Positions 1-64,000 of a stretch of DNA of 64,000 nucleotides are shown piece by piece. The notes beneath the pieces were generated by a model, which worked only from the letters and a program-made list of their open reading frames with translations, had not been told where the DNA came from and did not search any database. This DNA is from Thermoplasmatales archaeon (GTDB lineage: Archaea > Thermoplasmatota > Thermoplasmata > Methanomassiliicoccales > Methanomethylophilaceae), in assembly GCA_012520845.1 (NCBI GenBank), contig JAAYNL010000016.1, positions 1 to 64,000 of the forward strand, written 5' to 3'. The stretch's first letter is position 1. Every line of letters begins with the position of its first letter. Position numbers and translations under genes: made by a program.

Positions 1-710
1 ATGAGGTTCCTGACCTCCGCGCCGTCGACCATGAGATTCGTCCTGCAGCGGAGGTGGGAGTTGTACCTGCCCATCTGGTTCAACGTGATGTGGACCCTGT
101 TGGATTCGCAAGGCGCGTCCACATAGACGTCCTCTATCCTGGGGTCGGAAAGGAGGATGTCGAAGATGCCGAGGCCGGTTACGTACCTGCGGACGGTCTC
201 GCACAGGTCGGCAACGACGACGTCGTCCCCCAACCCGCCCCCGCTCAGGCTTTCGACGAGGGACCCGTGGGCGACGGAGAACACGGTGCGGCGGTCCATG
301 CCGCCGCCCTTTTCCCTGAAGGTCTGTCTTACGTGGTCGATCGCGTCGGAAACGGCGTCATTGATTCCCGTGGAATAGGCGTACTCATCGGGAACGATGT
401 TGTACTCCGTCTCCCCGTCCGCCGCGATGCCGATTACCACGGAGGCTCCGTCGATCCTGTACGATTCGATCTCCTCAAGGTTGGAGACGTCGCCGACCAT
501 CCAGCAGTCGGCGTACGTCGGCTTGACCCTCTTGCCCCTCCTACCGATTCTCGAAAGGCCCTCGGCAATCGACGGGGGGCTTTCCTCGGCGACCCGGGGA
601 ACCGGCCTGACCCTCGCCGTCCTCTCCGGGAATCTGGAACCGTCCACTGGAACGTCGTCGAACGCCAGCATGTCCCTTTCCGTCACCCCGCCGCATACCA
701 CCTTGGCCAT
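1..710 (-). CDS. Type II/IV secretion system ATPase (GspE/TadA-like), N-terminal part, cut by window edge
   Basis: About 236 N-terminal residues are visible; the Walker A/B ATPase core lies beyond base 1. Near residues 182-200 the translation reads DILLSDPRIEDVYVDAP, the hallmark of the N-terminal domain of TadA/CpaF/ArlI-type secretion ATPases. Family members power assembly of archaeal type IV pili or archaella at the membrane. The start is the ATG at 708-710, one base after the TGA of the upstream Cys-rich gene, so the two are probably co-translated. Pilin-like proteins lie 3 kb away on the other strand (3324-4177), which fits a pilus system. Which pilus system it serves cannot be told from this fragment. 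Confidence 0.75.
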   Translation of the reverse strand, partial: MAKVVCGGVTERDMLAFDDVPVDGSRFPERTARVRPVPRVAEESPPSIAEGLSRIGRRGKRVKPTYADCWMVGDVSNLEEIESYRIDGASVVIGIAADGETEYNIVPDEYAYSTGINDAVSDAIDHVRQTFREKGGGMDRRTVFSVAHGSLVESLSGGGLGDDVVVADLCETVRRYVTGLGIFDILLSDPRIEDVYVDAPCESNRVHITLNQMGRYNSHLRCRTNLMVDGAEVRNL

Positions 711-711
711 C

Positions 712-1257
712 TCAGACACCCACCGTCTTGTACGCTGCCCTGAGTATGTCGTCGGAGACCGCCCCGAACGAGGATTCCGCCCTCGCCAGGGCCTTGTAAG
801 CCCTGTTCACGCAGATCCGGCACTCCTCCTTCTCCGGCATGAACCCGTCCAGGTGGCCGATGCATCCGCCTATGTCGATGTCCGGGAAGGATTCCCAGAC
901 GATTTCCCTCAGGGCGCCCATCGAGTACCCGCACTTGGCGCAGCCTGGGCCGTCGCCGCCCAGCGAAACGTCCCAATTCGACGATTCGATGGCGGCCAGG
1001 GCGTTGATTATCCTGACGGCGTCGCCAGAGTATTCCGTCTCGACCCCTTTCTCAAGGATGATCCTCTCCGGCTCCCCGATTGCTATTATCGCGGACTTAA
1101 GGCATTCCAGGCAGGCCTGGCTGCCGTAATCCGGATGGTTGCCGCACGCCCTGCATGAAACCCTCAGCGTACCGTCTACCAAGGTAGTCCCCGTTTCGTC
1201 CCTCTTCCCCTTTTTCCTTTTGGCCGTCCAGAATCGAAGTTTTTTCTTCATGTTCAT
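712..1257 (-). CDS. Cys-rich hypothetical protein upstream of secretion ATPase
   Basis: Unrecognised 181-residue protein. It begins with a very basic stretch (about residues 4-20) and has several paired cysteines: CRAC and CLEC near residues 35-52, CAKC in the middle and CRIC near residue 146. This suggests one or two zinc-binding knuckles. No membrane segment is evident. Two ATGs are possible (1257 and 1251). It ends one base before the start of the secretion ATPase, so the two form an operon and may act together in pilus assembly, which is inferred from position only. Confidence 0.6.
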   Translation of the reverse strand: MNMKKKLRFWTAKRKKGKRDETGTTLVDGTLRVSCRACGNHPDYGSQACLECLKSAIIAIGEPERIILEKGVETEYSGDAVRIINALAAIESSNWDVSLGGDGPGCAKCGYSMGALREIVWESFPDIDIGGCIGHLDGFMPEKEECRICVNRAYKALARAESSFGAVSDDILRAAYKTVGV

Positions 1258-1390
1258 TCGATTCCCCGCCGGGGGGATATAAAGAAATGACTACAATTTC
1301 ACTAACCCCCGTGTTTTGTGGCTCCGGCGGCGGCCGTCCCGTTGCGGTTGGGCGAGGAAAGGTTATTACCGCCGCCCAGGATTGGCCGCC

Positions 1391-3274
1391 ATGGAGGTTT
1401 TGGCGCCCGCCGGTTCCCCGAGGGGTTTGGTCGCCGCCGTGAAGGGCGGGTGCGACGCCGTGCTCATCGACGGTGACGTCTTCGGCGCCGCCGCGCCCGG
1501 GAAAGGGTTCTCGGACGGGGAGCTCGAGGGCGCGGTCGGCTACGCCCATTCAAACGGCGTCAAGGCATACGTGGCCGTCGACGTCCTGGTCAAAGATTCG
1601 GAAATGGCCGAAGCCGTCTCGTACGCGAGGTTCCTCGCCGACGTAGGCGCGGACGCCGTCGCCGTCCGGGACGTCGGCCTCCTGAGCAACATCCAAGGAT
1701 TGCCCATGGAAATCCATGCGTCCGAAAAAATGGGCATACACACGGCGGAGGGTCTGGAATGGTGCGCCGTGAACGGGATCTCCCGCGCGGCGCTCCCGAG
1801 GGAGCTCACGCTCGGGGAGCTTGAAGGCATCGTGCCCAACTCCCCCGTGGACGTGGGCGTTTACGTTCAGGGTGCGATGTGCCAGTGCCTGCCCGGCGGC
1901 TGCCTGATGTCCGGCCTCGTCGTGGGGAGGAGCGCGAACAGGGGTGACTGCGCCCAACCCTGCAGATGGAAATACAAATCCGAGCGAGCCTCCGGTTACC
2001 TAATCAACAACGCCGACCTGTTCTGCATCGACTACCTCGACGCGTTGGGCAGGATCGGGGTCGGTTCCGCGATGATAGAGGGAAAGGCGAGAAGCCCCGT
2101 CTACGCCTATCTCGCTTCCAAGGCGTATTCCATGGCCGTCGGGGGGAAAACGGGCAAGGAATACGAAGAAACCCTGGATTTGCTGAAGGGGATGTTCAAC
2201 AGGGGTTCCTGCGACGGATATCTCGGCGGCGGCCCGGTTCGCGCAGAGCACCCGGACGGCAGGGGGCTGTGGCTCGGCAAGTCCGTTTCCAAGGGAGGGG
2301 TCATCGATCTCAGGGGCATCGGCGTCAGGCCCGGCGACGGGATATCCCTTTACGACGGCGACGCGAGGTCCGGCGGATTCAGGACTGACTCGGGCGGAAG
2401 GGCCTCCGTGCCCTTCGACCTACCCGACGGCACGTACGATGTTTACATGTCATACGACCCCCGCCTCAACGCCGTCAAAAACCTCATCGGAGATCCGCCC
2501 GTCTTTAAAGGTAAACGCAAAAGACCCAGAACGAAAATAAAGAATGTCCGCGCGAACCGTGGCAAAGGGGCGGGGGAGCTTTCCTTCTACGTTTCGAGCG
2601 TCAAAGCCGTCGCCGCCGTCGCCCCTTACGCCGACAGGATCTACTACGACGGCCTGGACTACGATGGCGCGGTCGACGCCTCCGGAGGCGTCGAACTGGT
2701 TGCCGTGCTGCCGAGGTTCCAACCCCGCGGGCACGATGTGCCGGCGGGCATGCCCGTCATGGTGCATTACCCTTGGCAGGCCGGGGCGTACGGTGGCAGG
2801 AAGGTCTACGCCAGCTATTCCGCCAACATGTTCAATTCCTCGTTCCCTGCCGGGTTCGAGATGGTAACCCTGTCCGTCGAACTCTCGAAGGATGAGATCC
2901 GAGGATTGCTGGGTCATTACCCAGGGAAGGTGGAACAGATGGTCTACGGACGCCACGAACTCATGGTTTCCAGGGACGCTTCGATCGAAAACGGTTCCAT
3001 CGAGGACGGGAAGGGTTACTCTTTCCCGGTGTACAGGGACGCCCACGGCCTTGCCAGGATAATCAATTCCTCGGACACCATGCTCCTCGACGAGCTGTCC
3101 GAATTGAGGGACATGGGCGTGGATTCCTTCGGCATCGATTTGCGCAAAAGGCCTTTGGCCCTCGCCGAGAGGGTGGCGAAAGCCTTCATGGACGGTGATC
3201 CGGGCGCCCGCTCCTCGCTTCTGGCGATGAGTGGCGGCGGGTTCAACGCGGGCCGTTACCGCCGGGGCGTTTGA
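1391..3274 (+). CDS. U32 family peptidase-like protein
   Basis: 627 residues, beginning MEVLAPAGSPRGLVAAVKGG, the characteristic N-terminus of peptidase U32 proteins (TIM-barrel fold; bacterial members act in collagenase-like proteolysis, tRNA hydroxylation or 23S rRNA C2501 hydroxylation). A cluster of cysteines (QCLPGGCLMSG, then GDCAQPC, about residues 163-195) matches the conserved Cys set that may bind an Fe-S cluster. The frame is open further 5', but the ATG at 1391 begins the conserved motif. The C-terminal half (residues about 340-627) resembles the extra domains of long U32 proteins. The substrate is not predictable here. Confidence 0.8.
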   Translation: MEVLAPAGSPRGLVAAVKGGCDAVLIDGDVFGAAAPGKGFSDGELEGAVGYAHSNGVKAYVAVDVLVKDSEMAEAVSYARFLADVGADAVAVRDVGLLSNIQGLPMEIHASEKMGIHTAEGLEWCAVNGISRAALPRELTLGELEGIVPNSPVDVGVYVQGAMCQCLPGGCLMSGLVVGRSANRGDCAQPCRWKYKSERASGYLINNADLFCIDYLDALGRIGVGSAMIEGKARSPVYAYLASKAYSMAVGGKTGKEYEETLDLLKGMFNRGSCDGYLGGGPVRAEHPDGRGLWLGKSVSKGGVIDLRGIGVRPGDGISLYDGDARSGGFRTDSGGRASVPFDLPDGTYDVYMSYDPRLNAVKNLIGDPPVFKGKRKRPRTKIKNVRANRGKGAGELSFYVSSVKAVAAVAPYADRIYYDGLDYDGAVDASGGVELVAVLPRFQPRGHDVPAGMPVMVHYPWQAGAYGGRKVYASYSANMFNSSFPAGFEMVTLSVELSKDEIRGLLGHYPGKVEQMVYGRHELMVSRDASIENGSIEDGKGYSFPVYRDAHGLARIINSSDTMLLDELSELRDMGVDSFGIDLRKRPLALAERVAKAFMDGDPGARSSLLAMSGGGFNAGRYRRGV

Positions 3275-3323
3275 CTAACCGTAATTCCCCCCTTCATATA
3301 CCCCGGGCCCGAATTGCATAAAC

Positions 3324-3737
3324 ATGAGGTTCGGAAAGAAGGCCGAGGGCGGTTTCGCCAGCGCCACCATGGCGTTCATGGCGGTGACGATATGCCTGAT
3401 GGCGTTCATCGCGATCGCCGTGGGCACGACTTTCATTGAAAAGGAAACGCCTAGCGACTTTAACGACATCGTCCAGGGAAATTTCGTCGTGTCCCTCGGC
3501 GAGATCGTGGGAAACGCCGACGGGGCCATGGCGTCGCATATGGAATTCCACGGTTACGGGGCCATGTCGCTGGAATTGGAAGTGCTTGGGAAAGTATCGC
3601 CGTGCGAATACCGGGCGACGTGCGGTTCCCTTGACGGGGTTGAGGGCGTGTGCCGCAGCGAATGGGGCACGCTCACGCTCGAGGACGAGCACGGCAGGAA
3701 GCTGCCGGCGAGGTACGTGGTGGTGGCATGGCGCTGA
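3324..3737 (+). CDS. Pilin-like membrane-anchored protein
   Basis: 137 residues. A short basic N-terminus (MRFGKKAEGG) is followed by one hydrophobic helix (about residues 13-35), the layout of archaeal class III-signal or type IV pilin-like proteins. The rest is an exported, Cys-containing domain (Cys near residues 94, 99 and 110) with no family I recognise. Its last 10 bases overlap the next gene, which has the same architecture, so they form a two-gene operon. A role as minor pilins with the secretion ATPase at the window start is inferred from topology and proximity. Confidence 0.6.
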   Translation: MRFGKKAEGGFASATMAFMAVTICLMAFIAIAVGTTFIEKETPSDFNDIVQGNFVVSLGEIVGNADGAMASHMEFHGYGAMSLELEVLGKVSPCEYRATCGSLDGVEGVCRSEWGTLTLEDEHGRKLPARYVVVAWR

Positions 3738-4177
3738 GGAAGGACAGGAGGGGCGTGCTTTCGGCAATGGACGCGATGGCGTTCCTCGCGATCATGATCG
3801 TCGTGTGCGCCGGGTTCTTCGCCCACGGCCATCTGAGGGAGGGGGCGAAAGAACCGCTGGCGAAGGCCGTGGCGGAGGATTTCCTTTCCGTTGAACTCCT
3901 TTCCAGCGACGTCTACCCCACGGAGGACTCCCAGGCATTCCCGATCGCCGACCTGATCGCCGTGAATCTGGTCACCGGCAGGGGCGACGCGCTGGATTAC
4001 GCCGAAACCGTCCTTGACGGGATGGTGCCCCGCGGCACGCGTTACGGGGCCGTTTTCGAATACGGGTCGGCCAGGGCCGCCATCGGCGAAACGTCGGGAA
4101 TGCCGTCGTCGGAATATTCCTGCGAGAAGGAGGTCGCGGGCGGCGGCCTGCTCAAGGTGACGCTGCGCCTGTATTAA
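3728..4177 (+). CDS. Pilin-like membrane-anchored protein
   Basis: 149 residues starting MALRKDRRGVLSAMDAMAFL: a basic leader, then a hydrophobic helix to about residue 35, then a soluble exported domain. The start ATG at 3728 lies inside the end of the preceding pilin-like gene (10-base overlap), arguing for coupled translation. The longer upstream frame is rejected because it lacks the leader-helix topology. No known domain is recognised in the exported part. It ends convergently against apgM. Confidence 0.6.
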   Translation: MALRKDRRGVLSAMDAMAFLAIMIVVCAGFFAHGHLREGAKEPLAKAVAEDFLSVELLSSDVYPTEDSQAFPIADLIAVNLVTGRGDALDYAETVLDGMVPRGTRYGAVFEYGSARAAIGETSGMPSSEYSCEKEVAGGGLLKVTLRLY

Positions 4178-5409
4178 GCGCCGAACTTCTCGGAGCGGTT
4201 GGCCAGGTCCATGCAGATCGGGAGCAGGTCCATGCCCCTAATCCTGCCGATGCGGCCCCTGGCGACGGACACCTCGTCGAAGGTCGTCGCCTCGTCGGGC
4301 GCCACGCCGTCGGAATAGATGCACAGCGGGACCGGGTCGCCGCCGTGGTCCAGCAGGCCGCAGGGGGTGCTGTGGTCCGCCGTGAAGGCGACGACGAGGT
4401 CCTTGGGCATGTTCTCCCTGAGGTAGCCGAACGCCTTGTCGAGTTTGGCGATGACGGCCGCCTTGGCCTTGGCGTCGCCGTCGTGGCCGCACACGTCCGG
4501 GGCCTTGAAGTTCACCAGGACGAAATCGTATCCGCCCAGAGCATCGAGGGCCTTGGCCATCTTCGCGCCGAAATCGGAATCCATGCCGCCTGTGCAAACG
4601 GCCGGCGGCTCGACGACGTCCAGGCCGCAGACGCCGCAGACGCCCTTGATCATGCCGACGCCGGCGACCCCCGCCGCCCTGACGCCCCATACCTCAGGGA
4701 AAGGGTCGATGTCCGGGAAGGACCCGGCGCCCCTCGGCAGCAGTATGTTGGCCTCCGGCAGCCCTTCCTTCCTCCTGCGCACGTTGACGGGATGCTTGGA
4801 AAGTATCTCGTGGCTCCTTGCGACGAAACGGTTGAGCGCGTCGGCGGTCGCCGCCGCCGGCGGCGCCTTCGGCTTCGATTCCAGGATGGGGGCGAGTTCG
4901 TGGGGGTCGACGTCGGTCACGTTAGGGTCCAGGCCTTTGCCACGGAGTATCAGGGCGGCCCTGTGCTCCGTCCCTTCCCTGACCAGGGCCTCGATCCCGT
5001 CGAAGCTTAGGCCGGAAAGGGCCTTGACCAGTTCCGTGGTGTCCGGCTCCTTGATCCTGCCGGCGCGGCGGTCCGTCACGGACATGTTGCCGTCGACGGT
5101 GGCGAAGTTGCACCTGAAGGCGACGTCCCCCCTCCTGCCGACCAACCCGATGCCGGCGGCCTCGAAGGGGCCGCGGCCGGTGTATACCCTGTGGGAATCG
5201 TACCCGAGCAGGGAGAGGTGGGCGGTGTCGCTGCCCGGCCTGACGCCGGGGGCGATGACGTCCATCAGCCCGGCGCTGCCGTTCGCCACGAACCAGTCCA
5301 TGTTCGGGGTGGGCGTGGCCTGCAGCGGCGTCCTGCCGCCGAACTCGGGGCAGCCCCGGTCGCCCAGGCCGTCCATGATGGCGACGAGCACCTTCTTCTT
5401 GCCGCTCAT
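4174..5409 (-). CDS. apgM: 2,3-bisphosphoglycerate-independent phosphoglycerate mutase, archaeal type
   Basis: 411 residues, the usual length of archaeal ApgM. It interconverts 3- and 2-phosphoglycerate in cytosolic gluconeogenesis/glycolysis. Diagnostic features are the metal site VAIMDGLGDRGCPEFGGRTP at the N-terminus, PGSDTAHLSLLGYD with the catalytic Ser region near residue 60, YTGRGPFEAAG, and C-terminal alkaline-phosphatase-superfamily metal ligands in VCGHDGDAKAKA and FTADHSTPCG. Its ATG overlaps the stop of the upstream flavoprotein (ATGA arrangement), making it the last gene of a four-gene operon headed by the XRE-cupin regulator. Confidence 0.93.
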   Translation of the reverse strand: MSGKKKVLVAIMDGLGDRGCPEFGGRTPLQATPTPNMDWFVANGSAGLMDVIAPGVRPGSDTAHLSLLGYDSHRVYTGRGPFEAAGIGLVGRRGDVAFRCNFATVDGNMSVTDRRAGRIKEPDTTELVKALSGLSFDGIEALVREGTEHRAALILRGKGLDPNVTDVDPHELAPILESKPKAPPAAATADALNRFVARSHEILSKHPVNVRRRKEGLPEANILLPRGAGSFPDIDPFPEVWGVRAAGVAGVGMIKGVCGVCGLDVVEPPAVCTGGMDSDFGAKMAKALDALGGYDFVLVNFKAPDVCGHDGDAKAKAAVIAKLDKAFGYLRENMPKDLVVAFTADHSTPCGLLDHGGDPVPLCIYSDGVAPDEATTFDEVSVARGRIGRIRGMDLLPICMDLANRSEKFGA

Positions 5410-5993
5410 TCGTAGATACCGCCGAATCTCTTCAGTCCCCAGGCCATGTTCTTGCCCAGGTTGACCATGGTCGCGACGCCCTCCTCGTCCTCCTCGAAGT
5501 CGCCCTTGTCCTTGGCGAGGGAGAGGTTCCAGTAGGTGGAACCGACGACGAACATCTCGTTAATCGTGAAGAAGTGGTTGATGGTGTCGATGGCGTGCAT
5601 CGCCCCGGCGCGGCGGGCCGCGACCACGGCGGCGCCGATCTTGCGCCTGAAGGGGTTCTCCACCCCCCCGCGGCCCGCGTAGCCGCACCTGTCCATAAGG
5701 GCCTTCGCCTCGGAGGACACGTCGCCGAAGTACGTGGGGGAACCGATGATTATCCCGTCGGCCTCAGCCATCCTCTGGATGTAGGAGTTGACCTTGTCCC
5801 CCTCCAGGACGCATTTCATGTCCCTGTTCTTCTTGCACGCCCCGCACACCTTGCACGAGCGTATCGGCTCGCCGCCGACCTGGATGTACTGCGTGCCTAT
5901 CCCCTCCTTCTCCAGCTCTGCGAGCACGGTACCTATCATCTTCGACGTGTTGCCGTCCCACCTCGGGCTGCAATTGAACGCTACGACCTTCAC
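5406..5993 (-). CDS. Flavodoxin-fold NAD(P)H-dependent FMN reductase / iron-sulfur flavoprotein-like
   Basis: 195 residues. The N-terminal FMN phosphate loop reads FNCSPRWDGNTSKM, and GSPTYFGDVSSEAKALMDRC is the isoalloxazine loop of the iron-sulfur flavoprotein/NADPH-FMN reductase family. CKVCGACKKNRDMKC (near residue 47) is the compact Cys motif that carries a [4Fe-4S] cluster in methanogen Isf. A GTG at 5993 is preferred over one at 6002 because a GAGGTG ribosome site sits 6 bases upstream. It lies directly after the acyl-CoA ligase and overlaps apgM. Its electron partner is unknown; in methanogens such proteins often handle ferredoxin electrons or oxidative stress. Confidence 0.82.
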   Translation of the reverse strand: MKVVAFNCSPRWDGNTSKMIGTVLAELEKEGIGTQYIQVGGEPIRSCKVCGACKKNRDMKCVLEGDKVNSYIQRMAEADGIIIGSPTYFGDVSSEAKALMDRCGYAGRGGVENPFRRKIGAAVVAARRAGAMHAIDTINHFFTINEMFVVGSTYWNLSLAKDKGDFEEDEEGVATMVNLGKNMAWGLKRFGGIYE

Positions 5994-6003
5994 GGAAACC
6001 ACC

Positions 6004-7674
6004 TCATGCGTCCGGCCAGAGCTCCTCGGCCATCTCCCGGAGCTTGTATTTCATAATCTTGCCGCTGGCCGTCATCGGGAAATGGTCAAGGAAGGCTATG
6101 TACTTTGGCGTTTTGTACCAGGCGATCCTGCCCTTGCAGTATTCGTCGACGTCCTGCTCCGTTATGTCGGAGCCCTCGGACCTGACGATGAAGGCCCCGG
6201 GCTGCTCGCCGTACTTCTTGCTCGGGACCCCCACGACCTGGACGTCCCGGATGCCCTCCATGCCGTACAGGAAGTCCTCCACCTCTTTGGGGTAGATGTT
6301 CTCCCCGCCGCGGATTATCATGTCCTTGATGCGGCCCGTGACGACGAAGTAGCCGTCCTCGTCCTTGTAGCCCAGGTCGCCGGAGTGCAGCCACCCGTCG
6401 GCATCGATGGTCTTCGCGGTCTCCTCGGGCATCTTGTAGTAGCCCTTCATGACGTTGAATCCGCGGCAGCAGAACTCGCCGATGGTCCCGGGCGGGCAGA
6501 TTTCCCCCGTCTCCGGGTCCAGGATCTCGGTCTCGACGCCCTGCATCGCGGGCCCGACGGTGGTGCATTTCTTCTCCAGAGAGGTCTCGTGCCACCTGGT
6601 CTGGGTCATGCCCGGCGACGATTCCGTGAGGCCGTATACGATGGTGACCTCTGACATGTTCAGCTTCTCGACGACCTCCTCCATCGTCTTGATGGGGCAG
6701 GGGGACCCGGCCATTATGCCCGTCCTGAGCGAGGACATGTCGAACTTGTCGAACAGCCTGTGGTTCATTATCGCGATGAACATCGTCGGCACGCCGTACA
6801 GGGAGGTGCACCTCTCGGTCTCGACGGAGGTCATGACGTCGACCGGGTCGAACTTCTCGCACAGGACCATGGTGGAGGCGTGGTTTATGCAGGCCATCAC
6901 GCCCAGCACGCAACCGAAGCAGTGGAACAGCGGGACGGGCAGGCATACCCTGTCCTCGTGGGTGTAGTCCATGTTCACGCCCACCCAATACCCGTTGTTG
7001 GCGATGTTGTGGTGCGTCAGCATGACGCCCTTCGGGAACCCGGTGGTGCCCGAGGTATACTGCATCATCACGACGTCGTGCACGTCCACGGAGGCCTTCC
7101 TCCCCTCGTACTCCTCGTCGGAGACCTGGACCGCCAAGGACTTGACCTCGGAAATGGAGTACATGCCGCGGAGCTTCTGCGGGCCCAGGAACACCACCTT
7201 CTTGAGGGACGGGTAAGTCTCGCTACTGACGGCGTCCCTCGGGTGGATCCTCAGCTCCGGGACGAGGGTGTATACCATCTCCACGTAGTCGGTGTCCCGG
7301 ACGCCGTGGATCAGGAACAGGTAGTCCATGTCGGACTGCCTGAGCACGTAGTCAAGCTCCTCGGACTGGTAGTTGGTGTTGATGGTCAGGAGGATGGCGC
7401 CGATGCGGGCGGTGGCGAACATCAGCACGATCCAGTCGGGGACGTTCGTCGCCCACATCCCGATCTTGTCGCCCTTCTTGACGCCCATGGCCATCATTCC
7501 CTTGGCCACCCTGTCCACCTCGACGCCGAACTGGGCCCAGGTGAGGCGGAAATCCCTGTCGACGTACACGAGGGCGTCGTTGTCGGGATGGTCCCTTATG
7601 CATTTGTCAAGCAGGTCGCCCAGGGTCTCGTCGGAGACGAAATCCTCGCGCGGTACGTTCTTGGCCTTCCGCAT
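6004..7674 (-). CDS. AMP-forming acyl-CoA synthetase
   Basis: 556 residues, full length for the ANL superfamily. It activates a carboxylic acid with ATP to an acyl-adenylate and then an acyl-CoA. Signature motifs are YTSGTTGFPKGV (P-loop-like A3), YGLTESSPG (A5), HSGDLGYKDEDGYFVVTGR (A7-A8 hinge) and, near the C-terminus, SGKIMKYKLRE with the catalytic Lys. The acid cannot be assigned; the family covers medium-chain, branched and aryl acids. It follows the XRE-cupin gene by 9 bases and precedes a flavoprotein, forming one operon likely controlled by that regulator. Confidence 0.9.
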   Translation of the reverse strand: MRKAKNVPREDFVSDETLGDLLDKCIRDHPDNDALVYVDRDFRLTWAQFGVEVDRVAKGMMAMGVKKGDKIGMWATNVPDWIVLMFATARIGAILLTINTNYQSEELDYVLRQSDMDYLFLIHGVRDTDYVEMVYTLVPELRIHPRDAVSSETYPSLKKVVFLGPQKLRGMYSISEVKSLAVQVSDEEYEGRKASVDVHDVVMMQYTSGTTGFPKGVMLTHHNIANNGYWVGVNMDYTHEDRVCLPVPLFHCFGCVLGVMACINHASTMVLCEKFDPVDVMTSVETERCTSLYGVPTMFIAIMNHRLFDKFDMSSLRTGIMAGSPCPIKTMEEVVEKLNMSEVTIVYGLTESSPGMTQTRWHETSLEKKCTTVGPAMQGVETEILDPETGEICPPGTIGEFCCRGFNVMKGYYKMPEETAKTIDADGWLHSGDLGYKDEDGYFVVTGRIKDMIIRGGENIYPKEVEDFLYGMEGIRDVQVVGVPSKKYGEQPGAFIVRSEGSDITEQDVDEYCKGRIAWYKTPKYIAFLDHFPMTASGKIMKYKLREMAEELWPDA

Positions 7675-7683
7675 CCGCTCACC

Positions 7684-8241
7684 TCAGCTCGGGGCGTACA
7701 GCACCGCGTAGATCTCCGCGGGACCGCCCACGGCGCCTATGAAATGGGGGACCACGGAGTTGTAGTAGGCGGAATCCCCGGCGGAAAGGACGTGTTCCTC
7801 CTTGCCGTACTTGACGAGGACCTTGCCGCTGACCACGATGATGAATTCCTCGCCCTCATGGGAGGAGAGCTCCTTCGGCTCGTCCTCCCCGATCTTGATG
7901 AAAAGGGGTTCCATATGACGGTCCGTCTTCCCCTTGCCGAGGGGGAAATACCTGTAATGACCGCCGGCGCCCCTGTGGGAGGACGTCTCCTCCGCCCTGG
8001 CCCCGGCCCTGACTATGACGGGGTCGGGGACGAACTGGTCATCCATGAAAGTGCCGACGCGCTGGCCGAGGGCCCTGGAAATCTTTATGATGGAACCCAG
8101 GGGCGGATATACCTTGCCGGTCTCCACGTCCTCGATGAACGCGGGCTTAAGGCCGGTGTTGGTCGCGAGGTCCCCGACGGAGAGGCCCAGTTGTTCCCGG
8201 TATTTCTTCATCCTGTCTCCAAGTTTGCCTTTTTCAGCCAT
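7684..8241 (-). CDS. XRE-family HTH regulator with C-terminal cupin domain
   Basis: 185 residues. The N-terminal helix-turn-helix (about residues 12-65, LSVGDLATNTGLKPAFIEDV) is followed by a cupin fold (about residues 110-180, with SHEGEEFIIVVSGKVLVKYG). Such HTH-cupin proteins usually sense a small ligand in the barrel. A TATA-like CTTATAAG at about 8269-8276 puts the transcript start close to the ATG, suggesting a nearly leaderless message. It heads the operon with the acyl-CoA ligase, so it probably controls that ligase and itself, with the acid or its CoA ester as a plausible ligand (inference). Confidence 0.85.
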   Translation of the reverse strand: MAEKGKLGDRMKKYREQLGLSVGDLATNTGLKPAFIEDVETGKVYPPLGSIIKISRALGQRVGTFMDDQFVPDPVIVRAGARAEETSSHRGAGGHYRYFPLGKGKTDRHMEPLFIKIGEDEPKELSSHEGEEFIIVVSGKVLVKYGKEEHVLSAGDSAYYNSVVPHFIGAVGGPAEIYAVLYAPS

Positions 8242-8340
8242 TGTAATCGCATCGGGATATGGTTTTTCCTTATAAGCGTAATTGCCCGCGGGGCCGGACC
8301 CCCGCCAAGTATAATTACGGGCAGGTTTTCGCCCTCACAT

Positions 8341-9129
8341 ATGCCGATAGCCGAAATCAACGGTATCTCCATGAACTACAGCTCCGTCGGGGAGGGTGAA
8401 CCCGTGGTGCTCATCACCGGTTTCGGCGGCGACATCAATTTCTTCAGGGCGATGATACCCGACCTGGCCAAGACCCGCAGGGTCGTCGTCTTCGACAACC
8501 GCGGGGCCGGTTCCACCGAATGCCCCAGGGGGTTCACCGGCAAGGACATGGTGGACGACGTCGCCGCCCTCATGGACCACCTTTCCGTGTTCAGGGCACA
8601 CATCCTCGGATGGTCCATGGGCGGCCACATCGCCCAGGAGTTCGCCCTGCGGCATCCCGGGCGCGTTGCGTCCCTAACCCTCGTCTCCGCCTACGCCAGA
8701 AGGCCCTCGAGGTCCAGCTACATCATGAATTCCATGATCGACGCCTCCCTCGCCGGGTCGGACCCGATCATCATCTGGGAGATGGTCAACGCCTTCTGCT
8801 TCACCGAGAACTATTTCGCGGACAGGGAAAGGCGCAACAAGAGGCCGGGGGTGCCCGGATACACCAACCCGGAGGGGGTCAAGGGGCAGATGATAGCCCT
8901 GGACGACTTCGACACCCGAAACACCGCCCATCTGATAACGGCGCCGACGCTGGTGATTCACGGGGACGCCGACATCATGGTCGAGCCCAAGATGGGCGAA
9001 TGGCTGGCCAAAACCATACCCGGCGCCAAATACCACGCAGTCCGCGGGGAGGGGCACATCATCAGGCCCGCGCTCTACAGGGACGCCTTCGTGGCCCACA
9101 TGAACGCGAATCCCGTCAGAAAAGCATAG
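8341..9129 (+). CDS. Alpha/beta-fold hydrolase
   Basis: 262 residues. It has the nucleophile elbow GWSMGGH (Ser near residue 84), an oxyanion segment ITGFGGD, FDNRGAGSTECP after strand 4, an acid in HGDADIMVEP and the catalytic His in EGHIIRP near the C-terminus, a complete triad. The family includes esterases and C-C hydrolases; the substrate is not predictable. TATAATTA at about 8310-8317 puts initiation just before the ATG, so the message is probably leaderless. The gene ends with TAG, a rare stop in this window. Its 3' end overlaps the convergent 9116-9469 gene. Confidence 0.85.
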   Translation: MPIAEINGISMNYSSVGEGEPVVLITGFGGDINFFRAMIPDLAKTRRVVVFDNRGAGSTECPRGFTGKDMVDDVAALMDHLSVFRAHILGWSMGGHIAQEFALRHPGRVASLTLVSAYARRPSRSSYIMNSMIDASLAGSDPIIIWEMVNAFCFTENYFADRERRNKRPGVPGYTNPEGVKGQMIALDDFDTRNTAHLITAPTLVIHGDADIMVEPKMGEWLAKTIPGAKYHAVRGEGHIIRPALYRDAFVAHMNANPVRKA

Positions 9130-9469
9130 TCAGGCCGTACACCATGCCGACCACGGACGTGACTATGCCGATGCCGGCGATCGCGACCAGGGTCGTCCTG
9201 AGCTTGCCCTTGACGTGGGACAGGCGCACGGCCGTCTGGGCGTAGCCCGAGATGGCGGTACCCGCTATCCCGAACACGGTGGCGGCCCAGGCGACGTCGA
9301 TCAACGCCGAGACGACAGACGTGATGCCGACGGCGGCGGCGATGTACGCGGCGTACACGGAGTTGATGCCCATCCTCAGTTTCTTGGGGGTCTGGTCCAT
9401 TCTCCAGTCGCACTCTTCGCAGAACAGGGTCCCTTCCGGGTTGTCGTGGCCGCAGGCCGGGCATTTCAT
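9116..9469 (-). CDS. Zinc-ribbon membrane protein
   Basis: 117 residues. The N-terminal zinc ribbon CPACGHDNPEGTLFCEECDW (CxxC-x11-CxxC) is followed by two or three hydrophobic segments (about residues 38-60, 62-80 and 92-115). A TATA-like sequence near 9490-9500 places the start site at the ATG, so it is probably leaderless. Function unknown; small zinc-ribbon membrane proteins of this type are common in archaea. Its 3' end overlaps the alpha/beta hydrolase by 14 bases in convergent orientation. Confidence 0.65.
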   Translation of the reverse strand: MKCPACGHDNPEGTLFCEECDWRMDQTPKKLRMGINSVYAAYIAAAVGITSVVSALIDVAWAATVFGIAGTAISGYAQTAVRLSHVKGKLRTTLVAIAGIGIVTSVVGMVYGLTMLF

Positions 9470-9580
9470 GTCCCGTGGGAACGTTCGGGGCGTATAAAAT
9501 ACCGACGAGAATCGCCGGGCCCCCGCGAAACGCGAACCGTTGCCGGCACTGGGTGAACAACGGTGTGCCCGGGCACCGAA

Positions 9581-10210
9581 TCATCCCCGGTCGGCGAACG
9601 TTTCGGCCGACGGTTTAACAAGGGACACGGAAAGGGTTTCCCTGGTTCCCCCGAAACGGGTCCTTTTGCTCGAAACGGCGACGTCTGCCGCGCCAACCCC
9701 GGGGAAAAGCACGGCAAACCCCTCGGCCGACCTGTACACGTACCCGATCCCGTTGCCGCGGACCGTGAAACCGCCCACGGGCTCGCCCTTCCCGGCCCGC
9801 ATGTCGTTGTCGGAAAAGGACCTGGCGTACAGCGTCCCGCCGGGTTTGAGGACCCTGACGGCCTCGCCGACGGCCACGGCGGCGTCTGACAGGTGCTCGA
9901 GCACGTGGATTATCGAAACGCCGTCGAAAACGCCGTCGCGGAACGGCAGCGCCCTGGCGTCGGCCACGACCCAGCCCTCGGCATCCGGCACGTTGGCCTT
10001 GCAAACCTTGACCGCCTCTTCCGAATAGTCGCAGCACACCACCCTTACGCCCTCGGAAACCATGGCCGCCGCCGTTTTGCCACTGCCGCACCCCACCTCC
10101 AGGACCAAGGCGCCGCTGGGAAAAAGCGACCCGTCCCCCGGGTCTGCGCCGCGCCAAGGCCTGGGATTGCCGGAATACAGCCTGTCCCAAGCGGCCCTTT
10201 GGCTTTCCAT
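9581..10210 (-). CDS. Class I SAM-dependent methyltransferase
   Basis: 209 residues. Motif I LVLEVGCGSGKTAAAM (about residues 35-50), the acidic post-I loop VVCCDYSEEAV, motif II VVADARALPFRDGVFDGV and HVLEHLSDAAVAVGEAVRVL identify a methyltransf_11-type Rossmann enzyme using S-adenosylmethionine. The acceptor is unknown. It is transcribed alone, divergent from the small helix-hairpin-helix gene. Confidence 0.85.
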   Translation of the reverse strand: MESQRAAWDRLYSGNPRPWRGADPGDGSLFPSGALVLEVGCGSGKTAAAMVSEGVRVVCCDYSEEAVKVCKANVPDAEGWVVADARALPFRDGVFDGVSIIHVLEHLSDAAVAVGEAVRVLKPGGTLYARSFSDNDMRAGKGEPVGGFTVRGNGIGYVYRSAEGFAVLFPGVGAADVAVSSKRTRFGGTRETLSVSLVKPSAETFADRG

Positions 10211-10296
10211 GGCCCCCGATGCGTCGGCCGGCTGATATCCTTTCCGCGACGCGGGGCGACGGGCAACGTTATTTCCCCGGAACGGTATTGGCGGCC

Positions 10297-10536
10297 ATGG
10301 ACGAACGGGGAGAGGTCGTCAAGGAGCTGATGAGATTGCCCTCCGTCAGCGAGAAGTGCTGCCAAGGCATGTACCTGCTGGGCATCAAGTCCGTCGACGA
10401 CCTCAAGGACAAGGACCCGGAGGAGATGTACGCCTCCCTCCGGTCTCGGACGGATTTCCACGCCGAACCTTGCATGCAGGCGATGCTGAAAATAGCCGTC
10501 GGCATGGCCAGGAAAGGGGTGTTCAGGCAGCCTTGA
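10297..10536 (+). CDS. Helix-hairpin-helix protein of the Cdd1 / pathogenicity-locus family
   Basis: 79 residues. The pattern LPSVSEKCCQGMYLLGIKSV followed by DDLKDKDPEEMYASL matches small HhH proteins annotated as Cdd1 or pathogenicity locus, probably DNA- or protein-binding. The ATG at 10297 begins the domain; an upstream extension in the same frame covers intergenic sequence and was dropped. Its end overlaps the convergent gene at 10523 by 14 bases. Confidence 0.65.
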   Translation: MDERGEVVKELMRLPSVSEKCCQGMYLLGIKSVDDLKDKDPEEMYASLRSRTDFHAEPCMQAMLKIAVGMARKGVFRQP

Positions 10537-11140
10537 GATGCACCGCCTCAAGCCATCTGTAAAAAAGCGTCACGGCGGTGTCCGTCAATGCGATGAAAGT
10601 GCCCACCGGGCCCTTCATCATCCTGCCCGGCCTCATGGAGATCTGCACGCCGGCCAGTTCGAACTTTTTCGAGCGGTCCGAGACGGAGTTGTTGTGCACG
10701 GCCAGGTTCCTGATTACAAGGAGGTTGTCCCAGTCCTCCATCGTCCTGGGCTCCACGTAGCCGAGGTCGGCGGACGCCTTTATTATCGTCCTGAGGTACA
10801 GGAACCTGTTCACCTCCAGGGACTTCTCCCTTATCCCTGATCCGGAATAGATGCCGACGGCGTCCTTGGACGCCTTCTCTATCGAGGAGACGGCATCCAC
10901 GAACATATCCCTCGTCACGGTCATCACCCGTTCCAGCATCTCCCCCTCGCCCTCGGGGTCGTCGGGCCACGAGGCGGCGTAGAACGCGAGGATCTCCTGG
11001 GTGACCTTGACCCTGTTGTGTATGTTCCAGAAGCACATCGAACGCGGGTCGTTCTTCCTGTCGGCTATGTCCTCGTCCACCATCTCGGCGTACACCCTGA
11101 CGGACGCCAAGAGATTTTCCACGCCCTCGAGGAGGTCCAT
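10523..11140 (-). CDS. Hypothetical alpha-helical protein
   Basis: 205 residues, unrecognised. It starts at MDLLEGVENLLASV; a TATA-like AATAAAAA near 11165 predicts a transcript start at the ATG, so the longer upstream reading is not used. The sequence looks all-helical and soluble, with a conserved-looking WNIHNRVKVTQEILAFYAAS segment and an IRNLAVHNNSVSDRSKKF stretch that recalls the RNxxxHN patterns of HEPN-like helical domains (weak resemblance only). It is divergent from the PaaK gene at 11241. Confidence 0.5.
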   Translation of the reverse strand: MDLLEGVENLLASVRVYAEMVDEDIADRKNDPRSMCFWNIHNRVKVTQEILAFYAASWPDDPEGEGEMLERVMTVTRDMFVDAVSSIEKASKDAVGIYSGSGIREKSLEVNRFLYLRTIIKASADLGYVEPRTMEDWDNLLVIRNLAVHNNSVSDRSKKFELAGVQISMRPGRMMKGPVGTFIALTDTAVTLFYRWLEAVHLKAA

Positions 11141-11240
11141 GGCGGCATACCGTCGGCCGTTTTTATTACGCTTTCCCCGTGCCGCGGACGCGAGAAGAAT
11201 AAAAATACGACGAGGCCATTGGACGTGGGAGGCCGGATCA

Positions 11241-12542
11241 ATGTATTGGAATCCCGAAGTCGAATGCGCGCCCAGGGAGGAGATCGAAAGGCGCCAGTTC
11301 GAGAGCTTGCGCGGGCTTGTCGCCAACCTCTACGATAACAACCCGTTCTACCGCGGGAAGATGGACGGGCACGGCGTGAAGCCGGGGGACATCCGCTGCC
11401 TCGAGGACATTTCCAAACTGCCGTTCATGTACAAGGACGACCTCAGGGACAACTATCCCACGAAGCTGTTCACGGTGCCCACGACCGACATCGTCAGGTA
11501 CCACGTCTCATCGGGGACCACGGGGAAACCCACCCTCGTCGGATACACGAGGGAAGACCTGGAATACTGGACCGAATCCCTTGCCAGGGCTCTGACCTCC
11601 GTCGGCATCACGGACGAGGACACGATTCAGGTCTCCTACGGTTACGGCCTGTTCACCGGCGGCCTCGGCCTGCACTACGGCGCCGAGAGGGTCGGCGCCT
11701 CGGTTTTGCCATCGAGCACGGGCAGCACGGAAAGGCAGCTCGAATTGATGGTCGACCTGGGCGTCACCGCCATCGCCTGCACCCCGTCCTATCTGATTCA
11801 CATGATCGAGGTCGCCGGCAAAATGGGCATCGACTTCCGCAGGGACACAAAACTGAGGATAGCGGTCCTCGGCGCCGAGCCTTGGACCGACGCCATGAGG
11901 AAGATCATCGAGGAATCCGCCGGCATCAGGGCGTACGACATATTCGGCACCTCCGAGATGGCGGGGCCGATGTTCACCGAGTGCGGGGAGCAGGACGGAA
12001 TACACCTGAGCTGGGACATGGTCTATCCCGAAATCATCGATCCCGAAACGGGGGAGGTCCTCGGCCCCGGCGAGGAGGGCGAGCTCGTCGTCACCATGCT
12101 CAAAAAGGAGGCGCTGCCCATGGTGCGCTTCCGCCTGAGGGACGTGACCGCCATAATCGAGGGGCCGTGCAAATGCGGCAGGACCTCGCCGAGGATACGC
12201 AGGATAACCGGCCGCACTGACGACATGCTCATCGTCCGCGGCATCAACGTGTTCCCGTCCCAGGTGGAACACGCCCTGCTGCAGGTGCCCGAACTCACGG
12301 GCCACTACCAGATCACCGTGGACAGGATCGGCGCCCTCGACGTCATGAAGGTGGAGGCGGAAATCGACCCCGACGCCTTCAGCGACAAGATGGAGGATTT
12401 GATGTCGATCAAGAAACGCGCCGAGGGAATAATGAAGAAGTACCTCAATATAGGCGTCAGGATCGAGCTTAGGGAGCACGGCTCCCTGCCCAGGTACGAG
12501 GGCAAGGGCTCCAGGGTCAAGGACATGAGGTCGATGAAATGA
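11241..12542 (+). CDS. paaK: Phenylacetate-CoA ligase family protein (first copy)
   Basis: 433 residues, full length for PaaK. It forms an aryl- or acyl-CoA from acid, ATP and CoA. Motifs are SSGTTGKPTLVGYT (P-loop), SYGYGLFTGGLG, FGTSEMAGP and RITGRTDDMLIVRGINVFPS. CKCG near residue 310 is the usual zinc-like Cys set. The start at 11241 has a GGGAGG site 8 bases upstream; a longer frame reaches into the divergent promoter and was rejected. Its TGA overlaps the ATG of an ACT-domain gene. In methanogens PaaK-type ligases with IorAB assimilate aryl acids into aromatic amino acids, and an iorAB pair lies at 40.3-42.7 kb. Confidence 0.9.
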   Translation: MYWNPEVECAPREEIERRQFESLRGLVANLYDNNPFYRGKMDGHGVKPGDIRCLEDISKLPFMYKDDLRDNYPTKLFTVPTTDIVRYHVSSGTTGKPTLVGYTREDLEYWTESLARALTSVGITDEDTIQVSYGYGLFTGGLGLHYGAERVGASVLPSSTGSTERQLELMVDLGVTAIACTPSYLIHMIEVAGKMGIDFRRDTKLRIAVLGAEPWTDAMRKIIEESAGIRAYDIFGTSEMAGPMFTECGEQDGIHLSWDMVYPEIIDPETGEVLGPGEEGELVVTMLKKEALPMVRFRLRDVTAIIEGPCKCGRTSPRIRRITGRTDDMLIVRGINVFPSQVEHALLQVPELTGHYQITVDRIGALDVMKVEAEIDPDAFSDKMEDLMSIKKRAEGIMKKYLNIGVRIELREHGSLPRYEGKGSRVKDMRSMK

Positions 12543-12967
12543 AGGACGGCGAACTGATAACCCAACTTTCCATATTCGTGAACAACGAGCCGGGCAGCCT
12601 GGCCTCGATAGCGCTGGTGCTGAAGGAGTGCGACATCAACCTGAAGGCGTTCAACATCGCCGAGTCCGCGGGCTTCGGCGTCCTCAGGGCCATCGCCGAC
12701 GACCCGAGGAAGGCGTGCGCCTCCCTCAGGGGACGCAGCATCGCCGTGAAACCCACGAAGGTCATCGCGGTGCACGTGGAGGACCAGCCCGGCGGGCTTT
12801 TCGGCATCGCCAGGATTCTCGGCGAGGCGAAAATCAACATCGAGTACGCCTACGCCTACGCCGGGAAGAAGGGGCCCGTGATCTTCGTCAGGGTCGACGA
12901 GCCCGAGGCGGCGCTCGCCGCCATCCGCGCCGCCGGCATGAAGGTGCTGGGCGAAAAGGACCTGTGA
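12539..12967 (+). CDS. Tandem ACT-domain protein
   Basis: 142 residues forming two ACT domains: one from about residue 5 (LSIFVNNEPGSLASIALVLK) and one from about residue 71 (IAVHVEDQPGGLFGIARILG). Such proteins bind amino acids and are regularly found beside PaaK genes in archaea and anaerobic bacteria. The ATG overlaps the PaaK stop, so synthesis is coupled. A role sensing an aromatic amino acid to control the ligase is inferred from this pairing. Confidence 0.88.
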   Translation: MKDGELITQLSIFVNNEPGSLASIALVLKECDINLKAFNIAESAGFGVLRAIADDPRKACASLRGRSIAVKPTKVIAVHVEDQPGGLFGIARILGEAKINIEYAYAYAGKKGPVIFVRVDEPEAALAAIRAAGMKVLGEKDL

Positions 12968-12971
12968 GGGG

Positions 12972-13928
12972 ATGGGCAACGCCAACGTCGCCGTCCTTGG
13001 CGGCAGAATGGCCCCCGACCTGGGTAAGAAGGGCACGGTGACCGACGTCACGTTCTACGAGGCCAAGAGGGGCGCCGACTCCGTCACGCTGCTGGAGCCC
13101 GCCAAATACCCGGAGAAGCTTTCCTCCCTTTTCTATTCCGTGGGGATGGCCGACTACGCCCTGCTGGTCGTCGAGAAAATCGACTCCAACCTGGGCGAGA
13201 CCATAGTCATGGCCGACGCGATGGGCCTCGACGAAGGGTGGGTGGTGCTGAGGAACTACATCCAGCGGGAACAGCTCGCCCCGCTGTTCGCGGGGACTGT
13301 TTTCGAGAAATACGCGTACGTCGAGGACGACCCCATCGCAGTCAGGGAGATGCTGCTGGACGTCGCCGCGTCGAGGCAGAGGGTCCCGGGCGATGGGCAC
13401 GGCACCTGCCCCGTGGACAGCCACTTCAACGTCAGGGGCGTCGGCCCCGTCGTCCTCGGTTCGGTGGTGGACGGACGGTTCAGGAAGCACGACAAAATGA
13501 GGCTGTTGCCCCAGGGCAAGGAGGTCGTGCTGAAGTCGATACAGATCCACGACGCCGATTCCGACTTCGCCGTCGCCGGCGACCACGTCGGCTTCGCGCT
13601 GAGGGGCGTCGACGCCGACGAGTTGGACAGGGGACAGGTGATCACCACAGACCCCGCGGCGAAGGTCTCGCCGTCCTTCGAGGGGAGGGCGCGCCTCGTG
13701 AAATATTGGCCCTCGCCCGTCGAGGCGGGCATGGCGCTCCACGCCGGGCACTGGATGCAGATGGTCCCGTGCAGGGTCGTCTCGTCGTCCCACGGCGGCG
13801 ACTTCAGGGAACCGGAACTGGCGATAAACTTCGATTCCCCCATAACGCACCTTCCCGGCGACGACGCCCTCCTCATGTATCTCGAGGGCGGCAAGCTCAG
13901 GGTTGTCGGCACGATCGCCCTGAATTGA
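12972..13928 (+). CDS. SelB-like elongation factor homologue with degenerate GTPase domain (aSelBL type)
   Basis: 318 residues. The N-terminal third follows a translational GTPase layout (VAVLGGRMAP at the P-loop position, then DYALLVVEKIDSNLGETIVM resembling the switch II/G3-G4 region), but the GxxxxGK[ST] loop, DxxG and NKxD are not intact. From about residue 140 a beta-barrel resembling EF-Tu domain 2 follows (GPVVLGSVVDGRFRKHDKM, VGFALRGVDADELDRGQVIT), then domain 3-like sequence. This matches the published archaeal SelB-like family (aSelBL), described as having altered GTPase motifs. Cellular role unknown. It sits 4 bases after the ACT gene, apparently in the paaK operon. Confidence 0.65.
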   Translation: MGNANVAVLGGRMAPDLGKKGTVTDVTFYEAKRGADSVTLLEPAKYPEKLSSLFYSVGMADYALLVVEKIDSNLGETIVMADAMGLDEGWVVLRNYIQREQLAPLFAGTVFEKYAYVEDDPIAVREMLLDVAASRQRVPGDGHGTCPVDSHFNVRGVGPVVLGSVVDGRFRKHDKMRLLPQGKEVVLKSIQIHDADSDFAVAGDHVGFALRGVDADELDRGQVITTDPAAKVSPSFEGRARLVKYWPSPVEAGMALHAGHWMQMVPCRVVSSSHGGDFREPELAINFDSPITHLPGDDALLMYLEGGKLRVVGTIALN

Positions 13929-14095
13929 TCCGCCGTCCCGTTTCGCCGACGCCGTTGCGGCCCACGGAATCGGGGAGCGCCGCGGGCGACGCCCGGTGCC
14001 GGGGCCGACGTTTCAAGACGCCGTTCCCGGGTTGCATGCCATGGTTTTAATCGCCGCGCGCCGATGCGCATTCGCCCGAAAGGGCGGGTGACATA

Positions 14096-14680
14096 ATGAC
14101 CGAAAGAAAATACGCCAACCCCGGGGCCCTCGGGCTCTGCGGCTTCGCCTTGACGACTTTCCTGCTCACCGGATGCAACGCCCTCGGTTTCGACTCAGGG
14201 TCCATGATACTCGGCATGGGCATATTCTTCGGCGGCCTGCTCCAAGTATGGGCCGGCGCCATGGAATTCAGGAACGGGGACGCCTTCGGCGGCCTCGCCT
14301 TCTCCTCGTACGGCGCCTATTGGCTCTCGTTCTGCGCCATGAGGATGTTCCCCGTGATGGGATGGGGCGCCCCGGCCGACAACAACGCCGTCGGCCTCTA
14401 CCTGTTCATATGGGGGGTCTTCAGCGCGATGATGTTCGTCGGCACCCTGAAAAAGGCCCGCGTGCTGCAATTGGTCTTCGGCCTGCTGGTCGTCCTGTTC
14501 ATGCTCCTCGCCGCCGAGAACTTCCTGATCGCGGCCGGCAACGGGGCGTGGGAAGCCGTCGGCAAGGCCGCCGCCTGGGTAGGCGTCGTCCTCGGCCTGG
14601 TCGCCCTATACGCCGGGGTCGGCGGCATGCTGAACGAGGTCGAGGGAAGGGAGCTCTTCCCGATGGGCAAGGTCGGGTGA
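14096..14680 (+). CDS. Acetate uptake transporter family protein (GPR1/FUN34/YaaH)
   Basis: 194 residues with six hydrophobic segments. YANPGALGLCGFALTTFLLT is the NPAPLGL-type signature of the AceTr/SatP family, which takes up acetate or succinate across the cytoplasmic membrane. A GGGTGA ribosome site precedes the ATG. A small hairpin (cgcccgaaagggcg, about 14073-14086) lies in the short leader. It stands alone but neighbours two CoA-ligase genes, fitting a carboxylate-uptake theme. Confidence 0.9.
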   Translation: MTERKYANPGALGLCGFALTTFLLTGCNALGFDSGSMILGMGIFFGGLLQVWAGAMEFRNGDAFGGLAFSSYGAYWLSFCAMRMFPVMGWGAPADNNAVGLYLFIWGVFSAMMFVGTLKKARVLQLVFGLLVVLFMLLAAENFLIAAGNGAWEAVGKAAAWVGVVLGLVALYAGVGGMLNEVEGRELFPMGKVG

Positions 14681-14812
14681 AAATCCGGCCACAGAAAACC
14701 CCTTAACCCATTTTGGACGGATGCCGCGCCCAGAAAGATTGACACGGGTTGGACTTTTGGCTTCGTGCAACAGCCTTACCCGAGGAGATTTGCATAGGGG
14801 ACGTTGCCACGG

Positions 14813-16075
14813 TCATGGGCCGAGGCAACCGATGGGGACGACGTGCACGCCGTCATCCCTTTTGTACGCATGGTTGCCGGCGGTCAGTATCCCGAGGAAA
14901 GAGGGTTCCCCGGTCTTGCTGGCATCGACCCTCCCTTTCAACTTCAGAAGGTTATCGGCGGCCTCATCCGAACGCATCTCGCCCATCTTCACTTCGAACG
15001 CGCCCCACGAACCGTCGCGCCCCACGACCACGAAGTCGACCTCCAGCCCCGTTTTGTCTCTATAATGGAACACGTCGGCATCGATCGCGTCGGCGTACAC
15101 CCTGACGTCGCGTAGGCAGAGCGATTCGAACAATTGGCCGAAATACAGGAAATCCCCCATCAGTGACGCGCTTCCGAGACGCAACGAGGCTGCCGCTATG
15201 GACGGGTCGACGAAGAACCTCTTCGGGGTTGACCTGATGGGCGTTTTGGATCTGATCGAAGGGTTCCACGCGGGAAGGTCTTCAACTACGAAGATCTTCC
15301 TCAGCGCGTCGATATACGCGGATACGGTCGGGAGGGATGTGGTCTCGTCATCGCCGGCCATGTCCTTGCTTATCGTCATTATCGAACATTCGGTGGAAAC
15401 GTTCCTGGAAAGGGATCTCATGAGGACCTGGGCCTTGGAGGGCGACCTCAGCACACCGTCGACCCGGGTGATATCCTGTTTCGTCACGGCATCGACGTAA
15501 TCCGCCGCGACGTCCGACGCGTCGGCCTCGTTCAGCCCAATCGATGCGGGCCATCCGCCGCGCACTATCAAGTACGCCAAATCGTCGATGGAGAGTTCCG
15601 TTTGGGCGCATTGCTCCGCCTCGTCGGCGAAAAACCTCGCCAAGGACACCGCGCCTGTGGATTCCCCCGACTCGAAGAGACTCATCGGCCTCATGAGCAT
15701 ACGCGATATCCTGCCTGTCCCCGTGTGGTGCGTGGAACCCTCGGGGGGAACGGCCGATCCCGTTAGAATGAATTGGCCGAATTCCTGCCTCATATCGACC
15801 TCGAACCTCACTGCGTCCCAAAGAAGGGGGGCTATCTGCCACTCGTCGAGCAAACGGGGGACGTCGCCGACGAGCAAAGAGGATGGTTTCGTCTCCAGGG
15901 CCTTCATGTTTCTGGCGAATTCGTCCGGGTCGTTCATGAACAATTTGCTCCTGGATCGTTCCATCGCCGTGCGCGTCTTACCGCACCATTTCGGGCCTTC
16001 GATCAAAACCGCCCCCGACGTCCGAAGTTTTTTTTCGAGAATGCCGTCCGCTATCCTCGGAATATACTTTTTCAT
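14813..16075 (-). CDS. AAA ATPase with DUF4143 (AAA_14) domain
   Basis: 420 residues. Walker A is GPKWCGKTRTAM (about residues 27-38), Walker B is RLLDEWQ near residue 75, and the sensor region is FILTGSA. The C-terminal DUF4143 part ends with LEVDFVV...GAFEVKMG, which resembles a PD-(D/E)xK nuclease-like core (E, D and ExK). These proteins are typically accessory, often mobile or linked to toxin-like functions, and their role is unknown. A tandem 23-bp repeat lies just upstream (16111-16170). Confidence 0.85.
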   Translation of the reverse strand: MKKYIPRIADGILEKKLRTSGAVLIEGPKWCGKTRTAMERSRSKLFMNDPDEFARNMKALETKPSSLLVGDVPRLLDEWQIAPLLWDAVRFEVDMRQEFGQFILTGSAVPPEGSTHHTGTGRISRMLMRPMSLFESGESTGAVSLARFFADEAEQCAQTELSIDDLAYLIVRGGWPASIGLNEADASDVAADYVDAVTKQDITRVDGVLRSPSKAQVLMRSLSRNVSTECSIMTISKDMAGDDETTSLPTVSAYIDALRKIFVVEDLPAWNPSIRSKTPIRSTPKRFFVDPSIAAASLRLGSASLMGDFLYFGQLFESLCLRDVRVYADAIDADVFHYRDKTGLEVDFVVVGRDGSWGAFEVKMGEMRSDEAADNLLKLKGRVDASKTGEPSFLGILTAGNHAYKRDDGVHVVPIGCLGP

Positions 16076-16110
16076 AATCTATGGTAGGATGCGTCAAACC
16101 TTATTTACAA

Positions 16111-16170
16111 TTTGGCTCGGTTTTGTTTTACGATTTGGCTCGGTTTTGTTTTACGATTTGGCTCGAACCA
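16111..16170. repeat. Tandem 23-bp direct repeat, 2.6 copies
   Basis: Two identical 23-base units begin at 16111 and 16134 (each starting TTTGGCTCGGTTTTG), and a partial third begins at 16157. The third runs into TTTGGCTCGAACCAAA (16157-16172), an imperfect 16-bp palindrome. It lies 36-95 bases upstream of the DUF4143 ATPase start, so it may be a regulatory array for that gene. Confidence 0.75.
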
Positions 16171-16319
16171 AACCAAAACGCCTGCGGGACGTGAGATTGA
16201 GCGGTCTATTGGCTTAAAAACGCCGTTGGATTTGTGTTACTAATTAAATTGAAATGCAGTCATTTTTATTGGCGGTTTCCTGCAAGGGCTTTTAACCTAT
16301 GCCGTCATAATGGGCTGGT

Positions 16320-16336
16320 GTGCTAACTGATAGCAC
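16320..16336. promoter_or_regulatory. 17-bp palindromic operator at the second paaK promoter
   Basis: GTGCTAACTGATAGCAC: perfect 6-bp arms around a 5-bp spacer. A TATA-like TTTTAA at about 16289-16295 predicts initiation near 16318-16320, so the site sits at the transcription start, as expected for repression. The same element, with the spacer changed at two bases, lies at 19541-19557 before the symporter genes. Confidence 0.75.
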
Positions 16337-16355
16337 GGTACACGCTGGTGGAAAA

Positions 16356-17657
16356 ATGGCGTTCTGGAACGAAGAAATCGAAACTATGCCCCGCGAGGGG
16401 CTTGAGGAGCTGCAGTCGAAACTCCTGAGGGAACTCGTCGCGGACGTCTACGAGAAATCGACCTTCTACAGGGAAAGGATGGACGCCGCGGGAGTGAAGC
16501 CCTCGGACATCGAATCGAGGGCGGACATCGTCAAACTCCCGTTCATGTACAAGAGCGACCTCAGGGACAACTACCCGGACAAGCTTTTCATGCGCCCCTA
16601 CGAGGAACTGGTCAGGGTTCACGTCTCCTCCGGCACGACCGGCAAACCCACCGTCGTCGGCTACACCAGGGACGACCTGGAGAACTGGTCCGAGTCCCTC
16701 GCCAGGGGCATGGTCTCCTTCGGCATGGGCAAGGGCGACATGCTGGAGAACAGCCACGGGTACGGTCTGTTCACCGGGGGCCTCGGCGTCCACGCCGCCG
16801 GCGAGAAGATCGGCGTCGTCATGCTCCCCACCAGCACGGGCAACACGAACAGGCAGATTGAACTGATGGTCGACCTGCCCGTCACCGCCATCGCCGGCAC
16901 CCCGTCTTACATCTTCCACATAGCTGACGTCTGCGAACAGAGGGGCGTCGACATCAGGAAGGACACCAGGCTCAGGAAGGGCATTGCCGGCGGCGAGCCC
17001 TGGTCGGAAAGCATGAGGCAGAAGCTCCAGGAGCGGACCGGCATAAGGGTCCACAACTGCTACGGGGCCAGCGAGATGAGCGGACCCATGTTCCTTGAGT
17101 GCTCGGAGCAGAAGGGGGCCCACGTCTGGGCCGACCTCTGCCTCATGGAGATTCTGGATGAGAACGACGAGCCCGTCGAGGAGGGCGGGAGGGGGCAGAT
17201 GGTGATAACGATGCTGAAGAAGCGGGCCTTCCCGCTCATAAGGTACAAGATCGGGGACATCTCCAGCATCACCTGGGAAAAATGCGCCTGCGGCCGCACC
17301 CACCCCCGCCTGGACCGCATATCCGGCAGGACGGACGACATGCTGGTCGTCCGCGGCATCAACGTGTTCCCGTCGCAGATAGAGGCCGTGATCGGCGAGA
17401 TGCCCTTCCTCAGCCCGTTCTACCACCTGACTTTGGACAACGTCAACTACATGGACCGCCTGGTCGTCGAGGCGGAATTGGCGGAGGACCACCTGACGGA
17501 GGACATGCTCAAGCGCTCGGCCATGGCCAAGGAACTCGACAGGAGGCTCAAGGAGGTCCTGAACATCCGGGCCGAGGTCAAGCTCGTCCTCCCGGGGACG
17601 CTCAAGAGGTTCGAGGGCAAGGGCCAACGCGTCACGGACAACCGCACGTACGAGTGA
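16356..17657 (+). CDS. paaK: Phenylacetate-CoA ligase family protein (second copy)
   Basis: 433 residues, the same length as the PaaK at 11241 and clearly a paralogue. Shared motifs are SSGTTGKPTVVGYT, NSHGYGLFTGGLG, YGASEMSGP, CACGRTHPRLDRISGRTDDM and VRGINVFPS. It activates an aryl or related acid to its CoA ester. ATG 16356 has a GGTGG site 5 bases upstream and follows the palindromic operator; the earlier in-frame start would overlap the operator. It is monocistronic and convergent with a sodium symporter carrying the same operator, so the pair may be uptake plus activation of one acid (inference). Confidence 0.9.
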   Translation: MAFWNEEIETMPREGLEELQSKLLRELVADVYEKSTFYRERMDAAGVKPSDIESRADIVKLPFMYKSDLRDNYPDKLFMRPYEELVRVHVSSGTTGKPTVVGYTRDDLENWSESLARGMVSFGMGKGDMLENSHGYGLFTGGLGVHAAGEKIGVVMLPTSTGNTNRQIELMVDLPVTAIAGTPSYIFHIADVCEQRGVDIRKDTRLRKGIAGGEPWSESMRQKLQERTGIRVHNCYGASEMSGPMFLECSEQKGAHVWADLCLMEILDENDEPVEEGGRGQMVITMLKKRAFPLIRYKIGDISSITWEKCACGRTHPRLDRISGRTDDMLVVRGINVFPSQIEAVIGEMPFLSPFYHLTLDNVNYMDRLVVEAELAEDHLTEDMLKRSAMAKELDRRLKEVLNIRAEVKLVLPGTLKRFEGKGQRVTDNRTYE

Positions 17658-17755
17658 TTGGGACGGCCCCGTTCCCGGCCCCCGGCTGGGCCGACGTAGT
17701 AATGAACGGCGTCCGGAGCCGGGGCATTGTTTTGGTTTGGCCGCAAAGGGGTTTT

Positions 17756-17777
17756 GGGGCGGGCGACCGCCCGCCCC
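17756..17777. terminator. Strong GC hairpin between convergent paaK and symporter genes
   Basis: GGGGCGGGCG-AC-CGCCCGCCCC is a perfect 10-bp inverted repeat located 6 bases beyond the symporter stop and about 100 bases beyond paaK. Without a clean T-run it may act as a transcript end-stabilising hairpin rather than an intrinsic terminator. Confidence 0.5.
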
Positions 17778-17783
17778 GCACGA

Positions 17784-19415
17784 TTAGGCCGGCGCGAGCG
17801 CCGCTTCCTCCCCTCCGCCCCTCGCGTCCACGGCCGCCCCGACCAGGAGCGCCGCGACGGACAGCGGCAGGGATACCACCAACGGGTCGACGAAGACGAG
17901 CTTCCCCAGCGCCAGCGTGGGCGTGCCGAAGACCAGTTCGCACAGGCCGATCATCGGGGCTATGCCGATGTTGACGAAGAAAGCCCACGCCGCCCAGACC
18001 ACGGAGCCGACGATTATGCTGGCCGCCGGCCCCTTTAGCCCAGGGTCCTTCGAGAACAGGGAGTAGGCGTAGCTCGGCAGCAGCGTCGCCGCCGTGAGGC
18101 CCATGAATATGGAGGTTGCCTTGGCGATTATGTCGCCGGGCATCGCGAACGCCAGCACCACTACGACCACCATCATGACCATGGTGGTGATTCTGTTTGC
18201 CCTGAGGGACTTCATGCTCCCCGTGACGGTCTTCTCGCCTGATACCTGGCTCCATAGGTCGTAGCCGCCGGAGGCCCCCATGGTGTGCAGCAGCGCCGCC
18301 AAGGTCGAGAGGGATGCCGACAGGATGGCCAGGACGAACACGGCGACGAACACGTCCCCCATGAAGACGCCGTCGAACAGCGAGTTCACGAACGTCGGTA
18401 TTATCATGTCCACGTTGTCGCAGTGCACCACGGAAATCTCCCCGAACTCCCTGTAGAAGTACAGGTTGGTCATGGCGCCCACGGTGTACGCCACGCCGAC
18501 GATCGACAGCATGAACAGCGCCCCGATCGCCAGGGACCTGTTCAGGACGCGGTCGTCCTTGGCGGACATGAAACGCACGACGAGTTGCGGTTGGGACAGG
18601 GCGCCGATCCCCACCCCCAAAAGGAACGTGGTGACCATCGTCAGCCAGACTTCGGAGCCGAAGGTCGAGAACGCGGTCCAGCCGTTCATGCCGCCGTCCA
18701 TGAGCTTCGTGGCCGCGGCGTGGTTCGGGTCGCCGGGGTTGGTCGTGATCGACGCCCAGAGATCGGCGAGGGCCAGGTTCGTCCCGGTGAAGCCGTCGAG
18801 GACGTAAAAGGTGAATACCCCGAGGACGATCATGCCTGCCAGCATGACCGCCGCCTGAAGCGCGTCGTTGTACATCACGGCCACGATGCCGCCGTAGGTG
18901 ACGTACACCGCGACGATGGCGGCGAAGATCAGCAGGGCGACGTTCTTGTCTATGCCCACGGCGGCGCCGAGGAAGTTCGTGCCGCCGAGCATCACGGCGG
19001 CGCAGTACACGGGCATGCCGACGAGGATGATCATGGCGGAGAGCGTCCTTATCATCGGCGACTTCAGCCTTTTCCCGAGGAAATCGGAGAACGTGAACGC
19101 CCCCAGGTCCTTACTGAGACGCCTGGTCCTCTTGCCGAAGACCAGGAAGGCCACCACCAGGCCGACGAACAGGTTCAGGAAGACCAGCCATATCATGGAT
19201 AGCCCGTACTTTGCGGCCTGGCCGCCGAAGCCCACGACGGCGGAGGCGCTCAGGAACGTGGCGCCGTAGGACAGGGCGATTATGACGGGCCCAGACTTTT
19301 CCTTGTTTATGAGGAACTGCCCGCCGTCCCTGGTGTGCCTGTACCCGTACCAACCGAGCAACAGGGTGGCGGCCACGAAAACCGCCGCTATCGATAAGAA
19401 GACTATCGGGTCCAA
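17784..19415 (-). CDS. Sodium:solute symporter family (SSS) transporter
   Basis: 543 residues with about 13 transmembrane helices. N-terminal LLLGWYGYRHTRDGGQFLI, then KSGPVIIALSYGATFLSASA and QPQLVVRFMSAKDDR are typical of SSS permeases that import organic acids, pantothenate or amino acids with Na+. The start is a TTG at 19415, directly following the TGA of the 36-residue accessory gene, so translation is coupled. The operator at 19541-19557 is shared with the convergent PaaK gene, suggesting an aryl or short-chain acid substrate (inference). Confidence 0.88.
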   Translation of the reverse strand: MDPIVFLSIAAVFVAATLLLGWYGYRHTRDGGQFLINKEKSGPVIIALSYGATFLSASAVVGFGGQAAKYGLSMIWLVFLNLFVGLVVAFLVFGKRTRRLSKDLGAFTFSDFLGKRLKSPMIRTLSAMIILVGMPVYCAAVMLGGTNFLGAAVGIDKNVALLIFAAIVAVYVTYGGIVAVMYNDALQAAVMLAGMIVLGVFTFYVLDGFTGTNLALADLWASITTNPGDPNHAAATKLMDGGMNGWTAFSTFGSEVWLTMVTTFLLGVGIGALSQPQLVVRFMSAKDDRVLNRSLAIGALFMLSIVGVAYTVGAMTNLYFYREFGEISVVHCDNVDMIIPTFVNSLFDGVFMGDVFVAVFVLAILSASLSTLAALLHTMGASGGYDLWSQVSGEKTVTGSMKSLRANRITTMVMMVVVVVLAFAMPGDIIAKATSIFMGLTAATLLPSYAYSLFSKDPGLKGPAASIIVGSVVWAAWAFFVNIGIAPMIGLCELVFGTPTLALGKLVFVDPLVVSLPLSVAALLVGAAVDARGGGEEAALAPA

Positions 19416-19526
19416 TCACTCGCCCCCGTCGTCCCTGTGCAGCCAACCGTATACGCATAGGAACGCCACGGTGGCGAGGGTTGCCACGTACCCCATCCAA
19501 ACCCAAGGGTCTCCGATTCCGAACAT
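19416..19526 (-). CDS. Symporter small accessory protein
   Basis: 36 residues, starting MFGIGDPWVWMGYVATLATV and ending in a charged tail, with one membrane helix. This matches the very short proteins annotated as symporter small accessory protein that precede SSS permease genes in archaea and bacteria. The frame is open further upstream to a GTG, but that region contains the promoter and operator, so the ATG at 19526 is chosen. Its TGA abuts the TTG start of the permease. Confidence 0.75.
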   Translation of the reverse strand: MFGIGDPWVWMGYVATLATVAFLCVYGWLHRDDGGE

Positions 19527-19540
19527 GCTATCACTGCAAT

Positions 19541-19557
19541 GTGCTAACACATAGCAC
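19541..19557. promoter_or_regulatory. 17-bp palindromic operator of the symporter operon
   Basis: GTGCTAACACATAGCAC, identical arms to the site at 16320-16336. On the minus strand a TATATAT box (about 19582-19589) predicts initiation near 19560, placing the operator immediately downstream of the start, the same geometry as at paaK. Confidence 0.75.
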
Positions 19558-19648
19558 ACCAACCATCCGATTATTGAACCGATATATAATACATGCCGAC
19601 GGTTCAATCGGCGTGAAAGGGGTTTTGCGTCCCGGAATTTACGAGTTG

Positions 19649-19655
19649 TTAAATA
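19649..19655 (+). promoter_or_regulatory. TATA box of the SRP RNA gene
   Basis: TTAAATA centred about 25 bases upstream of the predicted 5' end of the SRP RNA (19676), the standard archaeal spacing. Confidence 0.6.
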
Positions 19656-19675
19656 CGGTCCGTGGAATCGCACCC

Positions 19676-19985
19676 CGTTGGGCTTGACCGGGATGCTCGG
19701 CGTATCCTGCTATCCGAAACCGCCGTTACGCGGAGGTGACAGCAGGGGGCGGGGCTTTTCGGAAAGGACGGGCCCACATAGCGACTATGAAGCCTCGTCT
19801 CGCGGGATCGGTGTTTGCGCCGTAGGCATCCGGAGGGATGCCGAAAGCCCATTAACCGGGGGGACCGGGTCAGGCCCTGACGGGAGCAGCCTTACCCCGG
19901 ACTACCGAAGTTCGCGGGGAAGCGGGGCCGAGAAGCGAAATGGCAAACCCGTCCCGGAAGAGGCCTCCACCCCTGCGGCCCAACG
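19676..19985 (+). ncRNA. ffs: Signal recognition particle RNA (7S RNA)
   Basis: About 310 nt, the archaeal length. The 5' end CGTTGGGC (19676-19683) pairs perfectly with GCCCAACG (19978-19985) as helix 1. The 5' domain CTCGGCGTATCCTGCTATCC and GAAACCGCCG fit the Alu-domain loops, and the S-domain helix 8 core GGTCAGGCCCTGACGGGAGC followed by AGCC is the universal SRP54-binding signature. It binds SRP19/SRP54 to target nascent membrane proteins. The ends are set by helix 1 and may be off by a few bases. Confidence 0.92.
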
Positions 19986-19986
19986 C

Positions 19987-20970
19987 TCACGCCTTTTTCT
20001 TGTACGGGCCGCAGCCCGTGATTATGTCGCTGCCGAAATCGAACAGCACGGCCTCGCCGGTCGCGTTTCTGATGCGGAGGGTGTTCCCCCCCTCCACCCG
20101 GCCGACCTTTGCGCAGGCCACTCCGACGCCCTCGAAAAGCTCGATCAGGCGCCCCGTGTTCGACGGGTCGCAGGTAAGGACGAATCCGTAGCCCATGTAG
20201 GCCAGCAGCCATTGGATCAGGTCGACCCCCTCGGGCCTTGGGATCGCGTCGATGTCGACGACCGCCCCCTTGTCCGAGGATTCGAGCAGCATCCCCAGCG
20301 TGCCGAGGCACCCCGGGTTGCTCATGTCCTTCGCGGCCGTGACGATGCGTTCCGCGGCCACCCGGGCCATCAGCCCAATCTGCTCCTGGACGACCGAATC
20401 CTCCTTCCTGCTGGTGGTGTCGTACGCATAGGGCAGGTGGGACGGGAAAAACCCGTCCAGGTCCATGGCGAACACCACGTCGTCGCCGACCCGGGCGGTG
20501 TTGCTGCGGATTATGTCGCCCTTGGGCACGAAACCGACGATGGAGACGTCTATGGCCTGGTATTTGCAGTCCGGGTGGGTGTGCCCGCCCACAACGGGGA
20601 CGTTGAACTTCTTTACCGCCCTGCCCATGCCCCTCATGACCTGGCAGCAGACCTTGTGGTCCTTCACCGACATGACGTCCACCATGCCCAGCGGCTTGCC
20701 GCCCATGGCGGCGATGTCGCTGACGTTGACGAGGATGGCGAAGTACCCGGCGTAGAAGGGGTCGCTGTTCAGGAGGGATTCCATAATCCCGTCCGCCGCG
20801 AACAGGAGGTAGCCGTCCTTGAACTCGATGGCGGCGGCGTCCTCGCCGAGGGAGGCGGCGACGTTGGGGAAACCGTCCAGGGGAAGGTATTTCACCACGT
20901 CGCGGATCACGTTCTTCCTGGTGACCCCGGGGTAAGACCTGATGGTTTTGACGATTTCCCCCAAATCCAT
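19987..20970 (-). CDS. Methanogenesis marker 2 protein (AIR synthase-related)
   Basis: 327 residues of the PurM/SelD-like superfamily. The N-terminal ATP-binding segment ASLGEDAAAIEFKDGYLLFA, NVSDIAAMGGKP, VVGGHTHPD and KDMSNPGCLGTLGMLLE match methanogenesis marker protein 2 (TIGR03267), present in essentially all methanogens. Its reaction is not established; AIR-synthase relatives use ATP to activate amide or selenide substrates. This gene is the clearest methanogen indicator in the window. It ends one base after the SRP RNA on the opposite strand. Confidence 0.9.
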   Translation of the reverse strand: MDLGEIVKTIRSYPGVTRKNVIRDVVKYLPLDGFPNVAASLGEDAAAIEFKDGYLLFAADGIMESLLNSDPFYAGYFAILVNVSDIAAMGGKPLGMVDVMSVKDHKVCCQVMRGMGRAVKKFNVPVVGGHTHPDCKYQAIDVSIVGFVPKGDIIRSNTARVGDDVVFAMDLDGFFPSHLPYAYDTTSRKEDSVVQEQIGLMARVAAERIVTAAKDMSNPGCLGTLGMLLESSDKGAVVDIDAIPRPEGVDLIQWLLAYMGYGFVLTCDPSNTGRLIELFEGVGVACAKVGRVEGGNTLRIRNATGEAVLFDFGSDIITGCGPYKKKA

Positions 20971-21009
20971 ATCGGACGTAACCCCCTTCCCAGTTAAATA
21001 CTGTGGGTA

Positions 21010-21576
21010 TCAGAATGTCAGGCGGGTCTGCCTGGTTTCCAAGACCAGGTATCGGGACTCCTTCGCCTCGAGGACTATGTCCGCGAGGACCTCGGCGTAT
21101 TCCGCCTCGTACTCCGCCTCGGGGTGGACGGCCACGTTCGTCGGGACCACGTTGCCCGCCCTCCTCAGCACCCTGCGGCATTCCCCGACCTCGTATTCCG
21201 AGGCCTTCCTGCCTATCGGCCTGTTGACCCCCGCCTGCTTGAGCTCCGAGTCGAATATGGGCCTTTTCAGGAGTTTGTACAGCGTATACAGTATGAGCTC
21301 GTCGGCGTCGTCCGACAGTTTGCGCGCGGACTTCTCCACGCTCTCGTAGATGTTGTCGGGCAACGACCTGATCGGTTGGTAGATTTTCGCCGGCGGTATT
21401 TCCCGCTCCCTCAAGTAGTTCAGGTCGGCCAACGCCCTGAGGTACCCCGTCAGGATCAAACGGTGCAATTTCACGTTCTTCCCCTCGAGCTCCTTGGATA
21501 GGGCGCTGATGGATTTCCCGTCCTTGCCGAGGCAATCCATGACGAGCCTGTTGAAGTCTTTCTCGGGATTGTACAT
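21010..21576 (-). CDS. Winged-helix-like candidate regulator divergent from nrdD
   Basis: 188 residues, unrecognised family. The first 70 residues (KDFNRLVMDCLGKDGKSISA, LSKELEGKNVKLHRLILTGY, LRALADLNYLRERE) look like a winged helix; the rest is helical with many acidic residues. The ATG at 21576 (MYNPEKDF) is preferred to an upstream in-frame start because the operator-like repeat at 21585-21603 lies in between. Since that repeat recurs before nrdD, this gene is a candidate autoregulated controller of anaerobic ribonucleotide reduction (inference). Confidence 0.55.
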   Translation of the reverse strand: MYNPEKDFNRLVMDCLGKDGKSISALSKELEGKNVKLHRLILTGYLRALADLNYLREREIPPAKIYQPIRSLPDNIYESVEKSARKLSDDADELILYTLYKLLKRPIFDSELKQAGVNRPIGRKASEYEVGECRRVLRRAGNVVPTNVAVHPEAEYEAEYAEVLADIVLEAKESRYLVLETRQTRLTF

Positions 21577-21584
21577 ACTGAAAC

Positions 21585-21603
21585 CTGGTAACAAATCTGA
21601 TAA
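21585..21603. promoter_or_regulatory. CTGRTAA direct-repeat operator, copy near the regulator gene
   Basis: CTGGTAACAAATCTGATAA: two CTGRTAA units at a 12-base period, ending 9 bases upstream of the ATG of the candidate regulator. It is identical to 21843-21861 except for one base. Confidence 0.65.
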
Positions 21604-21830
21604 CTTAAAGATTTCCGAGACTGGCCTAGCATCGGGCAGTTGGTTTTTAAAAGGGCCGGGCATCATTTGTGCACGCTCGGTTTCGGGCGTTCCGACGACG
21701 CCGCCGACACGGGCGGCGAAACGTGCCGCAAGCCATGGAAAAAACGATATACGAAATTATATGAAAATATTACTAAATGATTCCGATTTTGTGATTAACG
21801 GTTGTTAAAAAATATACTGGGTATAAAAGG

Positions 21831-21861
21831 TTGGTAATTAATCTGGTAACAAAACTGATAA
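21831..21861. promoter_or_regulatory. CTGRTAA direct-repeat operator, nrdD copy (three units)
   Basis: TTGGTAA (21831), CTGGTAA (21843) and CTGATAA (21855) recur exactly every 12 bases. The last 19 bases match the element at 21585-21603 with one mismatch. It lies 8-40 bases downstream of the TATAAAAG box and about 45 bases upstream of the CTTTATATC box, so it could block or activate nrdD transcription. Confidence 0.65.
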
Positions 21862-21962
21862 TTAACATTGCTTAATGTTTTACCACATCTAGTTCAGAAA
21901 TCCCTTTATATCCTGTGGCAAATGGAGAATGTACCAACGGAAGAGCGATGGGGTGTTTACTC

Positions 21963-24059
21963 ATGGAAACGACTGTAAATCTGAAAAACGTAACCGGGTC
22001 CGAGAACGAGTCCACGGAGATCGGCCTCTTTGTGAGGACCTCCGGCGAGGAACTCAGGAAGTGGGATAAGAAAGAGATATTCGATGCGCTCGTACGCGAG
22101 ACGGACATCGACCACGGCATTGCGAACATCGTCGCCACGGAAGTGGAGAAGATGGTGTCCAAACTCAACGTGGATTTCATCAGCGGCCCCCTGATCAGGG
22201 AACTGACCAACGCCAAGCTTATGGAATACGGTCTCGAGAACATCCGCAAGCAGCATACCCGTCTCGGCACGCCCATTTACGACGCCCGGGAAATCATCAT
22301 GTCCCCCAACAAGGAGAACGCCAACGTTCCCCACGGGCCCGAGGCGACCAACCTCACCCTTGCCGAGAACATCAAGAAGGAGTTCGCCCTCCTCGAGGTG
22401 TTCAGCCCGGAAATCGCTGACGCCCACATGAGCGGCGTGTTCCACCTCCACGACCTAGGTATGATCGACAGGCCTTACTGCAGCGGCCAGTCCATTGAGT
22501 ACGTCAAGAGGTATGGCCTCAACCTCCCCAACGCCCTTTCCATCGCCAGGCCCGCCAAGCACCCCGAGGTGCTGATAGAACAGGTAATAAAGTTCTCCGC
22601 CGCCCTCCAGGGCCACTTCGCCGGGGCAATCGGTTGGGACGCGTTCAACGTCTTCCTCGCCCCCTACCTCGTGGGCGTCGACGACGTCAGGATGAAGCAA
22701 CTCGCCCAGATCCTTATCTATGAGTTTGCCCAGCAGGCCGTCGCCCGCGGCGGCCAGTCCATCTTCAGCGACGTCAACATCTATTGGGAGGTGCCGGACC
22801 ACTTCGCCGACGTGCCCGCCATCGGGCCCGGCGGCGAGTTCACCGGCAAGAACTACGGCGACTACGAGAAGGAATCCCAGGCCTTCGCCAACGCCCTCAT
22901 AGACGTGTACCTCGAGGGCGACGCGATGGGCAGGCCCTTCTTCTTCCCCAAACCCGACGTCCACATCACCGAGAAGTTCTTCAAGACGGAGGGCCACGAG
23001 GAGTTCCTCTACAAGCTCTGCAAACTGGCCTCGGAAATGGGCAACACCTACTTCGTCTTCGACCGCGGGGACACCGCCAGGATATCCGAGTGCTGCCGCA
23101 TGGCGATCAACCTTGACGCCGAGGACCTCGAGATGGCCAAGCACCCATGGAAGATGAGGTTCTCCGCCCTGCAGAACATCACCATCAACCTGCCCAGGGT
23201 CGCCTACGAATCCAACCACGACGACGAGACCCTGTTCGCCAGGATAACCGAGCTGATGAACCTGGCCGCCGAGGCCCACATCCAGAAGAGGGATTTCATC
23301 AGGGCGCTGCTCGACATGGGCGACCACGGCCCCCTGTCCCTGCTGACCATGGACCTGGACGGGGAACCCTACTTCAACCTCGACAGGTCCAGGTACCTGA
23401 TGGGGCTGCTCGGCCTCAACGAGCTGGTGCAATACCACAAAGGGCAGGAAATCCACGAATCCAGGGAGGCCCAGATGTTCGCCCTCAAGGTCATCGCCTA
23501 CATGAAGAAGGAATGCGACAGGCTCAGCAAGGAAACGGGGCTCAAAATCGCGCTGGAGCAGACCCCCGCCGAATCCACGGCATACAGGTTCGCCAGGCTC
23601 GACCTCAAGGACTTCCCCGAGGAGGCCGGCGGCGTCGTTAAGGGGCACAGGCTGACGGACGAGGTGTACTACACCAACTCCACCTACCTTAACGTCCAGG
23701 CGCCCATCAGCCCCATAGAGCGTATAAAGATCGAGGGCAAGTTCCACCCCCTGATAGAGGCTGGCGCCCTCTCCCACATCTGGCTGGGCGAGTCCAAGCC
23801 GTCCCCCGAAAGCATAGCGGCCTTCGTGGTCAAGACCTTCAGGAACACCCAGAACACCCAGATCGCGTTCAGCCCCGAGTTCACCTCCTGCCTCGACTGC
23901 GGGAAGACCACCAGGGGCCTGCTGGAAGCGTGCCCCAAGTGCAAGTCCACCAACATCGAGGGGATAACCAGGGTCACCGGGTTCTTCTCCAAGATTTCCG
24001 GCTGGAACAAGGGCAAGAGGGGCGAGCTCAAGGACAGGGACAAGGGACGCGCCTTCTGA
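21963..24059 (+). CDS. nrdD: Anaerobic (class III) ribonucleoside-triphosphate reductase
   Basis: 698 residues. It makes deoxynucleotides from NTPs with a glycyl radical. Visible signatures are HLHDLGMIDRPYCSGQSIEY, EFAQQAVARGGQSIFSDVNI, ISECCRMAINL, the C-terminal zinc ribbon CLDC-x11-CPKC (about residues 643-661) and RVTGFF near residue 670 with the radical glycine. The start at 21963 is chosen for its GGGGTG site; an ATG at 21948 is possible. It lacks a long N-terminal ATP-cone. No nrdG activase gene adjoins it, so activation must come from elsewhere in the genome. Confidence 0.95.
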   Translation: METTVNLKNVTGSENESTEIGLFVRTSGEELRKWDKKEIFDALVRETDIDHGIANIVATEVEKMVSKLNVDFISGPLIRELTNAKLMEYGLENIRKQHTRLGTPIYDAREIIMSPNKENANVPHGPEATNLTLAENIKKEFALLEVFSPEIADAHMSGVFHLHDLGMIDRPYCSGQSIEYVKRYGLNLPNALSIARPAKHPEVLIEQVIKFSAALQGHFAGAIGWDAFNVFLAPYLVGVDDVRMKQLAQILIYEFAQQAVARGGQSIFSDVNIYWEVPDHFADVPAIGPGGEFTGKNYGDYEKESQAFANALIDVYLEGDAMGRPFFFPKPDVHITEKFFKTEGHEEFLYKLCKLASEMGNTYFVFDRGDTARISECCRMAINLDAEDLEMAKHPWKMRFSALQNITINLPRVAYESNHDDETLFARITELMNLAAEAHIQKRDFIRALLDMGDHGPLSLLTMDLDGEPYFNLDRSRYLMGLLGLNELVQYHKGQEIHESREAQMFALKVIAYMKKECDRLSKETGLKIALEQTPAESTAYRFARLDLKDFPEEAGGVVKGHRLTDEVYYTNSTYLNVQAPISPIERIKIEGKFHPLIEAGALSHIWLGESKPSPESIAAFVVKTFRNTQNTQIAFSPEFTSCLDCGKTTRGLLEACPKCKSTNIEGITRVTGFFSKISGWNKGKRGELKDRDKGRAF

Positions 24060-24160
24060 GACTCGAACACCATCCCAAACCCCTTCGCGGTCCCCGCGCG
24101 TTCGGCGGGGACCGCCCACTTACCCATGAATAAATACGGAAACCGCGTTAGGTGGGACCG

Positions 24161-25681
24161 ATGGAGACCATCTACGTCGTCCTCCTCGCGCTCCTGGTAC
24201 TCTACGTGCCCTTCTACCTCTACGTGAGGAAGAGCCCGAAGATGAGGGAACGGGGCATAGTCCCGTACGGCCCGCTGGTCATGTTCAGGACCAAATGGGG
24301 CATAAACGCCATGGGCCGCCTGTCGAGACACAGAAGGTTCTGGCGTTTCTTCGGCCTCCTGTCGAAGATCACGTCCCTGGCCCTGATGATAACCATCGTG
24401 GCGATAATGGCGCTCAACGTCATCGCCCTGCCAAAAGCCATCGGCCGGGAGGGCATCGGCATAGAATACGCGCTGGCCATACCGGGCCTGAACCCCATGC
24501 TGCCTCTGTGGTACGGCATACTCGGCCTGATCGTCGCCATGGCCGTCCACGAACTGGCGCACGGCATACAGGCCAGGGCCAACGACGTCGGCGTCGCATC
24601 GACCGGCTTGCTGTACGGCGTCGTCCCGCTCGGCGCCTTCGTCGAAATGGAACAGGAGGACGTGGAGAAGGCCGGCAGGAGGGAAAGGATGGACCTGTAC
24701 TCCGCCGGGATAACCACCAACCTGATTGCGGCCGTGGCCATATTCGCCCTGATGGCCGGCGCCCTCGGCGGCGGCCTCGTGGCGAACGACGGCGACTGCC
24801 CCGCTATCGTGGCGATGGCGCCGGGCTCCCCGGGGCTCGACGGGGGCATTCCCATAGGCTCGATAATCACCTCGGTAAACGGGACGGCGATCGCGTCGGA
24901 ATCGGATTTCGAAGCCGCCGTCGACCATTATGGGACTTACGCCCTGGGATACAGGGCCAGGGACGGGTCAGGAACCGCCACCCTCAAGATGGGCGTGCTG
25001 ATCCAAAGCGTGGTGCCCGGGAGTCCCGCCTACACGTCTGGCATGAAGGGGGGCACGTTCATCAAGAGCGTCGACGGGGACGGGTTCGGCACCATCGACG
25101 GCTTCAGGGCGGTCATCGCGGATTACTCCCCGGGGGACAAGGACGTCAAGATAGTGACCGTGGATAAGGACGGCGTCGAAGAGACGCATACCATCACCTT
25201 CGCCGAGAAGAACGGCAAGGCGTTCCTTGGCGTCGTCATGACGAACTCCGGTTTCGCCTTCACCACCCCGAACGAGAACCTCCGGGGGGCGATCAACCCC
25301 CTGCACGATTCGGACTCGCTGACGTCCATGGCGACCTCCGCCCTGACGTACCTGGGCGGCCCGTTCAGGGGTTATTCCCCGTTGCCGGAAAGCACGTTCT
25401 GGTGGTACGAATCCCAATGGGTGTCCGACGACGTGTTCTGGATCGCCGTTTCGGCCCTGTTCTGGATATTCTGGCTCAACCTGGTGCTAGGGCTGTCCAA
25501 CGCCCTCCCGGCCGTGCCCTTCGACGGCGGTTTCCTCTTCATGGGCGGCGTCGACTGGATATTGGAAAGGATGGGCGTCGAGGGCGAGGCCCGGGAAAGG
25601 AAGGTGGCCACGGCCGGCTCCATCGCCACCAACGTGTCCCTGCTCGTCCTGATACTGGTGGTCGTCACAATCCTGATTTGA
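24161..25681 (+). CDS. Site-2 protease family (M50) membrane metalloprotease with PDZ domain
   Basis: 506 residues. The zinc motif HELAH lies near residue 130 in a membrane helix, and the second site NALPAVPFDGG near residue 448 supplies the Asp ligand. There are one PDZ-like region and a duplicate between them (about residues 215-360, with GSPAYTSGMKGGTFIKSVDG). Such proteases cleave membrane-embedded regulators or clear signal peptides. ATG 24161 is used because AGGTGGG lies 5 bases upstream. Its 3' end overlaps mptE by 17 bases, convergently. Confidence 0.9.
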   Translation: METIYVVLLALLVLYVPFYLYVRKSPKMRERGIVPYGPLVMFRTKWGINAMGRLSRHRRFWRFFGLLSKITSLALMITIVAIMALNVIALPKAIGREGIGIEYALAIPGLNPMLPLWYGILGLIVAMAVHELAHGIQARANDVGVASTGLLYGVVPLGAFVEMEQEDVEKAGRRERMDLYSAGITTNLIAAVAIFALMAGALGGGLVANDGDCPAIVAMAPGSPGLDGGIPIGSIITSVNGTAIASESDFEAAVDHYGTYALGYRARDGSGTATLKMGVLIQSVVPGSPAYTSGMKGGTFIKSVDGDGFGTIDGFRAVIADYSPGDKDVKIVTVDKDGVEETHTITFAEKNGKAFLGVVMTNSGFAFTTPNENLRGAINPLHDSDSLTSMATSALTYLGGPFRGYSPLPESTFWWYESQWVSDDVFWIAVSALFWIFWLNLVLGLSNALPAVPFDGGFLFMGGVDWILERMGVEGEARERKVATAGSIATNVSLLVLILVVVTILI

Positions 25682-26318
25682 CGTCGATGGCCAACCCCGC
25701 GTCCGCCCTCATCCCTATGATTTTGCGGGCCCAGGCGAGTTTTCTCAGTTTGGAGGGCGTGTCCGGTATCGGGTTGTCGAAGTCGAACCCGGCCAACGTC
25801 ACGCGGGCGGCGCCGAAATGCTCCGCGATGCATACCGCCCGGTCGCCGTCGGTGAACCCGCCGTAATTCCTCAACGCCCCGTGGGGTTCGCCCTGCACCG
25901 TGAGGATGACCTTCCCCTTGAACGACGGGGCGAGTTCCCCGATCAGGCCCATGTTGTCCCCGTGGGCGTGGATGAACGTAAGGGCGCCCTTCGAAGACGC
26001 CTCCACCTGGGCGCCGACGCAGCCGTCGAGGTCCGTGACGACGACGTCTGGGATCACGCCCGCGCCGACGAGGCGTCCGGTGGCGCCTCCCGCCGAAACG
26101 ACGGGGATGCCCTCGGGCAACCCTTCCACCGGGGACCACGCACGGCCGACGACGACCACGTGGGGCCCGAACCTGCCACGGGCCTCGGACTCGTCGCACA
26201 CGTCCAGATGCCGGGCCAGGGAATCCAGCAGACGCCCCGCTTCCGCATCCGCCGACTCGCTGTAGCCCATGTCCGAAAGCACCTCCCGGTAAATCGGGAG
26301 CCACTCGCCCTCATTCAT
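25665..26318 (-). CDS. mptE: 6-hydroxymethyl-7,8-dihydropterin pyrophosphokinase, archaeal MptE type
   Basis: 217 residues. It transfers pyrophosphate from ATP to 6-hydroxymethyl-dihydropterin in tetrahydromethanopterin (or related pterin) biosynthesis. Motifs GGATGRLVGAGVIPDVVVTD, LDG, FIHAHGDN, QGEPHGALRNYGGFTDGDRA and LAGFDFD are those of the DUF115/MptE family. The start overlaps the stop of the DUF373 gene by 8 bases, so the two are coupled; mptE beside DUF373 is a familiar archaeal arrangement. Confidence 0.88.
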   Translation of the reverse strand: MNEGEWLPIYREVLSDMGYSESADAEAGRLLDSLARHLDVCDESEARGRFGPHVVVVGRAWSPVEGLPEGIPVVSAGGATGRLVGAGVIPDVVVTDLDGCVGAQVEASSKGALTFIHAHGDNMGLIGELAPSFKGKVILTVQGEPHGALRNYGGFTDGDRAVCIAEHFGAARVTLAGFDFDNPIPDTPSKLRKLAWARKIIGMRADAGLAIDVKSGL

Positions 26319-27462
26319 CGGACCTGGCCATGGGGAATTGCTTGAAATGGGACTTGTAGGACGCCTGGAGGATGCTTGCGATTACCGTGAACAGGACCCC
26401 CATGGCCACTTCCGTGTAGATCAGGCCGATGCTTATGACGGCGTACCCGAGGTACCGCCTGGTGTAGTCCAACACGCCCTGGATGATGAACGCGGTGCCG
26501 AAGACCATGATGGTGCCTATCATGAAACTCTGCGGGATTTTCTTCTCCAGGATGTAGTTGTTGATGACCTTCCCCATGTCGTTTATCAGTATGGCGAAGA
26601 CGATCGGCCACATGGCGTTGGTGGCGAAGGCCATGAACATGGACAGGGGGTTGTTGTCCACCATGGTGAACACGGCGTAGACACCTATGGTCACGCCCAG
26701 GACGATGGCCAGGAACGCAAAGAACGAGAAGACGGCGGCCACGCTGCCGGACCTCATGTCGTTCACCCAATTGCCCAGGAACTCGAACGTCCTATCCACC
26801 ACGTTGAACGCGTACAGCAGCAGCACGAAGCTTATCAGCAGCCCGACTATTGGCGTGGAGAAACTGCTGAGCGTGACGGACCTGCCCATGTAGAAGTCGT
26901 AGGCGGGTATCGAGAAGTAAATAAGGGAGATGAGCCCGAGCAACGTGGCGATGGGCGTGAGGAACCTTTTCCTCTTCCCCGGGTCCCTGAGGATTTTGGA
27001 GAAGATGTACAGCGACCCCTCGAGGCCGGGGGATTGCTTCACGAACACCCTCTTCACCGAGTCGATGGGCACCCTGGACGACACGATCGGGTATATGTAC
27101 TCGTCCTCGGCGCCGTCGCCGACGAGGACGGCCCTTTCCGGCTCCACCTTGGAAATGACCTCCTCCAGCTCGTCCACGAGGGCTGAGTCGGAACGGTGGC
27201 CCACCTTCTGGTCGCCGCATATGAGGGCGATCTCGACGTCGGCGCCAAGTTCCACCAGGTCCTTGTAGATGTTGACGGCGGCGAGGAGGGCGTTGACGTC
27301 GGAGTCCTCGGGGTCGGCCACGCCCAGGTTGATGACCGCCTCCAGGGCATCGTCTATGCCGATTATGGGGGTGACCACGCCTCCCTTCGAGCCGAAATCG
27401 TTGTCCCTGTCGACGACAAGGATGAGGGTCCGCTTCACGCGGGAGCATCCGTCGGTGCGCAT
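26311..27462 (-). CDS. DUF373 family membrane protein
   Basis: 383 residues. A soluble N-terminal domain (about residues 9-150; LILVVDRDNDFGSKGGVVTP, ALICGDQKVGHRSDSA) precedes about seven membrane helices (residues 165-375). This is the archaeal DUF373 family, of unknown function. The ATG at 27462 is kept; a GTG eight codons later (VKRTLILVV) is an equally plausible start because conservation begins there. Upstream of mptE in one operon. Confidence 0.85.
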   Translation of the reverse strand: MRTDGCSRVKRTLILVVDRDNDFGSKGGVVTPIIGIDDALEAVINLGVADPEDSDVNALLAAVNIYKDLVELGADVEIALICGDQKVGHRSDSALVDELEEVISKVEPERAVLVGDGAEDEYIYPIVSSRVPIDSVKRVFVKQSPGLEGSLYIFSKILRDPGKRKRFLTPIATLLGLISLIYFSIPAYDFYMGRSVTLSSFSTPIVGLLISFVLLLYAFNVVDRTFEFLGNWVNDMRSGSVAAVFSFFAFLAIVLGVTIGVYAVFTMVDNNPLSMFMAFATNAMWPIVFAILINDMGKVINNYILEKKIPQSFMIGTIMVFGTAFIIQGVLDYTRRYLGYAVISIGLIYTEVAMGVLFTVIASILQASYKSHFKQFPMARSDE

Positions 27463-27560
27463 TTAACCATTATGGGTGGGAACACGCGCCTCGCAACGCG
27501 CTGGGAGCCGGTTTCCGGCGTCCGCAACTTTTTTCAACCCACCGGGACACTAAGGCGCCG

Positions 27561-28202
27561 ATGCGGGTCAAATGGCACGGGCATTCCTGTTTCGAGTTCG
27601 ACGACGGCGAGACGACCGTCGTCGTGGACCCCCACGACGGCAGGTCCATCGGCATCAAGCCGCCGTACCTCACCGCCGACGTCGTCCTCATCACCCACGA
27701 CCATTACGACCACAGCGCCTCCCGCTCCGTCCGCGGGCAGTACAAGGAACACAGGTCCCGGACGGGGAAATTCGAGTCCTGCGGCATAAGGTTCCGCGGG
27801 TTGGAAACCTACCACGACACGGAAGGCGGCGCGCTCCGCGGGGCCAACACCGTCTACGTTTTCGAAATGGACGGCATGAAGATATGCCACTGCGGCGACC
27901 TCGGCGACATGCCGTCCCCGAAGGCGCTCAGGCGCATGTCCGGGTGCGACATGATGTTCATGCCCGTGGGCGGCGTCTACACCATGGATTTGGAGGGACT
28001 CAGGCAACTGATCATAGAGGCGGCGCCCCAGGTCATCGTGCCCATGCACTACAGGACCGGGGGGCTCACCATCCCCGTGATGGACGTGGAGCCCTTCCTT
28101 GAGCTGATACCGGAGGACTTCGTCCTGCACGTGGGCAACACCGTGGACATAACCAAGGACGAACTGCCCCGCATGAAGGAATGCTGGGTCTTCGACCTCT
28201 AA
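27561..28202 (+). CDS. Metallo-beta-lactamase fold metal-dependent hydrolase (UPF0173-like)
   Basis: 213 residues. It begins MRVKWHGHSCFEFDDGETTV, has the metal motif THDHYDH near residue 49 and further ligands in CHCGDLGD and PMHY, and is the length of UPF0173 hydrolases related to RNase Z-like and lactonase enzymes. The substrate is unknown. Its TAA overlaps the aIF6 stop convergently. Confidence 0.88.
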   Translation: MRVKWHGHSCFEFDDGETTVVVDPHDGRSIGIKPPYLTADVVLITHDHYDHSASRSVRGQYKEHRSRTGKFESCGIRFRGLETYHDTEGGALRGANTVYVFEMDGMKICHCGDLGDMPSPKALRRMSGCDMMFMPVGGVYTMDLEGLRQLIIEAAPQVIVPMHYRTGGLTIPVMDVEPFLELIPEDFVLHVGNTVDITKDELPRMKECWVFDL

Positions 28203-28870
28203 TACAGCGCGAGGGCTTCCTCGAGCCTGCCCATCTCGATGGGCGTCGTCTGCCGGCCGATGACCGCGCCCTTGGAATTGGCGACGGAACACGCCGCGAG
28301 AAGCCTGACGCCGTGGTTGAGCGTCGTGCGGTACGCCTTGACGCCGAGGGTCTCCTCCACCAGGGAAATCTCCTCGTCCGTGGCCTCCGGGTGTATCGCC
28401 GCGCCCTTGTTGGTGGCCAGGCAGGCCGACCCGACGACGCCCATCCCGGCGACGGTGCCCCGGACGCAATCCACGCCGAGCGCCTTCGATATGCCGCGGA
28501 GCGCCGACTTGGAGATCTCGGGGTTGACGATGGCGCCGTTGTCGTTCACGAGGATGTTGTTGCCGGCGGCGTTCATCCTGTCGTCGACGTAAGCCAACGG
28601 AAGTTTCGAGGAAATGAGTTCGGCCTCGTTCTGCTCGCAAAGCTCGGAGACCACGGCCCCGTGGCTGTTTATCGCCATCAGCGACCCCACGACGAGGGAT
28701 CCGGCGACCGTCGTCCTGACGACCTCGACGCCGAGGGTCTCCGCCAATGCCTTCTCGAAGTAAGCGGGGGCGTTAGGCGGCAGAAACGCCAGTTCCTCGG
28801 CCACGGCGGCGTACACCCCGATGTTCGGGTTGCCGTCGTAGTCGGCCAGCCTCATCATCGGCCGCGTCAC
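28199..28870 (-). CDS. eif6: Translation initiation factor 6 (aIF6)
   Basis: 223 residues, the full aIF6 length. It binds the large ribosomal subunit at L14e/L24e and prevents premature joining with the small subunit. The five-fold repeats typical of eIF6 are visible, including DYDGNPNIGVYAAVAEE, VNDNGAIVNPEIS and NKGAAIHPEATDEE. The GTG at 28870 overlaps the L31e stop and has GGAG 5 bases upstream; the ATG-ATG at 28858/28855 matches the family N-terminus and could be used instead. The stop is TAG, rare in this window. Confidence 0.95.
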   Translation of the reverse strand: MTRPMMRLADYDGNPNIGVYAAVAEELAFLPPNAPAYFEKALAETLGVEVVRTTVAGSLVVGSLMAINSHGAVVSELCEQNEAELISSKLPLAYVDDRMNAAGNNILVNDNGAIVNPEISKSALRGISKALGVDCVRGTVAGMGVVGSACLATNKGAAIHPEATDEEISLVEETLGVKAYRTTLNHGVRLLAACSVANSKGAVIGRQTTPIEMGRLEEALALY

Positions 28871-29133
28871 TCGGTCTCCACCGGCAGGGACACCTCGACC
28901 AGGCCGTCCTCGAGCTTAATCGCGCGGACGGTTATCCTGCGCGGGGGCTTCTGTATGCCCCTCTGCCAGACCGCCTCGTTGACGGCGGTGTCTATCCAGA
29001 TTTGGGACTGGTCGGCCTTCATGTGCCGCGCGATGTGCGACCTTATCTCGCTGATGGCGCGGTTGGCCCTCTTCGTCCTGGGGGTTATCCTGGTTATCCT
29101 GAGCGGTACCGTGATTATCCTGTCGTCGGCCAT
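28867..29133 (-). CDS. rpl31e: 50S ribosomal protein L31e
   Basis: 88 residues, full length. DDRIITVPLRITRITPRTKR and the ARHMKADQSQIWIDTAVNEA segment with the terminal VSLPVE match archaeal L31e, a large-subunit protein near the tunnel exit. It lies between L39e and aIF6 in the conserved archaeal operon, overlapping aIF6. Confidence 0.95.
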   Translation of the reverse strand: MADDRIITVPLRITRITPRTKRANRAISEIRSHIARHMKADQSQIWIDTAVNEAVWQRGIQKPPRRITVRAIKLEDGLVEVSLPVETE

Positions 29134-29138
29134 TCAAA

Positions 29139-29294
29139 TCACTCCTTGAGGTTGGTGGTGCGCCACGACCTCCTCTTGGGGTGGCGCAGGAACTGCCTGT
29201 TGGTCCTCATCATGACCCATGCGGGGACCCTGCGGTTCTGCTTGACTTTCCTGTTGAGCCTTGCCTTCATTGCCGGCGGTTTGCTGCTTGACAT
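29139..29294 (-). CDS. rpl39e: 50S ribosomal protein L39e
   Basis: 51 residues, highly basic: [20 protein letters not shown], then [14 protein letters not shown] and [15 protein letters not shown]. This is the full archaeal L39e that lines the exit tunnel. A GAGGAG ribosome site precedes the ATG at 29294. It is positioned between PDCD5 and L31e, as in many archaea. Confidence 0.95.
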
Positions 29295-29295
29295 T

Positions 29296-29634
29296 TCATC
29301 TCCTCTCGATCTTGATTTCCCTGCGCTTCGGGGCTATCTGCCTGAGCAGGTTCCTGAGCATCTCGTCGGTGACGACGCCCTGGAGGCGTCCCTGCTGGGC
29401 CAGTTGGATCAGCTGCATCTCCACGCCGTCCGCCAACTCCGGGTTGGCGACGCGTATGTTGGAGAGGCGGTCCCTGGCCTCCGGCACCAGTATCTGCCTG
29501 AGGATCGCCTGCTTCTGAGCCTCGAACTGCCTGCGTTGCTCCTCGGCGGCCTGCTGCTGGGCCACCTGCTGCTGCTGGTTAGCCTGCACCTCGGCCATCC
29601 TCTTCTGCCTCAACGCTTCCAATTCAGGGTCCAT
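29296..29634 (-). CDS. DNA-binding protein, PDCD5/TFAR19 family
   Basis: 112 residues. A Gln-rich helical N-terminus (about residues 17-45) precedes the compact PDCD5 core: [20 protein letters not shown], then [20 protein letters not shown]. Archaeal members bind DNA weakly and are co-transcribed with ribosomal proteins. It lies in the S19e-L39e-L31e operon with spacers of 1-9 bases. Confidence 0.93.
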
Positions 29635-29643
29635 TCTTCAACC

Positions 29644-30072
29644 TCATGCGTTAATCTCGTCGAAAACCTCTTTCGCGGCGTTGTCCAGAAGGGAAACCCC
29701 GGCGGGGCTTATCATGCGCCCCTTCTTGGCCACGGGGATCAGGTACCCGGCGGCCTCGAGCTGAATCATGCATTTCCTGACGATGTTCCTGCTCCCCTTC
29801 ACTGCCTTGTTGGGTTTGGCGCCCCTGTCGGCGAAGCCCCCGTACTCGGCGGCGAGCCTGGAGGTGCCCATGGGGCCCTTGACGTAGATTTTCCTGAGGA
29901 TGGAGGCGGATCTCGTGAACCACCAGTCATCCTGCCTGGGAGCCTTTTCGGTGTGCCTGCCGGTCCTCACGAACTCCGCCCACTCGGGCGGGACGATGGC
30001 GGAGTTCTCCTTGAGCTTCTCCGCGGTCCTGAGAATGAGTTTCTCGGCGGGGACGTCATAGACGGTAACCAT
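29644..30072 (-). CDS. rps19e: 30S ribosomal protein S19e
   Basis: 142 residues, full length. MVTVYDVPAEKLILRTAEKL, WAEFVRTGRHTEKAPRQDDW, WFTRSASILRKIYVKGPMG and GRMISPAGVSLLD are S19e signatures; the protein is needed for small-subunit maturation. The ATG at 30072 has GAGGT upstream; a longer open frame runs into the promoter. First gene of the S19e-PDCD5-L39e-L31e-aIF6 operon. A TATA-like TTTTATATT (about 30133-30141, minus strand) precedes it. Confidence 0.95.
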   Translation of the reverse strand: MVTVYDVPAEKLILRTAEKLKENSAIVPPEWAEFVRTGRHTEKAPRQDDWWFTRSASILRKIYVKGPMGTSRLAAEYGGFADRGAKPNKAVKGSRNIVRKCMIQLEAAGYLIPVAKKGRMISPAGVSLLDNAAKEVFDEINA

Positions 30073-30471
30073 TTCGCATACCTCGTGCCCGCGTGGGCGG
30101 CGCCCACGCGGTATCGTATATGGCGTAGGCTGGTTCAATATAAAAGCATTGCTAACGCAACAGTACTGGCGACCCCGCACGTGCGCCCAACGGCCCCGCG
30201 CGGCATGCGGGCGAAAGGCCCGCCACGGCCCGGCAAGCCGGGTAATCCGTGACAACTCCATGCGACACGGTGTATTTCAATCAATCGGAGCGTCCCGAGT
30301 CTTTTCAAAGCCGTCCCCGTGGACAAAATACGCGAAAAATGCATGTCGGACATCTCCCGATTGCGGAATTCACGAGCGGCTTCTGCGCCACCGGATCGAT
30401 GATTCGGCGATTTCACACCGACGCCGCTACAACTCTTATATAGTCCGCACGTGCTGTAAACCCTGAGTGAA
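30073..30471. promoter_or_regulatory. Divergent intergenic region with promoters and two GC hairpins
   Basis: 399 bases without a convincing ORF. It holds the S19e promoter (TATA about 30133-30141, minus strand) and a TTATATA box (30436-30442) for the small gene at 30472. In between, GCGGGCGAAAGGCCCGC (about 30207-30223) and CCCGGCAAGCCGGG (about 30229-30242) are adjacent hairpins, possibly part of a structured RNA. I see no known RNA family in it. Confidence 0.4.
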
Positions 30472-30642
30472 ATGGCGACTGAATCCTTCTTCAGAGAACT
30501 TGTCATAGATAGCGATGAGGCCGCACAAGACTTCCTTGATGCAATGGACATCGCCGAAAGGAGGGGGCCTCTCGTCGTACCCGATTCCACCAGGGCATTC
30601 GAGCTCGGGGAAGAGATGTTGAAAGGACTTTTCAATGAGTGA
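30472..30642 (+). CDS. Small antitoxin-like protein upstream of GNAT
   Basis: 56 residues: starts MATESFFRELVIDSDEAAQD, has AMDIAERRGPLV, and ends EEMLKGLFNE. Small acidic proteins of this pattern commonly precede a GNAT acetyltransferase as antitoxins in prokaryotic type II modules. A TATA box at 30436-30442 predicts a very short leader. Its last 8 bases overlap the downstream GNAT start (ATGAGTGA), the usual coupling in such pairs. No DNA-binding domain is apparent. Confidence 0.55.
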   Translation: MATESFFRELVIDSDEAAQDFLDAMDIAERRGPLVVPDSTRAFELGEEMLKGLFNE

Positions 30643-31179
30643 ATACCCATTCATCCCCCTTCGAAGGATGCTCCAGACTGCGGATGAGGAAACCGTTTCC
30701 ACGTTCCTCTCCGGGTTCCGATGCAGCGGGGACATGGATTGCAGGATTTTCTCCACAACAAAGCCATAACCTTCGAAAAAAGGGATATCTCGCGCACATA
30801 CCTCATGATGGATGGTCAGGGGACGCCCGCACCCGGCATAGCAGGGTATTTCACGATAGCCCTGACCGTATTAAACCTCCCCGACGATAAGGGGTTGTCA
30901 TCCACAGTTGTCAGGCGGATGAATCTTTCCAACAACAGGGCGCCCGCGTACCTCATCGGCCAGATTTCCAAAAGAGACAGTATGGAAAGGGGTGTCGGCC
31001 TCAAAGTGATGAACGTCGCTTTAGACGTCATCAAATCGGGACACGAAACGTTCGGTGGCAGAATCGTGTGCATCGACTGCAGGCAACCGTTGATAGATTA
31101 CTACGAGAAACTGGGTTTCAAAAAAATCGGGCACCCTTCCGATAGCGGCCTTTACAAATCGGTGCTGTTGCTTTCATAA
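30635..31179 (+). pseudogene. GNAT acetyltransferase (toxin-like), broken by a frameshift
   Basis: Reading from ATG 30635 gives MSEYPFIPLRRMLQTADEET and continues to GFRCSGDMD near residue 35, then leaves the family. The next frame, from about 30739, continues LQDFLHNKAITFEKRDISRT, IAGYFTIALTVL and a C-terminal DYYEKLGFKKIG acetyl-CoA-domain end. Adding one base near 30739 would restore DLQDFLHNKA. The acyltransferase core is otherwise complete. It may be an inactivated toxin beside its antitoxin, or a sequencing error. Confidence 0.65.
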
Positions 31180-31258
31180 TCGTCCAACGCCCGATACGGA
31201 CTTGAATTCATAGCTTTCCCACGAAACAATATAACCGGGACATCCGATGAGGGAGGCC

Positions 31259-31801
31259 GTGAGAACCGTCGTCGCCATCACGGGTGCTTCCGGCATAGCC
31301 TACGGAATCAAGTTCCTGGAAAACCTCCCGGGGGAGAGGGTGCTGGTGGTTTCCGAGATGGCCAAAAAGATATTGCCGAGGGAAACCGGGATCGCCCTCG
31401 AGGAACTGTACGCCATGGCGGACGAGGTCTATTCCGACGACGACCTTTTCGCCCCGATCTCCTCAGGCAGCCACCGTTTCGACGCCATGATCGTCATCCC
31501 CTGCAGCGCCTCCTCCCTGGGAAAGATCGCCTGCGGTCTCGCGGACACCCTCATAACGAGGGCGGCGGCGGTCGCCCTGAAGGAATCCAGGAAACTGGTG
31601 CTGGTGGTAAGGGAGACCCCCAAGAGCGCCGTCCTCCTCGAGAACGAGCTCAGGCTGGCCAGGGCCGGCGCGGTCATATTGGACGCGAACCCCGGGTTCT
31701 ACCACAAGCCCAAAACCGTGGACGACGTCGTTTCCTTCGTCGCTGGGAGGGCGCTCGACCAACTGGGCGTCGAGCACGCCCTCTACGAAAAGTGGTCTTA
31801 G
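31259..31801 (+). CDS. ubiX: UbiX-family flavin prenyltransferase
   Basis: 180 residues. MRTVVAITGASGIAYGIKFL is the UbiX/Pad1 flavin-binding N-terminus, with SSGSHRFDAMIVIPCSASSL and VVRETPKSAVLLENE further on. It makes prenylated FMN for UbiD-type decarboxylases. A TATA-like AATATAAC at about 31228-31235 predicts initiation near 31255, so the GTG at 31259 is preferred to ATG 31247 and the message would be leaderless. It ends in TAG. No ubiD partner is in the window. Confidence 0.88.
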   Translation: MRTVVAITGASGIAYGIKFLENLPGERVLVVSEMAKKILPRETGIALEELYAMADEVYSDDDLFAPISSGSHRFDAMIVIPCSASSLGKIACGLADTLITRAAAVALKESRKLVLVVRETPKSAVLLENELRLARAGAVILDANPGFYHKPKTVDDVVSFVAGRALDQLGVEHALYEKWS

Positions 31802-34668
31802 GATATCACTATGGCCGGGCGGCCGGGCACGGCCTGGACGTGCTTGCCGCCGGACGCCTCCCTCGCCGCGGGGTCGTCCGCGGGCATCACCGACACCTCG
31901 CACCCCAGTTCCGAGCCGATGAACCCCGCGGCCTCCACGAGGATCGCGTATTCGTCGGCGGCGACCTTGGCCTCGACGACGGACGCGGGCAGGCGGCGCA
32001 GGTCCGTGGCGACCGCCCTGACGTAGTCGGGGACGGCCTTCCCCATCTTCCTCATTTCGGGGTCGGCCATGCATTCCTTCGTCAGGTCGGGTATGGGGAC
32101 CCCTTCGGGCCCCATCATCGACAGCGCCTTCCTCACGACGTCGCCCTTCCACGACTGGTAGGTGAACAGGGAGACCTTCCCGGATCCGGAGCCGATCATC
32201 CTCGAGATCTTCGAGATGTCGGAGATCACGTCCCTGACAAGTGACTCGCCGTATTCCGCGGCCGGGGAGTGCCCGGAGGGCTCCGGGAGCAACGCGGCGG
32301 AGACCAGGCCGTCGAAGCCGGCGGCCTCCCACATCTCCTCCGCCATATGCGGCGTGATCGGCATCATCATCGTGATCCACGTGCGCATCGCCTCCCTTAT
32401 CGTCCCGGGGTCGCGGCCACCGCGGCGCACGTACCACCTGAGGTCGCTGTACGCGTCGAAATAGGCGGCCATCGCCAATTGCCTGACGTCGTACCCCTCC
32501 ATGGCCGCCCTGGCCGCGGAATTGTGCGTGGACATCCTCGACAGAAGCCACCCGTCGATGGGTTTCCCAGGCCCGGACATCCCTGCGAGCTCGCCCACGA
32601 ACGCCAATATGCGGTCCAGCCTCTGGGCGTACGACATGACGGCGTCCTCGTCCCACTCCACGTCGGCGAAGGGCGAGGCTATGTGCGCGTAGTAAAGCCT
32701 CATGCCGTCGACGCCGAATTTCCCCGCGGCCCCAGGGATCGGCTGGGCGCCGCCCTTGGACTTGGATATCTTGCCCGATTTGCCGGTGATGTACCAATTG
32801 ACCATGATGCCCCTGGGCAGCATCCGGTCCGGGACTATCGCGGCGTGGTTGAACATGAACGCCGGGAAGTGCACGGTCATGTGCTCCTTGCCCCCTATGT
32901 TCAGGTCCAACGGGTACCAGTAGCGGGCGTCCTCCGCCATCTCGCCCAACAGGGCGGCGGGCACGCCGGTTTCCTCGGACACGGCGCCGCGGTCGCCCCT
33001 GCCCAGGAAGACGTGGTCGAAGAAGGCCTCGGTCATCTGGTCCGGGGTTATCCTGCCCTCGTTGGCGTGGTGGGACACGGTGTAGTAAAGCGGATATAGG
33101 GTGGAATCGGAGATCGCCTCGATGATCCACCTCTCGTCGAACGGGAACCTCGTCCCAAGCCAGTTGCCGAGGCGGGCGCACGCCCTTTCCCTGAACCAGG
33201 AAAGGACGCCGTGGACGTTGTTGGCGTATTCCGGCGGCGAGATTTTCATCGTGGAGGCGTTGGCGTCCGCCCTGGCGGTCAGCGCCTCGTCGGCGTAGTT
33301 GATGAACCACTGGTCGTCTATGCGCTTTATGTGGACGGGTTTGCCGCACCTGCAGACCACCTCCTCGGAGAGGTCCCGGAAGATTTCCGCGTCGCCGGAG
33401 GCGATCATGGCGTCCCTCATCGCGTCCTTCGCGTCGCTGACCCTCATCCCGGCGTACTCGCCGCAGACGTCCTTCATGACGCCGGCGTGGAACCCGTCCC
33501 TGTACAGCGTCTTCTTGGCTTCCTCGAGCTTCGGGTCGCCGGGTTCCTTTATGCCCATGGACGTGACGATGTCCAGGGCGGGCAGTTCCCCGTAACCCTC
33601 CATTTTGATTATGGATATGGGGACGACGGATTCCAGCATCTCCTCGGATATGCCGAACCCGGCGGCGTACCCCGGGTCGGCCTTGAGCGCCATCAGGGAG
33701 ACGATGTCGTCCGGTGAATCGGAGGGCACCGAGGTGACGAGGCCTGTGCCCACGTCCGGGTCGCAGAAACCGGCGGGGAACACGGGTATGTCCCTGCCCG
33801 CCATGGGGGCGGAGCACATTTTCCCGATCAGGTCCCTGCCGCGTACCGTCCCGATCCGCTCGATGCCGTCCATCTGCTGGACGAGCTTCCCGACGGCGGG
33901 TTCCGACACGACCCATACCTCCCCGCCCTTGCGGATCTTGGCATACTCCACGTCGGGGTTGACCCAGAAGCATACCTGGCCGTAGACCGTCTCGGGGCGA
34001 AGCGTCGCCGCCACCAGGAACAGGTCGCCGCAGGCGAACTTCAGCAGGGTGTACTCGTTGGTCTCGGCGTTGCCGCCCTTGGAGATGTCCGTCTCCGACG
34101 GGTCGACGGCAACCGGCCCGCAGGAGGGGCACGCCGGGGCGTAGTACGGCTTCTGTATCAGCAAACCGGCATCCATGAGCTTCCGGAACTGCCACTGCAT
34201 GAATTTGGAATAATCGGGATACAGGGTGCAGGTGAACCTGCGCCAGTCGGACAGGAAGCCGAACCTGCGCCAATAGTCGTCCCTGTAGACCCCGTTGAAG
34301 AATTCCACCACGGCCATCGGGTCGCCGAGCTCCTCCAGCTTTTCCGGGGGGCAGCCGTTGTCGAGCATGTATTCAACCGTGGCCGGGTCCCTCTCGGCGA
34401 TCCTCTTTGCGAGGCTGATCGCGCCGTTGCCCGTGGCGTGGGTGCCCACGGGGAAGAGGACGTTCATCCCCAGGGACCTCATGTAGCGGCCGATGGCGTC
34501 CGCGTACGTGTAGCCCCTCATGTGCCCCACGTGCAGGTAGCCCGTGACGCCGGGGTAGGCGAATATGAGCATGAACTTCGGGGCGTCGGACCTGTCCGAC
34601 AGGCAAAGCCCGGCGTCGGACCAGCGTTTCTGCCATTTCCTTTCCATTTCCTCGTATTTGCCGGACAT
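31798..34668 (-). CDS. leuS: Leucyl-tRNA synthetase
   Basis: 956 residues, archaeal/eukaryal LeuRS length. It charges tRNA-Leu. The class I HIGH motif is YLHVGHMRGY (near residue 49) and the KMSKS motif is GKISKSKGG near residue 634; a CP1 editing domain lies between. The start MSGKYEEMERKWQ at 34668 follows a TTATATAA promoter near 34708-34720, which excludes the longer in-frame ATG. It ends overlapping ubiX by four bases, convergently. Confidence 0.95.
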   Translation of the reverse strand: MSGKYEEMERKWQKRWSDAGLCLSDRSDAPKFMLIFAYPGVTGYLHVGHMRGYTYADAIGRYMRSLGMNVLFPVGTHATGNGAISLAKRIAERDPATVEYMLDNGCPPEKLEELGDPMAVVEFFNGVYRDDYWRRFGFLSDWRRFTCTLYPDYSKFMQWQFRKLMDAGLLIQKPYYAPACPSCGPVAVDPSETDISKGGNAETNEYTLLKFACGDLFLVAATLRPETVYGQVCFWVNPDVEYAKIRKGGEVWVVSEPAVGKLVQQMDGIERIGTVRGRDLIGKMCSAPMAGRDIPVFPAGFCDPDVGTGLVTSVPSDSPDDIVSLMALKADPGYAAGFGISEEMLESVVPISIIKMEGYGELPALDIVTSMGIKEPGDPKLEEAKKTLYRDGFHAGVMKDVCGEYAGMRVSDAKDAMRDAMIASGDAEIFRDLSEEVVCRCGKPVHIKRIDDQWFINYADEALTARADANASTMKISPPEYANNVHGVLSWFRERACARLGNWLGTRFPFDERWIIEAISDSTLYPLYYTVSHHANEGRITPDQMTEAFFDHVFLGRGDRGAVSEETGVPAALLGEMAEDARYWYPLDLNIGGKEHMTVHFPAFMFNHAAIVPDRMLPRGIMVNWYITGKSGKISKSKGGAQPIPGAAGKFGVDGMRLYYAHIASPFADVEWDEDAVMSYAQRLDRILAFVGELAGMSGPGKPIDGWLLSRMSTHNSAARAAMEGYDVRQLAMAAYFDAYSDLRWYVRRGGRDPGTIREAMRTWITMMMPITPHMAEEMWEAAGFDGLVSAALLPEPSGHSPAAEYGESLVRDVISDISKISRMIGSGSGKVSLFTYQSWKGDVVRKALSMMGPEGVPIPDLTKECMADPEMRKMGKAVPDYVRAVATDLRRLPASVVEAKVAADEYAILVEAAGFIGSELGCEVSVMPADDPAAREASGGKHVQAVPGRPAIVIS

Positions 34669-34802
34669 CTCGCACCATCGCCCTCGGGCTTTCGCATTGG
34701 GATATCCCTTATCGTTATATAACATTCGAACCGTATGGGGGTTCGCAATGGGTTACGACGGGGGGAGCGCCATTTTTGGCGTTTCGACCATCCGTCGGAC
34801 AA

Positions 34803-34821
34803 TGTCATGCATTGTATGACA
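34803..34821. promoter_or_regulatory. Palindromic operator upstream of the ribbon-helix-helix gene
   Basis: TGTCATGCATTGTATGACA: outer 6-bp arms are perfect and only one internal pair mismatches. It ends just before a TTAAATA box (about 34826-34832). A wider pair, ATCCGTCGG (34790-34798) and CCGACGGAT (34835-34843), encloses both. It is likely an autoregulatory site. Confidence 0.6.
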
Positions 34822-34898
34822 ACCATTAAATACCCCGACGGATATGAAGTTACAAGCCCGAAGGGATGGGACTCTACGGACTTGACAGAGGCAGGAAG

Positions 34899-35264
34899 AT
34901 GAACACCGACGAGAGGATTACGCTCAGGATGGGAACCGAGGAAGTCCAGGCAATGGACGAGTACTTGGATGAGCACCCGGAATTGGGGAACCGATCGCAG
35001 TTCATCAGGACTGCCGTGCGCGAATACGTCAACAGGGATGCCGGCGTCGCGCGTCTGTCGGACAGGAAAGGCGAAGGGCTCTTCGTACGTTTCACCGAAA
35101 CGGAATTGGAAGCCATCGATCTCCTCGTGGAGAAAGGTGCCTTCCTCGACGGGGAGGAATTCGTCAGGACGGCGATGAGGGATGCCTTCTCTCCCCGCGA
35201 GAGCAGGGAGGAGGCCGTCCGCAACGCATACGCCGTCGCGGCCTCGGAGGCTCTGAAGAGGTAA
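34899..35264 (+). CDS. Ribbon-helix-helix transcription regulator (two RHH-like repeats)
   Basis: 121 residues. The first repeat (about residues 5-45) reads RITLRMGTEEVQAMDEYLDE then NRSQFIRTAVREYVN, a classic CopG/NikR-like ribbon-helix-helix. A second similar unit (about residues 60-95) reads GLFVRFTETELEAIDLLVEK then GEEFVRTAMRDAF. The start at 34899 has GAGG upstream; ATG 34866 in the same frame is possible. The palindrome at 34803-34821 is a candidate self-operator. Target genes are unknown. Confidence 0.75.
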   Translation: MNTDERITLRMGTEEVQAMDEYLDEHPELGNRSQFIRTAVREYVNRDAGVARLSDRKGEGLFVRFTETELEAIDLLVEKGAFLDGEEFVRTAMRDAFSPRESREEAVRNAYAVAASEALKR

Positions 35265-35309
35265 GAGGTCAGAAGGGAAGCAAATGGCCTGGAGGAGGGA
35301 TGGGATCTC

Positions 35310-35328
35310 AAACCCCCAATCGGGGTTT
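35310..35328. terminator. Hairpin after the ribbon-helix-helix gene
   Basis: AAACCCC-CAATC-GGGGTTT forms a 7-bp stem with a 5-base loop, 46 bases past the stop and 54 bases before the FtsZ-like gene. It is a likely 3' structure or leader hairpin; there is no long T-run. Confidence 0.4.
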
Positions 35329-35381
35329 GTTACTCTTCACAGGCCGTTTCAAACCATTTTAACGAAAAGAGGGATGGGAAA

Positions 35382-36074
35382 ATGCACACGCGCGACGGGA
35401 ACAGGATCGACCCCAGGATAGCCGTGGTAGGCGTCGGCGGGGCCGGTTGCAACTTCGTTGATTACGCCACCCGTTGCGCGTCCCCCTATTACACGATAGC
35501 GATCAACACCGACCGCAAGGCGCTCGTCGCCACGAGGGCGGACAAGCGCCTGTACATCTGCAGGCGGGTGACCCGCGGGCAGGGCACGGGCGGCGACAGC
35601 CTCCTCGGCAAAAGGTGCGCCCAGGCCCACGAGGCGGACATCGCCGACACCCTGGCGGGCTTCGACGTCGTCTTCATCGTCGCGGGCCTCGGCGGCGGCA
35701 CCGGCACCGGCGCCGCGCCCGTGGTTGCCGACATCGCCCAAGGCGTCGGCGCGATAACGGTCGCGGTGGCGATAACCCCCTTCGGGTTCGAGAACGCCAG
35801 GGCCAGGACCGCGCTGGTCGGTTACGGCGACCTGAAATCCAAGTGCGGCATGGTGGCGACGGTGGACAACGGCAAGGTGGCCGAGAAATTCCCCGACCTG
35901 GCGATCAAGGACCTTTTCCGCATGGTCAACGGGGCGATATCGGCGAAGCTCGCCTCCCTGGAGGACAGGATCGTCGCGGCCTTCGGGAAACAGCTCGAGG
36001 ACGTTGGCGGTCTCGTCGGCGGCAGGCCGTCGATGCCCGGCGCCCACGGGATGGGTTTCGCCCAGGCGCTGTGA
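35382..36074 (+). CDS. Short FtsZ/tubulin-family GTPase
   Basis: 230 residues. It has the FtsZ nucleotide motifs: AVVGVGGAGCNFVDYATRC (T1), INTD (T2), GLGGGTGTGAAPVVADIAQ (tubulin signature, near residue 107) and ITPFGFENARAR. It stops where the C-terminal activation domain of normal FtsZ (about 350-400 residues in total) would begin, ending in a short tail GGRPSMPGAHGMGFAQAL. The same tail and stop occur in the diverged duplicate at 40227-40301, so this end is natural, not a truncation by the insertion. A role in division or cytoskeleton is uncertain. Confidence 0.75.
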   Translation: MHTRDGNRIDPRIAVVGVGGAGCNFVDYATRCASPYYTIAINTDRKALVATRADKRLYICRRVTRGQGTGGDSLLGKRCAQAHEADIADTLAGFDVVFIVAGLGGGTGTGAAPVVADIAQGVGAITVAVAITPFGFENARARTALVGYGDLKSKCGMVATVDNGKVAEKFPDLAIKDLFRMVNGAISAKLASLEDRIVAAFGKQLEDVGGLVGGRPSMPGAHGMGFAQAL

Positions 36075-36412
36075 CTCAGGCCCGCTTCCTTTTGGACGCC
36101 ATGTACTCGTAACCCATTTCGAAGGCCTTCAGGTTGAGGTCGACGAATTTCTTGGGCACGTTGGCGACGAGGGCGTCCTTCAGCAGGTCCTTGCCCAAGG
36201 GGAATCCCTCAGCAGCGGCGACGGCGCCGATCATGACGGCGTTGGAGGTCACGGCCTTGCCGGCCTCTATCGCGATGGACGTCGCGTCTATCGTCACCAG
36301 GTTGTCGGTCACGTCCGAGACCGCCTTGACCAGGTCGTCGATTTTGGGGTATTCCTCGAAGCCCGCGGCGACCATCGACGGGTAAACCGGATCGAGGTCC
36401 ATCATGATCTTC
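36000..36412. repeat. Left direct repeat flanking the provirus remnant
   Basis: About 413 bases align with 40227-40639 in the same orientation at roughly 90% identity by hand alignment. The repeat contains the last 24 codons of the FtsZ-like gene and the last ~110 codons of iorB. Most differences are at synonymous codon positions, so both copies descend from functional coding sequence. Confidence 0.85.
36076..36412 (-). pseudogene. iorB 3' fragment in the left direct repeat
   Basis: This frame encodes the C-terminal ~112 residues of IorB (LDPVYPSMVAAGFEEYPKID to EMGYEYMASKRKRA), nearly identical in protein sequence to the intact gene at 40303. It has no N-terminal domain or start; homology fades at about 36412-36420, where the provirus genes begin. 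It is a non-functional remnant produced with the insertion. Confidence 0.85.
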
Positions 36413-36712
36413 GTGGGCTTCGTGCTCGCCTTCTTCGCCGACGCGTTGCTGTTCCACCCGCTGGCGGACGGGACGGCGGCCAGGGCGTACCACAAGGCGA
36501 GGGAGAAGACCGTCGAGCTGCTCGCCGACAAAGAGGCGATGGAAGCGTTCTTTCAGCTTGTTGAAGACGCTTGCGCCGCTCGCGGCCTTGTTGATGAGGG
36601 TAAGGTTAAGAAAGTGATAGCCTTCGCCGACGGGAACCTCGACAAGGCCAAGGAGCTGATAGACCTTTTCACGGGCGCCGACGCGCCCGCCCCGGTGGAA
36701 GGTCAGGCATGA
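36404..36712 (+). CDS. Small hypothetical protein at the left end of the provirus remnant
   Basis: 102 residues if started at ATG 36404. It has a hydrophobic N-terminus (MIFVGFVLAFFADALLF), then a helical soluble part with VKKVIAFADGNLDKAKELID. The 5' end overlaps the edge of the iorB fragment by a few codons, so its original start may be different or the gene may be 5'-truncated. It overlaps the next gene by 4 bases (ATGA). Unrecognised; likely viral cargo. Confidence 0.45.
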   Translation: MIFVGFVLAFFADALLFHPLADGTAARAYHKAREKTVELLADKEAMEAFFQLVEDACAARGLVDEGKVKKVIAFADGNLDKAKELIDLFTGADAPAPVEGQA

Positions 36713-36969
36713 GGACCGTCAGCGTCCCTGTGACCACCCACATCGAGGTCCTTGTGCCCTTCGAGGAGTGCGACTACGGATACAGCGACGACACCTGCTA
36801 CAGGGTCGAGGACGATACCGCCGTCGCGACGGACGTCAGCTCCTCGGCGGCCTCCGTGCTTTACGCCGGGACCATCCTGGGGCCGGTAGCCAAATACCTG
36901 CTGAGCCTGATGGGCTTCCCCGCCGAGAAGGCGGCGGAATCCGAGGAGTCCGAAACCGTTTCACAGTGA
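36709..36969 (+). CDS. Small hypothetical protein of the provirus remnant
   Basis: 86 residues: MRTVSVPVTTHIEVLVPFEE, then acidic and Cys-containing DYGYSDDTCYRVEDDTAVAT, then a hydrophobic stretch (about residues 45-70) and a Glu-rich tail. No family recognised. Translationally coupled to the preceding gene by a 4-base overlap. Confidence 0.45.
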   Translation: MRTVSVPVTTHIEVLVPFEECDYGYSDDTCYRVEDDTAVATDVSSSAASVLYAGTILGPVAKYLLSLMGFPAEKAAESEESETVSQ

Positions 36970-37128
36970 TGGGGTTCCCCCTCACTTTTTTAAGTCCCGG
37001 GCCGCGCGTCACGATGCCCACGGTTCCCACCGACCCGGGGCACCCTCAAAAATTGCACACATACCGACATTTTTATAACCGCCCCGGACATGGGTGATTC
37101 GAGGCGGTATTACCATTTCGCCGACCTC

Positions 37129-37158
37129 GCCGCCCCGGGCACCGTTGGCCGGGGCGGC
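37129..37158. terminator. GC hairpin 3' of the HTH-repeat gene
   Basis: GCCGCCCCGG and CCGGGGCGGC form a perfect 10-bp stem around a 10-base loop, ending 4 bases beyond the stop of the minus-strand gene at 37163. A likely transcript end. Confidence 0.5.
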
Positions 37159-37162
37159 TCCC

Positions 37163-37732
37163 TCAGATAAGTTTTTTGGCGGCCCACGCCACGGCGGAGC
37201 TGACCGCCCCCTTCGGCACGCCCATGATGACGTGGGCGTCGCCGTCGCACATCGTGTCGACCGCCAGGTACACCGCCTGCTTGCGAGTGAGGGCGTGCGT
37301 CATGATCCATGACGCGGCCCTGTCCCTTATCGCCTCGGTGGGCACGCCGCCGACCTCCGGCACGTCGAGCATGGCGACGATGCCCTCGAAGTCGTCGGAG
37401 ACGGGCTCCGCCGCCTTCCTCTTGGCGGCGGCGAGCGGGATGTAGTAGTCGCCGTCGTTGACGCCGAAGTGCCGGTACGCCGGGGGGCCCGGCAGGGTGT
37501 CCACGGCGAGGGCGACGGCCTGTTTGCGCGTCAGGCCGTGGCGCATGGCGAGGTCCGCCGCCAGGGGCCATACGTCCGAGACCCTGCGCCCGGCGATCTC
37601 GTCGAGCTCCCTCCTGCCGACCATGCCGTACACGTCGCAATCCGTCGGCGTGACGGTTCCGTCGCCGACGTCGTAGACCCAAAACGGCTCGCCGGGAGTG
37701 CCGGCGGGGGCGTCGATGACGAGTTTTCTCAT
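37163..37732 (-). CDS. Protein with two sigma-region-4-like HTH repeats
   Basis: 189 residues starting MRKLVIDAPAGTPGEPFWVY. Two ~50-residue repeats are visible: one with RHGLTRKQAVALAVDT then FGVNDGDYYIPLAAAKRKA, the other with THALTRKQAVYLAVDT then MGVPKGAVSSAVAWAAKKLI. The pattern LTxxQAxxLAxD...GVxxGxVxxAxxAAxKK resembles the HTH of sigma-70 region 4. A third copy occurs in the gene at 38658. Archaea do not use sigma factors, so this is more likely a viral DNA-binding protein. The left inverted repeat lies 44 bases upstream of its start. Confidence 0.55.
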   Translation of the reverse strand: MRKLVIDAPAGTPGEPFWVYDVGDGTVTPTDCDVYGMVGRRELDEIAGRRVSDVWPLAADLAMRHGLTRKQAVALAVDTLPGPPAYRHFGVNDGDYYIPLAAAKRKAAEPVSDDFEGIVAMLDVPEVGGVPTEAIRDRAASWIMTHALTRKQAVYLAVDTMCDGDAHVIMGVPKGAVSSAVAWAAKKLI

Positions 37733-37775
37733 AATCGGAAATGATTGTAGGATTATAAGAAAGGGTACGTTAAAG

Positions 37776-37801
37776 CCTATGTTGACGGGAGGTTTTTGCC
37801 T
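37776..37801. repeat. Left 26-bp inverted repeat of the tail-fibre cassette
   Basis: A 26-base sequence beginning CCTATGTTGACGGGAGG is repeated exactly, inverted, at 38574-38599. In one frame it encodes the tail-fibre motif YVDGRFLP. Flanking bases (CGT-AAA) are also similar outside the core. Confidence 0.85.
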
Positions 37802-38162
37802 CTGGCGTGGGACGCTGGCTGGGGATTTGATAATTGATAGGGTTTTGCCGAGATACAATCTCAGACACTCAACGTTAGACGCCGTTGCGATGCAAACCGG
37901 CATCACCGAAGCCGGCTCCGTTACACATAGGGATAAAAACAACGTGATGTTGGGCACCCTCAATTCGATGGTGACCGCAAACTTCCGTGAGTTGACAATG
38001 AATGTCAATAATAGGATGGGATGGAGAGGGATGGCGTTCGTCGCGCAAGACGATGGTTACTCTTATTGTAAGATTCCGACGCCCGACGCCAACGCTACTG
38101 AACAGGAAACGGTGAACGCAGCCTGGATCAGGAATTACGTCCAGTCGGTCCTCAATCCCTAA
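37779..38162 (+). CDS. Tail-fibre C-terminal segment, cassette 1
   Basis: 127 residues from the ATG inside the left inverted repeat. GTLAGDLIIDRVLPRYNLRH and the terminal ATEQETVNAAWIRNYVQSVL are typical of phage tail-fibre modules. The conserved YVDGRFLPLA coding in the repeat is in another frame; a two-base deletion near 37806 relative to the usual LPLxGGTL layout explains this. The ORF ends exactly where the opposing cassette 2 ends (38162/38163). Confidence 0.5.
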   Translation: MLTGGFCLWRGTLAGDLIIDRVLPRYNLRHSTLDAVAMQTGITEAGSVTHRDKNNVMLGTLNSMVTANFRELTMNVNNRMGWRGMAFVAQDDGYSYCKIPTPDANATEQETVNAAWIRNYVQSVLNP

Positions 38163-38579
38163 TCAGACCAAACTCAGGCTTTGCAGCAACAACCTGACCC
38201 ATTTTGTCGTGGCTATCGTGTCGTCGTTGTGGTGCAACGGCACCGTGGGGGCAAACCCTCTGTTCTTGGGGTTGTCTGCGGTATGGTTTATGTATGCTAT
38301 CACGCCAATGTCAGCGGACACCATATTACCACCCGAGTCCTCGGTATATGAGGAAATATGCGTAATGGTGTTGCCGTCGTGCGCCACTCGATATTGTCCT
38401 ATGATTTTATCGTCTTTGTCAAACGTCCTATCCCACCTTCCCCTCTTCCATCCGTCGAACACCCCTCTGGTTATGCCACGGCGGTACGTTAAAAACGATT
38501 GCGTCGAACTCGAATCCAATGTCAAGTGACCCGAAGAGAGTCTGATCGTGCCCGAAAGTACGCCCCTTGTTAAAGGCAA
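38163..38579 (-). CDS. Tail-fibre C-terminal segment, cassette 2 (no proper start)
   Basis: The frame reads SRDVKSYVDGRFLPLTRGVL then SGTIRLSSGHLTLDSSSTQS and ends DDTIATTKWVRLLLQSLSLV, a clear phage tail-fibre C-terminus. The only in-frame start is a TTG at 38579; coding similarity extends upstream to about 38640 without ATG/GTG, so the N-terminal shaft is missing. It runs tail-to-tail with cassette 1. Confidence 0.5.
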   Translation of the reverse strand: MPLTRGVLSGTIRLSSGHLTLDSSSTQSFLTYRRGITRGVFDGWKRGRWDRTFDKDDKIIGQYRVAHDGNTITHISSYTEDSGGNMVSADIGVIAYINHTADNPKNRGFAPTVPLHHNDDTIATTKWVRLLLQSLSLV

Positions 38580-38599
38580 AAACCTCCCGTCAACATAGG
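38574..38599. repeat. Right 26-bp inverted repeat of the tail-fibre cassette
   Basis: Exact inverted copy of 37776-37801. Together they enclose about 770 bases containing two convergent tail-fibre ends, the layout of phage invertible or shufflon-type cassettes. Confidence 0.85.
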
Positions 38600-38657
38600 A
38601 TTTTACGTCCCGTGAAAAATCATATGAGAAACAATATGAAAGGGTTTGCCGACGGCC

Positions 38658-38882
38658 TCACCGGACCATCTTCTTCCTGGCCGCCTGCAACGCGACGGTG
38701 ACGCTCCCGGAGTTCACGCCGAATATCCACCAGAGTGTCTTTTTGGGGCGTTGCTCGTCCGCCGCCACGTACATCGCCTGCATCCTCGTCAGGTCGTGCC
38801 GGAAGAACAACTCCGCCATGCGCTCGCGGGCCTTCGCCGCGTCCAGGCCGCGGAACCTTCCCACGCGAGGATACAGGAACAC
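38658..38882 (-). CDS. Small protein with one sigma-region-4-like HTH repeat
   Basis: 74 residues from a GTG at 38882; the frame is open further upstream without an ATG (IPFGRDGFAGYGPEAVFLYP), so the true start is unresolved. It carries RHDLTRMQAMYVAADEQRPK then FGVNSGSVTVALQAARKKMV, the same repeat found twice in the gene at 37163. Function unknown; probably DNA-binding and viral. Confidence 0.45.
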   Translation of the reverse strand: MFLYPRVGRFRGLDAAKARERMAELFFRHDLTRMQAMYVAADEQRPKKTLWWIFGVNSGSVTVALQAARKKMVR

Positions 38883-39013
38883 GGCCTCGGGGCCGTACCC
38901 GGCGAAGCCGTCCCTGCCGAAGGGAATGCTTAGCGTTGGACGAAGTAATGAAAGGTCCGTGGAAGGTTTTTGAAAGATCGGGCAATGTTGGGCAATGTCA
39001 GGGGAATGTCGAT

Positions 39014-39574
39014 TCAGTAATCCCGCGTCCAGATCGGCCCGTCGCCGGGGTTGAGGACGGGTGGGGCGTAGTCGGGGCCGTGGCCGAAGTGGTCGACCCA
39101 TTGGTATCTGGCGTCGGTGTACCACGGCGGGCGGACGTTGACGATGTTGCCATCCGTGTCGGTGTACGCAACGTATGCGAGGTACAGTTCCCGGGATTCG
39201 CCGGGCGGGATGTAGAAGGTGGCGGACGGCTCCCAGTTTTTCACGTCGCGCCACGCGCCGTACATCCACGCCTCCTCCGTGCCGAAAAGCAGCGGCCAAC
39301 TGTCCTTGTCCGGGGCCTTGCGCAGGATCGTCTCGTCGGTGTTGTTGAGCAGGTACACCTTGATAACCACATGGGCGTGGCCCACGGGCAGGCCGCATGA
39401 CGCTCCCGGACCATATTCCCTGACGTACACGTTGGACTGTTCCGGGTAGTAGACTTCCCAGTCGTAATACAGGTCGACGGGTTCCTCTTTGTCGAAGGCC
39501 CCGAGGCCGTAGGCCGCCAGCGCGACCAACGCCGCGGCGATGATTGCCGTCAACGCCATCACCCACCTGTCCAT
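39014..39574 (-). CDS. Membrane-anchored extracellular protein (provirus cargo)
   Basis: 186 residues. A hydrophobic N-terminal helix (MALTAIIAAALVALAAYGLG, from about residue 6) anchors an extracytoplasmic beta-rich domain (VVIKVYLLNNTDETI, FYIPPGESRELYLAYVAYTD), the layout of DUF4352-like proteins. It has its own TATA-like ATTATAT at about 39598-39604, predicting a leaderless transcript at the ATG. Family not recognised. Confidence 0.55.
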   Translation of the reverse strand: MDRWVMALTAIIAAALVALAAYGLGAFDKEEPVDLYYDWEVYYPEQSNVYVREYGPGASCGLPVGHAHVVIKVYLLNNTDETILRKAPDKDSWPLLFGTEEAWMYGAWRDVKNWEPSATFYIPPGESRELYLAYVAYTDTDGNIVNVRPPWYTDARYQWVDHFGHGPDYAPPVLNPGDGPIWTRDY

Positions 39575-39607
39575 GCGGGTCGTACCGCCCGCCGAGGATA
39601 TAATGCC

Positions 39608-40213
39608 TTACGGCAGCGGTGCGTTGACGCCGACGGTCAGAGTCTGCCCTCTGTAGAAGTCGGGCCTTCTCGGTTCCGGTATTTGGATCCACGCGCCGCC
39701 GTTTACCTGGACCTCTATAACCGCATGGGCGTCGGTGGTGGAATCGGTCGTGGAAGTGTTGAACGTCCCCTGGATGAACGCCCGGCCCAACGGCTGAACT
39801 TGAACGACCGTCACCGACGAGGAATCCGCTGTGGGCGTTTGCGCACCTTTTTGATATTTGATTTTCATGGCGTTCCCCGACCCCAGGATCGTCTGCGCCG
39901 TCTCCGTCTTGACGTAGACGTACTGGTTCTTACACGCGGTCGCGTCCGTGGCGATGTCCCCGGCGGCGTTGGCCGCCTTCCTGGCGTCGCCTATGGCGTT
40001 GCCGTATGCGAGCGACGCGGTGTTGAGGCGGACCGTCGTCGTCGGGTCGTTGAGGTCGTACACGGCCTCGACCACGCGGGCCTTATGGCCCGACATGCCG
40101 TACTCCGGGTGGTCGACGGCCACGGCCATCGGCCTCGTCTTACGTTCACCGTTCTCCTCGTAGGACAGGTTGCCGAGGACGGTCACTTTGTTGACCTTGC
40201 GTCTGGCCGTCAT
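39608..40213 (-). CDS. Tail-type viral structural protein, 5' end lost at the junction
   Basis: The frame gives 201 residues from ATG 40213 (MTARRKVNKVTVLGNLSYEE). AVYDLNDPTTTVRLNTASLA then YGNAIGDARKAANAAGDIA resemble tail-associated endopeptidase/minor tail proteins of siphoviruses, and a Ser/Thr-rich beta domain follows. The open frame continues upstream into the right direct repeat, which is host-derived, so the original N-terminus was removed at about 40227. Its stop lies 33 bases before the cargo gene. Confidence 0.5.
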   Translation of the reverse strand: MTARRKVNKVTVLGNLSYEENGERKTRPMAVAVDHPEYGMSGHKARVVEAVYDLNDPTTTVRLNTASLAYGNAIGDARKAANAAGDIATDATACKNQYVYVKTETAQTILGSGNAMKIKYQKGAQTPTADSSSVTVVQVQPLGRAFIQGTFNTSTTDSTTDAHAVIEVQVNGGAWIQIPEPRRPDFYRGQTLTVGVNAPLP

Positions 40214-40226
40214 CGACAGCGATAAG

Positions 40227-40301
40227 GACGTGGGCGGCCTCATCGGCGGCAGGCCGTCCATGCCCGGCACCCACGGGATGGGTTTCGCCCAGGCGCTGTG
40301 A
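40227..40301 (+). pseudogene. 3' fragment of the FtsZ-like gene in the right direct repeat
   Basis: The frame encodes DVGGLIGGRPSMPGTHGMGF then AQAL and stop, the last ~24 residues of the gene at 35382, with two conservative replacements (V to I, A to T). No upstream part is present. It preserves the convergent junction with iorB. Confidence 0.85.
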
Positions 40302-40639
40302 CTCAGGCCCGCTTCCTTTTGGACGACATGTATTCGTAACCCATTTCGAAGGCCTTCAGGTTGAGGTCGACGAATTTCTTGGGCACGTTGGCGACGAGGG
40401 CGTCCTTCAGCAGGTCCTTGCCCAGGGGGAACCCCTCGGCGGCCGCGACGGCGCCTATCATTACCGCGTTGGCGGTGACGGCCTTGCCGGCCTCTATCGC
40501 AATGGACGTGGCGTCTATCGTGACCAGGTTGTCGGTCACGTCGGAGACGGCCTTGACCAGATCGTCTATTTTGGGATACTCCTCGAAACCAGCGGCCACC
40601 ATCGACGGGTAGACCGGGTCCAGGTTCATCAGGACCTTG
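40227..40639. repeat. Right direct repeat flanking the provirus remnant
   Basis: Diverged copy of 36000-36412 in the same orientation (offset 4227 bases). It includes the FtsZ-like 3' fragment and the 3' two-thirds of the intact iorB. Confidence 0.85.
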
Positions 40640-40908
40640 GTGTCCTTGTTGGCCAGGTTCAGGTTCCTGCAGGTCTCGACCGGTTCGAACCCCATGAGCA
40701 GGTCCGCCCCGCCGGCGGCCTCCAACGGGCTGTGAACGCCGTCGCCGAAGCGCAGGGTGCAGAGCACGGTGCCGCCCCTCTGGGCCATGCCGTGGACCTC
40801 GCTCATCGCCACCCTGTGGCCCGCCTCCATCGCGGCGGTGCCCAGGACCATCGACGCCAGGAGGACCCCCTGGCCGCCCACGCCCACGATCTGTATGGAA
40901 TACTTCAT
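40303..40908 (-). CDS. iorB: Indolepyruvate ferredoxin oxidoreductase, beta subunit
   Basis: 201 residues, full length. MKYSIQIVGVGGQGVLLASM, MSEVHGMAQRGGTVLCTLRF and GADLLMGFEPVETCRNLNLA are the gamma-type domain of 2-oxoacid:ferredoxin oxidoreductases. With IorA it interconverts aryl pyruvates and aryl-acetyl-CoA with ferredoxin. The start overlaps the iorA stop (4 bases). Its 3' part is duplicated at 36076-36412. Confidence 0.93.
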   Translation of the reverse strand: MKYSIQIVGVGGQGVLLASMVLGTAAMEAGHRVAMSEVHGMAQRGGTVLCTLRFGDGVHSPLEAAGGADLLMGFEPVETCRNLNLANKDTKVLMNLDPVYPSMVAAGFEEYPKIDDLVKAVSDVTDNLVTIDATSIAIEAGKAVTANAVMIGAVAAAEGFPLGKDLLKDALVANVPKKFVDLNLKAFEMGYEYMSSKRKRA

Positions 40909-42719
40909 TTTACCACCTTTATCGCGCCCTTGGGGCAGACGCTGACGCACATCCCGCACCCGATGCATTGCAGTTCGTCCACGGACACGTCGTCGCCCTT
41001 CTTCTGCAGCGCGGGGCAGGCGATCGTCCTCAGGCAAATGTGACAGCGGATGCAGGCGTCCTGGTCCACCTCGCACAGCCTTGGTTCGAGGGCCTTCCTC
41101 TTCCTGAGCTCCAGGGGGCATGCCCTCTTGGAGATGACCACGGACACCCCGTCGGTGGCCAACGCCCTTTCCATGGCCGCGGCGGAGGCCTTGACGTCAT
41201 AGGGGTCGACGACCTCCAGGAAGTCGACGCCGACGCTCCTGACGATGGCCTCGATGTCCAGGGGCTCGGTGGATATGCCGCCGAAGTCCCTTCCCGTGCC
41301 GGGGTTGGGCTGGTGGCCGGTCATGGCCGTGGCCCTGTTGTCCAGGATGACCATGGTGAGCTTGTGGTTGTTGAATTTCGCCGAGACGAGCGGCGGGAGC
41401 CCGGCGTGGAAGAACGTGGAATCCCCGATGAAAGCTATGGGCATCTGGTCCGTCGCCTTGGAGAAACCTCCGGCGGCCCCCGCGCCGCCGCCCATGCACA
41501 CGATGAAGTCCGCGGTGCCGAACGGCGGCTGCACGCCGAGGGTGTAGCAGCCTATGTCGGAGCAGTAGACGACGTCCCTCTTGCCCACGGCCTTCTTGGT
41601 CGCGGCGTAGATGCCGCGGTGGGGGCACCCGGCGCAAAGGGTAGGCGGCCTCCCCGGGAGTTCGACGTCGGGCAACGGCAGCGGTTCCGGGCCCTTCTCG
41701 ACGTCGACGAGCCCCGAAAGCCTGCGCATGGTCTCCGGGGAGTATTCCCATTCCATGGGCAGGTGGCCGCTCCTCTTGCCGTAAACCGGTACGGACAGGC
41801 CCTTCTGGGCGCATATCCGCAGCACCTGGTCCTCAAGGAACGGCTCCAGCTCCTCGGCCACGATTATCTTCTCCTTGCCCGCGATGAAATCCGCGATTTT
41901 CTTCTCTGGCAGGGGGTTGGTGAAACCCAGCTTCAGTATGGAGACGCCCGGCAGGCCCTCCTTGACGTAGTTGTAGGCGGCCCCGGACGTTATGACGCCG
42001 ACGGGCCCCTCGCCCTCGACGCGGTTCAACGGCGACTTTTCGGACATGGCCATCGCCTTGGCGTTCAACTCCAGGAGCCTCACGCGGTTCCTCTTGGCGA
42101 ATGCGGGGACGTTGACGAACCTCTGGACGTCCTTCTCGAAGCGTCCCTTCGCCTTCGCCTCCGCCATGGGGCCGTACTCGACGATGCCCCGGGCGTGGTT
42201 CACCCTGGTTGTCGTCCTGTAGAGCACGGGCATGCCGAGCTCCTCGGATATGTCGTAGGCGGCCGGGACCATGTCCTTGGCCTCCGCCGGCGTCGACGGC
42301 TCCACCATCGGGATCAACGCCAGTTTGGAATAGATTCTGTTGTCCTGTTCGTTCTGGGAACTGTGGCAGGACGGGTCGTCGGCGGACATCAGCAGCAGTC
42401 CGCCCCTGACGCCCGAATAGGCCAGGGTCATGAGCGGGTCGGCGGCGACGTTGACGCCGACGTGCTTCATGAACACGAAGGAGCGCACGCCCGACGCGGC
42501 CGCGGCGGCGGCGGCCTCGAAGGCCACCTTCTCGTTCGTGGAGAACTCGAAATACATGCCGACCTTGTCGGCCATCTTCTCCAGCAGGTTGCCCACCTCC
42601 GAGGACGGGGTCCCCGGGTACGTGGACGCGAACCCCACCCCCGCCTCCATGAGCCCGCGGGTTATGGCCTCGTTGCCCAGCAGCAGGTCCCTGCCGCCCT
42701 TCGATAGAATGTCCGCCAT
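40905..42719 (-). CDS. iorA: Indolepyruvate ferredoxin oxidoreductase, alpha subunit
   Basis: 604 residues. The N-terminal pyrimidine domain begins GGRDLLLGNEAITRGLMEAG; the TPP domain has ALDIG-like SDIGCYTLGVQPPFGTADFI, GDSTFFHAG and LDNRATAMTGHQPNPGTGRD. The C-terminus carries two 4Fe-4S ferredoxin motifs (CIRCHICLRTIACP and CIGCGMCVSVCP). It uses thiamine diphosphate and ferredoxin. ATG 42719 is preceded by GAGGAGG. In methanogens IorAB works reductively with aryl-CoA ligases to make aromatic amino acids from aryl acids, which links it to the PaaK genes here. Confidence 0.95.
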   Translation of the reverse strand: MADILSKGGRDLLLGNEAITRGLMEAGVGFASTYPGTPSSEVGNLLEKMADKVGMYFEFSTNEKVAFEAAAAAAASGVRSFVFMKHVGVNVAADPLMTLAYSGVRGGLLLMSADDPSCHSSQNEQDNRIYSKLALIPMVEPSTPAEAKDMVPAAYDISEELGMPVLYRTTTRVNHARGIVEYGPMAEAKAKGRFEKDVQRFVNVPAFAKRNRVRLLELNAKAMAMSEKSPLNRVEGEGPVGVITSGAAYNYVKEGLPGVSILKLGFTNPLPEKKIADFIAGKEKIIVAEELEPFLEDQVLRICAQKGLSVPVYGKRSGHLPMEWEYSPETMRRLSGLVDVEKGPEPLPLPDVELPGRPPTLCAGCPHRGIYAATKKAVGKRDVVYCSDIGCYTLGVQPPFGTADFIVCMGGGAGAAGGFSKATDQMPIAFIGDSTFFHAGLPPLVSAKFNNHKLTMVILDNRATAMTGHQPNPGTGRDFGGISTEPLDIEAIVRSVGVDFLEVVDPYDVKASAAAMERALATDGVSVVISKRACPLELRKRKALEPRLCEVDQDACIRCHICLRTIACPALQKKGDDVSVDELQCIGCGMCVSVCPKGAIKVVK

Positions 42720-42922
42720 CTGATCCTCCTCAGGCACCGACGATTGGTTGCATCCCATTTATGGTTATCTGATTAAGAATGCCATGTTTGGTAGGAGACA
42801 CGATATCGAGGATTTGGCTACCAGTAAATTGGGAACGCTGGTCATTCTTTTACATGATTAATTGAATGATTATCGATGCCAGTCTCAAAAATAAATATAT
42901 ACCAAATATATTATCTATATGT

Positions 42923-42941
42923 ATTGGATATAATTTCCAAT
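42923..42941. promoter_or_regulatory. 19-bp palindromic operator, site 1 (binding protein/CbiZ unit)
   Basis: ATTGGATATAATTTCCAAT, an inverted repeat of ATTGG/CCAAT with 9 bases between and near-perfect internal symmetry. It follows an AT-rich TATA region (about 42905-42912) and ends 12 bases before the ATG at 42954. Confidence 0.75.
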
Positions 42942-42953
42942 AGGGGAATGAAA

Positions 42954-44066
42954 ATGGATAGCAAATTAATAGCTTTCGCCATCGTTGGCATCCTCGTAGG
43001 CGCTGGTATCGGAATAGGTGCTGGCTACATGGTATGGAACGACGAGGGCACCAGCGACGTTCCGGATGTCCCGGAACCGGAAGCCATTACCGTCAAGGAC
43101 GGTCGCGGGAAAAACGTCACCATCGCCTCTTCCTCAAGAGTAGCCACCACCTCCGTCACGGTTACCGAGATTGTCTGCGGGTTGGGGGCGTATTCCAAAC
43201 TCGCCGGTGTGACGGACGACTCGAACAACTACAATCTCAGGGATTACGTCATAGGGTTGGGTGACGACGGCTACCCCGGAATCATCGCGCAGGCGTTGGA
43301 ATACGAACACATAACGAACATGGGCAACATGTACATGATTTCCGCGGAATCAGTGCTCACCGCAAATCCCGATTTGGTCATTATGGGCGGTTATTTCAAC
43401 AGCGACGAGACCATTACCTCCCTGGAGGGCATGGGCATACCCGTCGTGGTCTGCAAGGACGACAATAGCCTGGAGAACATATATTTCAACATCAAACTCA
43501 TCGGAAAAGCTCTTGGAATGAATGCCGAAGCCGATAAACTCGTCCAAAATATGCAGTCTGTCGTGGGAAAGATCACCGGTTGGGTCACCAAGCAGGGGGC
43601 GCCCTCCAAAAAGATTGCCGTGCTCATGGGCTTCGGCTCAGAATACGGGACCTACGGATGTGGCGTCCAGTACCTGTTGGGTACCCCCATGATTGAGATG
43701 TTCAACAACACCAACGCATTCGGCACCACCTTACCGGGCATGTACGATGTTGTCAGCAAGGAAGCGATCGTCACGGCCAACCCCGACATCATAATAGACT
43801 CTATGCCGATGGGGAGGGACGTATTGGACACGGTGAAGACCGACGAGATCACCAAAGATCTTCCCGCCGTCGTGAACGACAGGATTTACGGCGTATTCGA
43901 CCTCGCCAGCAAGGAATACGTCCTCACCACCCAATCCATCCTCAACTCCCTCGCGATTCACGTCATGTTCGTCTTCGAGGACAAACTCGACTTCGCTATC
44001 GACAACTATATGGGCGACGAATACGAGGACAATCTGCGCAAGTTCTGGAACCAGATAAATGCGTGA
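42954..44066 (+). CDS. ABC transporter substrate-binding protein, BtuF/FepB-like
   Basis: 370 residues. MDSKLIAFAIVGILVGAGIG is an N-terminal membrane anchor; the rest is a class III periplasmic-binding fold with VTVTEIVCGLGAYSKLAGVT, SAESVLTANPDLVIMGG and DSMPMGRDVL. It probably captures corrinoid, heme-like or chelated-iron ligand outside the cell for a BtuCD importer. The start at 42954 has AGGGGA 6 bases upstream. The anchor closely resembles that of the 56064 protein. The downstream cbiZ and the 19-bp operator favour a corrinoid ligand. Confidence 0.85.
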   Translation: MDSKLIAFAIVGILVGAGIGIGAGYMVWNDEGTSDVPDVPEPEAITVKDGRGKNVTIASSSRVATTSVTVTEIVCGLGAYSKLAGVTDDSNNYNLRDYVIGLGDDGYPGIIAQALEYEHITNMGNMYMISAESVLTANPDLVIMGGYFNSDETITSLEGMGIPVVVCKDDNSLENIYFNIKLIGKALGMNAEADKLVQNMQSVVGKITGWVTKQGAPSKKIAVLMGFGSEYGTYGCGVQYLLGTPMIEMFNNTNAFGTTLPGMYDVVSKEAIVTANPDIIIDSMPMGRDVLDTVKTDEITKDLPAVVNDRIYGVFDLASKEYVLTTQSILNSLAIHVMFVFEDKLDFAIDNYMGDEYEDNLRKFWNQINA

Positions 44067-44185
44067 TTGGCATCCGCCGACGGCTGTGGGAACGGCCAAA
44101 ACGCTTTACCCTTCTTTTCATACCAGAGACTGACGGGGCGGTTCGTTTTCGATGCACGCCAATTGAGCAACTGAGGACGGATTAA

Positions 44186-45301
44186 ATGGAATGGGAAAAG
44201 ATTATCAGATACGAGAAGCCCGGTAAAAGGAGAAAGATACACACGTTGCCCGGGGGCGAGGAAGTATTCGTGCATGGGAGGTCGCTGATAATCGTGCCCC
44301 CTGATTCCGGCCGTGCCGTATTGTCTTCCGCCGCATCCAACGGCGGGTATTTCGAAGGGCCGTCTGCCATCACAAACACTACGAGCCTGGGCGGGGACGC
44401 CGGCGCTGAACTCATGATGGCCGGAAGGAATGCGCACGAACGGTATTGGGAACTGAGCATGGAAAACATCGGCGTCGACCCCCTAACCACCGTCGGGTTG
44501 GGCACGGCAGTGACCATGGACAAGGCCTCCATCACCACGGAATCCTCTGGTGGCATCACCGTGTCCGCCGTGGTTACCGCCGGTGTCGAAGGGAACGGCG
44601 GAAGGGCGGGCGACCCGGCAACGTACAACGAACTGGACAACGCCATCGACGGCACCATAGTCATCATATTGATCATTGACGCCAATCTCCCTCCCCATGC
44701 CATGGCCAGAGCGATAATCACGGCCACCGAGGCGAAGACGTGCGTCCTGCAACAACTCATGGCCAGGAGCCTCTATTCCCACGGCATAGCTTCCGGGACC
44801 GGCACGGACCAGGTTGCTGTGGTTTGCAACAGAAACAGCGATGTTACTCTGCATTCCGCTGGAAAACATTCCCTTCTGGGGGAGTTGATAGGGAAGTGCG
44901 TGATGAAGGGTGTCTACGCGGCACTCGACAATTGGGCTTCCCTCACGCCGCTTTCCCAGAGGGACGTGCTGAAACGCATCGAAAGGTACGGCATCACGGA
45001 AGACGACGTCCTTGAGCATTGTGAGTGGGCAGACAGGGAAACAGCCGGGAACAACCTGAGACGCATCTCGTCCGACGGCAGGCTGGTCTCGGCCGTAGCT
45101 TCCGTTTTGCACATCGAGGACGAAATAGGGTGGGGTCTCCTAGACCCGGCGGAGGGAAGGTCCGTCGGAAACGGCATCATAGTCAAATCCTTCTCGGAAA
45201 TACTCGGTGCGAATCTTGCCGGAGACATTGACCCAGACGGCGATTTGATCGGGAACATTACCGCAGCGCTTGGGATGTCTTTGTCAAAGCCATTGCCCTG
45301 A
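44186..45301 (+). CDS. cbiZ: Adenosylcobinamide amidohydrolase
   Basis: 371 residues. The N-terminal ~220 residues carry the CbiZ fold: AGRNAHERYWELSMENIGVD, TVGLGTAVTM, VSAVVTAGVEGNGGRAGDPA and ASGTGTDQVAVVCNR. CbiZ removes the aminopropanol side chain from incomplete corrinoids so that archaea can reuse them as adenosylcobyrate. The C-terminal ~140 residues (with SQRDVLKRIERYGITEDDVL) have no family I can name. It follows the binding-protein gene by 119 bases, with TGAGGA before the ATG. Confidence 0.82.
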   Translation: MEWEKIIRYEKPGKRRKIHTLPGGEEVFVHGRSLIIVPPDSGRAVLSSAASNGGYFEGPSAITNTTSLGGDAGAELMMAGRNAHERYWELSMENIGVDPLTTVGLGTAVTMDKASITTESSGGITVSAVVTAGVEGNGGRAGDPATYNELDNAIDGTIVIILIIDANLPPHAMARAIITATEAKTCVLQQLMARSLYSHGIASGTGTDQVAVVCNRNSDVTLHSAGKHSLLGELIGKCVMKGVYAALDNWASLTPLSQRDVLKRIERYGITEDDVLEHCEWADRETAGNNLRRISSDGRLVSAVASVLHIEDEIGWGLLDPAEGRSVGNGIIVKSFSEILGANLAGDIDPDGDLIGNITAALGMSLSKPLP

Positions 45302-45427
45302 TTTCGACAACGGGTTTCGGATTACGGCCAATTCTTCGACATTTCCTACAATCCGCCTGAAAGGAGATTTCCATCCAATCCCGCCTGGTATGCCATAATT
45401 CGGCGTATAACTGTAGCTTTCAAATGT

Positions 45428-45446
45428 ATTGGATTTATATTCCAAT
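45428..45446. promoter_or_regulatory. 19-bp palindromic operator, site 2 (chelatase operon)
   Basis: ATTGGATTTATATTCCAAT, same length and arms as site 1. It lies 24 bases upstream of the ATG of the first ChlI-like gene, overlapping the predicted start region of a TATAA box at 45406-45410. Confidence 0.75.
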
Positions 45447-45469
45447 GAGATATCGTCGTCAATAAGGAT

Positions 45470-46504
45470 ATGAAACAGAAAAACAAGGCCGTCTACCCCT
45501 TTTCAGCAATCGTGGGACAGGAAAACATGAAGGAGGCCCTGATTCTCAACACCGTGAACCCCTCCATCGGCGGGGTCCTCATACGCGGAGAGAAAGGGAC
45601 CGCCAAATCCACCGCCGTGAGGTCCCTCGCAGAGCTGCTGCCGGACAGGTTCGTGATCGATGGGTGCCCCTGCGGCTGCGCCCACGGTTCCCTGGAACTG
45701 TGCCCAGAATGCGAGGAACGGGTTTCGACTGGGAAAGATGGGGGAACGTATGTCCCTATGAGGGTGGTGGAGCTCCCCCTCGGCTCGACTGAAGACCGCG
45801 TAGCCGGCACGTTGGACATCGAGCATGCCATCAGCGAAGGGCGTAAAAAATTCGAACCGGGGATATTGGCTATGGCCAACGGCAACATCCTCTACGTCGA
45901 CGAAGTGAACCTGTTGGAGGACCACATCGTCGACCTCCTGCTCGATGCTGCCGCGATGGGGACGAATTTCATAGAGAGGGAAGGGATATCTTACACCCAT
46001 CCCTCGAGGTTTATCCTCATAGGGACGATGAACCCCGAGGAAGGCGACCTAAGACCCCAACTCCTGGACCGTTTCGGCCTCGCCGTCGACGTGGAGGCGG
46101 AACGGGACGAGGGACGCAGGACCGAGATAATACTCAGGCGCATGGAATTTGAGAAAGACCCGGAGGGTTTTAGGGAAAAATACTCGGGGGAACAGGACCG
46201 CTTGAGAAAACTGATAAACGATGCCCGCAACATCCTAAACGACGTCGTCGCGGGCGCCGATGCCGTAAAGGCGGCCGTCAGAATCTCCCTGCACTTGGGC
46301 GTCGACGGCCACAGGGCCGATTTGGCACTGATAAAAACCGCATCGGCTTACGCCGCCACGCAAGGACGCACTGCCGTGGTGCCCAAAGACGTCGCCCACG
46401 TGTCCAAACTCGTCATGCCCCACCGCATGAGGAGAAACCCATTCCAGGATTCGAATCTTGACACGAAAGAATTAGAGGAGTGGCTCGAGATGGAGATAAG
46501 GTGA
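45470..46504 (+). CDS. Mg/Co-chelatase AAA ATPase subunit, ChlI/BchI-like (copy 1)
   Basis: 344 residues. Walker [10 protein letters not shown] (about residue 40), Walker [21 protein letters not shown], and [20 protein letters not shown] match BchI/ChlI AAA+ subunits. A Cys cluster [18 protein letters not shown] (about residue 66) is present here but absent from copy 2. These ATPases form rings that drive metal insertion by a large CobN/ChlH subunit. First gene of the operon containing ChlD and CobN. Confidence 0.88.
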
Positions 46505-46509
46505 CCCAA

Positions 46510-47040
46510 ATGGAAAACAAGGATTTCAAGGACAGAAAATTGGCATTGGTGCTGGTCGACATCCAGAACAAGTTTGCATATCAGACCGAAGGGTTGTTAA
46601 ACGGCATGTCCTCGAGGTTGGGGAAGGTCAACGAAGCAATTGACCTGTTCAGGGAAACTGGCAATCCCGTCATCTTCGTATTCTTCGACGGCGACGGGCA
46701 TTGCACAATGAAAAGGGTCGAAAACCCCGATGAGCTGTTCGGCGGCCTCACCATGAAAGACGGCGACCTTAAGGTCAACAAGACCCAGATGAACTCGTTC
46801 AGGGACTCCGACCTAGCAAAGGTAATCAAAGAATGCGGGTGCGACGGCATCGTGATAGCAGGGTTGGTCGCGCAATACTGCGTCATAGCGACCTATTTCG
46901 GCGCCTTCGACCACGACATCTGCCCATATATGCTTAAAGGCGGGATCGCGGCGACGGACGAAAACAACGTAACGCACGTGGAGGCCATCTGCAAAACCGT
47001 CACCGTCGACGAAATCAAGGAGAATGTCCACTTTATCTGA
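46510..47040 (+). CDS. Isochorismatase-family cysteine hydrolase
   Basis: 176 residues. The catalytic Asp is in LALVLVDIQNKF, the Lys in LKVNKTQMNSF and the Cys in IVIAGLVAQYCVIATYFGAF, a complete isochorismatase/nicotinamidase triad. The substrate is unknown. Finding it between two ChlI-like genes is unusual; it could process a ligand released by the transport system, but that is speculative. The ATG at 46510 has AGGTGA upstream; a GTG at 46501 overlaps the preceding stop. Confidence 0.85.
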   Translation: MENKDFKDRKLALVLVDIQNKFAYQTEGLLNGMSSRLGKVNEAIDLFRETGNPVIFVFFDGDGHCTMKRVENPDELFGGLTMKDGDLKVNKTQMNSFRDSDLAKVIKECGCDGIVIAGLVAQYCVIATYFGAFDHDICPYMLKGGIAATDENNVTHVEAICKTVTVDEIKENVHFI

Positions 47041-47058
47041 GCGAACACTCATAAACCA

Positions 47059-48015
47059 ATGTGGGTGCCAGATGCCGAAAACGGGGGCAATCGTTTGAAA
47101 AACCACGCGTTTCCCTTCTCGGCGCTCGTCGGCCAGGAGGAGATGAGGGAGGCCCTTATCCTCAATGCCGTCGACCCCCGGGTCGGCGGCGTCCTTATAC
47201 GCGGGGGGAAAGGCACGGCGAAAACCACCGCGGCAAGGGCCTTAGCGGACCTGTTGCCTGAGAAAGGTGACGGAAAGAGGATGGTCGAGCTTCCGCTGGG
47301 TTCCAGCGAGGATCGCGTCGCCGGCATGCTCGATGCCGAACACGCCATCAAAACCGGAGAGATCCGGTTCGAGCCTGGGATATTGGCCAAAGCCGACGGC
47401 AACGTCCTCTATGTGGATGAGATAAACCTACTAGAGGACCGCATCGTGGACCTCCTTCTCGAAGCCTCCGCCTCGGGGGTGAACAGGGTGGAGAGGGACG
47501 GGATATCCCATGCCCACCCCTCGAGGTTTACCCTAATCGGGACTATGAATCCCGACGAAGGTGAGCTGCGCCCCCAATTCTTGGAACGTTTTGGCATGTG
47601 CGTCAACGTAGTGCAGGAAACCGACGAAGGAAAAAGGATGGAAATCGTTACCAGACGCATGGATTTCGAAAGGGACCCTGTGACGTTCCGTTCGGGATTC
47701 GATTCAGAGCAGGCGGCATTGAGGAAAAGGATTGCTGATGCGAGGAAATTGCTGTCTGGAACTTCTCCGAATCCAGGTGTCGTCCGTTCGGCAGCGAGGA
47801 TAGTTTCCCACCTTGGCGTCGAGAGCTGCAGGGCCGACGTCGCCATCGTCAGGGCGGCCCACGCACGCGCCGCCTTCTGCGGAATGGGGATACCTGCCCG
47901 GGAGGACGTGTTGCGCGCCACTCGCCTGGTGATGCCGCACAGGATCGAGACGGAGCCCTTCGACGAGGACAGGGGCCCCATGGAGGGGTTTGAGGAATGG
48001 TTCGGGACGGTTTGA
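47059..48015 (+). CDS. Mg/Co-chelatase AAA ATPase subunit, ChlI/BchI-like (copy 2)
   Basis: 318 residues. It is a paralogue of copy 1: [20 protein letters not shown], Walker [50 protein letters not shown]. The Cys cluster is missing and the loop is shorter. A TTG at 47095 with GGGGG upstream is an alternative start nearer the conserved N-terminus. It overlaps the ChlD-like gene by 19 bases. A cell with two I-subunits may assemble mixed rings or serve two chelatases. Confidence 0.85.
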
Positions 48016-49919
48016 GGAAATACACGTTCCCCTTCACAGGGATTAAGAACAACGAAACCCCCAAGAAGGCCGTTAGGTGCGCCCTTGCCTCCCCAAACGT
48101 GAAATCAATGCTCATCTGCGGTCCCGGGGGTACCGGCAAAACGGTACTTGCCGAATCGACGGGGTCCCTTGCGCCGGAGCGTAAAACCCACGTCATACCG
48201 CTTGGCGCCACCGAAGAAATGGTTTTCGGAGGGATAGACCTGGAAAAGGCCCTCGGCCGGGGGGAAAGGGTACTTTCCAGCAGCATTTTGGGCCGGGCCG
48301 ACGGCGGCATCGTCATCGCCGAGAACCTGAACCTAATGCCGGAACATCTGGCTTACAAACTTCTAAACGCGACGGAAACCGGATCCATCACCGTGGAAAG
48401 GGAGGGTATTTCGGCCACATACCATAGCGATTTCCTTCTTGTGGCTACGATGCGCCCCGACGAGGGTGCCCTTTCGGAGCATTTACTCGACCGGTTCGAC
48501 ATGTGTGTCTTCACCTCTCCCCCCAAAGACTTGGATACCAGGGCGGAGGTTGTGCAGTCCTCACTCGAGTTCCATGACGACCCGGAGGGTTTCGTTTCCC
48601 GCCATAGGAAAGAGGAGGCGGCCGAATCCAAGGCTATAGCTGAGGCGAGGGGGCGTTCGCGGTACACGTCAATCCCAGAGGGGTATTGCGCCGCGATATC
48701 GGAGGTCTGCAGCGGACTTAACGTGGCGGGGCACCGGGGCGACATCGCCGTGATGAACTGTGCCAGGGCGTTCGCCGCCCTCGACTCCAGAGACGTTGCC
48801 AACCTTGAAGATTTGAAGGATGCCGCGTCGGTGTGCCTCGAGCACAGGAGAAACGACGACGGGGCGCAGCCGGCAAAAGAGATGCCGGAGGAAGAAAACG
48901 AAGGGCCCGGGGAAGAGTCCGGGGAACCCGAGGGGAAATCACCTGGCGAATCCGGGGAAGAGTCCGGGGAACAGCAAGACGGTCCGTCCGAAAACCGTGA
49001 CCGGGAATGCAACGCGTCCGGCGACCGCCAGGAAACCCCCGACGGGGATCCGCCCCCGCCGGCTCTGGACCCGGAAGAGGAGATTTTCGGCATCGGCGAG
49101 GCGTATGAGGTAATCGATTACCTATCCAGGGACGACAGGGGTCCCGCTGGAAATCTGGGTGGCAAGCGGGCCAAGGACCGTTCCGACGGCAGGTCCGGCA
49201 GGACGATAGGGTATCGGATACCCAAGGGCCGCATCAACGACATCGCGCTATGCGCCAGCATCGTCGCCGCGGCACCCCATCAGGCATCGAGAGAGAAGGG
49301 TGGGCTGGCCATCGTCATCGAAAAAGGGGACCTGAGGGAAAGGGTGCGCGAGAGGAGGCGGGGCACCACAATCCTGTTCGTGGTCGACGGAAGCGGGTCG
49401 ATGGGCGCCCAGAAAAGGATGGTGGCCGTAAAGGGTGCTATACTCTCGATGCTCAAGGACGCGTACCAAAAGAGGGACGAAATCGGGATGGTTGTCTTCC
49501 GCATCGACCGCGCCGAGGAGATTCTGGAACCGACGAAAAGCATACTGAGGGCGTATAAAGCCCTGGAGGACGTCCCGACGGGCGGGCGGACGCCGCTAAT
49601 CCACGGGTTGTTGAAGGGGCATGAAATCCTCGGCGGGAAGGCCTCCAAGGACACCATGCCCGCGATGGTCATCCTCACGGACGGGAGATGCAACGTCTCC
49701 TTCACCCCCGGGAAGCCGCCCTTGGAAGAGATGCTTTCCACGGCGAGGGCCCTTTCCGGGACCGGAATCAAATTCATCGTGATAGACACCGAAGCCGGGA
49801 GACTGAGGTTCGGTCTCGCGCTTGACCTTTGCAGGTCCCTCGGCGGGACGTATTTGAAACTTGACGATTTGAACGCGGAACATATAGAAAAATCAGTGAG
49901 AATAGCAATTAAAGAGTGA
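47997..49919 (+). CDS. Chelatase subunit D-like protein (AAA plus VWA)
   Basis: 640 residues. An N-terminal AAA domain (GPGGTGKTV near residue 42) is followed by an acidic, Pro/Gly/Glu-rich linker (about residues 295-365) and a C-terminal VWA domain with MIDAS motif [12 protein letters not shown] near residue 460 and [11 protein letters not shown]. This is the BchD/ChlD architecture, bridging the ATPase ring to the large subunit. It overlaps the previous gene and its stop overlaps the CobN GTG alternative start. Confidence 0.9.
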
Positions 49920-49924
49920 TTTGG

Positions 49925-52900
49925 ATGAGGGTATTTGAGAACGATCCCGATGGGAAAGAGGGATCCGTCCGCATAGCGTATCTGAGCGTGATGAACAGGG
50001 ACGGCGTCCTGGTGGGGAAGGCGATGGCCGAGGCCGACGTCCCAGTCCACGTAAAGGTGGCCTGCGCCGATTCTGAAACGATTGACAGTGACGAACGCTC
50101 CTTTGTTTCCTTCATGGAGGCCGTAGCCGAGGCGGACGTGTTTTTCGTCAGACTGCACGGGGACCATTATTGGTACAGAAAATTCGACAGGATGATGGAG
50201 GTCGTTGAGAAGAACGGCGTGGATATGCTTTATGACGGGACGCTACCCGAAACCGACGCCGAATACCGCGATTATTTCAGGCACGGCGATTCCGATTACC
50301 GCCTTGTGCGCTCGTTCCTGGGGCTTGGCGGGAAAACGAACCACGACTCTCTGATGAAATGGGTCTGCAGAGAGATTCTCGGCATGGACGTGCCGGTGCC
50401 TGAGCCCGTGCTCGGGAGGACCGAGGGTATATTCGTTCAGGGGTTCGAGGAGGACCCGGACCCGAAGGAATTCTTCAAGACGCTGGATCGGGAGAAACCC
50501 ACGGTTGGCGTGATGTTCCACGCGACCACGCTTGCCAAGGAGACGACGGCCCCCGTCGAAGAGTTGATTGCGTCGGTGCGAAGGCATGGCGCAAACGTCA
50601 TTCCGGTGTTTTTCGTATCCTCGCCGGATAAAATCACGGGCAGCATCGGCGTGGAAGCCACGATTAGGAAATACATGGTTGAGGGCGGCAGATTCCTGCC
50701 GGATTCCGTGATAATGGCCGCTGGTTTTTCCCAGATCAACATGAACTCGCAGGGACGAGACGCTTCCGAGGAAGCGTACAATTTCTTCGAGGAATTCGAC
50801 GTCCCGATCATCCAGGCCGGGAGCATCCACCGCTCGGTGGAAAAGTGGGAAAAGGATATCATCGGCATGACCCAGCCGGAAATCGGCGTCAACGTAATCT
50901 GGCCGGAGTACGACGGCCAAGTGATTTCCGTCCCGCACACCTTCAGCCACATAGGCGAGGACGGCAGGATTACCGCAATAGGCGTCCGGGACAGGACCGA
51001 GAGGATCGCCTCCTTGGCCGTTTCATGGGCGGAATTGAGGAGGAAGCCCGCCTCCGATAGGAAGGTGGCGGTTATCCTGAACATGTACCCGCCGACGAAC
51101 GACAGGGTCGGCGGGGCCGCCGGCCTGGACACTTTCGAGAGCATTCGTAACTGCCTCATTGCCATGAAGGAAGCAGGTTACAAGGTTGACCGCATCCCCT
51201 CCTGCGGCAACGAGGTCGTGGATGAGGTCCTTGCCGGACTCACGAGCGACATGGAATGGGTGCCTGAAGACGAGATTGAGGGCAGGGCAATGGATTTCAT
51301 GACAATCGACGAATACCGCGTATGGTACGACGCCGTCCCCGAAAAGGCCAGGGAAGGGATGGTACGTAGCTGGGGCGACCCCCCGGGACCCATTTCCGTT
51401 CACGACGGGAAATTCATCATACCCGGCGTCATGAATGGCAACGTTTTCATCGGCACGCAGCCGAACAGGGGACAGCACGATCAGGCGGAGACGCTTTACC
51501 ACGACCCCAGAGTCGTCATGCCCCACCAATACCTCGCTTTCTACCGCTGGCTCAAATACGAATTTGAGGCGGACTGCGTGGTCCACATGGGGACCCACGG
51601 CACCCTCGAATGGCTTCCAGGGAAAGGGAACGGCCTTTCCTCCTCCTGCTACCCCGACGTGATCCTGGACACGATGCCCAATGTCTACCCGTACATCATA
51701 AACGACCCGGGCGAGGGCATGCAATGCAAGCGCCGCACGAATTCCGTCCTCATAGCGTACATGACGCCGGCGATGACCAGGGCCGGCGGGTACGAGGAAC
51801 TAGGGGAATTGGATGCCAATTTACAGGAATACCTGAATTCCAAGCGCAGCCTCCAAGAGGAGAAAAGGAAAATGCTCGCCCTGGAGATAAGACGCGCCGT
51901 CGGGAATCTGGAGATGTACAAGGAATTGGGCATCGACCCCGAATGCGGCGAGGAGGAATTCGAGAAAGGTATTGACAAGATTTACGACTACGTAGCCGAC
52001 ATCAAGGACGCGTTGATAAAGGACGGTCTCCACATACTCGGGAAGGTCCCGGACGACGAAAGGCTGAAAGAGATGGTCTACAGCCTATGCCGCCTCAGGA
52101 ACGGAAGCGTGCCATCGCTAAGGGGAGCCGTTGCCACCGCCATGGGTTTGGACCTGGACGCTTTGCTCGACAGCCCCTCCGCATTCCACGAAGAGAAGGG
52201 TGTGACGTACGGCACCCTCCTAGACAGGGTCGACGGAGGGTTCGAAGACCTCATAAGGGAGATGCACGCGGTCAGTTACGACCTGGAAAGATCTCTGGGG
52301 GCGGCGACTTCCATGTTCGGAAAAGTCCCCGGGGACATGGAAATGTCCATCGGCTACGTTTGCGACCACATCCACCCATCGATAATGAGGATAACCGACG
52401 AGATGAGGTATTTCCTGCAGGGGAACGCAGGGGGGTACGTTCCGCCGGGCCCCTCCGGTTCCCCAACGAGGGGGAACGCCCACCTCCTGCCCACAGGGAA
52501 GAACTGCTATTCCATTGACCCGGACGCCATACCTTCGTCCGCCAGCTGGGAAATCGGGAAGAAGATGGCTGACGGCATGATAGAGCGTTACGTGGAGGAT
52601 AACGGGGCGTACCCGGAAAGCGTGGGCATCGTCCTGTGGGCGACGGACACCATGAAAACAGGCGGCGACGACATTGCGTATATACTGTACCTGATGGGGA
52701 TGAGACCCATTTGGGGTTCGGCCGGCGGCCGCGTCGTCGGGACCGAGGTCATCCCAATCGATGAATTAGGAAGACCCAGGATAGACGTGACCGTCAGGAT
52801 TTCCGGCATGTTCAGGGATTCGTTCCCCGCCCTTTCCGATATGCTCGTGGAAGCCGCCGACACCGTCGCCGGCCTCGATGAATCCGAGGAGGACAATTTC

Positions 52901-53722
52901 TACAAAAAACACCTGAGGGAGGACGTCGCCGAGATGATCAAAGGGGGCATGTCCCCGGCTGAGGCCGTCGAAATGGCCGGCATCCGGGTGTTCGGAGACC
53001 CACCGGGACAGCACGGGAACGGGGTTTCCGTGCTGATAGAGTCGTCAAAATGGGATACCATCGACCAAATCGCGGAAACGTACGCAACCTGGGGCTCCTA
53101 CGCCTACGGCGGAAAGTGGAAGGGCGAAAAGGTGCCCGTCGCATTCAAGCGCAGGATGGCCACTATGGAAGTCACCGTCAAAAACCACAACGACAGGGAA
53201 TTCGATTTGTTGGACATTGACGACGACTACGACTCCCTTGGCGGGATGAATGCCGCAGTGAGGGTGTTCGGCGGGAAAACCCCGTATTCCTTCATGGGCG
53301 ACTCTTCCGACCCGGACCGTCTGAAGGCGAGGACCTTGGAAGAGGAGACCGCGTACGTCATGAGGAGCAGGGTCCTGAACCCCATATGGGTGGAGGGGCT
53401 GAAAGAGCACGGGTACAGGGGCGCGATGGAACTAGCCAAGCTGGCCGAGTACATGCTGGGCTGGTCCGCAACCTCCGACAGCATCGAGGATTGGATGTTC
53501 CAGGCGGTTACCGAGAAGATGGTCTTCGACGAGGAAACGCGGCATTGGGTCAACGAAAACAACCCCGCCGCCATGAAGGAAATGATCGAGGACCTGTTGG
53601 AAGCCATCGACAGGGGATTGTGGGACGCCGACGAAGAAACGAAGAGGGAATTGGAGGAACTCTACCTGGAATACGAGGGATTGATGGAGGACGCCGGGGG
53701 GAAAAGGGTCGCGTCCGGGTAA
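49925..53722 (+). CDS. cobN: Cobaltochelatase large subunit CobN-like
   Basis: 1265 residues, full length for CobN/ChlH. Conserved patches are GTQPNRGQHDQAETLYHDPR, VVHMGTHGTLEWLPGKGNGL, GYVPPGPSGSPTRGNAHLLP, PTGKNCYSIDPDAIPSSASW and FGDPPGQHGNGV. It binds a tetrapyrrole and inserts metal with ATPase help from ChlI/ChlD-like partners encoded upstream in the same operon. Cobalt is the likely metal because of the neighbouring cbiZ and btuCD. Start: ATG 49925 rather than GTG 49916. No other corrin-ring synthesis gene is in the window. Confidence 0.92.
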   Translation: MRVFENDPDGKEGSVRIAYLSVMNRDGVLVGKAMAEADVPVHVKVACADSETIDSDERSFVSFMEAVAEADVFFVRLHGDHYWYRKFDRMMEVVEKNGVDMLYDGTLPETDAEYRDYFRHGDSDYRLVRSFLGLGGKTNHDSLMKWVCREILGMDVPVPEPVLGRTEGIFVQGFEEDPDPKEFFKTLDREKPTVGVMFHATTLAKETTAPVEELIASVRRHGANVIPVFFVSSPDKITGSIGVEATIRKYMVEGGRFLPDSVIMAAGFSQINMNSQGRDASEEAYNFFEEFDVPIIQAGSIHRSVEKWEKDIIGMTQPEIGVNVIWPEYDGQVISVPHTFSHIGEDGRITAIGVRDRTERIASLAVSWAELRRKPASDRKVAVILNMYPPTNDRVGGAAGLDTFESIRNCLIAMKEAGYKVDRIPSCGNEVVDEVLAGLTSDMEWVPEDEIEGRAMDFMTIDEYRVWYDAVPEKAREGMVRSWGDPPGPISVHDGKFIIPGVMNGNVFIGTQPNRGQHDQAETLYHDPRVVMPHQYLAFYRWLKYEFEADCVVHMGTHGTLEWLPGKGNGLSSSCYPDVILDTMPNVYPYIINDPGEGMQCKRRTNSVLIAYMTPAMTRAGGYEELGELDANLQEYLNSKRSLQEEKRKMLALEIRRAVGNLEMYKELGIDPECGEEEFEKGIDKIYDYVADIKDALIKDGLHILGKVPDDERLKEMVYSLCRLRNGSVPSLRGAVATAMGLDLDALLDSPSAFHEEKGVTYGTLLDRVDGGFEDLIREMHAVSYDLERSLGAATSMFGKVPGDMEMSIGYVCDHIHPSIMRITDEMRYFLQGNAGGYVPPGPSGSPTRGNAHLLPTGKNCYSIDPDAIPSSASWEIGKKMADGMIERYVEDNGAYPESVGIVLWATDTMKTGGDDIAYILYLMGMRPIWGSAGGRVVGTEVIPIDELGRPRIDVTVRISGMFRDSFPALSDMLVEAADTVAGLDESEEDNFYKKHLREDVAEMIKGGMSPAEAVEMAGIRVFGDPPGQHGNGVSVLIESSKWDTIDQIAETYATWGSYAYGGKWKGEKVPVAFKRRMATMEVTVKNHNDREFDLLDIDDDYDSLGGMNAAVRVFGGKTPYSFMGDSSDPDRLKARTLEEETAYVMRSRVLNPIWVEGLKEHGYRGAMELAKLAEYMLGWSATSDSIEDWMFQAVTEKMVFDEETRHWVNENNPAAMKEMIEDLLEAIDRGLWDADEETKRELEELYLEYEGLMEDAGGKRVASG

Positions 53723-53797
53723 CCGTCCGGTACCGCCCTCCGCTTCGGTCGACGTGCGTCGGTACTGGCTCACAATTCCATCTTTTTATATAGGGAT

Positions 53798-53816
53798 ATT
53801 GGCAATACCATCCAAT
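53798..53816. promoter_or_regulatory. 19-bp palindromic operator, site 3 (BtuCD operon)
   Basis: ATTGGCAATACCATCCAAT: the outer ATTGG/CCAAT arms match sites 1 and 2 with 9 bases between. It lies just downstream of a TTTTTATATA box (53783-53792), at the expected transcription start. Confidence 0.7.
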
Positions 53817-53904
53817 GGTGAGGAGTTGGCAGTAACCTCCAACGAATTCGTCGCCCCAGCCCCCGGCGGGACTGGATTGGCCGTTGAACGGAGGTCTGAT
53901 TAAG

Positions 53905-55011
53905 GTGCCGCAATCGGATACGAAGGCATTGGAAGCGGAAAAAAAATTCTCCGAACTGAAAAATAAAGAGGAATTCAGGCGAAAGCACGCAAAAACGAAA
54001 CTGTTCATAATATTGGTCGGCGGCACGCTGGCACTGGCGGTGACGTACATCTTCTCCCTTACCATGGGCATATTCCCGCTGACCTTCGCCGAGGCACTGC
54101 GGGGGGTCTGCAACATCGTCTTCAATTGGGGCCCCTCTGACACGAACATGGGTGAGAAAATCATCTATTACCTGAGGATGCCGCGTTCGATTTGCGCGAT
54201 TTGCGTCGGTGCGGGGCTGGCCGTCGCCGGTGCCGTGATGCAGGCACTTATCAAAAACCCGCTAGTGGATCCTTTCATCACAGGGGTGTCGTCCGGTGCG
54301 TCATTCGGGGTGGTGGCCATCACGCTAGGCGGTTTCGCTTCCGGGGTTATGGCGGGATTCACGATCCCGATTGCCGCGATAATTGGGGCGATAGCCGCAT
54401 TCTCCGTCACAATGTTCGTCGCGGAAATGGCCGGCGGAAAGGCAATGAGCTACGTGCTGGCCGGCGTGATAATATCCACAGGCCTTTCCTCGGCCATCAC
54501 CCTGATGATATATTTCAACGTTAAGGATTACCACATGATCATGCGGTGGATGTTCGGATCGTTCACCGACCTGTCCTGGAACAGCGCGTGCATAATATTC
54601 CTGGGAACCTTGATCCCGATGGCAATCGCCTTCTTGTTTTCCAAAAAACTCAACGTGATGCTGCTGGGCGAGGAACAGGCGATGTACCTAGGAATCGACG
54701 TAAGGACCCTCAAACGTGGCCTGATGGTACTGGTCGCCGTGCTTGCGGCTTTCTGCGTGGCGTATTGCGGCGTGATAGGCTTCGTCGGCCTAATCATCCC
54801 CCACCTATGCAGGATGCTGATTGGCGGGGACCATAGGCTGCTGATACCCTCCTCGGCGGTCGTCGGCGGGTTCGTGCTGTTGGTCGCCGACATATTCTGC
54901 AAAACCGCCGCAGCGCCATCGGAACTGCCGATCGGGGCCGTCGTAGCGGTCCTCGGAGTGCCGTTCTTCCTCATGCTCATGGTGAAGGAGGGGAAGAGAT
55001 ATGCTATGTGA
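53905..55011 (+). CDS. btuC: FecCD/BtuC family ABC permease
   Basis: 368 residues. A charged cytoplasmic N-terminus (about 35 residues) precedes about nine to ten membrane helices. Signatures are RMPRSICAICVGAGLAVAGA, QALIKNPLVDPFITGVSSGA, MRWMFGSFTDLSWN and GLIIPHLCRMLIGGDHRLL, the BtuD-contact loop. It imports corrinoid or a metal chelate. A GTG at 53905 with GGAGGT 9 bases upstream is chosen over the TTG at 53884. It overlaps btuD by 11 bases. Confidence 0.92.
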   Translation: MPQSDTKALEAEKKFSELKNKEEFRRKHAKTKLFIILVGGTLALAVTYIFSLTMGIFPLTFAEALRGVCNIVFNWGPSDTNMGEKIIYYLRMPRSICAICVGAGLAVAGAVMQALIKNPLVDPFITGVSSGASFGVVAITLGGFASGVMAGFTIPIAAIIGAIAAFSVTMFVAEMAGGKAMSYVLAGVIISTGLSSAITLMIYFNVKDYHMIMRWMFGSFTDLSWNSACIIFLGTLIPMAIAFLFSKKLNVMLLGEEQAMYLGIDVRTLKRGLMVLVAVLAAFCVAYCGVIGFVGLIIPHLCRMLIGGDHRLLIPSSAVVGGFVLLVADIFCKTAAAPSELPIGAVVAVLGVPFFLMLMVKEGKRYAM

Positions 55012-55822
55012 CGCGCGCGCCCAGGGCGGTCGGTCGACGAGCGTCTCGCCGGAAACCGTGCTGAGAGTCCACAACCTCGTGTTCGGGTATACCGAGAAAA
55101 ACACCCTCGAAGGCGTGGACATCGATGCGAAAAAAGGCGAATTCGTCGCACTTGTAGGGCCGAACGGCTCCGGCAAAACGACTATGATGCGCTGCATCAA
55201 TAAAATACTTAGACAGAGGGAAGGGACCGTCGAGATAACGGGGAAAGACACGAAGGGGCTGACCCTTGACGAAATTTCGAGGTTGTGCACAACGGTCCCC
55301 GCGACCACCCCCTTGGGTTTTTCCCTCTCAACCAAAGAATTCGTCACATTGGGCAGATCACCGTACGCCAAGACCTGGATGTGGGAATCCGATGAGGATG
55401 TCGAAATCGTGGAAAAAGCGATGTGGGACTTCGGGATCCTCCATTTTTCCGAACGGAGACTGGACGAACTCAGCAGCGGGGAACGTGCCAGGGCATTGTT
55501 GGCCAAGGGCGTCGTACAGCAACCGAAGCTGATGATGGTCGACGAGCCCAGCGCGCACCTCGACATAAAATACAAAATCCAGGTGATGCAGATGCTGAAA
55601 AGTCTGGCGGAAAACGGGATCACAGTCCTGATGGCGTCCCACGACATCAACCTCGTGACGGCATACTGCGACAAGGTCCTCCTACTCCACGGCGGGAGGA
55701 TCGTGGATTACGGTACGCCCGCCGAGGTCGTCACCGAGGAATCCATGAAGAAGGTGTTCGACATAGACGTCAGGATAATCCGCGAGAGCGGCGTCCCATA
55801 TATACTGCCGTCGGTGACCTGA
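55001..55822 (+). CDS. btuD: ABC transporter ATP-binding protein, BtuD/FepC-like
   Basis: 273 residues. Walker A is GPNGSGKTTM (near residue 52), the signature is ELSSGERARALLAKG, Walker B is LMMVDEPSAHLD and the switch His is in MASHDINL. It drives the permease encoded just upstream (11-base overlap). The gene is followed by tRNA-Leu. Confidence 0.92.
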   Translation: MLCDARAQGGRSTSVSPETVLRVHNLVFGYTEKNTLEGVDIDAKKGEFVALVGPNGSGKTTMMRCINKILRQREGTVEITGKDTKGLTLDEISRLCTTVPATTPLGFSLSTKEFVTLGRSPYAKTWMWESDEDVEIVEKAMWDFGILHFSERRLDELSSGERARALLAKGVVQQPKLMMVDEPSAHLDIKYKIQVMQMLKSLAENGITVLMASHDINLVTAYCDKVLLLHGGRIVDYGTPAEVVTEESMKKVFDIDVRIIRESGVPYILPSVT

Positions 55823-55881
55823 GGATCGGTGCGCAGCGTTCGGAAACCAATATAAACGGAAACCGTCAATCAAGCACCGGA

Positions 55882-55965
55882 GTGGGGGTAGCCAAGCCCG
55901 GCCAAAGGCGCGGGACTTAGGATCCCGTCTTTAGCGGTTCGAGGGTTCAAATCCCTTCCCCCACA
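55882..55965 (+). tRNA. tRNA-Leu (anticodon UAG)
   Basis: 84 nt, class II with a long variable arm. The acceptor stem GTGGGGG pairs with CCCCCAC; the D-arm is TAGCCAAGCCCGGCCAAAGG; the anticodon stem-loop CGGGA-CTTAGGA-TCCCG reads UAG; the T-arm contains GGTTCAAATCC. CCA is not encoded. A TATA-like AATATAAA at about 55849-55856 gives standard spacing. It decodes CUA/CUG leucine codons. It sits between two corrinoid-transport operons without apparent link. Confidence 0.95.
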
Positions 55966-56032
55966 CCTTTTGGATATATCGTGATACTGAATGTAATAAT
56001 CAATATATAGACGGCCGACGGTTTACATTGGC

Positions 56033-56051
56033 GTTGGATGAAGCATCCAAC
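56033..56051. promoter_or_regulatory. 19-bp palindromic operator, site 4 (second transport operon)
   Basis: GTTGGATGAAGCATCCAAC, 8-bp perfect arms, the same 19-bp geometry as sites 1-3 with outer A/T replaced by G/C. It follows a TATATA box (about 56003-56009) and ends just before the GGAGGAG ribosome site of the next gene. Confidence 0.72.
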
Positions 56052-56063
56052 GGAGGAGAGAAA

Positions 56064-56624
56064 ATGGATAGCAAAGTAATAGCGTTAGCTATCGTCGGCG
56101 TCCTCATCGGCGCCGGTGTTGGCATAGGTGCTGGCTACGCTGTGTGGAACAGCGATGACGCAGAGGGAGAGACTTACTACTTCTACCTCCATTTTGACAC
56201 GGACAACGAAAGAAACGGTTGGTACGAAGGAAATGGGTCCGATGCCCTTGACGGTTTCGACAAAGCCATGAAAAAGGCTGGATTCGTTTGGACGCGCTCA
56301 AGTCTTGGATATGTTGGGAAAATCGACAACGCGGGTTCATGGGCCCATTACCAATATCTGTACGAAGCAACCGATGCGTTGGCAGCGGATTCCAGCGTCC
56401 TGGGCGTCAACGAAGGCGAGTTCTTTGAATATTCCAACGGATGGAAATCCATGACTGGATATGATTGGGCCGATGCGAATGACAAAACGATGAAGCTGAA
56501 ACAGTTCAACAGCAACATCTACTTCCTCTCGGTCTACGTACAGACTGGACCTTCGACATGGGAGGCAAAGAACCCCACTACCACAGACGCATGGAAGAAC
56601 TCGGGTCCTTTCGCCGCGGCCTGA
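56064..56624 (+). CDS. Membrane-anchored secreted protein (possible DUF4430-like ligand domain)
   Basis: 186 residues. MDSKVIALAIVGVLIGAGVG is a membrane anchor nearly identical to that of the binding protein at 42954. The exported part (YYFYLHFDTDNERNGWYEGN, ALDGFDKAMKKAGF, YSNGWKSMTGYDW) looks like one compact domain that recalls DUF4430/transcobalamin-like modules, a tentative match. First gene of an operon with a binding protein, the propeller-permease and an ATPase, so it is probably an extra extracellular ligand-capture component. Confidence 0.6.
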   Translation: MDSKVIALAIVGVLIGAGVGIGAGYAVWNSDDAEGETYYFYLHFDTDNERNGWYEGNGSDALDGFDKAMKKAGFVWTRSSLGYVGKIDNAGSWAHYQYLYEATDALAADSSVLGVNEGEFFEYSNGWKSMTGYDWADANDKTMKLKQFNSNIYFLSVYVQTGPSTWEAKNPTTTDAWKNSGPFAAA

Positions 56625-56658
56625 AGAACGAAACCGCTTGAAAAACGCGGTGGGGCGA

Positions 56659-57999
56659 ATGGGGTCATCTGCAAAAAAGACGCTGCTGACAGCCGTCATC
56701 GTGTTGATGGGTCCCGTCCTGGCAGTATCCCTCGGCGGAGGATCCCCGCCCACCGCATACCAATCCCAAGGTATTGCCATCGACTTCGGTGACAGAGACG
56801 TTTCCTGGACCGACGTCAACTTGAGGTATTTCGGAGACCCCATCAAAGCCCTCGGACGCGCCTGCGACGAATGGGGATTCACGTCTACCATCAATGACGA
56901 CACGGTCAGTGAAATAAACGGCTTCATAAATTCCGAAACGGCCGAATGGGGCCTCTGGATTATCGAACAGGGTTCCATGGGATGGAAAAGGATCGGCAGC
57001 CCATATCCCAACATCAAGGATTATACCATAGCCGCTTGGGCATATTGCGGCGACGGGGAGACCCCCTCTGTCGCAATTGACCAGTACGGCAGGAGCATAT
57101 ACGGTTACCCGCAGGCAAGAAGGGTAGTCACCCTTTCTCCGTCGCTGACCGAAATGATTGGCGCTCTCAACGCCGAAAACACGCTTGTGGGCATGGATGC
57201 GTACAGCGACTACCCACAGAAAATCGTCGATTTGAAAAACAAGGGTGACATCGCCATCGTCGGTGGCTACGTAAACCCGAATTTTGAGGCCATCATGAAA
57301 ACCAATCCAGATTTGGTGTTCTGCGACGGCGGCCAGTACTCCCACTATGAAATGGCGGAACGAATCAGGAAAGCGTCTGTGAACGCCATAGTCCTTTATG
57401 CCGGCGAAAGCATCGAAACCATACAGGACAATATCTTCATAATGGGGACCGCGATGGGCTTCGACCTAAGGTCTCTGACAGTCTTGAAAGAACTTGGGAT
57501 TGCGGAATCTGAAATCATCGAAAAAATCAGCGGCGGGGATTACAAACCATCGAAGGCGATGGTTGCCCTCGAACCCGTAAAATCGCCCTGGGTTTCCGGT
57601 TCCTACACATATTTCAACGACGTGCTCAACGTTTTGATGGTCGAGAATGCGTTTTCGGGTGAATACGGGTGGATGCAGGTAAACTCCGAAAGCATCCCAA
57701 AAGCCAATCCGAACGTCATAATAGTCATCGCCGATTCATATAGACCGACCGAAACCGATTACCAGCACATGCTCGGTCAACTTTCCCGAGAATGGAAAAG
57801 CACCGACGCGTATGAGAACGGCAGGATATACATGTTCACGGACGACTTAGGAATATTGGCCAGCAGACCAGGTCCCAGATACGCCCAGTTGATGGAGATT
57901 CTCTATTTGGCGTTTAGCGCCTCTCCGAACCTCCCCATGTACATCGGGGACAATTACTTCGATTATCTAGAAGTGACGAAACGGATGGGGTATGATTAA
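56659..57999 (+). CDS. Two-domain substrate-binding protein, BtuF-like with N-terminal extra domain
   Basis: 446 residues. A signal or anchor helix (about residues 5-27) is followed by a ~110-residue module (GIAIDFGDRDVSWTDVNLRY ... WGLWIIEQGSMGWKRIG ... AAWAYCGDGETP) and, from about residue 154, a FepB/BtuF-type binding domain (RRVVTLSPSLTEMIGALNAE, MKTNPDLVFCDGG). The N-terminal module is also at the start of the next protein. ATG 56659 with GGTGGGG upstream is preferred to a TTG at 56638. Ligand probably a corrinoid or related chelate. Confidence 0.78.
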   Translation: MGSSAKKTLLTAVIVLMGPVLAVSLGGGSPPTAYQSQGIAIDFGDRDVSWTDVNLRYFGDPIKALGRACDEWGFTSTINDDTVSEINGFINSETAEWGLWIIEQGSMGWKRIGSPYPNIKDYTIAAWAYCGDGETPSVAIDQYGRSIYGYPQARRVVTLSPSLTEMIGALNAENTLVGMDAYSDYPQKIVDLKNKGDIAIVGGYVNPNFEAIMKTNPDLVFCDGGQYSHYEMAERIRKASVNAIVLYAGESIETIQDNIFIMGTAMGFDLRSLTVLKELGIAESEIIEKISGGDYKPSKAMVALEPVKSPWVSGSYTYFNDVLNVLMVENAFSGEYGWMQVNSESIPKANPNVIIVIADSYRPTETDYQHMLGQLSREWKSTDAYENGRIYMFTDDLGILASRPGPRYAQLMEILYLAFSASPNLPMYIGDNYFDYLEVTKRMGYD

Positions 58000-60934
58000 T
58001 TTGAAACCCAGGGTAAGCAAGATTCTGACATTGGCGGCCGTTACCCTATTCCTTCTAGTTTCCATCCATTCGCCAGAGGTTGACGGCGACAATTCGACCA
58101 GCGACGTACTTTTTGATTTAGGAAACGGGAACACCGAATGGCTAACCGCCGCCCATGGCGCAACTTATCGCGATGTTTTGAAAAACACCGCCCTGTCCAA
58201 CGGCATACCTTACGACGATTCTGGATCACTTACCGTCTACGGTATCGGCGAAACCGTAATCGGCGGCGTGGACAACGGCGGGAGCCTCTTCACGAGTGGT
58301 ACGACCGGTAAAAAATCCACTTCTCTTTGGACTGCATACAGATGGCACTCCGGGGCGTGGGAAAAAATCGTCGACCTCAACGATGCTCACGGCTCCGAAC
58401 ACCTTGCCCTTGCATTCTACCCAGAAGGGTGTATACCTCCAGAGACGCCTGACCGCCGCGGTTCCTGGACTATGTACAGGGGCAACTCCGCCCAAGACGG
58501 ACATCAGGACGGCGTCAAAATCGGGAACGGCGATGCCAAGGTAGAATGGGAATTCACGAGGGGCGGCATGAGCGGCGTTTACGCCGGCGTCCTCCACGTC
58601 GGCAACTACGTCTTTGCTAAATTCGGCGCCGACAAGAACCTTGACGGCGCCCTAATCTGCTACGAGCTCGACGGTTCCAACAATCCCGAGACAATGAAAC
58701 GTTGGGAGTTCAATTTCGAAGGCCAGTTGGGATACGAAACGGCCACGCCCGTCATTGTCGGCCAATACATATTTGTACAGACCTCTGACGGGCTCATACA
58801 CAGGATTCCATGGGAGGCGGGCCCAGGGGTCGATGACGCGAACGTCAAAACACTATCCGAAAAAATACCCCAAGCCACTGGGGCGCCGGTTGAGGGCGCC
58901 AAGTTCGGCCCAGGCATAGGGTCGATGGTCTACGATACCGGTTGCCTATATTTCTTAGCCAACAACGGCATGGTCTATTGTTTCGACATCGACCTGGAGC
59001 ACATCTGGTCGCGGCAAATGGGGGGGCACAACTACTACGTCTCCCCGACCATTTACGACGATTACGTGTTCACTGGCGCCAAGGATGGATGTCTATACAT
59101 CATGGATAAGAAGACCGGCAAGAATTTTTTAGACGAGCCTGAAGAGGTTTTCGTTCAGAACATCTCTGGCAAAAAATTCGGAAACGTTTCCGCACCCGCC
59201 GTGTTCAAAGACGGCGATGTGTACACCCTCATGTTCACCGTTTCCGACGGCATGGGGATGAGTTGCAAGGTGGGTGGCTTGGCAATATATGAATTCAATC
59301 CCAACTCGTCTGAGCTCACCAAGAAATACCTTGACACTGAAGATTACGGACCCATCTCCACTTACGTGCTGCCTTTGGATGTTCAGGGGTTCAAAGGTGT
59401 CATAGTTGTGGCCACCAAGGGCGTTTTCAAAATCGATACCGAGGGCAACAAGGTGTTGCTCAATGAATCCCTCTATTCCGTGAAGGCCCCGCCTCTGTTG
59501 GTAAACGGCAAATCGGTATACATGGCCAGCTATGCACCGTCAAAGCCTTTGTACGAGATGGATTTCAACGGAAACATACTATCCATGTGGGTCCCGGATG
59601 TGGTTAACAAGAATTATTGCATGTCCTCCCCAATTTTTGTCGAAGGCACATTGATTTTTCCGAGCGACACCACCTTGGCGGGAATCGGTGGCACCTTCCC
59701 GGAATACGTGCCCCCCGAACCCGTGCAAGAAATGCCCGTTTGGATGAAATCGCTCATCACCCTGTTGGCAATAATCGCCATACTAACAATGGTTTACGTC
59801 GTGATGAGGTTCGGCAAGGGTATTGAAAAACCGTTCGCCCACATTAGCGAACGGATATCGTATTACCTCAAAAGCGATGAACCCGGCCACAACGTCCGCA
59901 GCAAACGCAGACTCTTTACCGTTTTGATTGCGGGCATCGTACTGACGCTGGCACTGTTCCTGACATGCCTCTGCGTCGGCCCGACGGCCACGTTCTCCTT
60001 ACCGGAAATGCTTTCATCGCTGAAATCCGCCGTTTCCAAAGGCGGAAAAATGCTTTCCTACAACGAGCTCATGGTCTACGAGTCCCGGTTGCCGAGGACC
60101 ATGGCCGCGTTGGCGGTCGGAATCGGGCTGTCCATCGCGGGCAGCGTTTACCAGGCGATCATCCGCAACCCGCTCGTCGACCCATACATCATGGGCGTCT
60201 CGGCCGGCGCGGGGACCGCCGCCGTCGCCGTGATAGCCTTCAATTTCACCTTCTTCGGGCTTTTCGCCCCCCATTCGATATACGTCACGGCGTTCGCCGC
60301 CATCGTCGGAGGCATCGCCGCCTTCGCGGCCACGATGTTCATCGCCGAGAAGGCGGGCGGGTCGTCGCTCAACTACGTCCTGGCCGGCGTAATCATCGGA
60401 TTGGCGTTCTCCGCCATCCAGACGTTGATGCTGTCCTTCGCGGGGCACAGGGTGAGCAACGCCCTTTCCTGGCTGTTCGGTTCCTTCGCCAACGTGACGT
60501 GGAACCAGGTTTGGTTGATAGTGGCGCCCGCTTTGACGCTGGCGATCGCGCCGCTGCTGTGGGCAAAGGAACTGAATCTGGTGCTGCTCGGGGAGGACCA
60601 GGCGCAGCAGATGGGTTTGGACGTGCGCAACTTCAACCGCTGGATGCTGATACTGGCGTCCGTGCTCACCTCGATCTGCGTGGCGTTCGTGGGCATCATC
60701 GGCTTCGTCGGCCTCGTCGTGCCGCACCTGTGCCGCATGATGCTCGGGGGCGACCACAGGCTCGTGCTGCCCGCGTCGATCGTGTTCGGCGGCGCCCTCA
60801 TGATGGCCGCCGACCTCGTGGCCAGGATGGCCTACGCCGGGCTCGAGTTGCCCGTGGGTGCCATAACGACGATAATAGGCGTGCCCGTGTTCGCCTACCT
60901 GCTGATAAAAAGGGGGAATCTGTATGAGGGATGA
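57992..60934 (+). CDS. Fusion: secreted beta-propeller receptor region plus BtuC-type permease
   Basis: 980 residues. Signal peptide about 1-32; an N-terminal module (about 35-150; DLGNGNTEWLTAAHGATYRD) like that of the upstream binding protein; a PQQ/quinoprotein-type beta-propeller (about 155-575, beginning GSWTMYRGNSAQDG, with repeats such as GLIHRIPW, GMVYCFDIDLEHIW and GCLYIMDKKTG); a membrane helix near 585-610; then a full FecCD/BtuC permease (about 638-980; SRLPRTMAALAVGIGLSIAG, AIIRNPLVDPYIMGVSAGAG, GLVVPHLCRMMLGGDHRLVL). It overlaps the binding-protein stop by 8 bases and the ATPase start by 11. I know no such permease fusion. The extracellular part probably docks ligand or binding protein. 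Confidence 0.85.
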   Translation: MINLKPRVSKILTLAAVTLFLLVSIHSPEVDGDNSTSDVLFDLGNGNTEWLTAAHGATYRDVLKNTALSNGIPYDDSGSLTVYGIGETVIGGVDNGGSLFTSGTTGKKSTSLWTAYRWHSGAWEKIVDLNDAHGSEHLALAFYPEGCIPPETPDRRGSWTMYRGNSAQDGHQDGVKIGNGDAKVEWEFTRGGMSGVYAGVLHVGNYVFAKFGADKNLDGALICYELDGSNNPETMKRWEFNFEGQLGYETATPVIVGQYIFVQTSDGLIHRIPWEAGPGVDDANVKTLSEKIPQATGAPVEGAKFGPGIGSMVYDTGCLYFLANNGMVYCFDIDLEHIWSRQMGGHNYYVSPTIYDDYVFTGAKDGCLYIMDKKTGKNFLDEPEEVFVQNISGKKFGNVSAPAVFKDGDVYTLMFTVSDGMGMSCKVGGLAIYEFNPNSSELTKKYLDTEDYGPISTYVLPLDVQGFKGVIVVATKGVFKIDTEGNKVLLNESLYSVKAPPLLVNGKSVYMASYAPSKPLYEMDFNGNILSMWVPDVVNKNYCMSSPIFVEGTLIFPSDTTLAGIGGTFPEYVPPEPVQEMPVWMKSLITLLAIIAILTMVYVVMRFGKGIEKPFAHISERISYYLKSDEPGHNVRSKRRLFTVLIAGIVLTLALFLTCLCVGPTATFSLPEMLSSLKSAVSKGGKMLSYNELMVYESRLPRTMAALAVGIGLSIAGSVYQAIIRNPLVDPYIMGVSAGAGTAAVAVIAFNFTFFGLFAPHSIYVTAFAAIVGGIAAFAATMFIAEKAGGSSLNYVLAGVIIGLAFSAIQTLMLSFAGHRVSNALSWLFGSFANVTWNQVWLIVAPALTLAIAPLLWAKELNLVLLGEDQAQQMGLDVRNFNRWMLILASVLTSICVAFVGIIGFVGLVVPHLCRMMLGGDHRLVLPASIVFGGALMMAADLVARMAYAGLELPVGAITTIIGVPVFAYLLIKRGNLYEG

Positions 60935-61751
60935 GACGCCCCTGCTCGAGCTGAGGGGTTTGAACAAGGTATACGACAACGGCTTCCACGCCGTGAAGGA
61001 CGTCTCGTTCAAGATCGAGCCTGGCATGCTCATCGGCCTCATCGGCCCGAACGGCTGCGGGAAGAGCACGATGATGAAGTGCATAAACAGACTGCACAAA
61101 AGCACGTCCGGCGACGTCCTCGTCGACGGCGTCTCGGTCATGGATAAAAAACCCGGGGAAATCGCGAAGGTCATCGCCAGCGTCCCCGCGGAGATGAAGG
61201 CCAGTTTCGGCCTCACCGTGTTCGAGACGGTCATGCTTGGCAGATACCCGTACCTGAAGAACATCTGGTGGGAGACCGAGCAGGACGAGAGCATGGTGCT
61301 GGATACCTTGAAAAAATTCGGCGTGTACCACCTCAGGGACAGACCGCTGAACATGCTCTCCTCCGGCGAGAGGCAAAGGGCGTTGATCGCCAAGGCCTAC
61401 GTCCAGGAGCCGAGGCTGATGCTCGTGGACGAGCCGACGTCCCACCTGGACATGCGCTACAAGCTCGAAGTGATGGAGTACCTCTACGCCATGGTCAAGA
61501 CGGACATGTCGATACTCGTGGCGGAGCACGACATCTCCCTCATGGCGAGGTACTGCGACCTATGCATCATCATGAAGGCCGGGGAAATCGTGGCCGTCGG
61601 GCCTCCCAAGGAGGTCATCACCTCGGAACTGATAGAGAGCGTCTATGGCGTCAGCGCCACCGTCGGCTACGACCACGAGGGCGAGCTGTTCGTCCTGCCG
61701 AAGAGATTCAGGGCGGAGGCGGACTCGGCCAGGGACGATGGTTTCCTCTGA
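60924..61751 (+). CDS. btuD: ABC transporter ATP-binding protein, BtuD/FepC-like (second)
   Basis: 275 residues. Walker A GPNGCGKSTMM (near residue 41), signature MLSSGERQRALIAKAYV, Walker B LMLVDEPTSHLDMR, switch His in VAEHDISLM. It energises the propeller-permease encoded directly upstream. Last gene of the second transport operon; the C-terminal ~20 residues are a charged tail. Confidence 0.92.
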   Translation: MRDETPLLELRGLNKVYDNGFHAVKDVSFKIEPGMLIGLIGPNGCGKSTMMKCINRLHKSTSGDVLVDGVSVMDKKPGEIAKVIASVPAEMKASFGLTVFETVMLGRYPYLKNIWWETEQDESMVLDTLKKFGVYHLRDRPLNMLSSGERQRALIAKAYVQEPRLMLVDEPTSHLDMRYKLEVMEYLYAMVKTDMSILVAEHDISLMARYCDLCIIMKAGEIVAVGPPKEVITSELIESVYGVSATVGYDHEGELFVLPKRFRAEADSARDDGFL

Positions 61752-61786
61752 TCCCGTTTCAACCGGTGTTTGCCGCGGACTGGGTC

Positions 61787-62257
61787 TCAGACGCCGTGAC
61801 TGTGGTCATGGTGATGGTGGCCGCCGCAGTCGCAGTCCTCGCCGTGGGACGGGTCGTCGCACCCGTGGTGGTGATGGTGGTGGTGATCCCCCTCCAACTC
61901 CAGGAACGCCCCCGAATCCTCCAGGGCGTGGAAAATCTCGTGCTCCAGTTCGTGGGCGTCGATATCGGTCGCGGCGACCATGAACGCGAAGTCGGCGGAC
62001 CTCCTCGGGGAAAGTATGCCGTGGCGCTCCGGGCCCGTGCCGAGGTCGACGAGATTGACGGTGATGCCTTCCCCGCCGTCGGACACGCACATCTTCGCGT
62101 GGCCGAGGAACATCCCGGCCTCGGCCTCGATCCACTCGGCAACCGCCAAAAGGGCCTTGTCCAACCTCATCTGGGTGTCGCTGTTGTAGTTGAGCACTTT
62201 GCCCTTGACGCCGGCGGCGACGCCGCCGGCCATGTCCGCCGATTCCGATTTCCTCAT
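61787..62257 (-). CDS. His-rich metal-binding protein coupled to a CobW-type GTPase
   Basis: 156 residues. The body (MRLDKALLAVAEWIEAEAGM ... FAFMVAATDIDAHELEHEIF) has no family I can name. The C-terminus is a metal-sponge tail: seven consecutive His, HGCDDPSHGEDCDCGGHHHH and DHSHGV. The start ATG 62257 overlaps the stop of the GTPase gene by 4 bases. It is likely a metal store or metallochaperone delivering Ni, Co or Zn with the GTPase. The long upstream in-frame extension is antisense to the GTPase and rejected. Confidence 0.7.
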   Translation of the reverse strand: MRKSESADMAGGVAAGVKGKVLNYNSDTQMRLDKALLAVAEWIEAEAGMFLGHAKMCVSDGGEGITVNLVDLGTGPERHGILSPRRSADFAFMVAATDIDAHELEHEIFHALEDSGAFLELEGDHHHHHHHGCDDPSHGEDCDCGGHHHHDHSHGV

Positions 62258-62835
62258 GATGCCAACTCCTCCATCACCCGCTCCATGCCAGCCCCGGTCT
62301 TCAGGGATATCGGGATGACGGGTACGTCGCCGAGGGATTCCCTCAGCTCCTCGGCCGCGGCCTCGCACCCCCCTTCGTCGGCGGCGTCGCATTTGTTGAT
62401 GAAGACCACGTCGGAACCCGCCAGCTGCTCAAGGTAGAAACGGCGTTTCTTCTTCATGAAAACCTTATGCCTTTTGATATCGGCGAGACCGACGACCTTG
62501 ACGGACGACGCGAACGGGGCAACCGTCTCCCTGACCTTGGAAGACAAGGCAAGACCGGTGGGTTCGATGATAAGGAGGTCCGGGGCGACCTCGTCTCGGA
62601 TGCTGGTAAGCGCCTTCCTCAGGTCGCCTACCAGGGAACAGCATATGCAGCCGTTGGGCAGGACGGTTGCCGACAAACCCTTGGATTCGAACGTCGCGCC
62701 GTCAACGCCGATAGAGCCTACGTCGTTGACGAGTATCGCCACCTTCAGGCCCTTGTCCATGTTGGCCGTGGCGACGTCCATTATGAGCGTAGTCTTCCCG
62801 CTCCCGAGGAATCCCCCGATTATGTAAACCTCCAT
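62254..62835 (-). CDS. CobW/HypB/UreG-type GTPase
   Basis: 193 residues. P-loop GGFLGSGKTTL at the N-terminus, metal site NGCICCSL (CxCC, near residue 63), switch region IIEPTGLA and NKCD guanine-specificity motif. This is the G3E GTPase core without the CobW C-terminal domain, so it is shorter than classical CobW. Such GTPases insert or deliver Zn, Co or Ni. It pairs with the His-rich gene downstream and neighbours the chelatase/corrinoid region, so cobalt handling is plausible but unproven. Confidence 0.85.
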   Translation of the reverse strand: MEVYIIGGFLGSGKTTLIMDVATANMDKGLKVAILVNDVGSIGVDGATFESKGLSATVLPNGCICCSLVGDLRKALTSIRDEVAPDLLIIEPTGLALSSKVRETVAPFASSVKVVGLADIKRHKVFMKKKRRFYLEQLAGSDVVFINKCDAADEGGCEAAAEELRESLGDVPVIPISLKTGAGMERVMEELAS

Positions 62836-62891
62836 GGTCCGTTATCCCCGCGGCAAGGTTAATTGTTTGCGTCGCCGGGAGTCCGGCGGCG

Positions 62892-63518
62892 TCAAACGAG
62901 CAGCTGCCTCAGGTCGGATATGTCGCCCCGGCACGCCGACCCGGGTTGCACCCCCCTTACCACGCATATCCCGTCTATGCCCGCGGCGTCCGCCGCCTGC
63001 ATGTCGTGGGGGCTGTCCCCGACGTAGCAGAAATCCCCCGGCGGCAGGTCGTAAAAAGACATGCACTTCAACAACTGGTCCGGGGCCGGTTTGGGCCTCG
63101 GCGCGTCGCCGTACCCGACGATGACGTCGAACATCCGCGTCAGCCCGTGCCTGTCCAGGATCTCCTTTATCATGTCCGCCCTCTTCCCCGACGCTATGGA
63201 GAGCCGGGCGCCCGAACCCCTCAGCGTGCGAATCACCTCCTCGGTCTCCGGGAAAAGCCTGGTGTTGGCGCCCATGGAGTTGTGAGACTCCAGGATGAAC
63301 GCCGCGATGAATTCCCTGCGGGCGCACGGAGACAGAGAGAACCTGTCCATTGTGTGGTCCAGGGACTCCCTGACGAACGTAGGCGCCATGGCATCCTCGA
63401 ACTTCAGTCCGACGGCCTCCATCGCCCTCCGGTACGCCTTCCTGGCGCCGCCGAGGGAATCGGCCAAGGTCATGTCGAAGTCGAAGATATAGGCGGGGTA
63501 CCTTCTCCGGGGTTTCAC
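62892..63518 (-). CDS. HAD-superfamily hydrolase, phosphoglycolate phosphatase-like
   Basis: 208 residues. The nucleophile motif DFDMTLADS (FDFDMTLAD) at residue 13, the cap-domain helical region, SIASGKRADM (motif II), KPAPDQLL (motif III) and YVGDSPHDMQAADAAG (motif IV) form a complete HAD phosphatase. The substrate is not known. It overlaps the start of the downstream ABC ATPase frame by four bases (stop/start overlap on the same strand). Confidence 0.88.
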   Translation of the reverse strand: MKPRRRYPAYIFDFDMTLADSLGGARKAYRRAMEAVGLKFEDAMAPTFVRESLDHTMDRFSLSPCARREFIAAFILESHNSMGANTRLFPETEEVIRTLRGSGARLSIASGKRADMIKEILDRHGLTRMFDVIVGYGDAPRPKPAPDQLLKCMSFYDLPPGDFCYVGDSPHDMQAADAAGIDGICVVRGVQPGSACRGDISDLRQLLV

Positions 63519-64000
63519 TCCATCACGTTCTCTTTCTCTAGTTCCTCGAGTATCCTCTTCCTGATTGACGTGAACTCAACCGAGGCCCTGTCCCTGGGTC
63601 TCGGCAGGTCTATCTCGACGATCTCCTTTATCCTGGCCGGGCGCTTGGTCAGCACGACGATCCTGTCCGAGAGGTACACCGCCTCGTCAACGGAGTGGGT
63701 GACGAACAGTATCGTCTGGTCGGTCTTCTCCAGGATCCGGAGAAGGCTGCCCTGCATGATGTTCCTCGTCTGGGCGTCCAGCGCGCCGAAGGGCTCGTCC
63801 ATGAGGATGATGTCCGGCCTGTTGACGAGGGCGCGGGCTATGCCCACCCTCTGCTTCATGCCCCCTGAAAGTTCGTGGACGCGGGCGTCGGCGAACTTTT
63901 CCAGGCCCACTATCTCGATGTACCTCTGCGCCCTCTCCCTGCGCTCCTCCTTGGGGACGCCGGCGATTTCCAGGCCGAACTCGACGTTCTTCCTGACGCT
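63515..64000 (-). CDS. ABC transporter ATP-binding protein (SsuB/TauB/NrtD-like), C-terminal part
   Basis: The last ~160 residues are visible; the Walker A and start lie beyond base 64000. The signature VHELSGGMKQRVGIARALVN, Walker B IILMDEPFGALDAQTR and switch FVTHSVDEAVYLSDRIVVLT match the nitrate/sulfonate/taurine ATPase family. Its permease and binding protein are presumably upstream of the window. The gene for the HAD hydrolase overlaps its 3' end, suggesting one operon. Confidence 0.85.
   Translation of the reverse strand, partial: SVRKNVEFGLEIAGVPKEERRERAQRYIEIVGLEKFADARVHELSGGMKQRVGIARALVNRPDIILMDEPFGALDAQTRNIMQGSLLRILEKTDQTILFVTHSVDEAVYLSDRIVVLTKRPARIKEIVEIDLPRPRDRASVEFTSIRKRILEELEKENVME

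Follow-up and report, generated by a model that had tools for sequence, protein, structure and literature searches.

A predicted extracellular SLBB-propeller module fused to a BtuC permease in Methanomethylophilaceae: a candidate corrinoid importer

What could an ABC permease of the BtuC type gain from a large receptor-like domain joined to its N terminus, and is such a joined protein real? The question arises from a 64,000-nucleotide stretch of a Thermoplasmatales archaeon contig (JAAYNL010000016.1; the window), in which positions 57992-60934 of the plus strand, the strand of every gene of the window named below, form an uninterrupted ATG-TGA frame of 980 codons encoding 980 amino acids. The preliminary description had read this frame as a signal peptide, a module, a propeller, a transmembrane helix, and a BtuC permease followed by an ATPase gene, and this layout was borne out by the open reading frame, Pfam, and AlphaFold2 (AF2). 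The order that it had named, Methanomassiliicoccales, is supported as well. The product begins with a signal peptide (residues 1 to ~25, 58066 being the last position of 57992-58066), recognized by its hydrophobic N terminus and an AF2 helix at residues 8 to 23 with low confidence around it. There follow a probable beta-grasp module of ~115 residues (residues 37 to 152, 58100-58447; AF2 pLDDT of ~95), a PQQ/BamB-type beta-propeller (residues 153 to 572, 58448-59707), one transmembrane helix (residues 583 to 608, 59738-59815), a linker with an amphipathic helix (residues 609 to 639, 59816-59908), and a complete FecCD/BtuC permease (residues 640 to 980, 59909-60934). The full-length AF2 model (pLDDT of 84, pTM of 0.63, a pTM that does not fix the position of the propeller) resolves the signal helix at 8 to 23, the module at 38 to 143, propeller strands from 183 to 566, the transmembrane helix at 583 to 608, a cytoplasmic helix at 614 to 627, and the permease at 633 to 978. 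The N terminus of BtuC is cytoplasmic. The linker can therefore be cytoplasmic as well, in which case the propeller faces out of the cell.

The frame recurs well beyond this genome. A search for the same domain order in related genomes found the fusion in 68 of the 102 sampled genomes of the family by our own count, and full-length homologs at 38 to 57% identity included those of single-contig genomes (G030, G071, G075, and G077). The preliminary description had raised the prospect of the two parts occurring as separate genes in related genomes and of this frame being an assembly join. Adjacent separate genes do occur, in a paralogous operon that is present in the source genome itself, but an assembly join was rejected on the strength of the conserved fusion. 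We regard the probability that the frame is an assembly or annotation artifact as negligible: split propeller and permease forms exist, but the full-length fusion is kept in dozens of genomes, several of them single-contig, and AF2 folds the whole protein. The split forms also help in reading the fusion, as the separate propeller proteins end in a C-terminal transmembrane helix equivalent to residues 583 to 608 and the separate permeases carry a leader similar in position and length to the linker at 609 to 639. The permease of the split loci lies in frame behind a single TGA in 11 of 13 cases; no case for programmed stop read-through could be made from this, since TGA already accounts for ~90% of stops in these genes. 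In one genome (G008), the propeller is joined to the substrate-binding protein instead of the permease. A 1,372-amino-acid frame at loci L039 and L065 was considered as a triple fusion and rejected, its tail overlapping a second permease in another frame. A single scan of the genome contigs returned 2 loci only.

The permease portion belongs to the FecCD/BtuC family. Pfam PF01032 (FecCD) matches residues 651 to 973 over profile positions 1 to 311 of 311 (E value of 4e-81), and Escherichia coli BtuC (PDB 1l7v) matches with an E value of 1e-45. R699 and R702 are invariant (44/44), and position 945 is R or K in all 44; their E. coli counterparts are the arginines that dock the binding protein. 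The gene immediately upstream (56638-57999) encodes a substrate-binding protein (SBP) with an N-terminal SLBB module, recognized by a profile match, and a Peripla_BP_2 domain (PF01497, E value of 1e-22), and its docking glutamates are likewise retained, E217 in 54 of 55 sequences and E351 in 50 of 55. With these docking residues kept on the SBP, the propeller supplements the binding protein and does not take its place. The suggestion that the co-encoded binding protein docks is thus supported with respect to the permease, through the conserved charged residues. The downstream gene (60924-61751) encodes a BtuD-type ABC ATPase (PF00005, E value of 5e-31) whose best NCBIfam models are of the corrinoid/F420-0 type. 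The fusion frame overlaps both the SBP gene, which stops at 57997-57999, and the ATPase start at 60924, so that the three genes are tightly coupled. Compared with BtuCD-F, the vitamin B12 ABC importer, the system shares the permease fold (PF01032), the SBP-docking arginines, the SBP glutamates, and the BtuD-type ATPase; it differs in an N-terminal extension of ~640 residues, made up of the signal peptide, the SLBB module, the propeller, and the additional transmembrane helix, and in the SLBB module added to the SBP.

Profile-profile comparison places the N-terminal module of the fusion with the DUF4430/transcobalamin-C-like (SLBB) domains, as a homolog of that clade and not as a Pfam-level member. 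In hhalign it scored 98.5% against the module of propeller proteins from ECF operons and 97.5% against the SBP module, with controls below 1%, and the ECF-propeller module in turn scored 97% against DUF4430; over the whole set of comparisons the controls stayed below 4%. The direct comparison of the fusion module with DUF4430 gave a moderate 65% (9.6% with a smaller set), so the link is clear mainly through the intermediates. At the Pfam cutoff PF14478 was matched by no member of the fusion-module alignment; 3 of 45 SBP modules match it, at an E value of ~0.05. The AF2 secondary structure (strands at module positions 2 to 6 and 12 to 16, a helix at 23 to 33, and then further strands) is compatible with a beta-grasp. 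DUF4430 proteins found no direct match to transcobalamin in the PDB by sequence, and their link to transcobalamin therefore rests on the Pfam family and on Burroughs et al. 2007 (PMC1796856). A third such module occurs in the small membrane-anchored protein ORF198 (56028-56624), which scored 94% against the fusion module, 85% against the SBP module, and 83% against DUF4430 and has homologs upstream of the SBP in other genomes. SLBB modules are thus carried by three consecutive gene products: ORF198, the SBP, and the fusion.

The preliminary description had placed a propeller fold between residues 150 and 580, and AF2 of the module and propeller together (residues 37 to 572, with 54 relatives) agreed, with a pLDDT of 95.4 and a pTM of 0.94; the propeller probably has eight blades. 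Foldseek searches of the PDB with this model returned BamB, YxaL, tetrathionate hydrolase, and the designed propeller Cake8, with target-normalized TM-scores of up to 0.78, and Pfam propeller models matched weakly at residues ~250 to 378 (PQQ_2, E value of 2e-5; Beta-prop_ACSF4, E value of 6e-6). The presence of tetrathionate hydrolase and methanol dehydrogenases among the Foldseek matches could indicate an extracellular enzyme or quinoprotein-like electron carrier whose targets, before they are taken up, are corrinoids or the carriers of corrinoids. We consider this very improbable, as these matches reflect only the generic PQQ-type fold at 12 to 13% identity, the PQQ dehydrogenase model PF01011 had no match in the fusion at E values up to 1, and pqqE is reported absent from the Methanomassiliicoccales (PMC10804542). 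A PQQ enzyme was rejected as the first choice on these grounds. No BtuG-type Pfam model was among the matches of the fusion, and BtuG was absent from the 50 best Foldseek matches.

The preliminary description had named no ligand; the gene neighborhood points to a corrinoid as the highly probable substrate. Upstream of the fusion, on the same strand, the window encodes a second BtuF-like binding protein without an SLBB module (42876-44066, assigned by reading the translation); CbiZ, the adenosylcobinamide amidohydrolase of corrinoid salvage (44186-45301; PF01955, E value of 2e-51 at 44309-44914); chelatase AAA and VWA subunits with an isochorismatase-like gene among them, all assigned by Pfam (45470-49919; subunits at 45470, 47059, and 47997, isochorismatase-like gene at 46480); a CobN-type cobaltochelatase large subunit (49916-53722; PF02514, above the TIGR02257 cobN cutoff); and a companion transporter consisting of an ordinary BtuC permease (53884-55011; PF01032, E value of 3e-84), which groups with cbiZ-linked plain BtuC, and its ATPase (55001-55822; PF00005). 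In loci from several genera and two families, many fusion operons continue into cobD(PLP)-cbiB-cbiZ-cobS-cobY, which argues for a corrinoid substrate. In 18 genomes CbiZ and the fused gene share a contig and are 3 to 8 kb apart (lists compared by hand), and in the permease tree the fusion falls in one clade (99/97) with the plain BtuC proteins found at the equivalent position next to cbiZ in other families. The split paralogs, by contrast, are not linked to cbiZ, and their substrate may be a different one. A TP_methylase gene near some loci was left out as corrinoid evidence because the family includes the archaeal diphthine synthase. No cobalamin riboswitch was matched by Rfam in the window, where only an SRP RNA and a tRNA were matched. 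The FecCD and Peripla_BP_2 families handle a wide range of chelates, the SBP has its best PDB match in an iron-binding protein, and the source genome has 22 FecCD matches. It is therefore conceivable that the importer carries another bulky metal chelate (heme, a siderophore, or a nickel or cobalt complex) and that the nearby corrinoid genes are coincidental. We judge this very improbable given the repetition of the cobD-cbiB-cbiZ-cobS-cobY adjacency in several genera of two families, the position of the permease in the cbiZ-linked BtuC clade, and the transcobalamin-like modules.

The SLBB-propeller protein also occurs away from BtuC, in ECF operons with DUF4430, CbiQ, and a dual ECF ATPase (f3, f5, and f6, sister families in the same order, and genome G157); the SLBB-propeller profile (A1) matches over positions 2 to 530 in G003, G005, G006, G132, G135, and G157. 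In the operon of the window, BtuC and BtuD stand in place of the CbiQ-type T component and the ECF ATPases. Operons combining SLBB/transcobalamin-like proteins with CbiQ and CbiO have been predicted to scavenge B12, although B12 synthesis is common among archaea that have SLBB proteins, in which these may scavenge a distinct metabolite (PMC1796856). Those operons resemble ours in linking an SLBB domain to a propeller, in encoding a further SLBB protein, and in their ABC transporter context; they differ in that the SLBB-propeller stands beside an ECF transporter and is not attached to a BtuC permease, and no permease fusion is listed there (PMC1796856).

We favor, with moderate confidence, the interpretation that the fusion serves as the permease of an ABC importer for corrinoids (cobamide/cobinamide) and that an extracellular receptor, recruited from an ECF system, has become covalently attached to it; the propeller itself may bind corrinoids directly. 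The notion of a fused surface receptor, already put forward in the preliminary description, is supported by the SLBB modules in three consecutive gene products, by the association of the SLBB-propeller protein with ECF importers, and by the precedent of BtuG. An unlikely alternative keeps the corrinoid importer and makes the propeller mainly a platform for docking or retention: in cells that have no periplasm, it would keep the SLBB-bearing SBP and ORF198 next to the permease, with no ligand binding of its own. The SLBB modules common to all three products could pair with each other, the propeller is tethered to either partner, being fused to the SBP in G008 and to the permease elsewhere, and beta-propellers commonly act as protein-binding platforms. 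However, this propeller protein is also encoded in ECF operons that contain no SBP, so docking of an SBP cannot have been its original role.

A parallel to the favored receptor reading is BtuG of Bacteroides, a propeller that binds B12 with femtomolar affinity and acts as a lid (PMC6143338, PMC10404256). Both are extracellular propellers in a B12 import locus for which capture beside a channel is proposed, but BtuG, with seven blades, is a lipoprotein in its own right that sits on the TonB-dependent barrel BtuB, whereas the fusion has another blade type and is joined to an inner-membrane ABC permease. GlnPQ and OpuA, with their fused substrate-binding domains, likewise attach an extracellular receptor covalently to a permease (PMC8025302, PMC11065425); in those type I importers the receptor is a classical binding domain with two lobes, whereas the fusion sets an SLBB module and propeller on a BtuC fold and keeps a separate binding protein. 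As the preliminary description had supposed, no description of a permease with the SLBB-propeller-BtuC layout was found in the open-access literature.

Under the receptor model, the SLBB-propeller would sit next to the channel and capture scarce corrinoids on the outside of the cell. The SLBB-bearing binding protein would receive them and dock on the permease by the usual contacts between Glu and Arg residues, and import powered by ATP would then feed salvage by CbiZ, CbiB, CobS, and CobY. The BtuG lid serves as the working analogy, except that this organism group has no BtuB outer membrane transporter and the inner permease itself carries the receptor. In evolution, an importer of the ECF type may have supplied its SLBB-propeller component to the locus of a BtuCD-type importer; loss or gain of a stop codon may then have joined the propeller and permease genes and sometimes separated them again. 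A broader proposal, to which we give slightly less than an even chance, is that a corrinoid-receptor cassette of SLBB and beta-propeller moved between the unrelated ECF and BtuCD architectures and was fused to BtuC more than once, one channel then being served by a relay of two receptors, the high-affinity propeller and the binding protein that docks.

The fusion probably aids the gut-type methanogenic archaea of the family Methanomethylophilaceae in scavenging B12 compounds. The order Methanomassiliicoccales relies on corrinoid methyltransferases. Its abundant BtuC proteins, which fall into five clades and whose btuCDF genes adjoin adhesin-like genes, were reported without a structural explanation, and the main text of that report contains no mention of a propeller (PMC10804542). 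The fusion suggests a concrete strategy, set at the level of the protein and open to testing, by which archaea may capture B12, and its receptor, shared between the two systems, connects ECF and BtuCD importers. The natural series of loci with no propeller, a separate propeller, or a fused one, together with the pairing of one fused and one plain permease as at locus L046, may be used to probe how a tethered receptor benefits an ABC importer.

The fused gene (57992 to 60934, + strand) is a single frame of 980 residues without interruption; its start overlaps the preceding gene, whose stop codon lies at 57997 to 57999, and its end overlaps the ATPase gene, which starts at 60924. The FecCD domain is complete (residues 651 to 973, Pfam E value of 4e-81), and the propeller part gave weak Pfam signals. 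The preliminary description had proposed one frame running from a signal peptide through a module, a propeller, and a helix to a permease. This layout was borne out by the frame, by Pfam, and by a full-length model, in which the signal helix, module, propeller, transmembrane helix (583 to 608), a short amphipathic helix, and the permease follow one another; the model (pTM 0.63) does not fix the propeller's position relative to the permease. AlphaFold2, run with 54 relatives, predicted residues 37 to 572 with a pLDDT of 95.4 and a pTM of 0.94, and Foldseek placed this region near BamB, YxaL, tetrathionate hydrolase, and the designed propeller Cake8. The repeats suggest eight blades. A search of open-access papers found no propeller-permease fusion, in keeping with the initial impression that such a permease had not been described. 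GlnPQ and OpuA are known receptor-permease fusions of other forms, and a 2024 survey of the Methanomassiliicoccales reports BtuC expansion, with no mention of a propeller in its main text (PMC10804542).

Among 147 genomes of the order, matches across both propeller and permease were found in at least 68 of the 102 belonging to the window's family (a count made partly by eye) and, outside that family, in one genome (G016). Several assemblies holding the fusion are single contigs. In a sample of 390 genomes of the phylum, the non-order matches among those listed all start at or beyond model position 529 and thus cover only the permease. Because it recurs in the family and matches elsewhere are to the permease only, the fusion is real, old, and, among the genomes searched and matches listed, confined to the Methanomassiliicoccales. 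Four fusions of ~1,200 residues (L058, L072, L073, and L074) carry roughly 300 additional residues between propeller and transmembrane helix that by eye resemble two more modules of the N-terminal type.

Profile-profile comparison united this N-terminal module with that of the substrate-binding protein (SBP; 56638 to 57999, + strand), that of propellers in ECF operons, and DUF4430 (PF14478) proteins. Pair probabilities were 95 to 99%, except for fusion versus DUF4430 (65%), and reversed and unrelated controls stayed below 4%. The small membrane-anchored protein encoded at 56028 to 56624 (+ strand) scored 83 to 94% against three of the sets and 14% against the ECF-propeller set. Since no member of the fusion-module alignment reached PF14478 alone, the module is assigned by homology, through intermediates, to the DUF4430/transcobalamin-like SLBB domains. 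That clade was described in 2007, including its combination with beta-propellers, SLBB-propeller proteins near ABC transporters, and operons with a second SLBB protein and CbiO/CbiQ as neighbors; the predicted role was scavenging of B12 or its precursors or, in archaea, possibly of another metabolite (Burroughs et al. 2007, PMC1796856). Two binding-protein genes are enlarged: one (L068:11061-15821) has ~1,150 additional N-terminal residues resembling, by eye, SLBB-like and Ig/carboxypeptidase-regulatory-like repeats, and another (L067:9952-12576) is a single 874-residue frame that comprises a pair of complete SLBB-SBP units, one after the other.

In sister families f3, f5, and f6 and in one genome beyond the order (G157), an SLBB-propeller homolog is followed by a DUF4430 protein, a CbiQ-type T component, and a double ECF ATPase (L107 to L119); no substrate-specificity (S) component was recognized in these operons. 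The window's receptor is thus a homolog of an ECF importer component, now joined to a BtuCD importer; the ECF form is the more widely distributed of the two, which suggests that the move was from ECF to BtuCD.

The preliminary description had also raised the possibility that relatives would show the two parts as separate genes and the fusion as an assembly join. Separate genes for SLBB-SBP, SLBB-propeller, permease, and ATPase do exist, in a paralogous operon also present in the window's own genome (L105, G000:C20, 2 to 12738), but the fusion itself is conserved and is no assembly join. The split SLBB-propeller protein carries its own C-terminal transmembrane helix. The L105 operon is flanked by genes for a 1,169-residue protein without a Pfam match and a 1,289-residue BspA-type leucine-rich-repeat protein; similar giant genes border the split operons at L075 to L079. 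All permeases associated with a propeller fall in one clade of the permease tree, and the fusions of G016 (L054) and G043 (L078) lie inside the split group, apart from the main fused group, which indicates that the two genes were joined or separated more than once. In 11 of the 13 split loci (L055, L059, L060, L075 to L077, and L079 to L083), one TGA in frame is all that divides propeller from permease, which probably reflects tight gene spacing, since TGA is the usual stop here; the L078 frame continues where its split sister L079 has this stop. The propeller of G008 is fused to the SLBB-SBP rather than to the permease, and another frame (L106:484-3618), adjoining cbiB and cbiZ, combines propeller, PKD-like domains, transmembrane segments, and SLBB-SBP in an alternative fusion. 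In at least nine loci, a second permease without a propeller lies directly 3' of the fusion and nests inside the fused clade (100/99), an arrangement suggestive of heterodimers in which each transporter bears a single propeller.

In several genera, the fusion operon is followed 3' by cobD(PLP)-cbiB-cbiZ-cobS-cobY. A comparison by hand showed CbiZ and the fused gene on one contig, 3 to 8 kb apart, in at least 18 genomes; for each genome of 1.5 Mb, such proximity would arise by chance with a probability of about 1%, although these are related genomes. In the window, CbiZ (44186 to 45301), CobN (49916 to 53722), chelatase AAA/VWA genes, and an ordinary BtuCD pair, all on the + strand, lie 5' of the operon. 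In genomes lacking the propeller, this position is taken by a plain BtuC, which forms one clade with the fused permeases (99/97), and G054, with an SLBB-SBP and no propeller, is an intermediate arrangement. A tRNA gene (55882 to 55965) sits within the corrinoid island between the BtuCD pair and the fusion operon. The window's genome (1.38 Mb) has 22 FecCD matches and thereby unusually many BtuC-type permeases. A protein with a strongly histidine-rich C terminus (61787 to 62392, − strand) is encoded next to a CobW-type GTPase gene (62254 to 62835), possibly as a metal chaperone pair.

The SBP glutamates that align with the docking glutamates of BtuF are kept (E217 in 54 of 55 sequences, E351 in 50 of 55), as are permease arginines R699 and R702 (44 of 44). 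This conservation argues that the separate SBP still docks on the permease and that the propeller is an addition. In Bacteroides, the propeller BtuG binds B12 at femtomolar affinity and forms a lid over BtuB (PMC6143338, PMC10404256), and in transcobalamin B12 is sandwiched between the SLBB domain and another one (PMC1796856). Because of these analogies we favor a scheme in which the SLBB-propeller would capture the ligand at the cell surface and hand it over to the SLBB-SBP or the permease, with import through the permease and then salvage.
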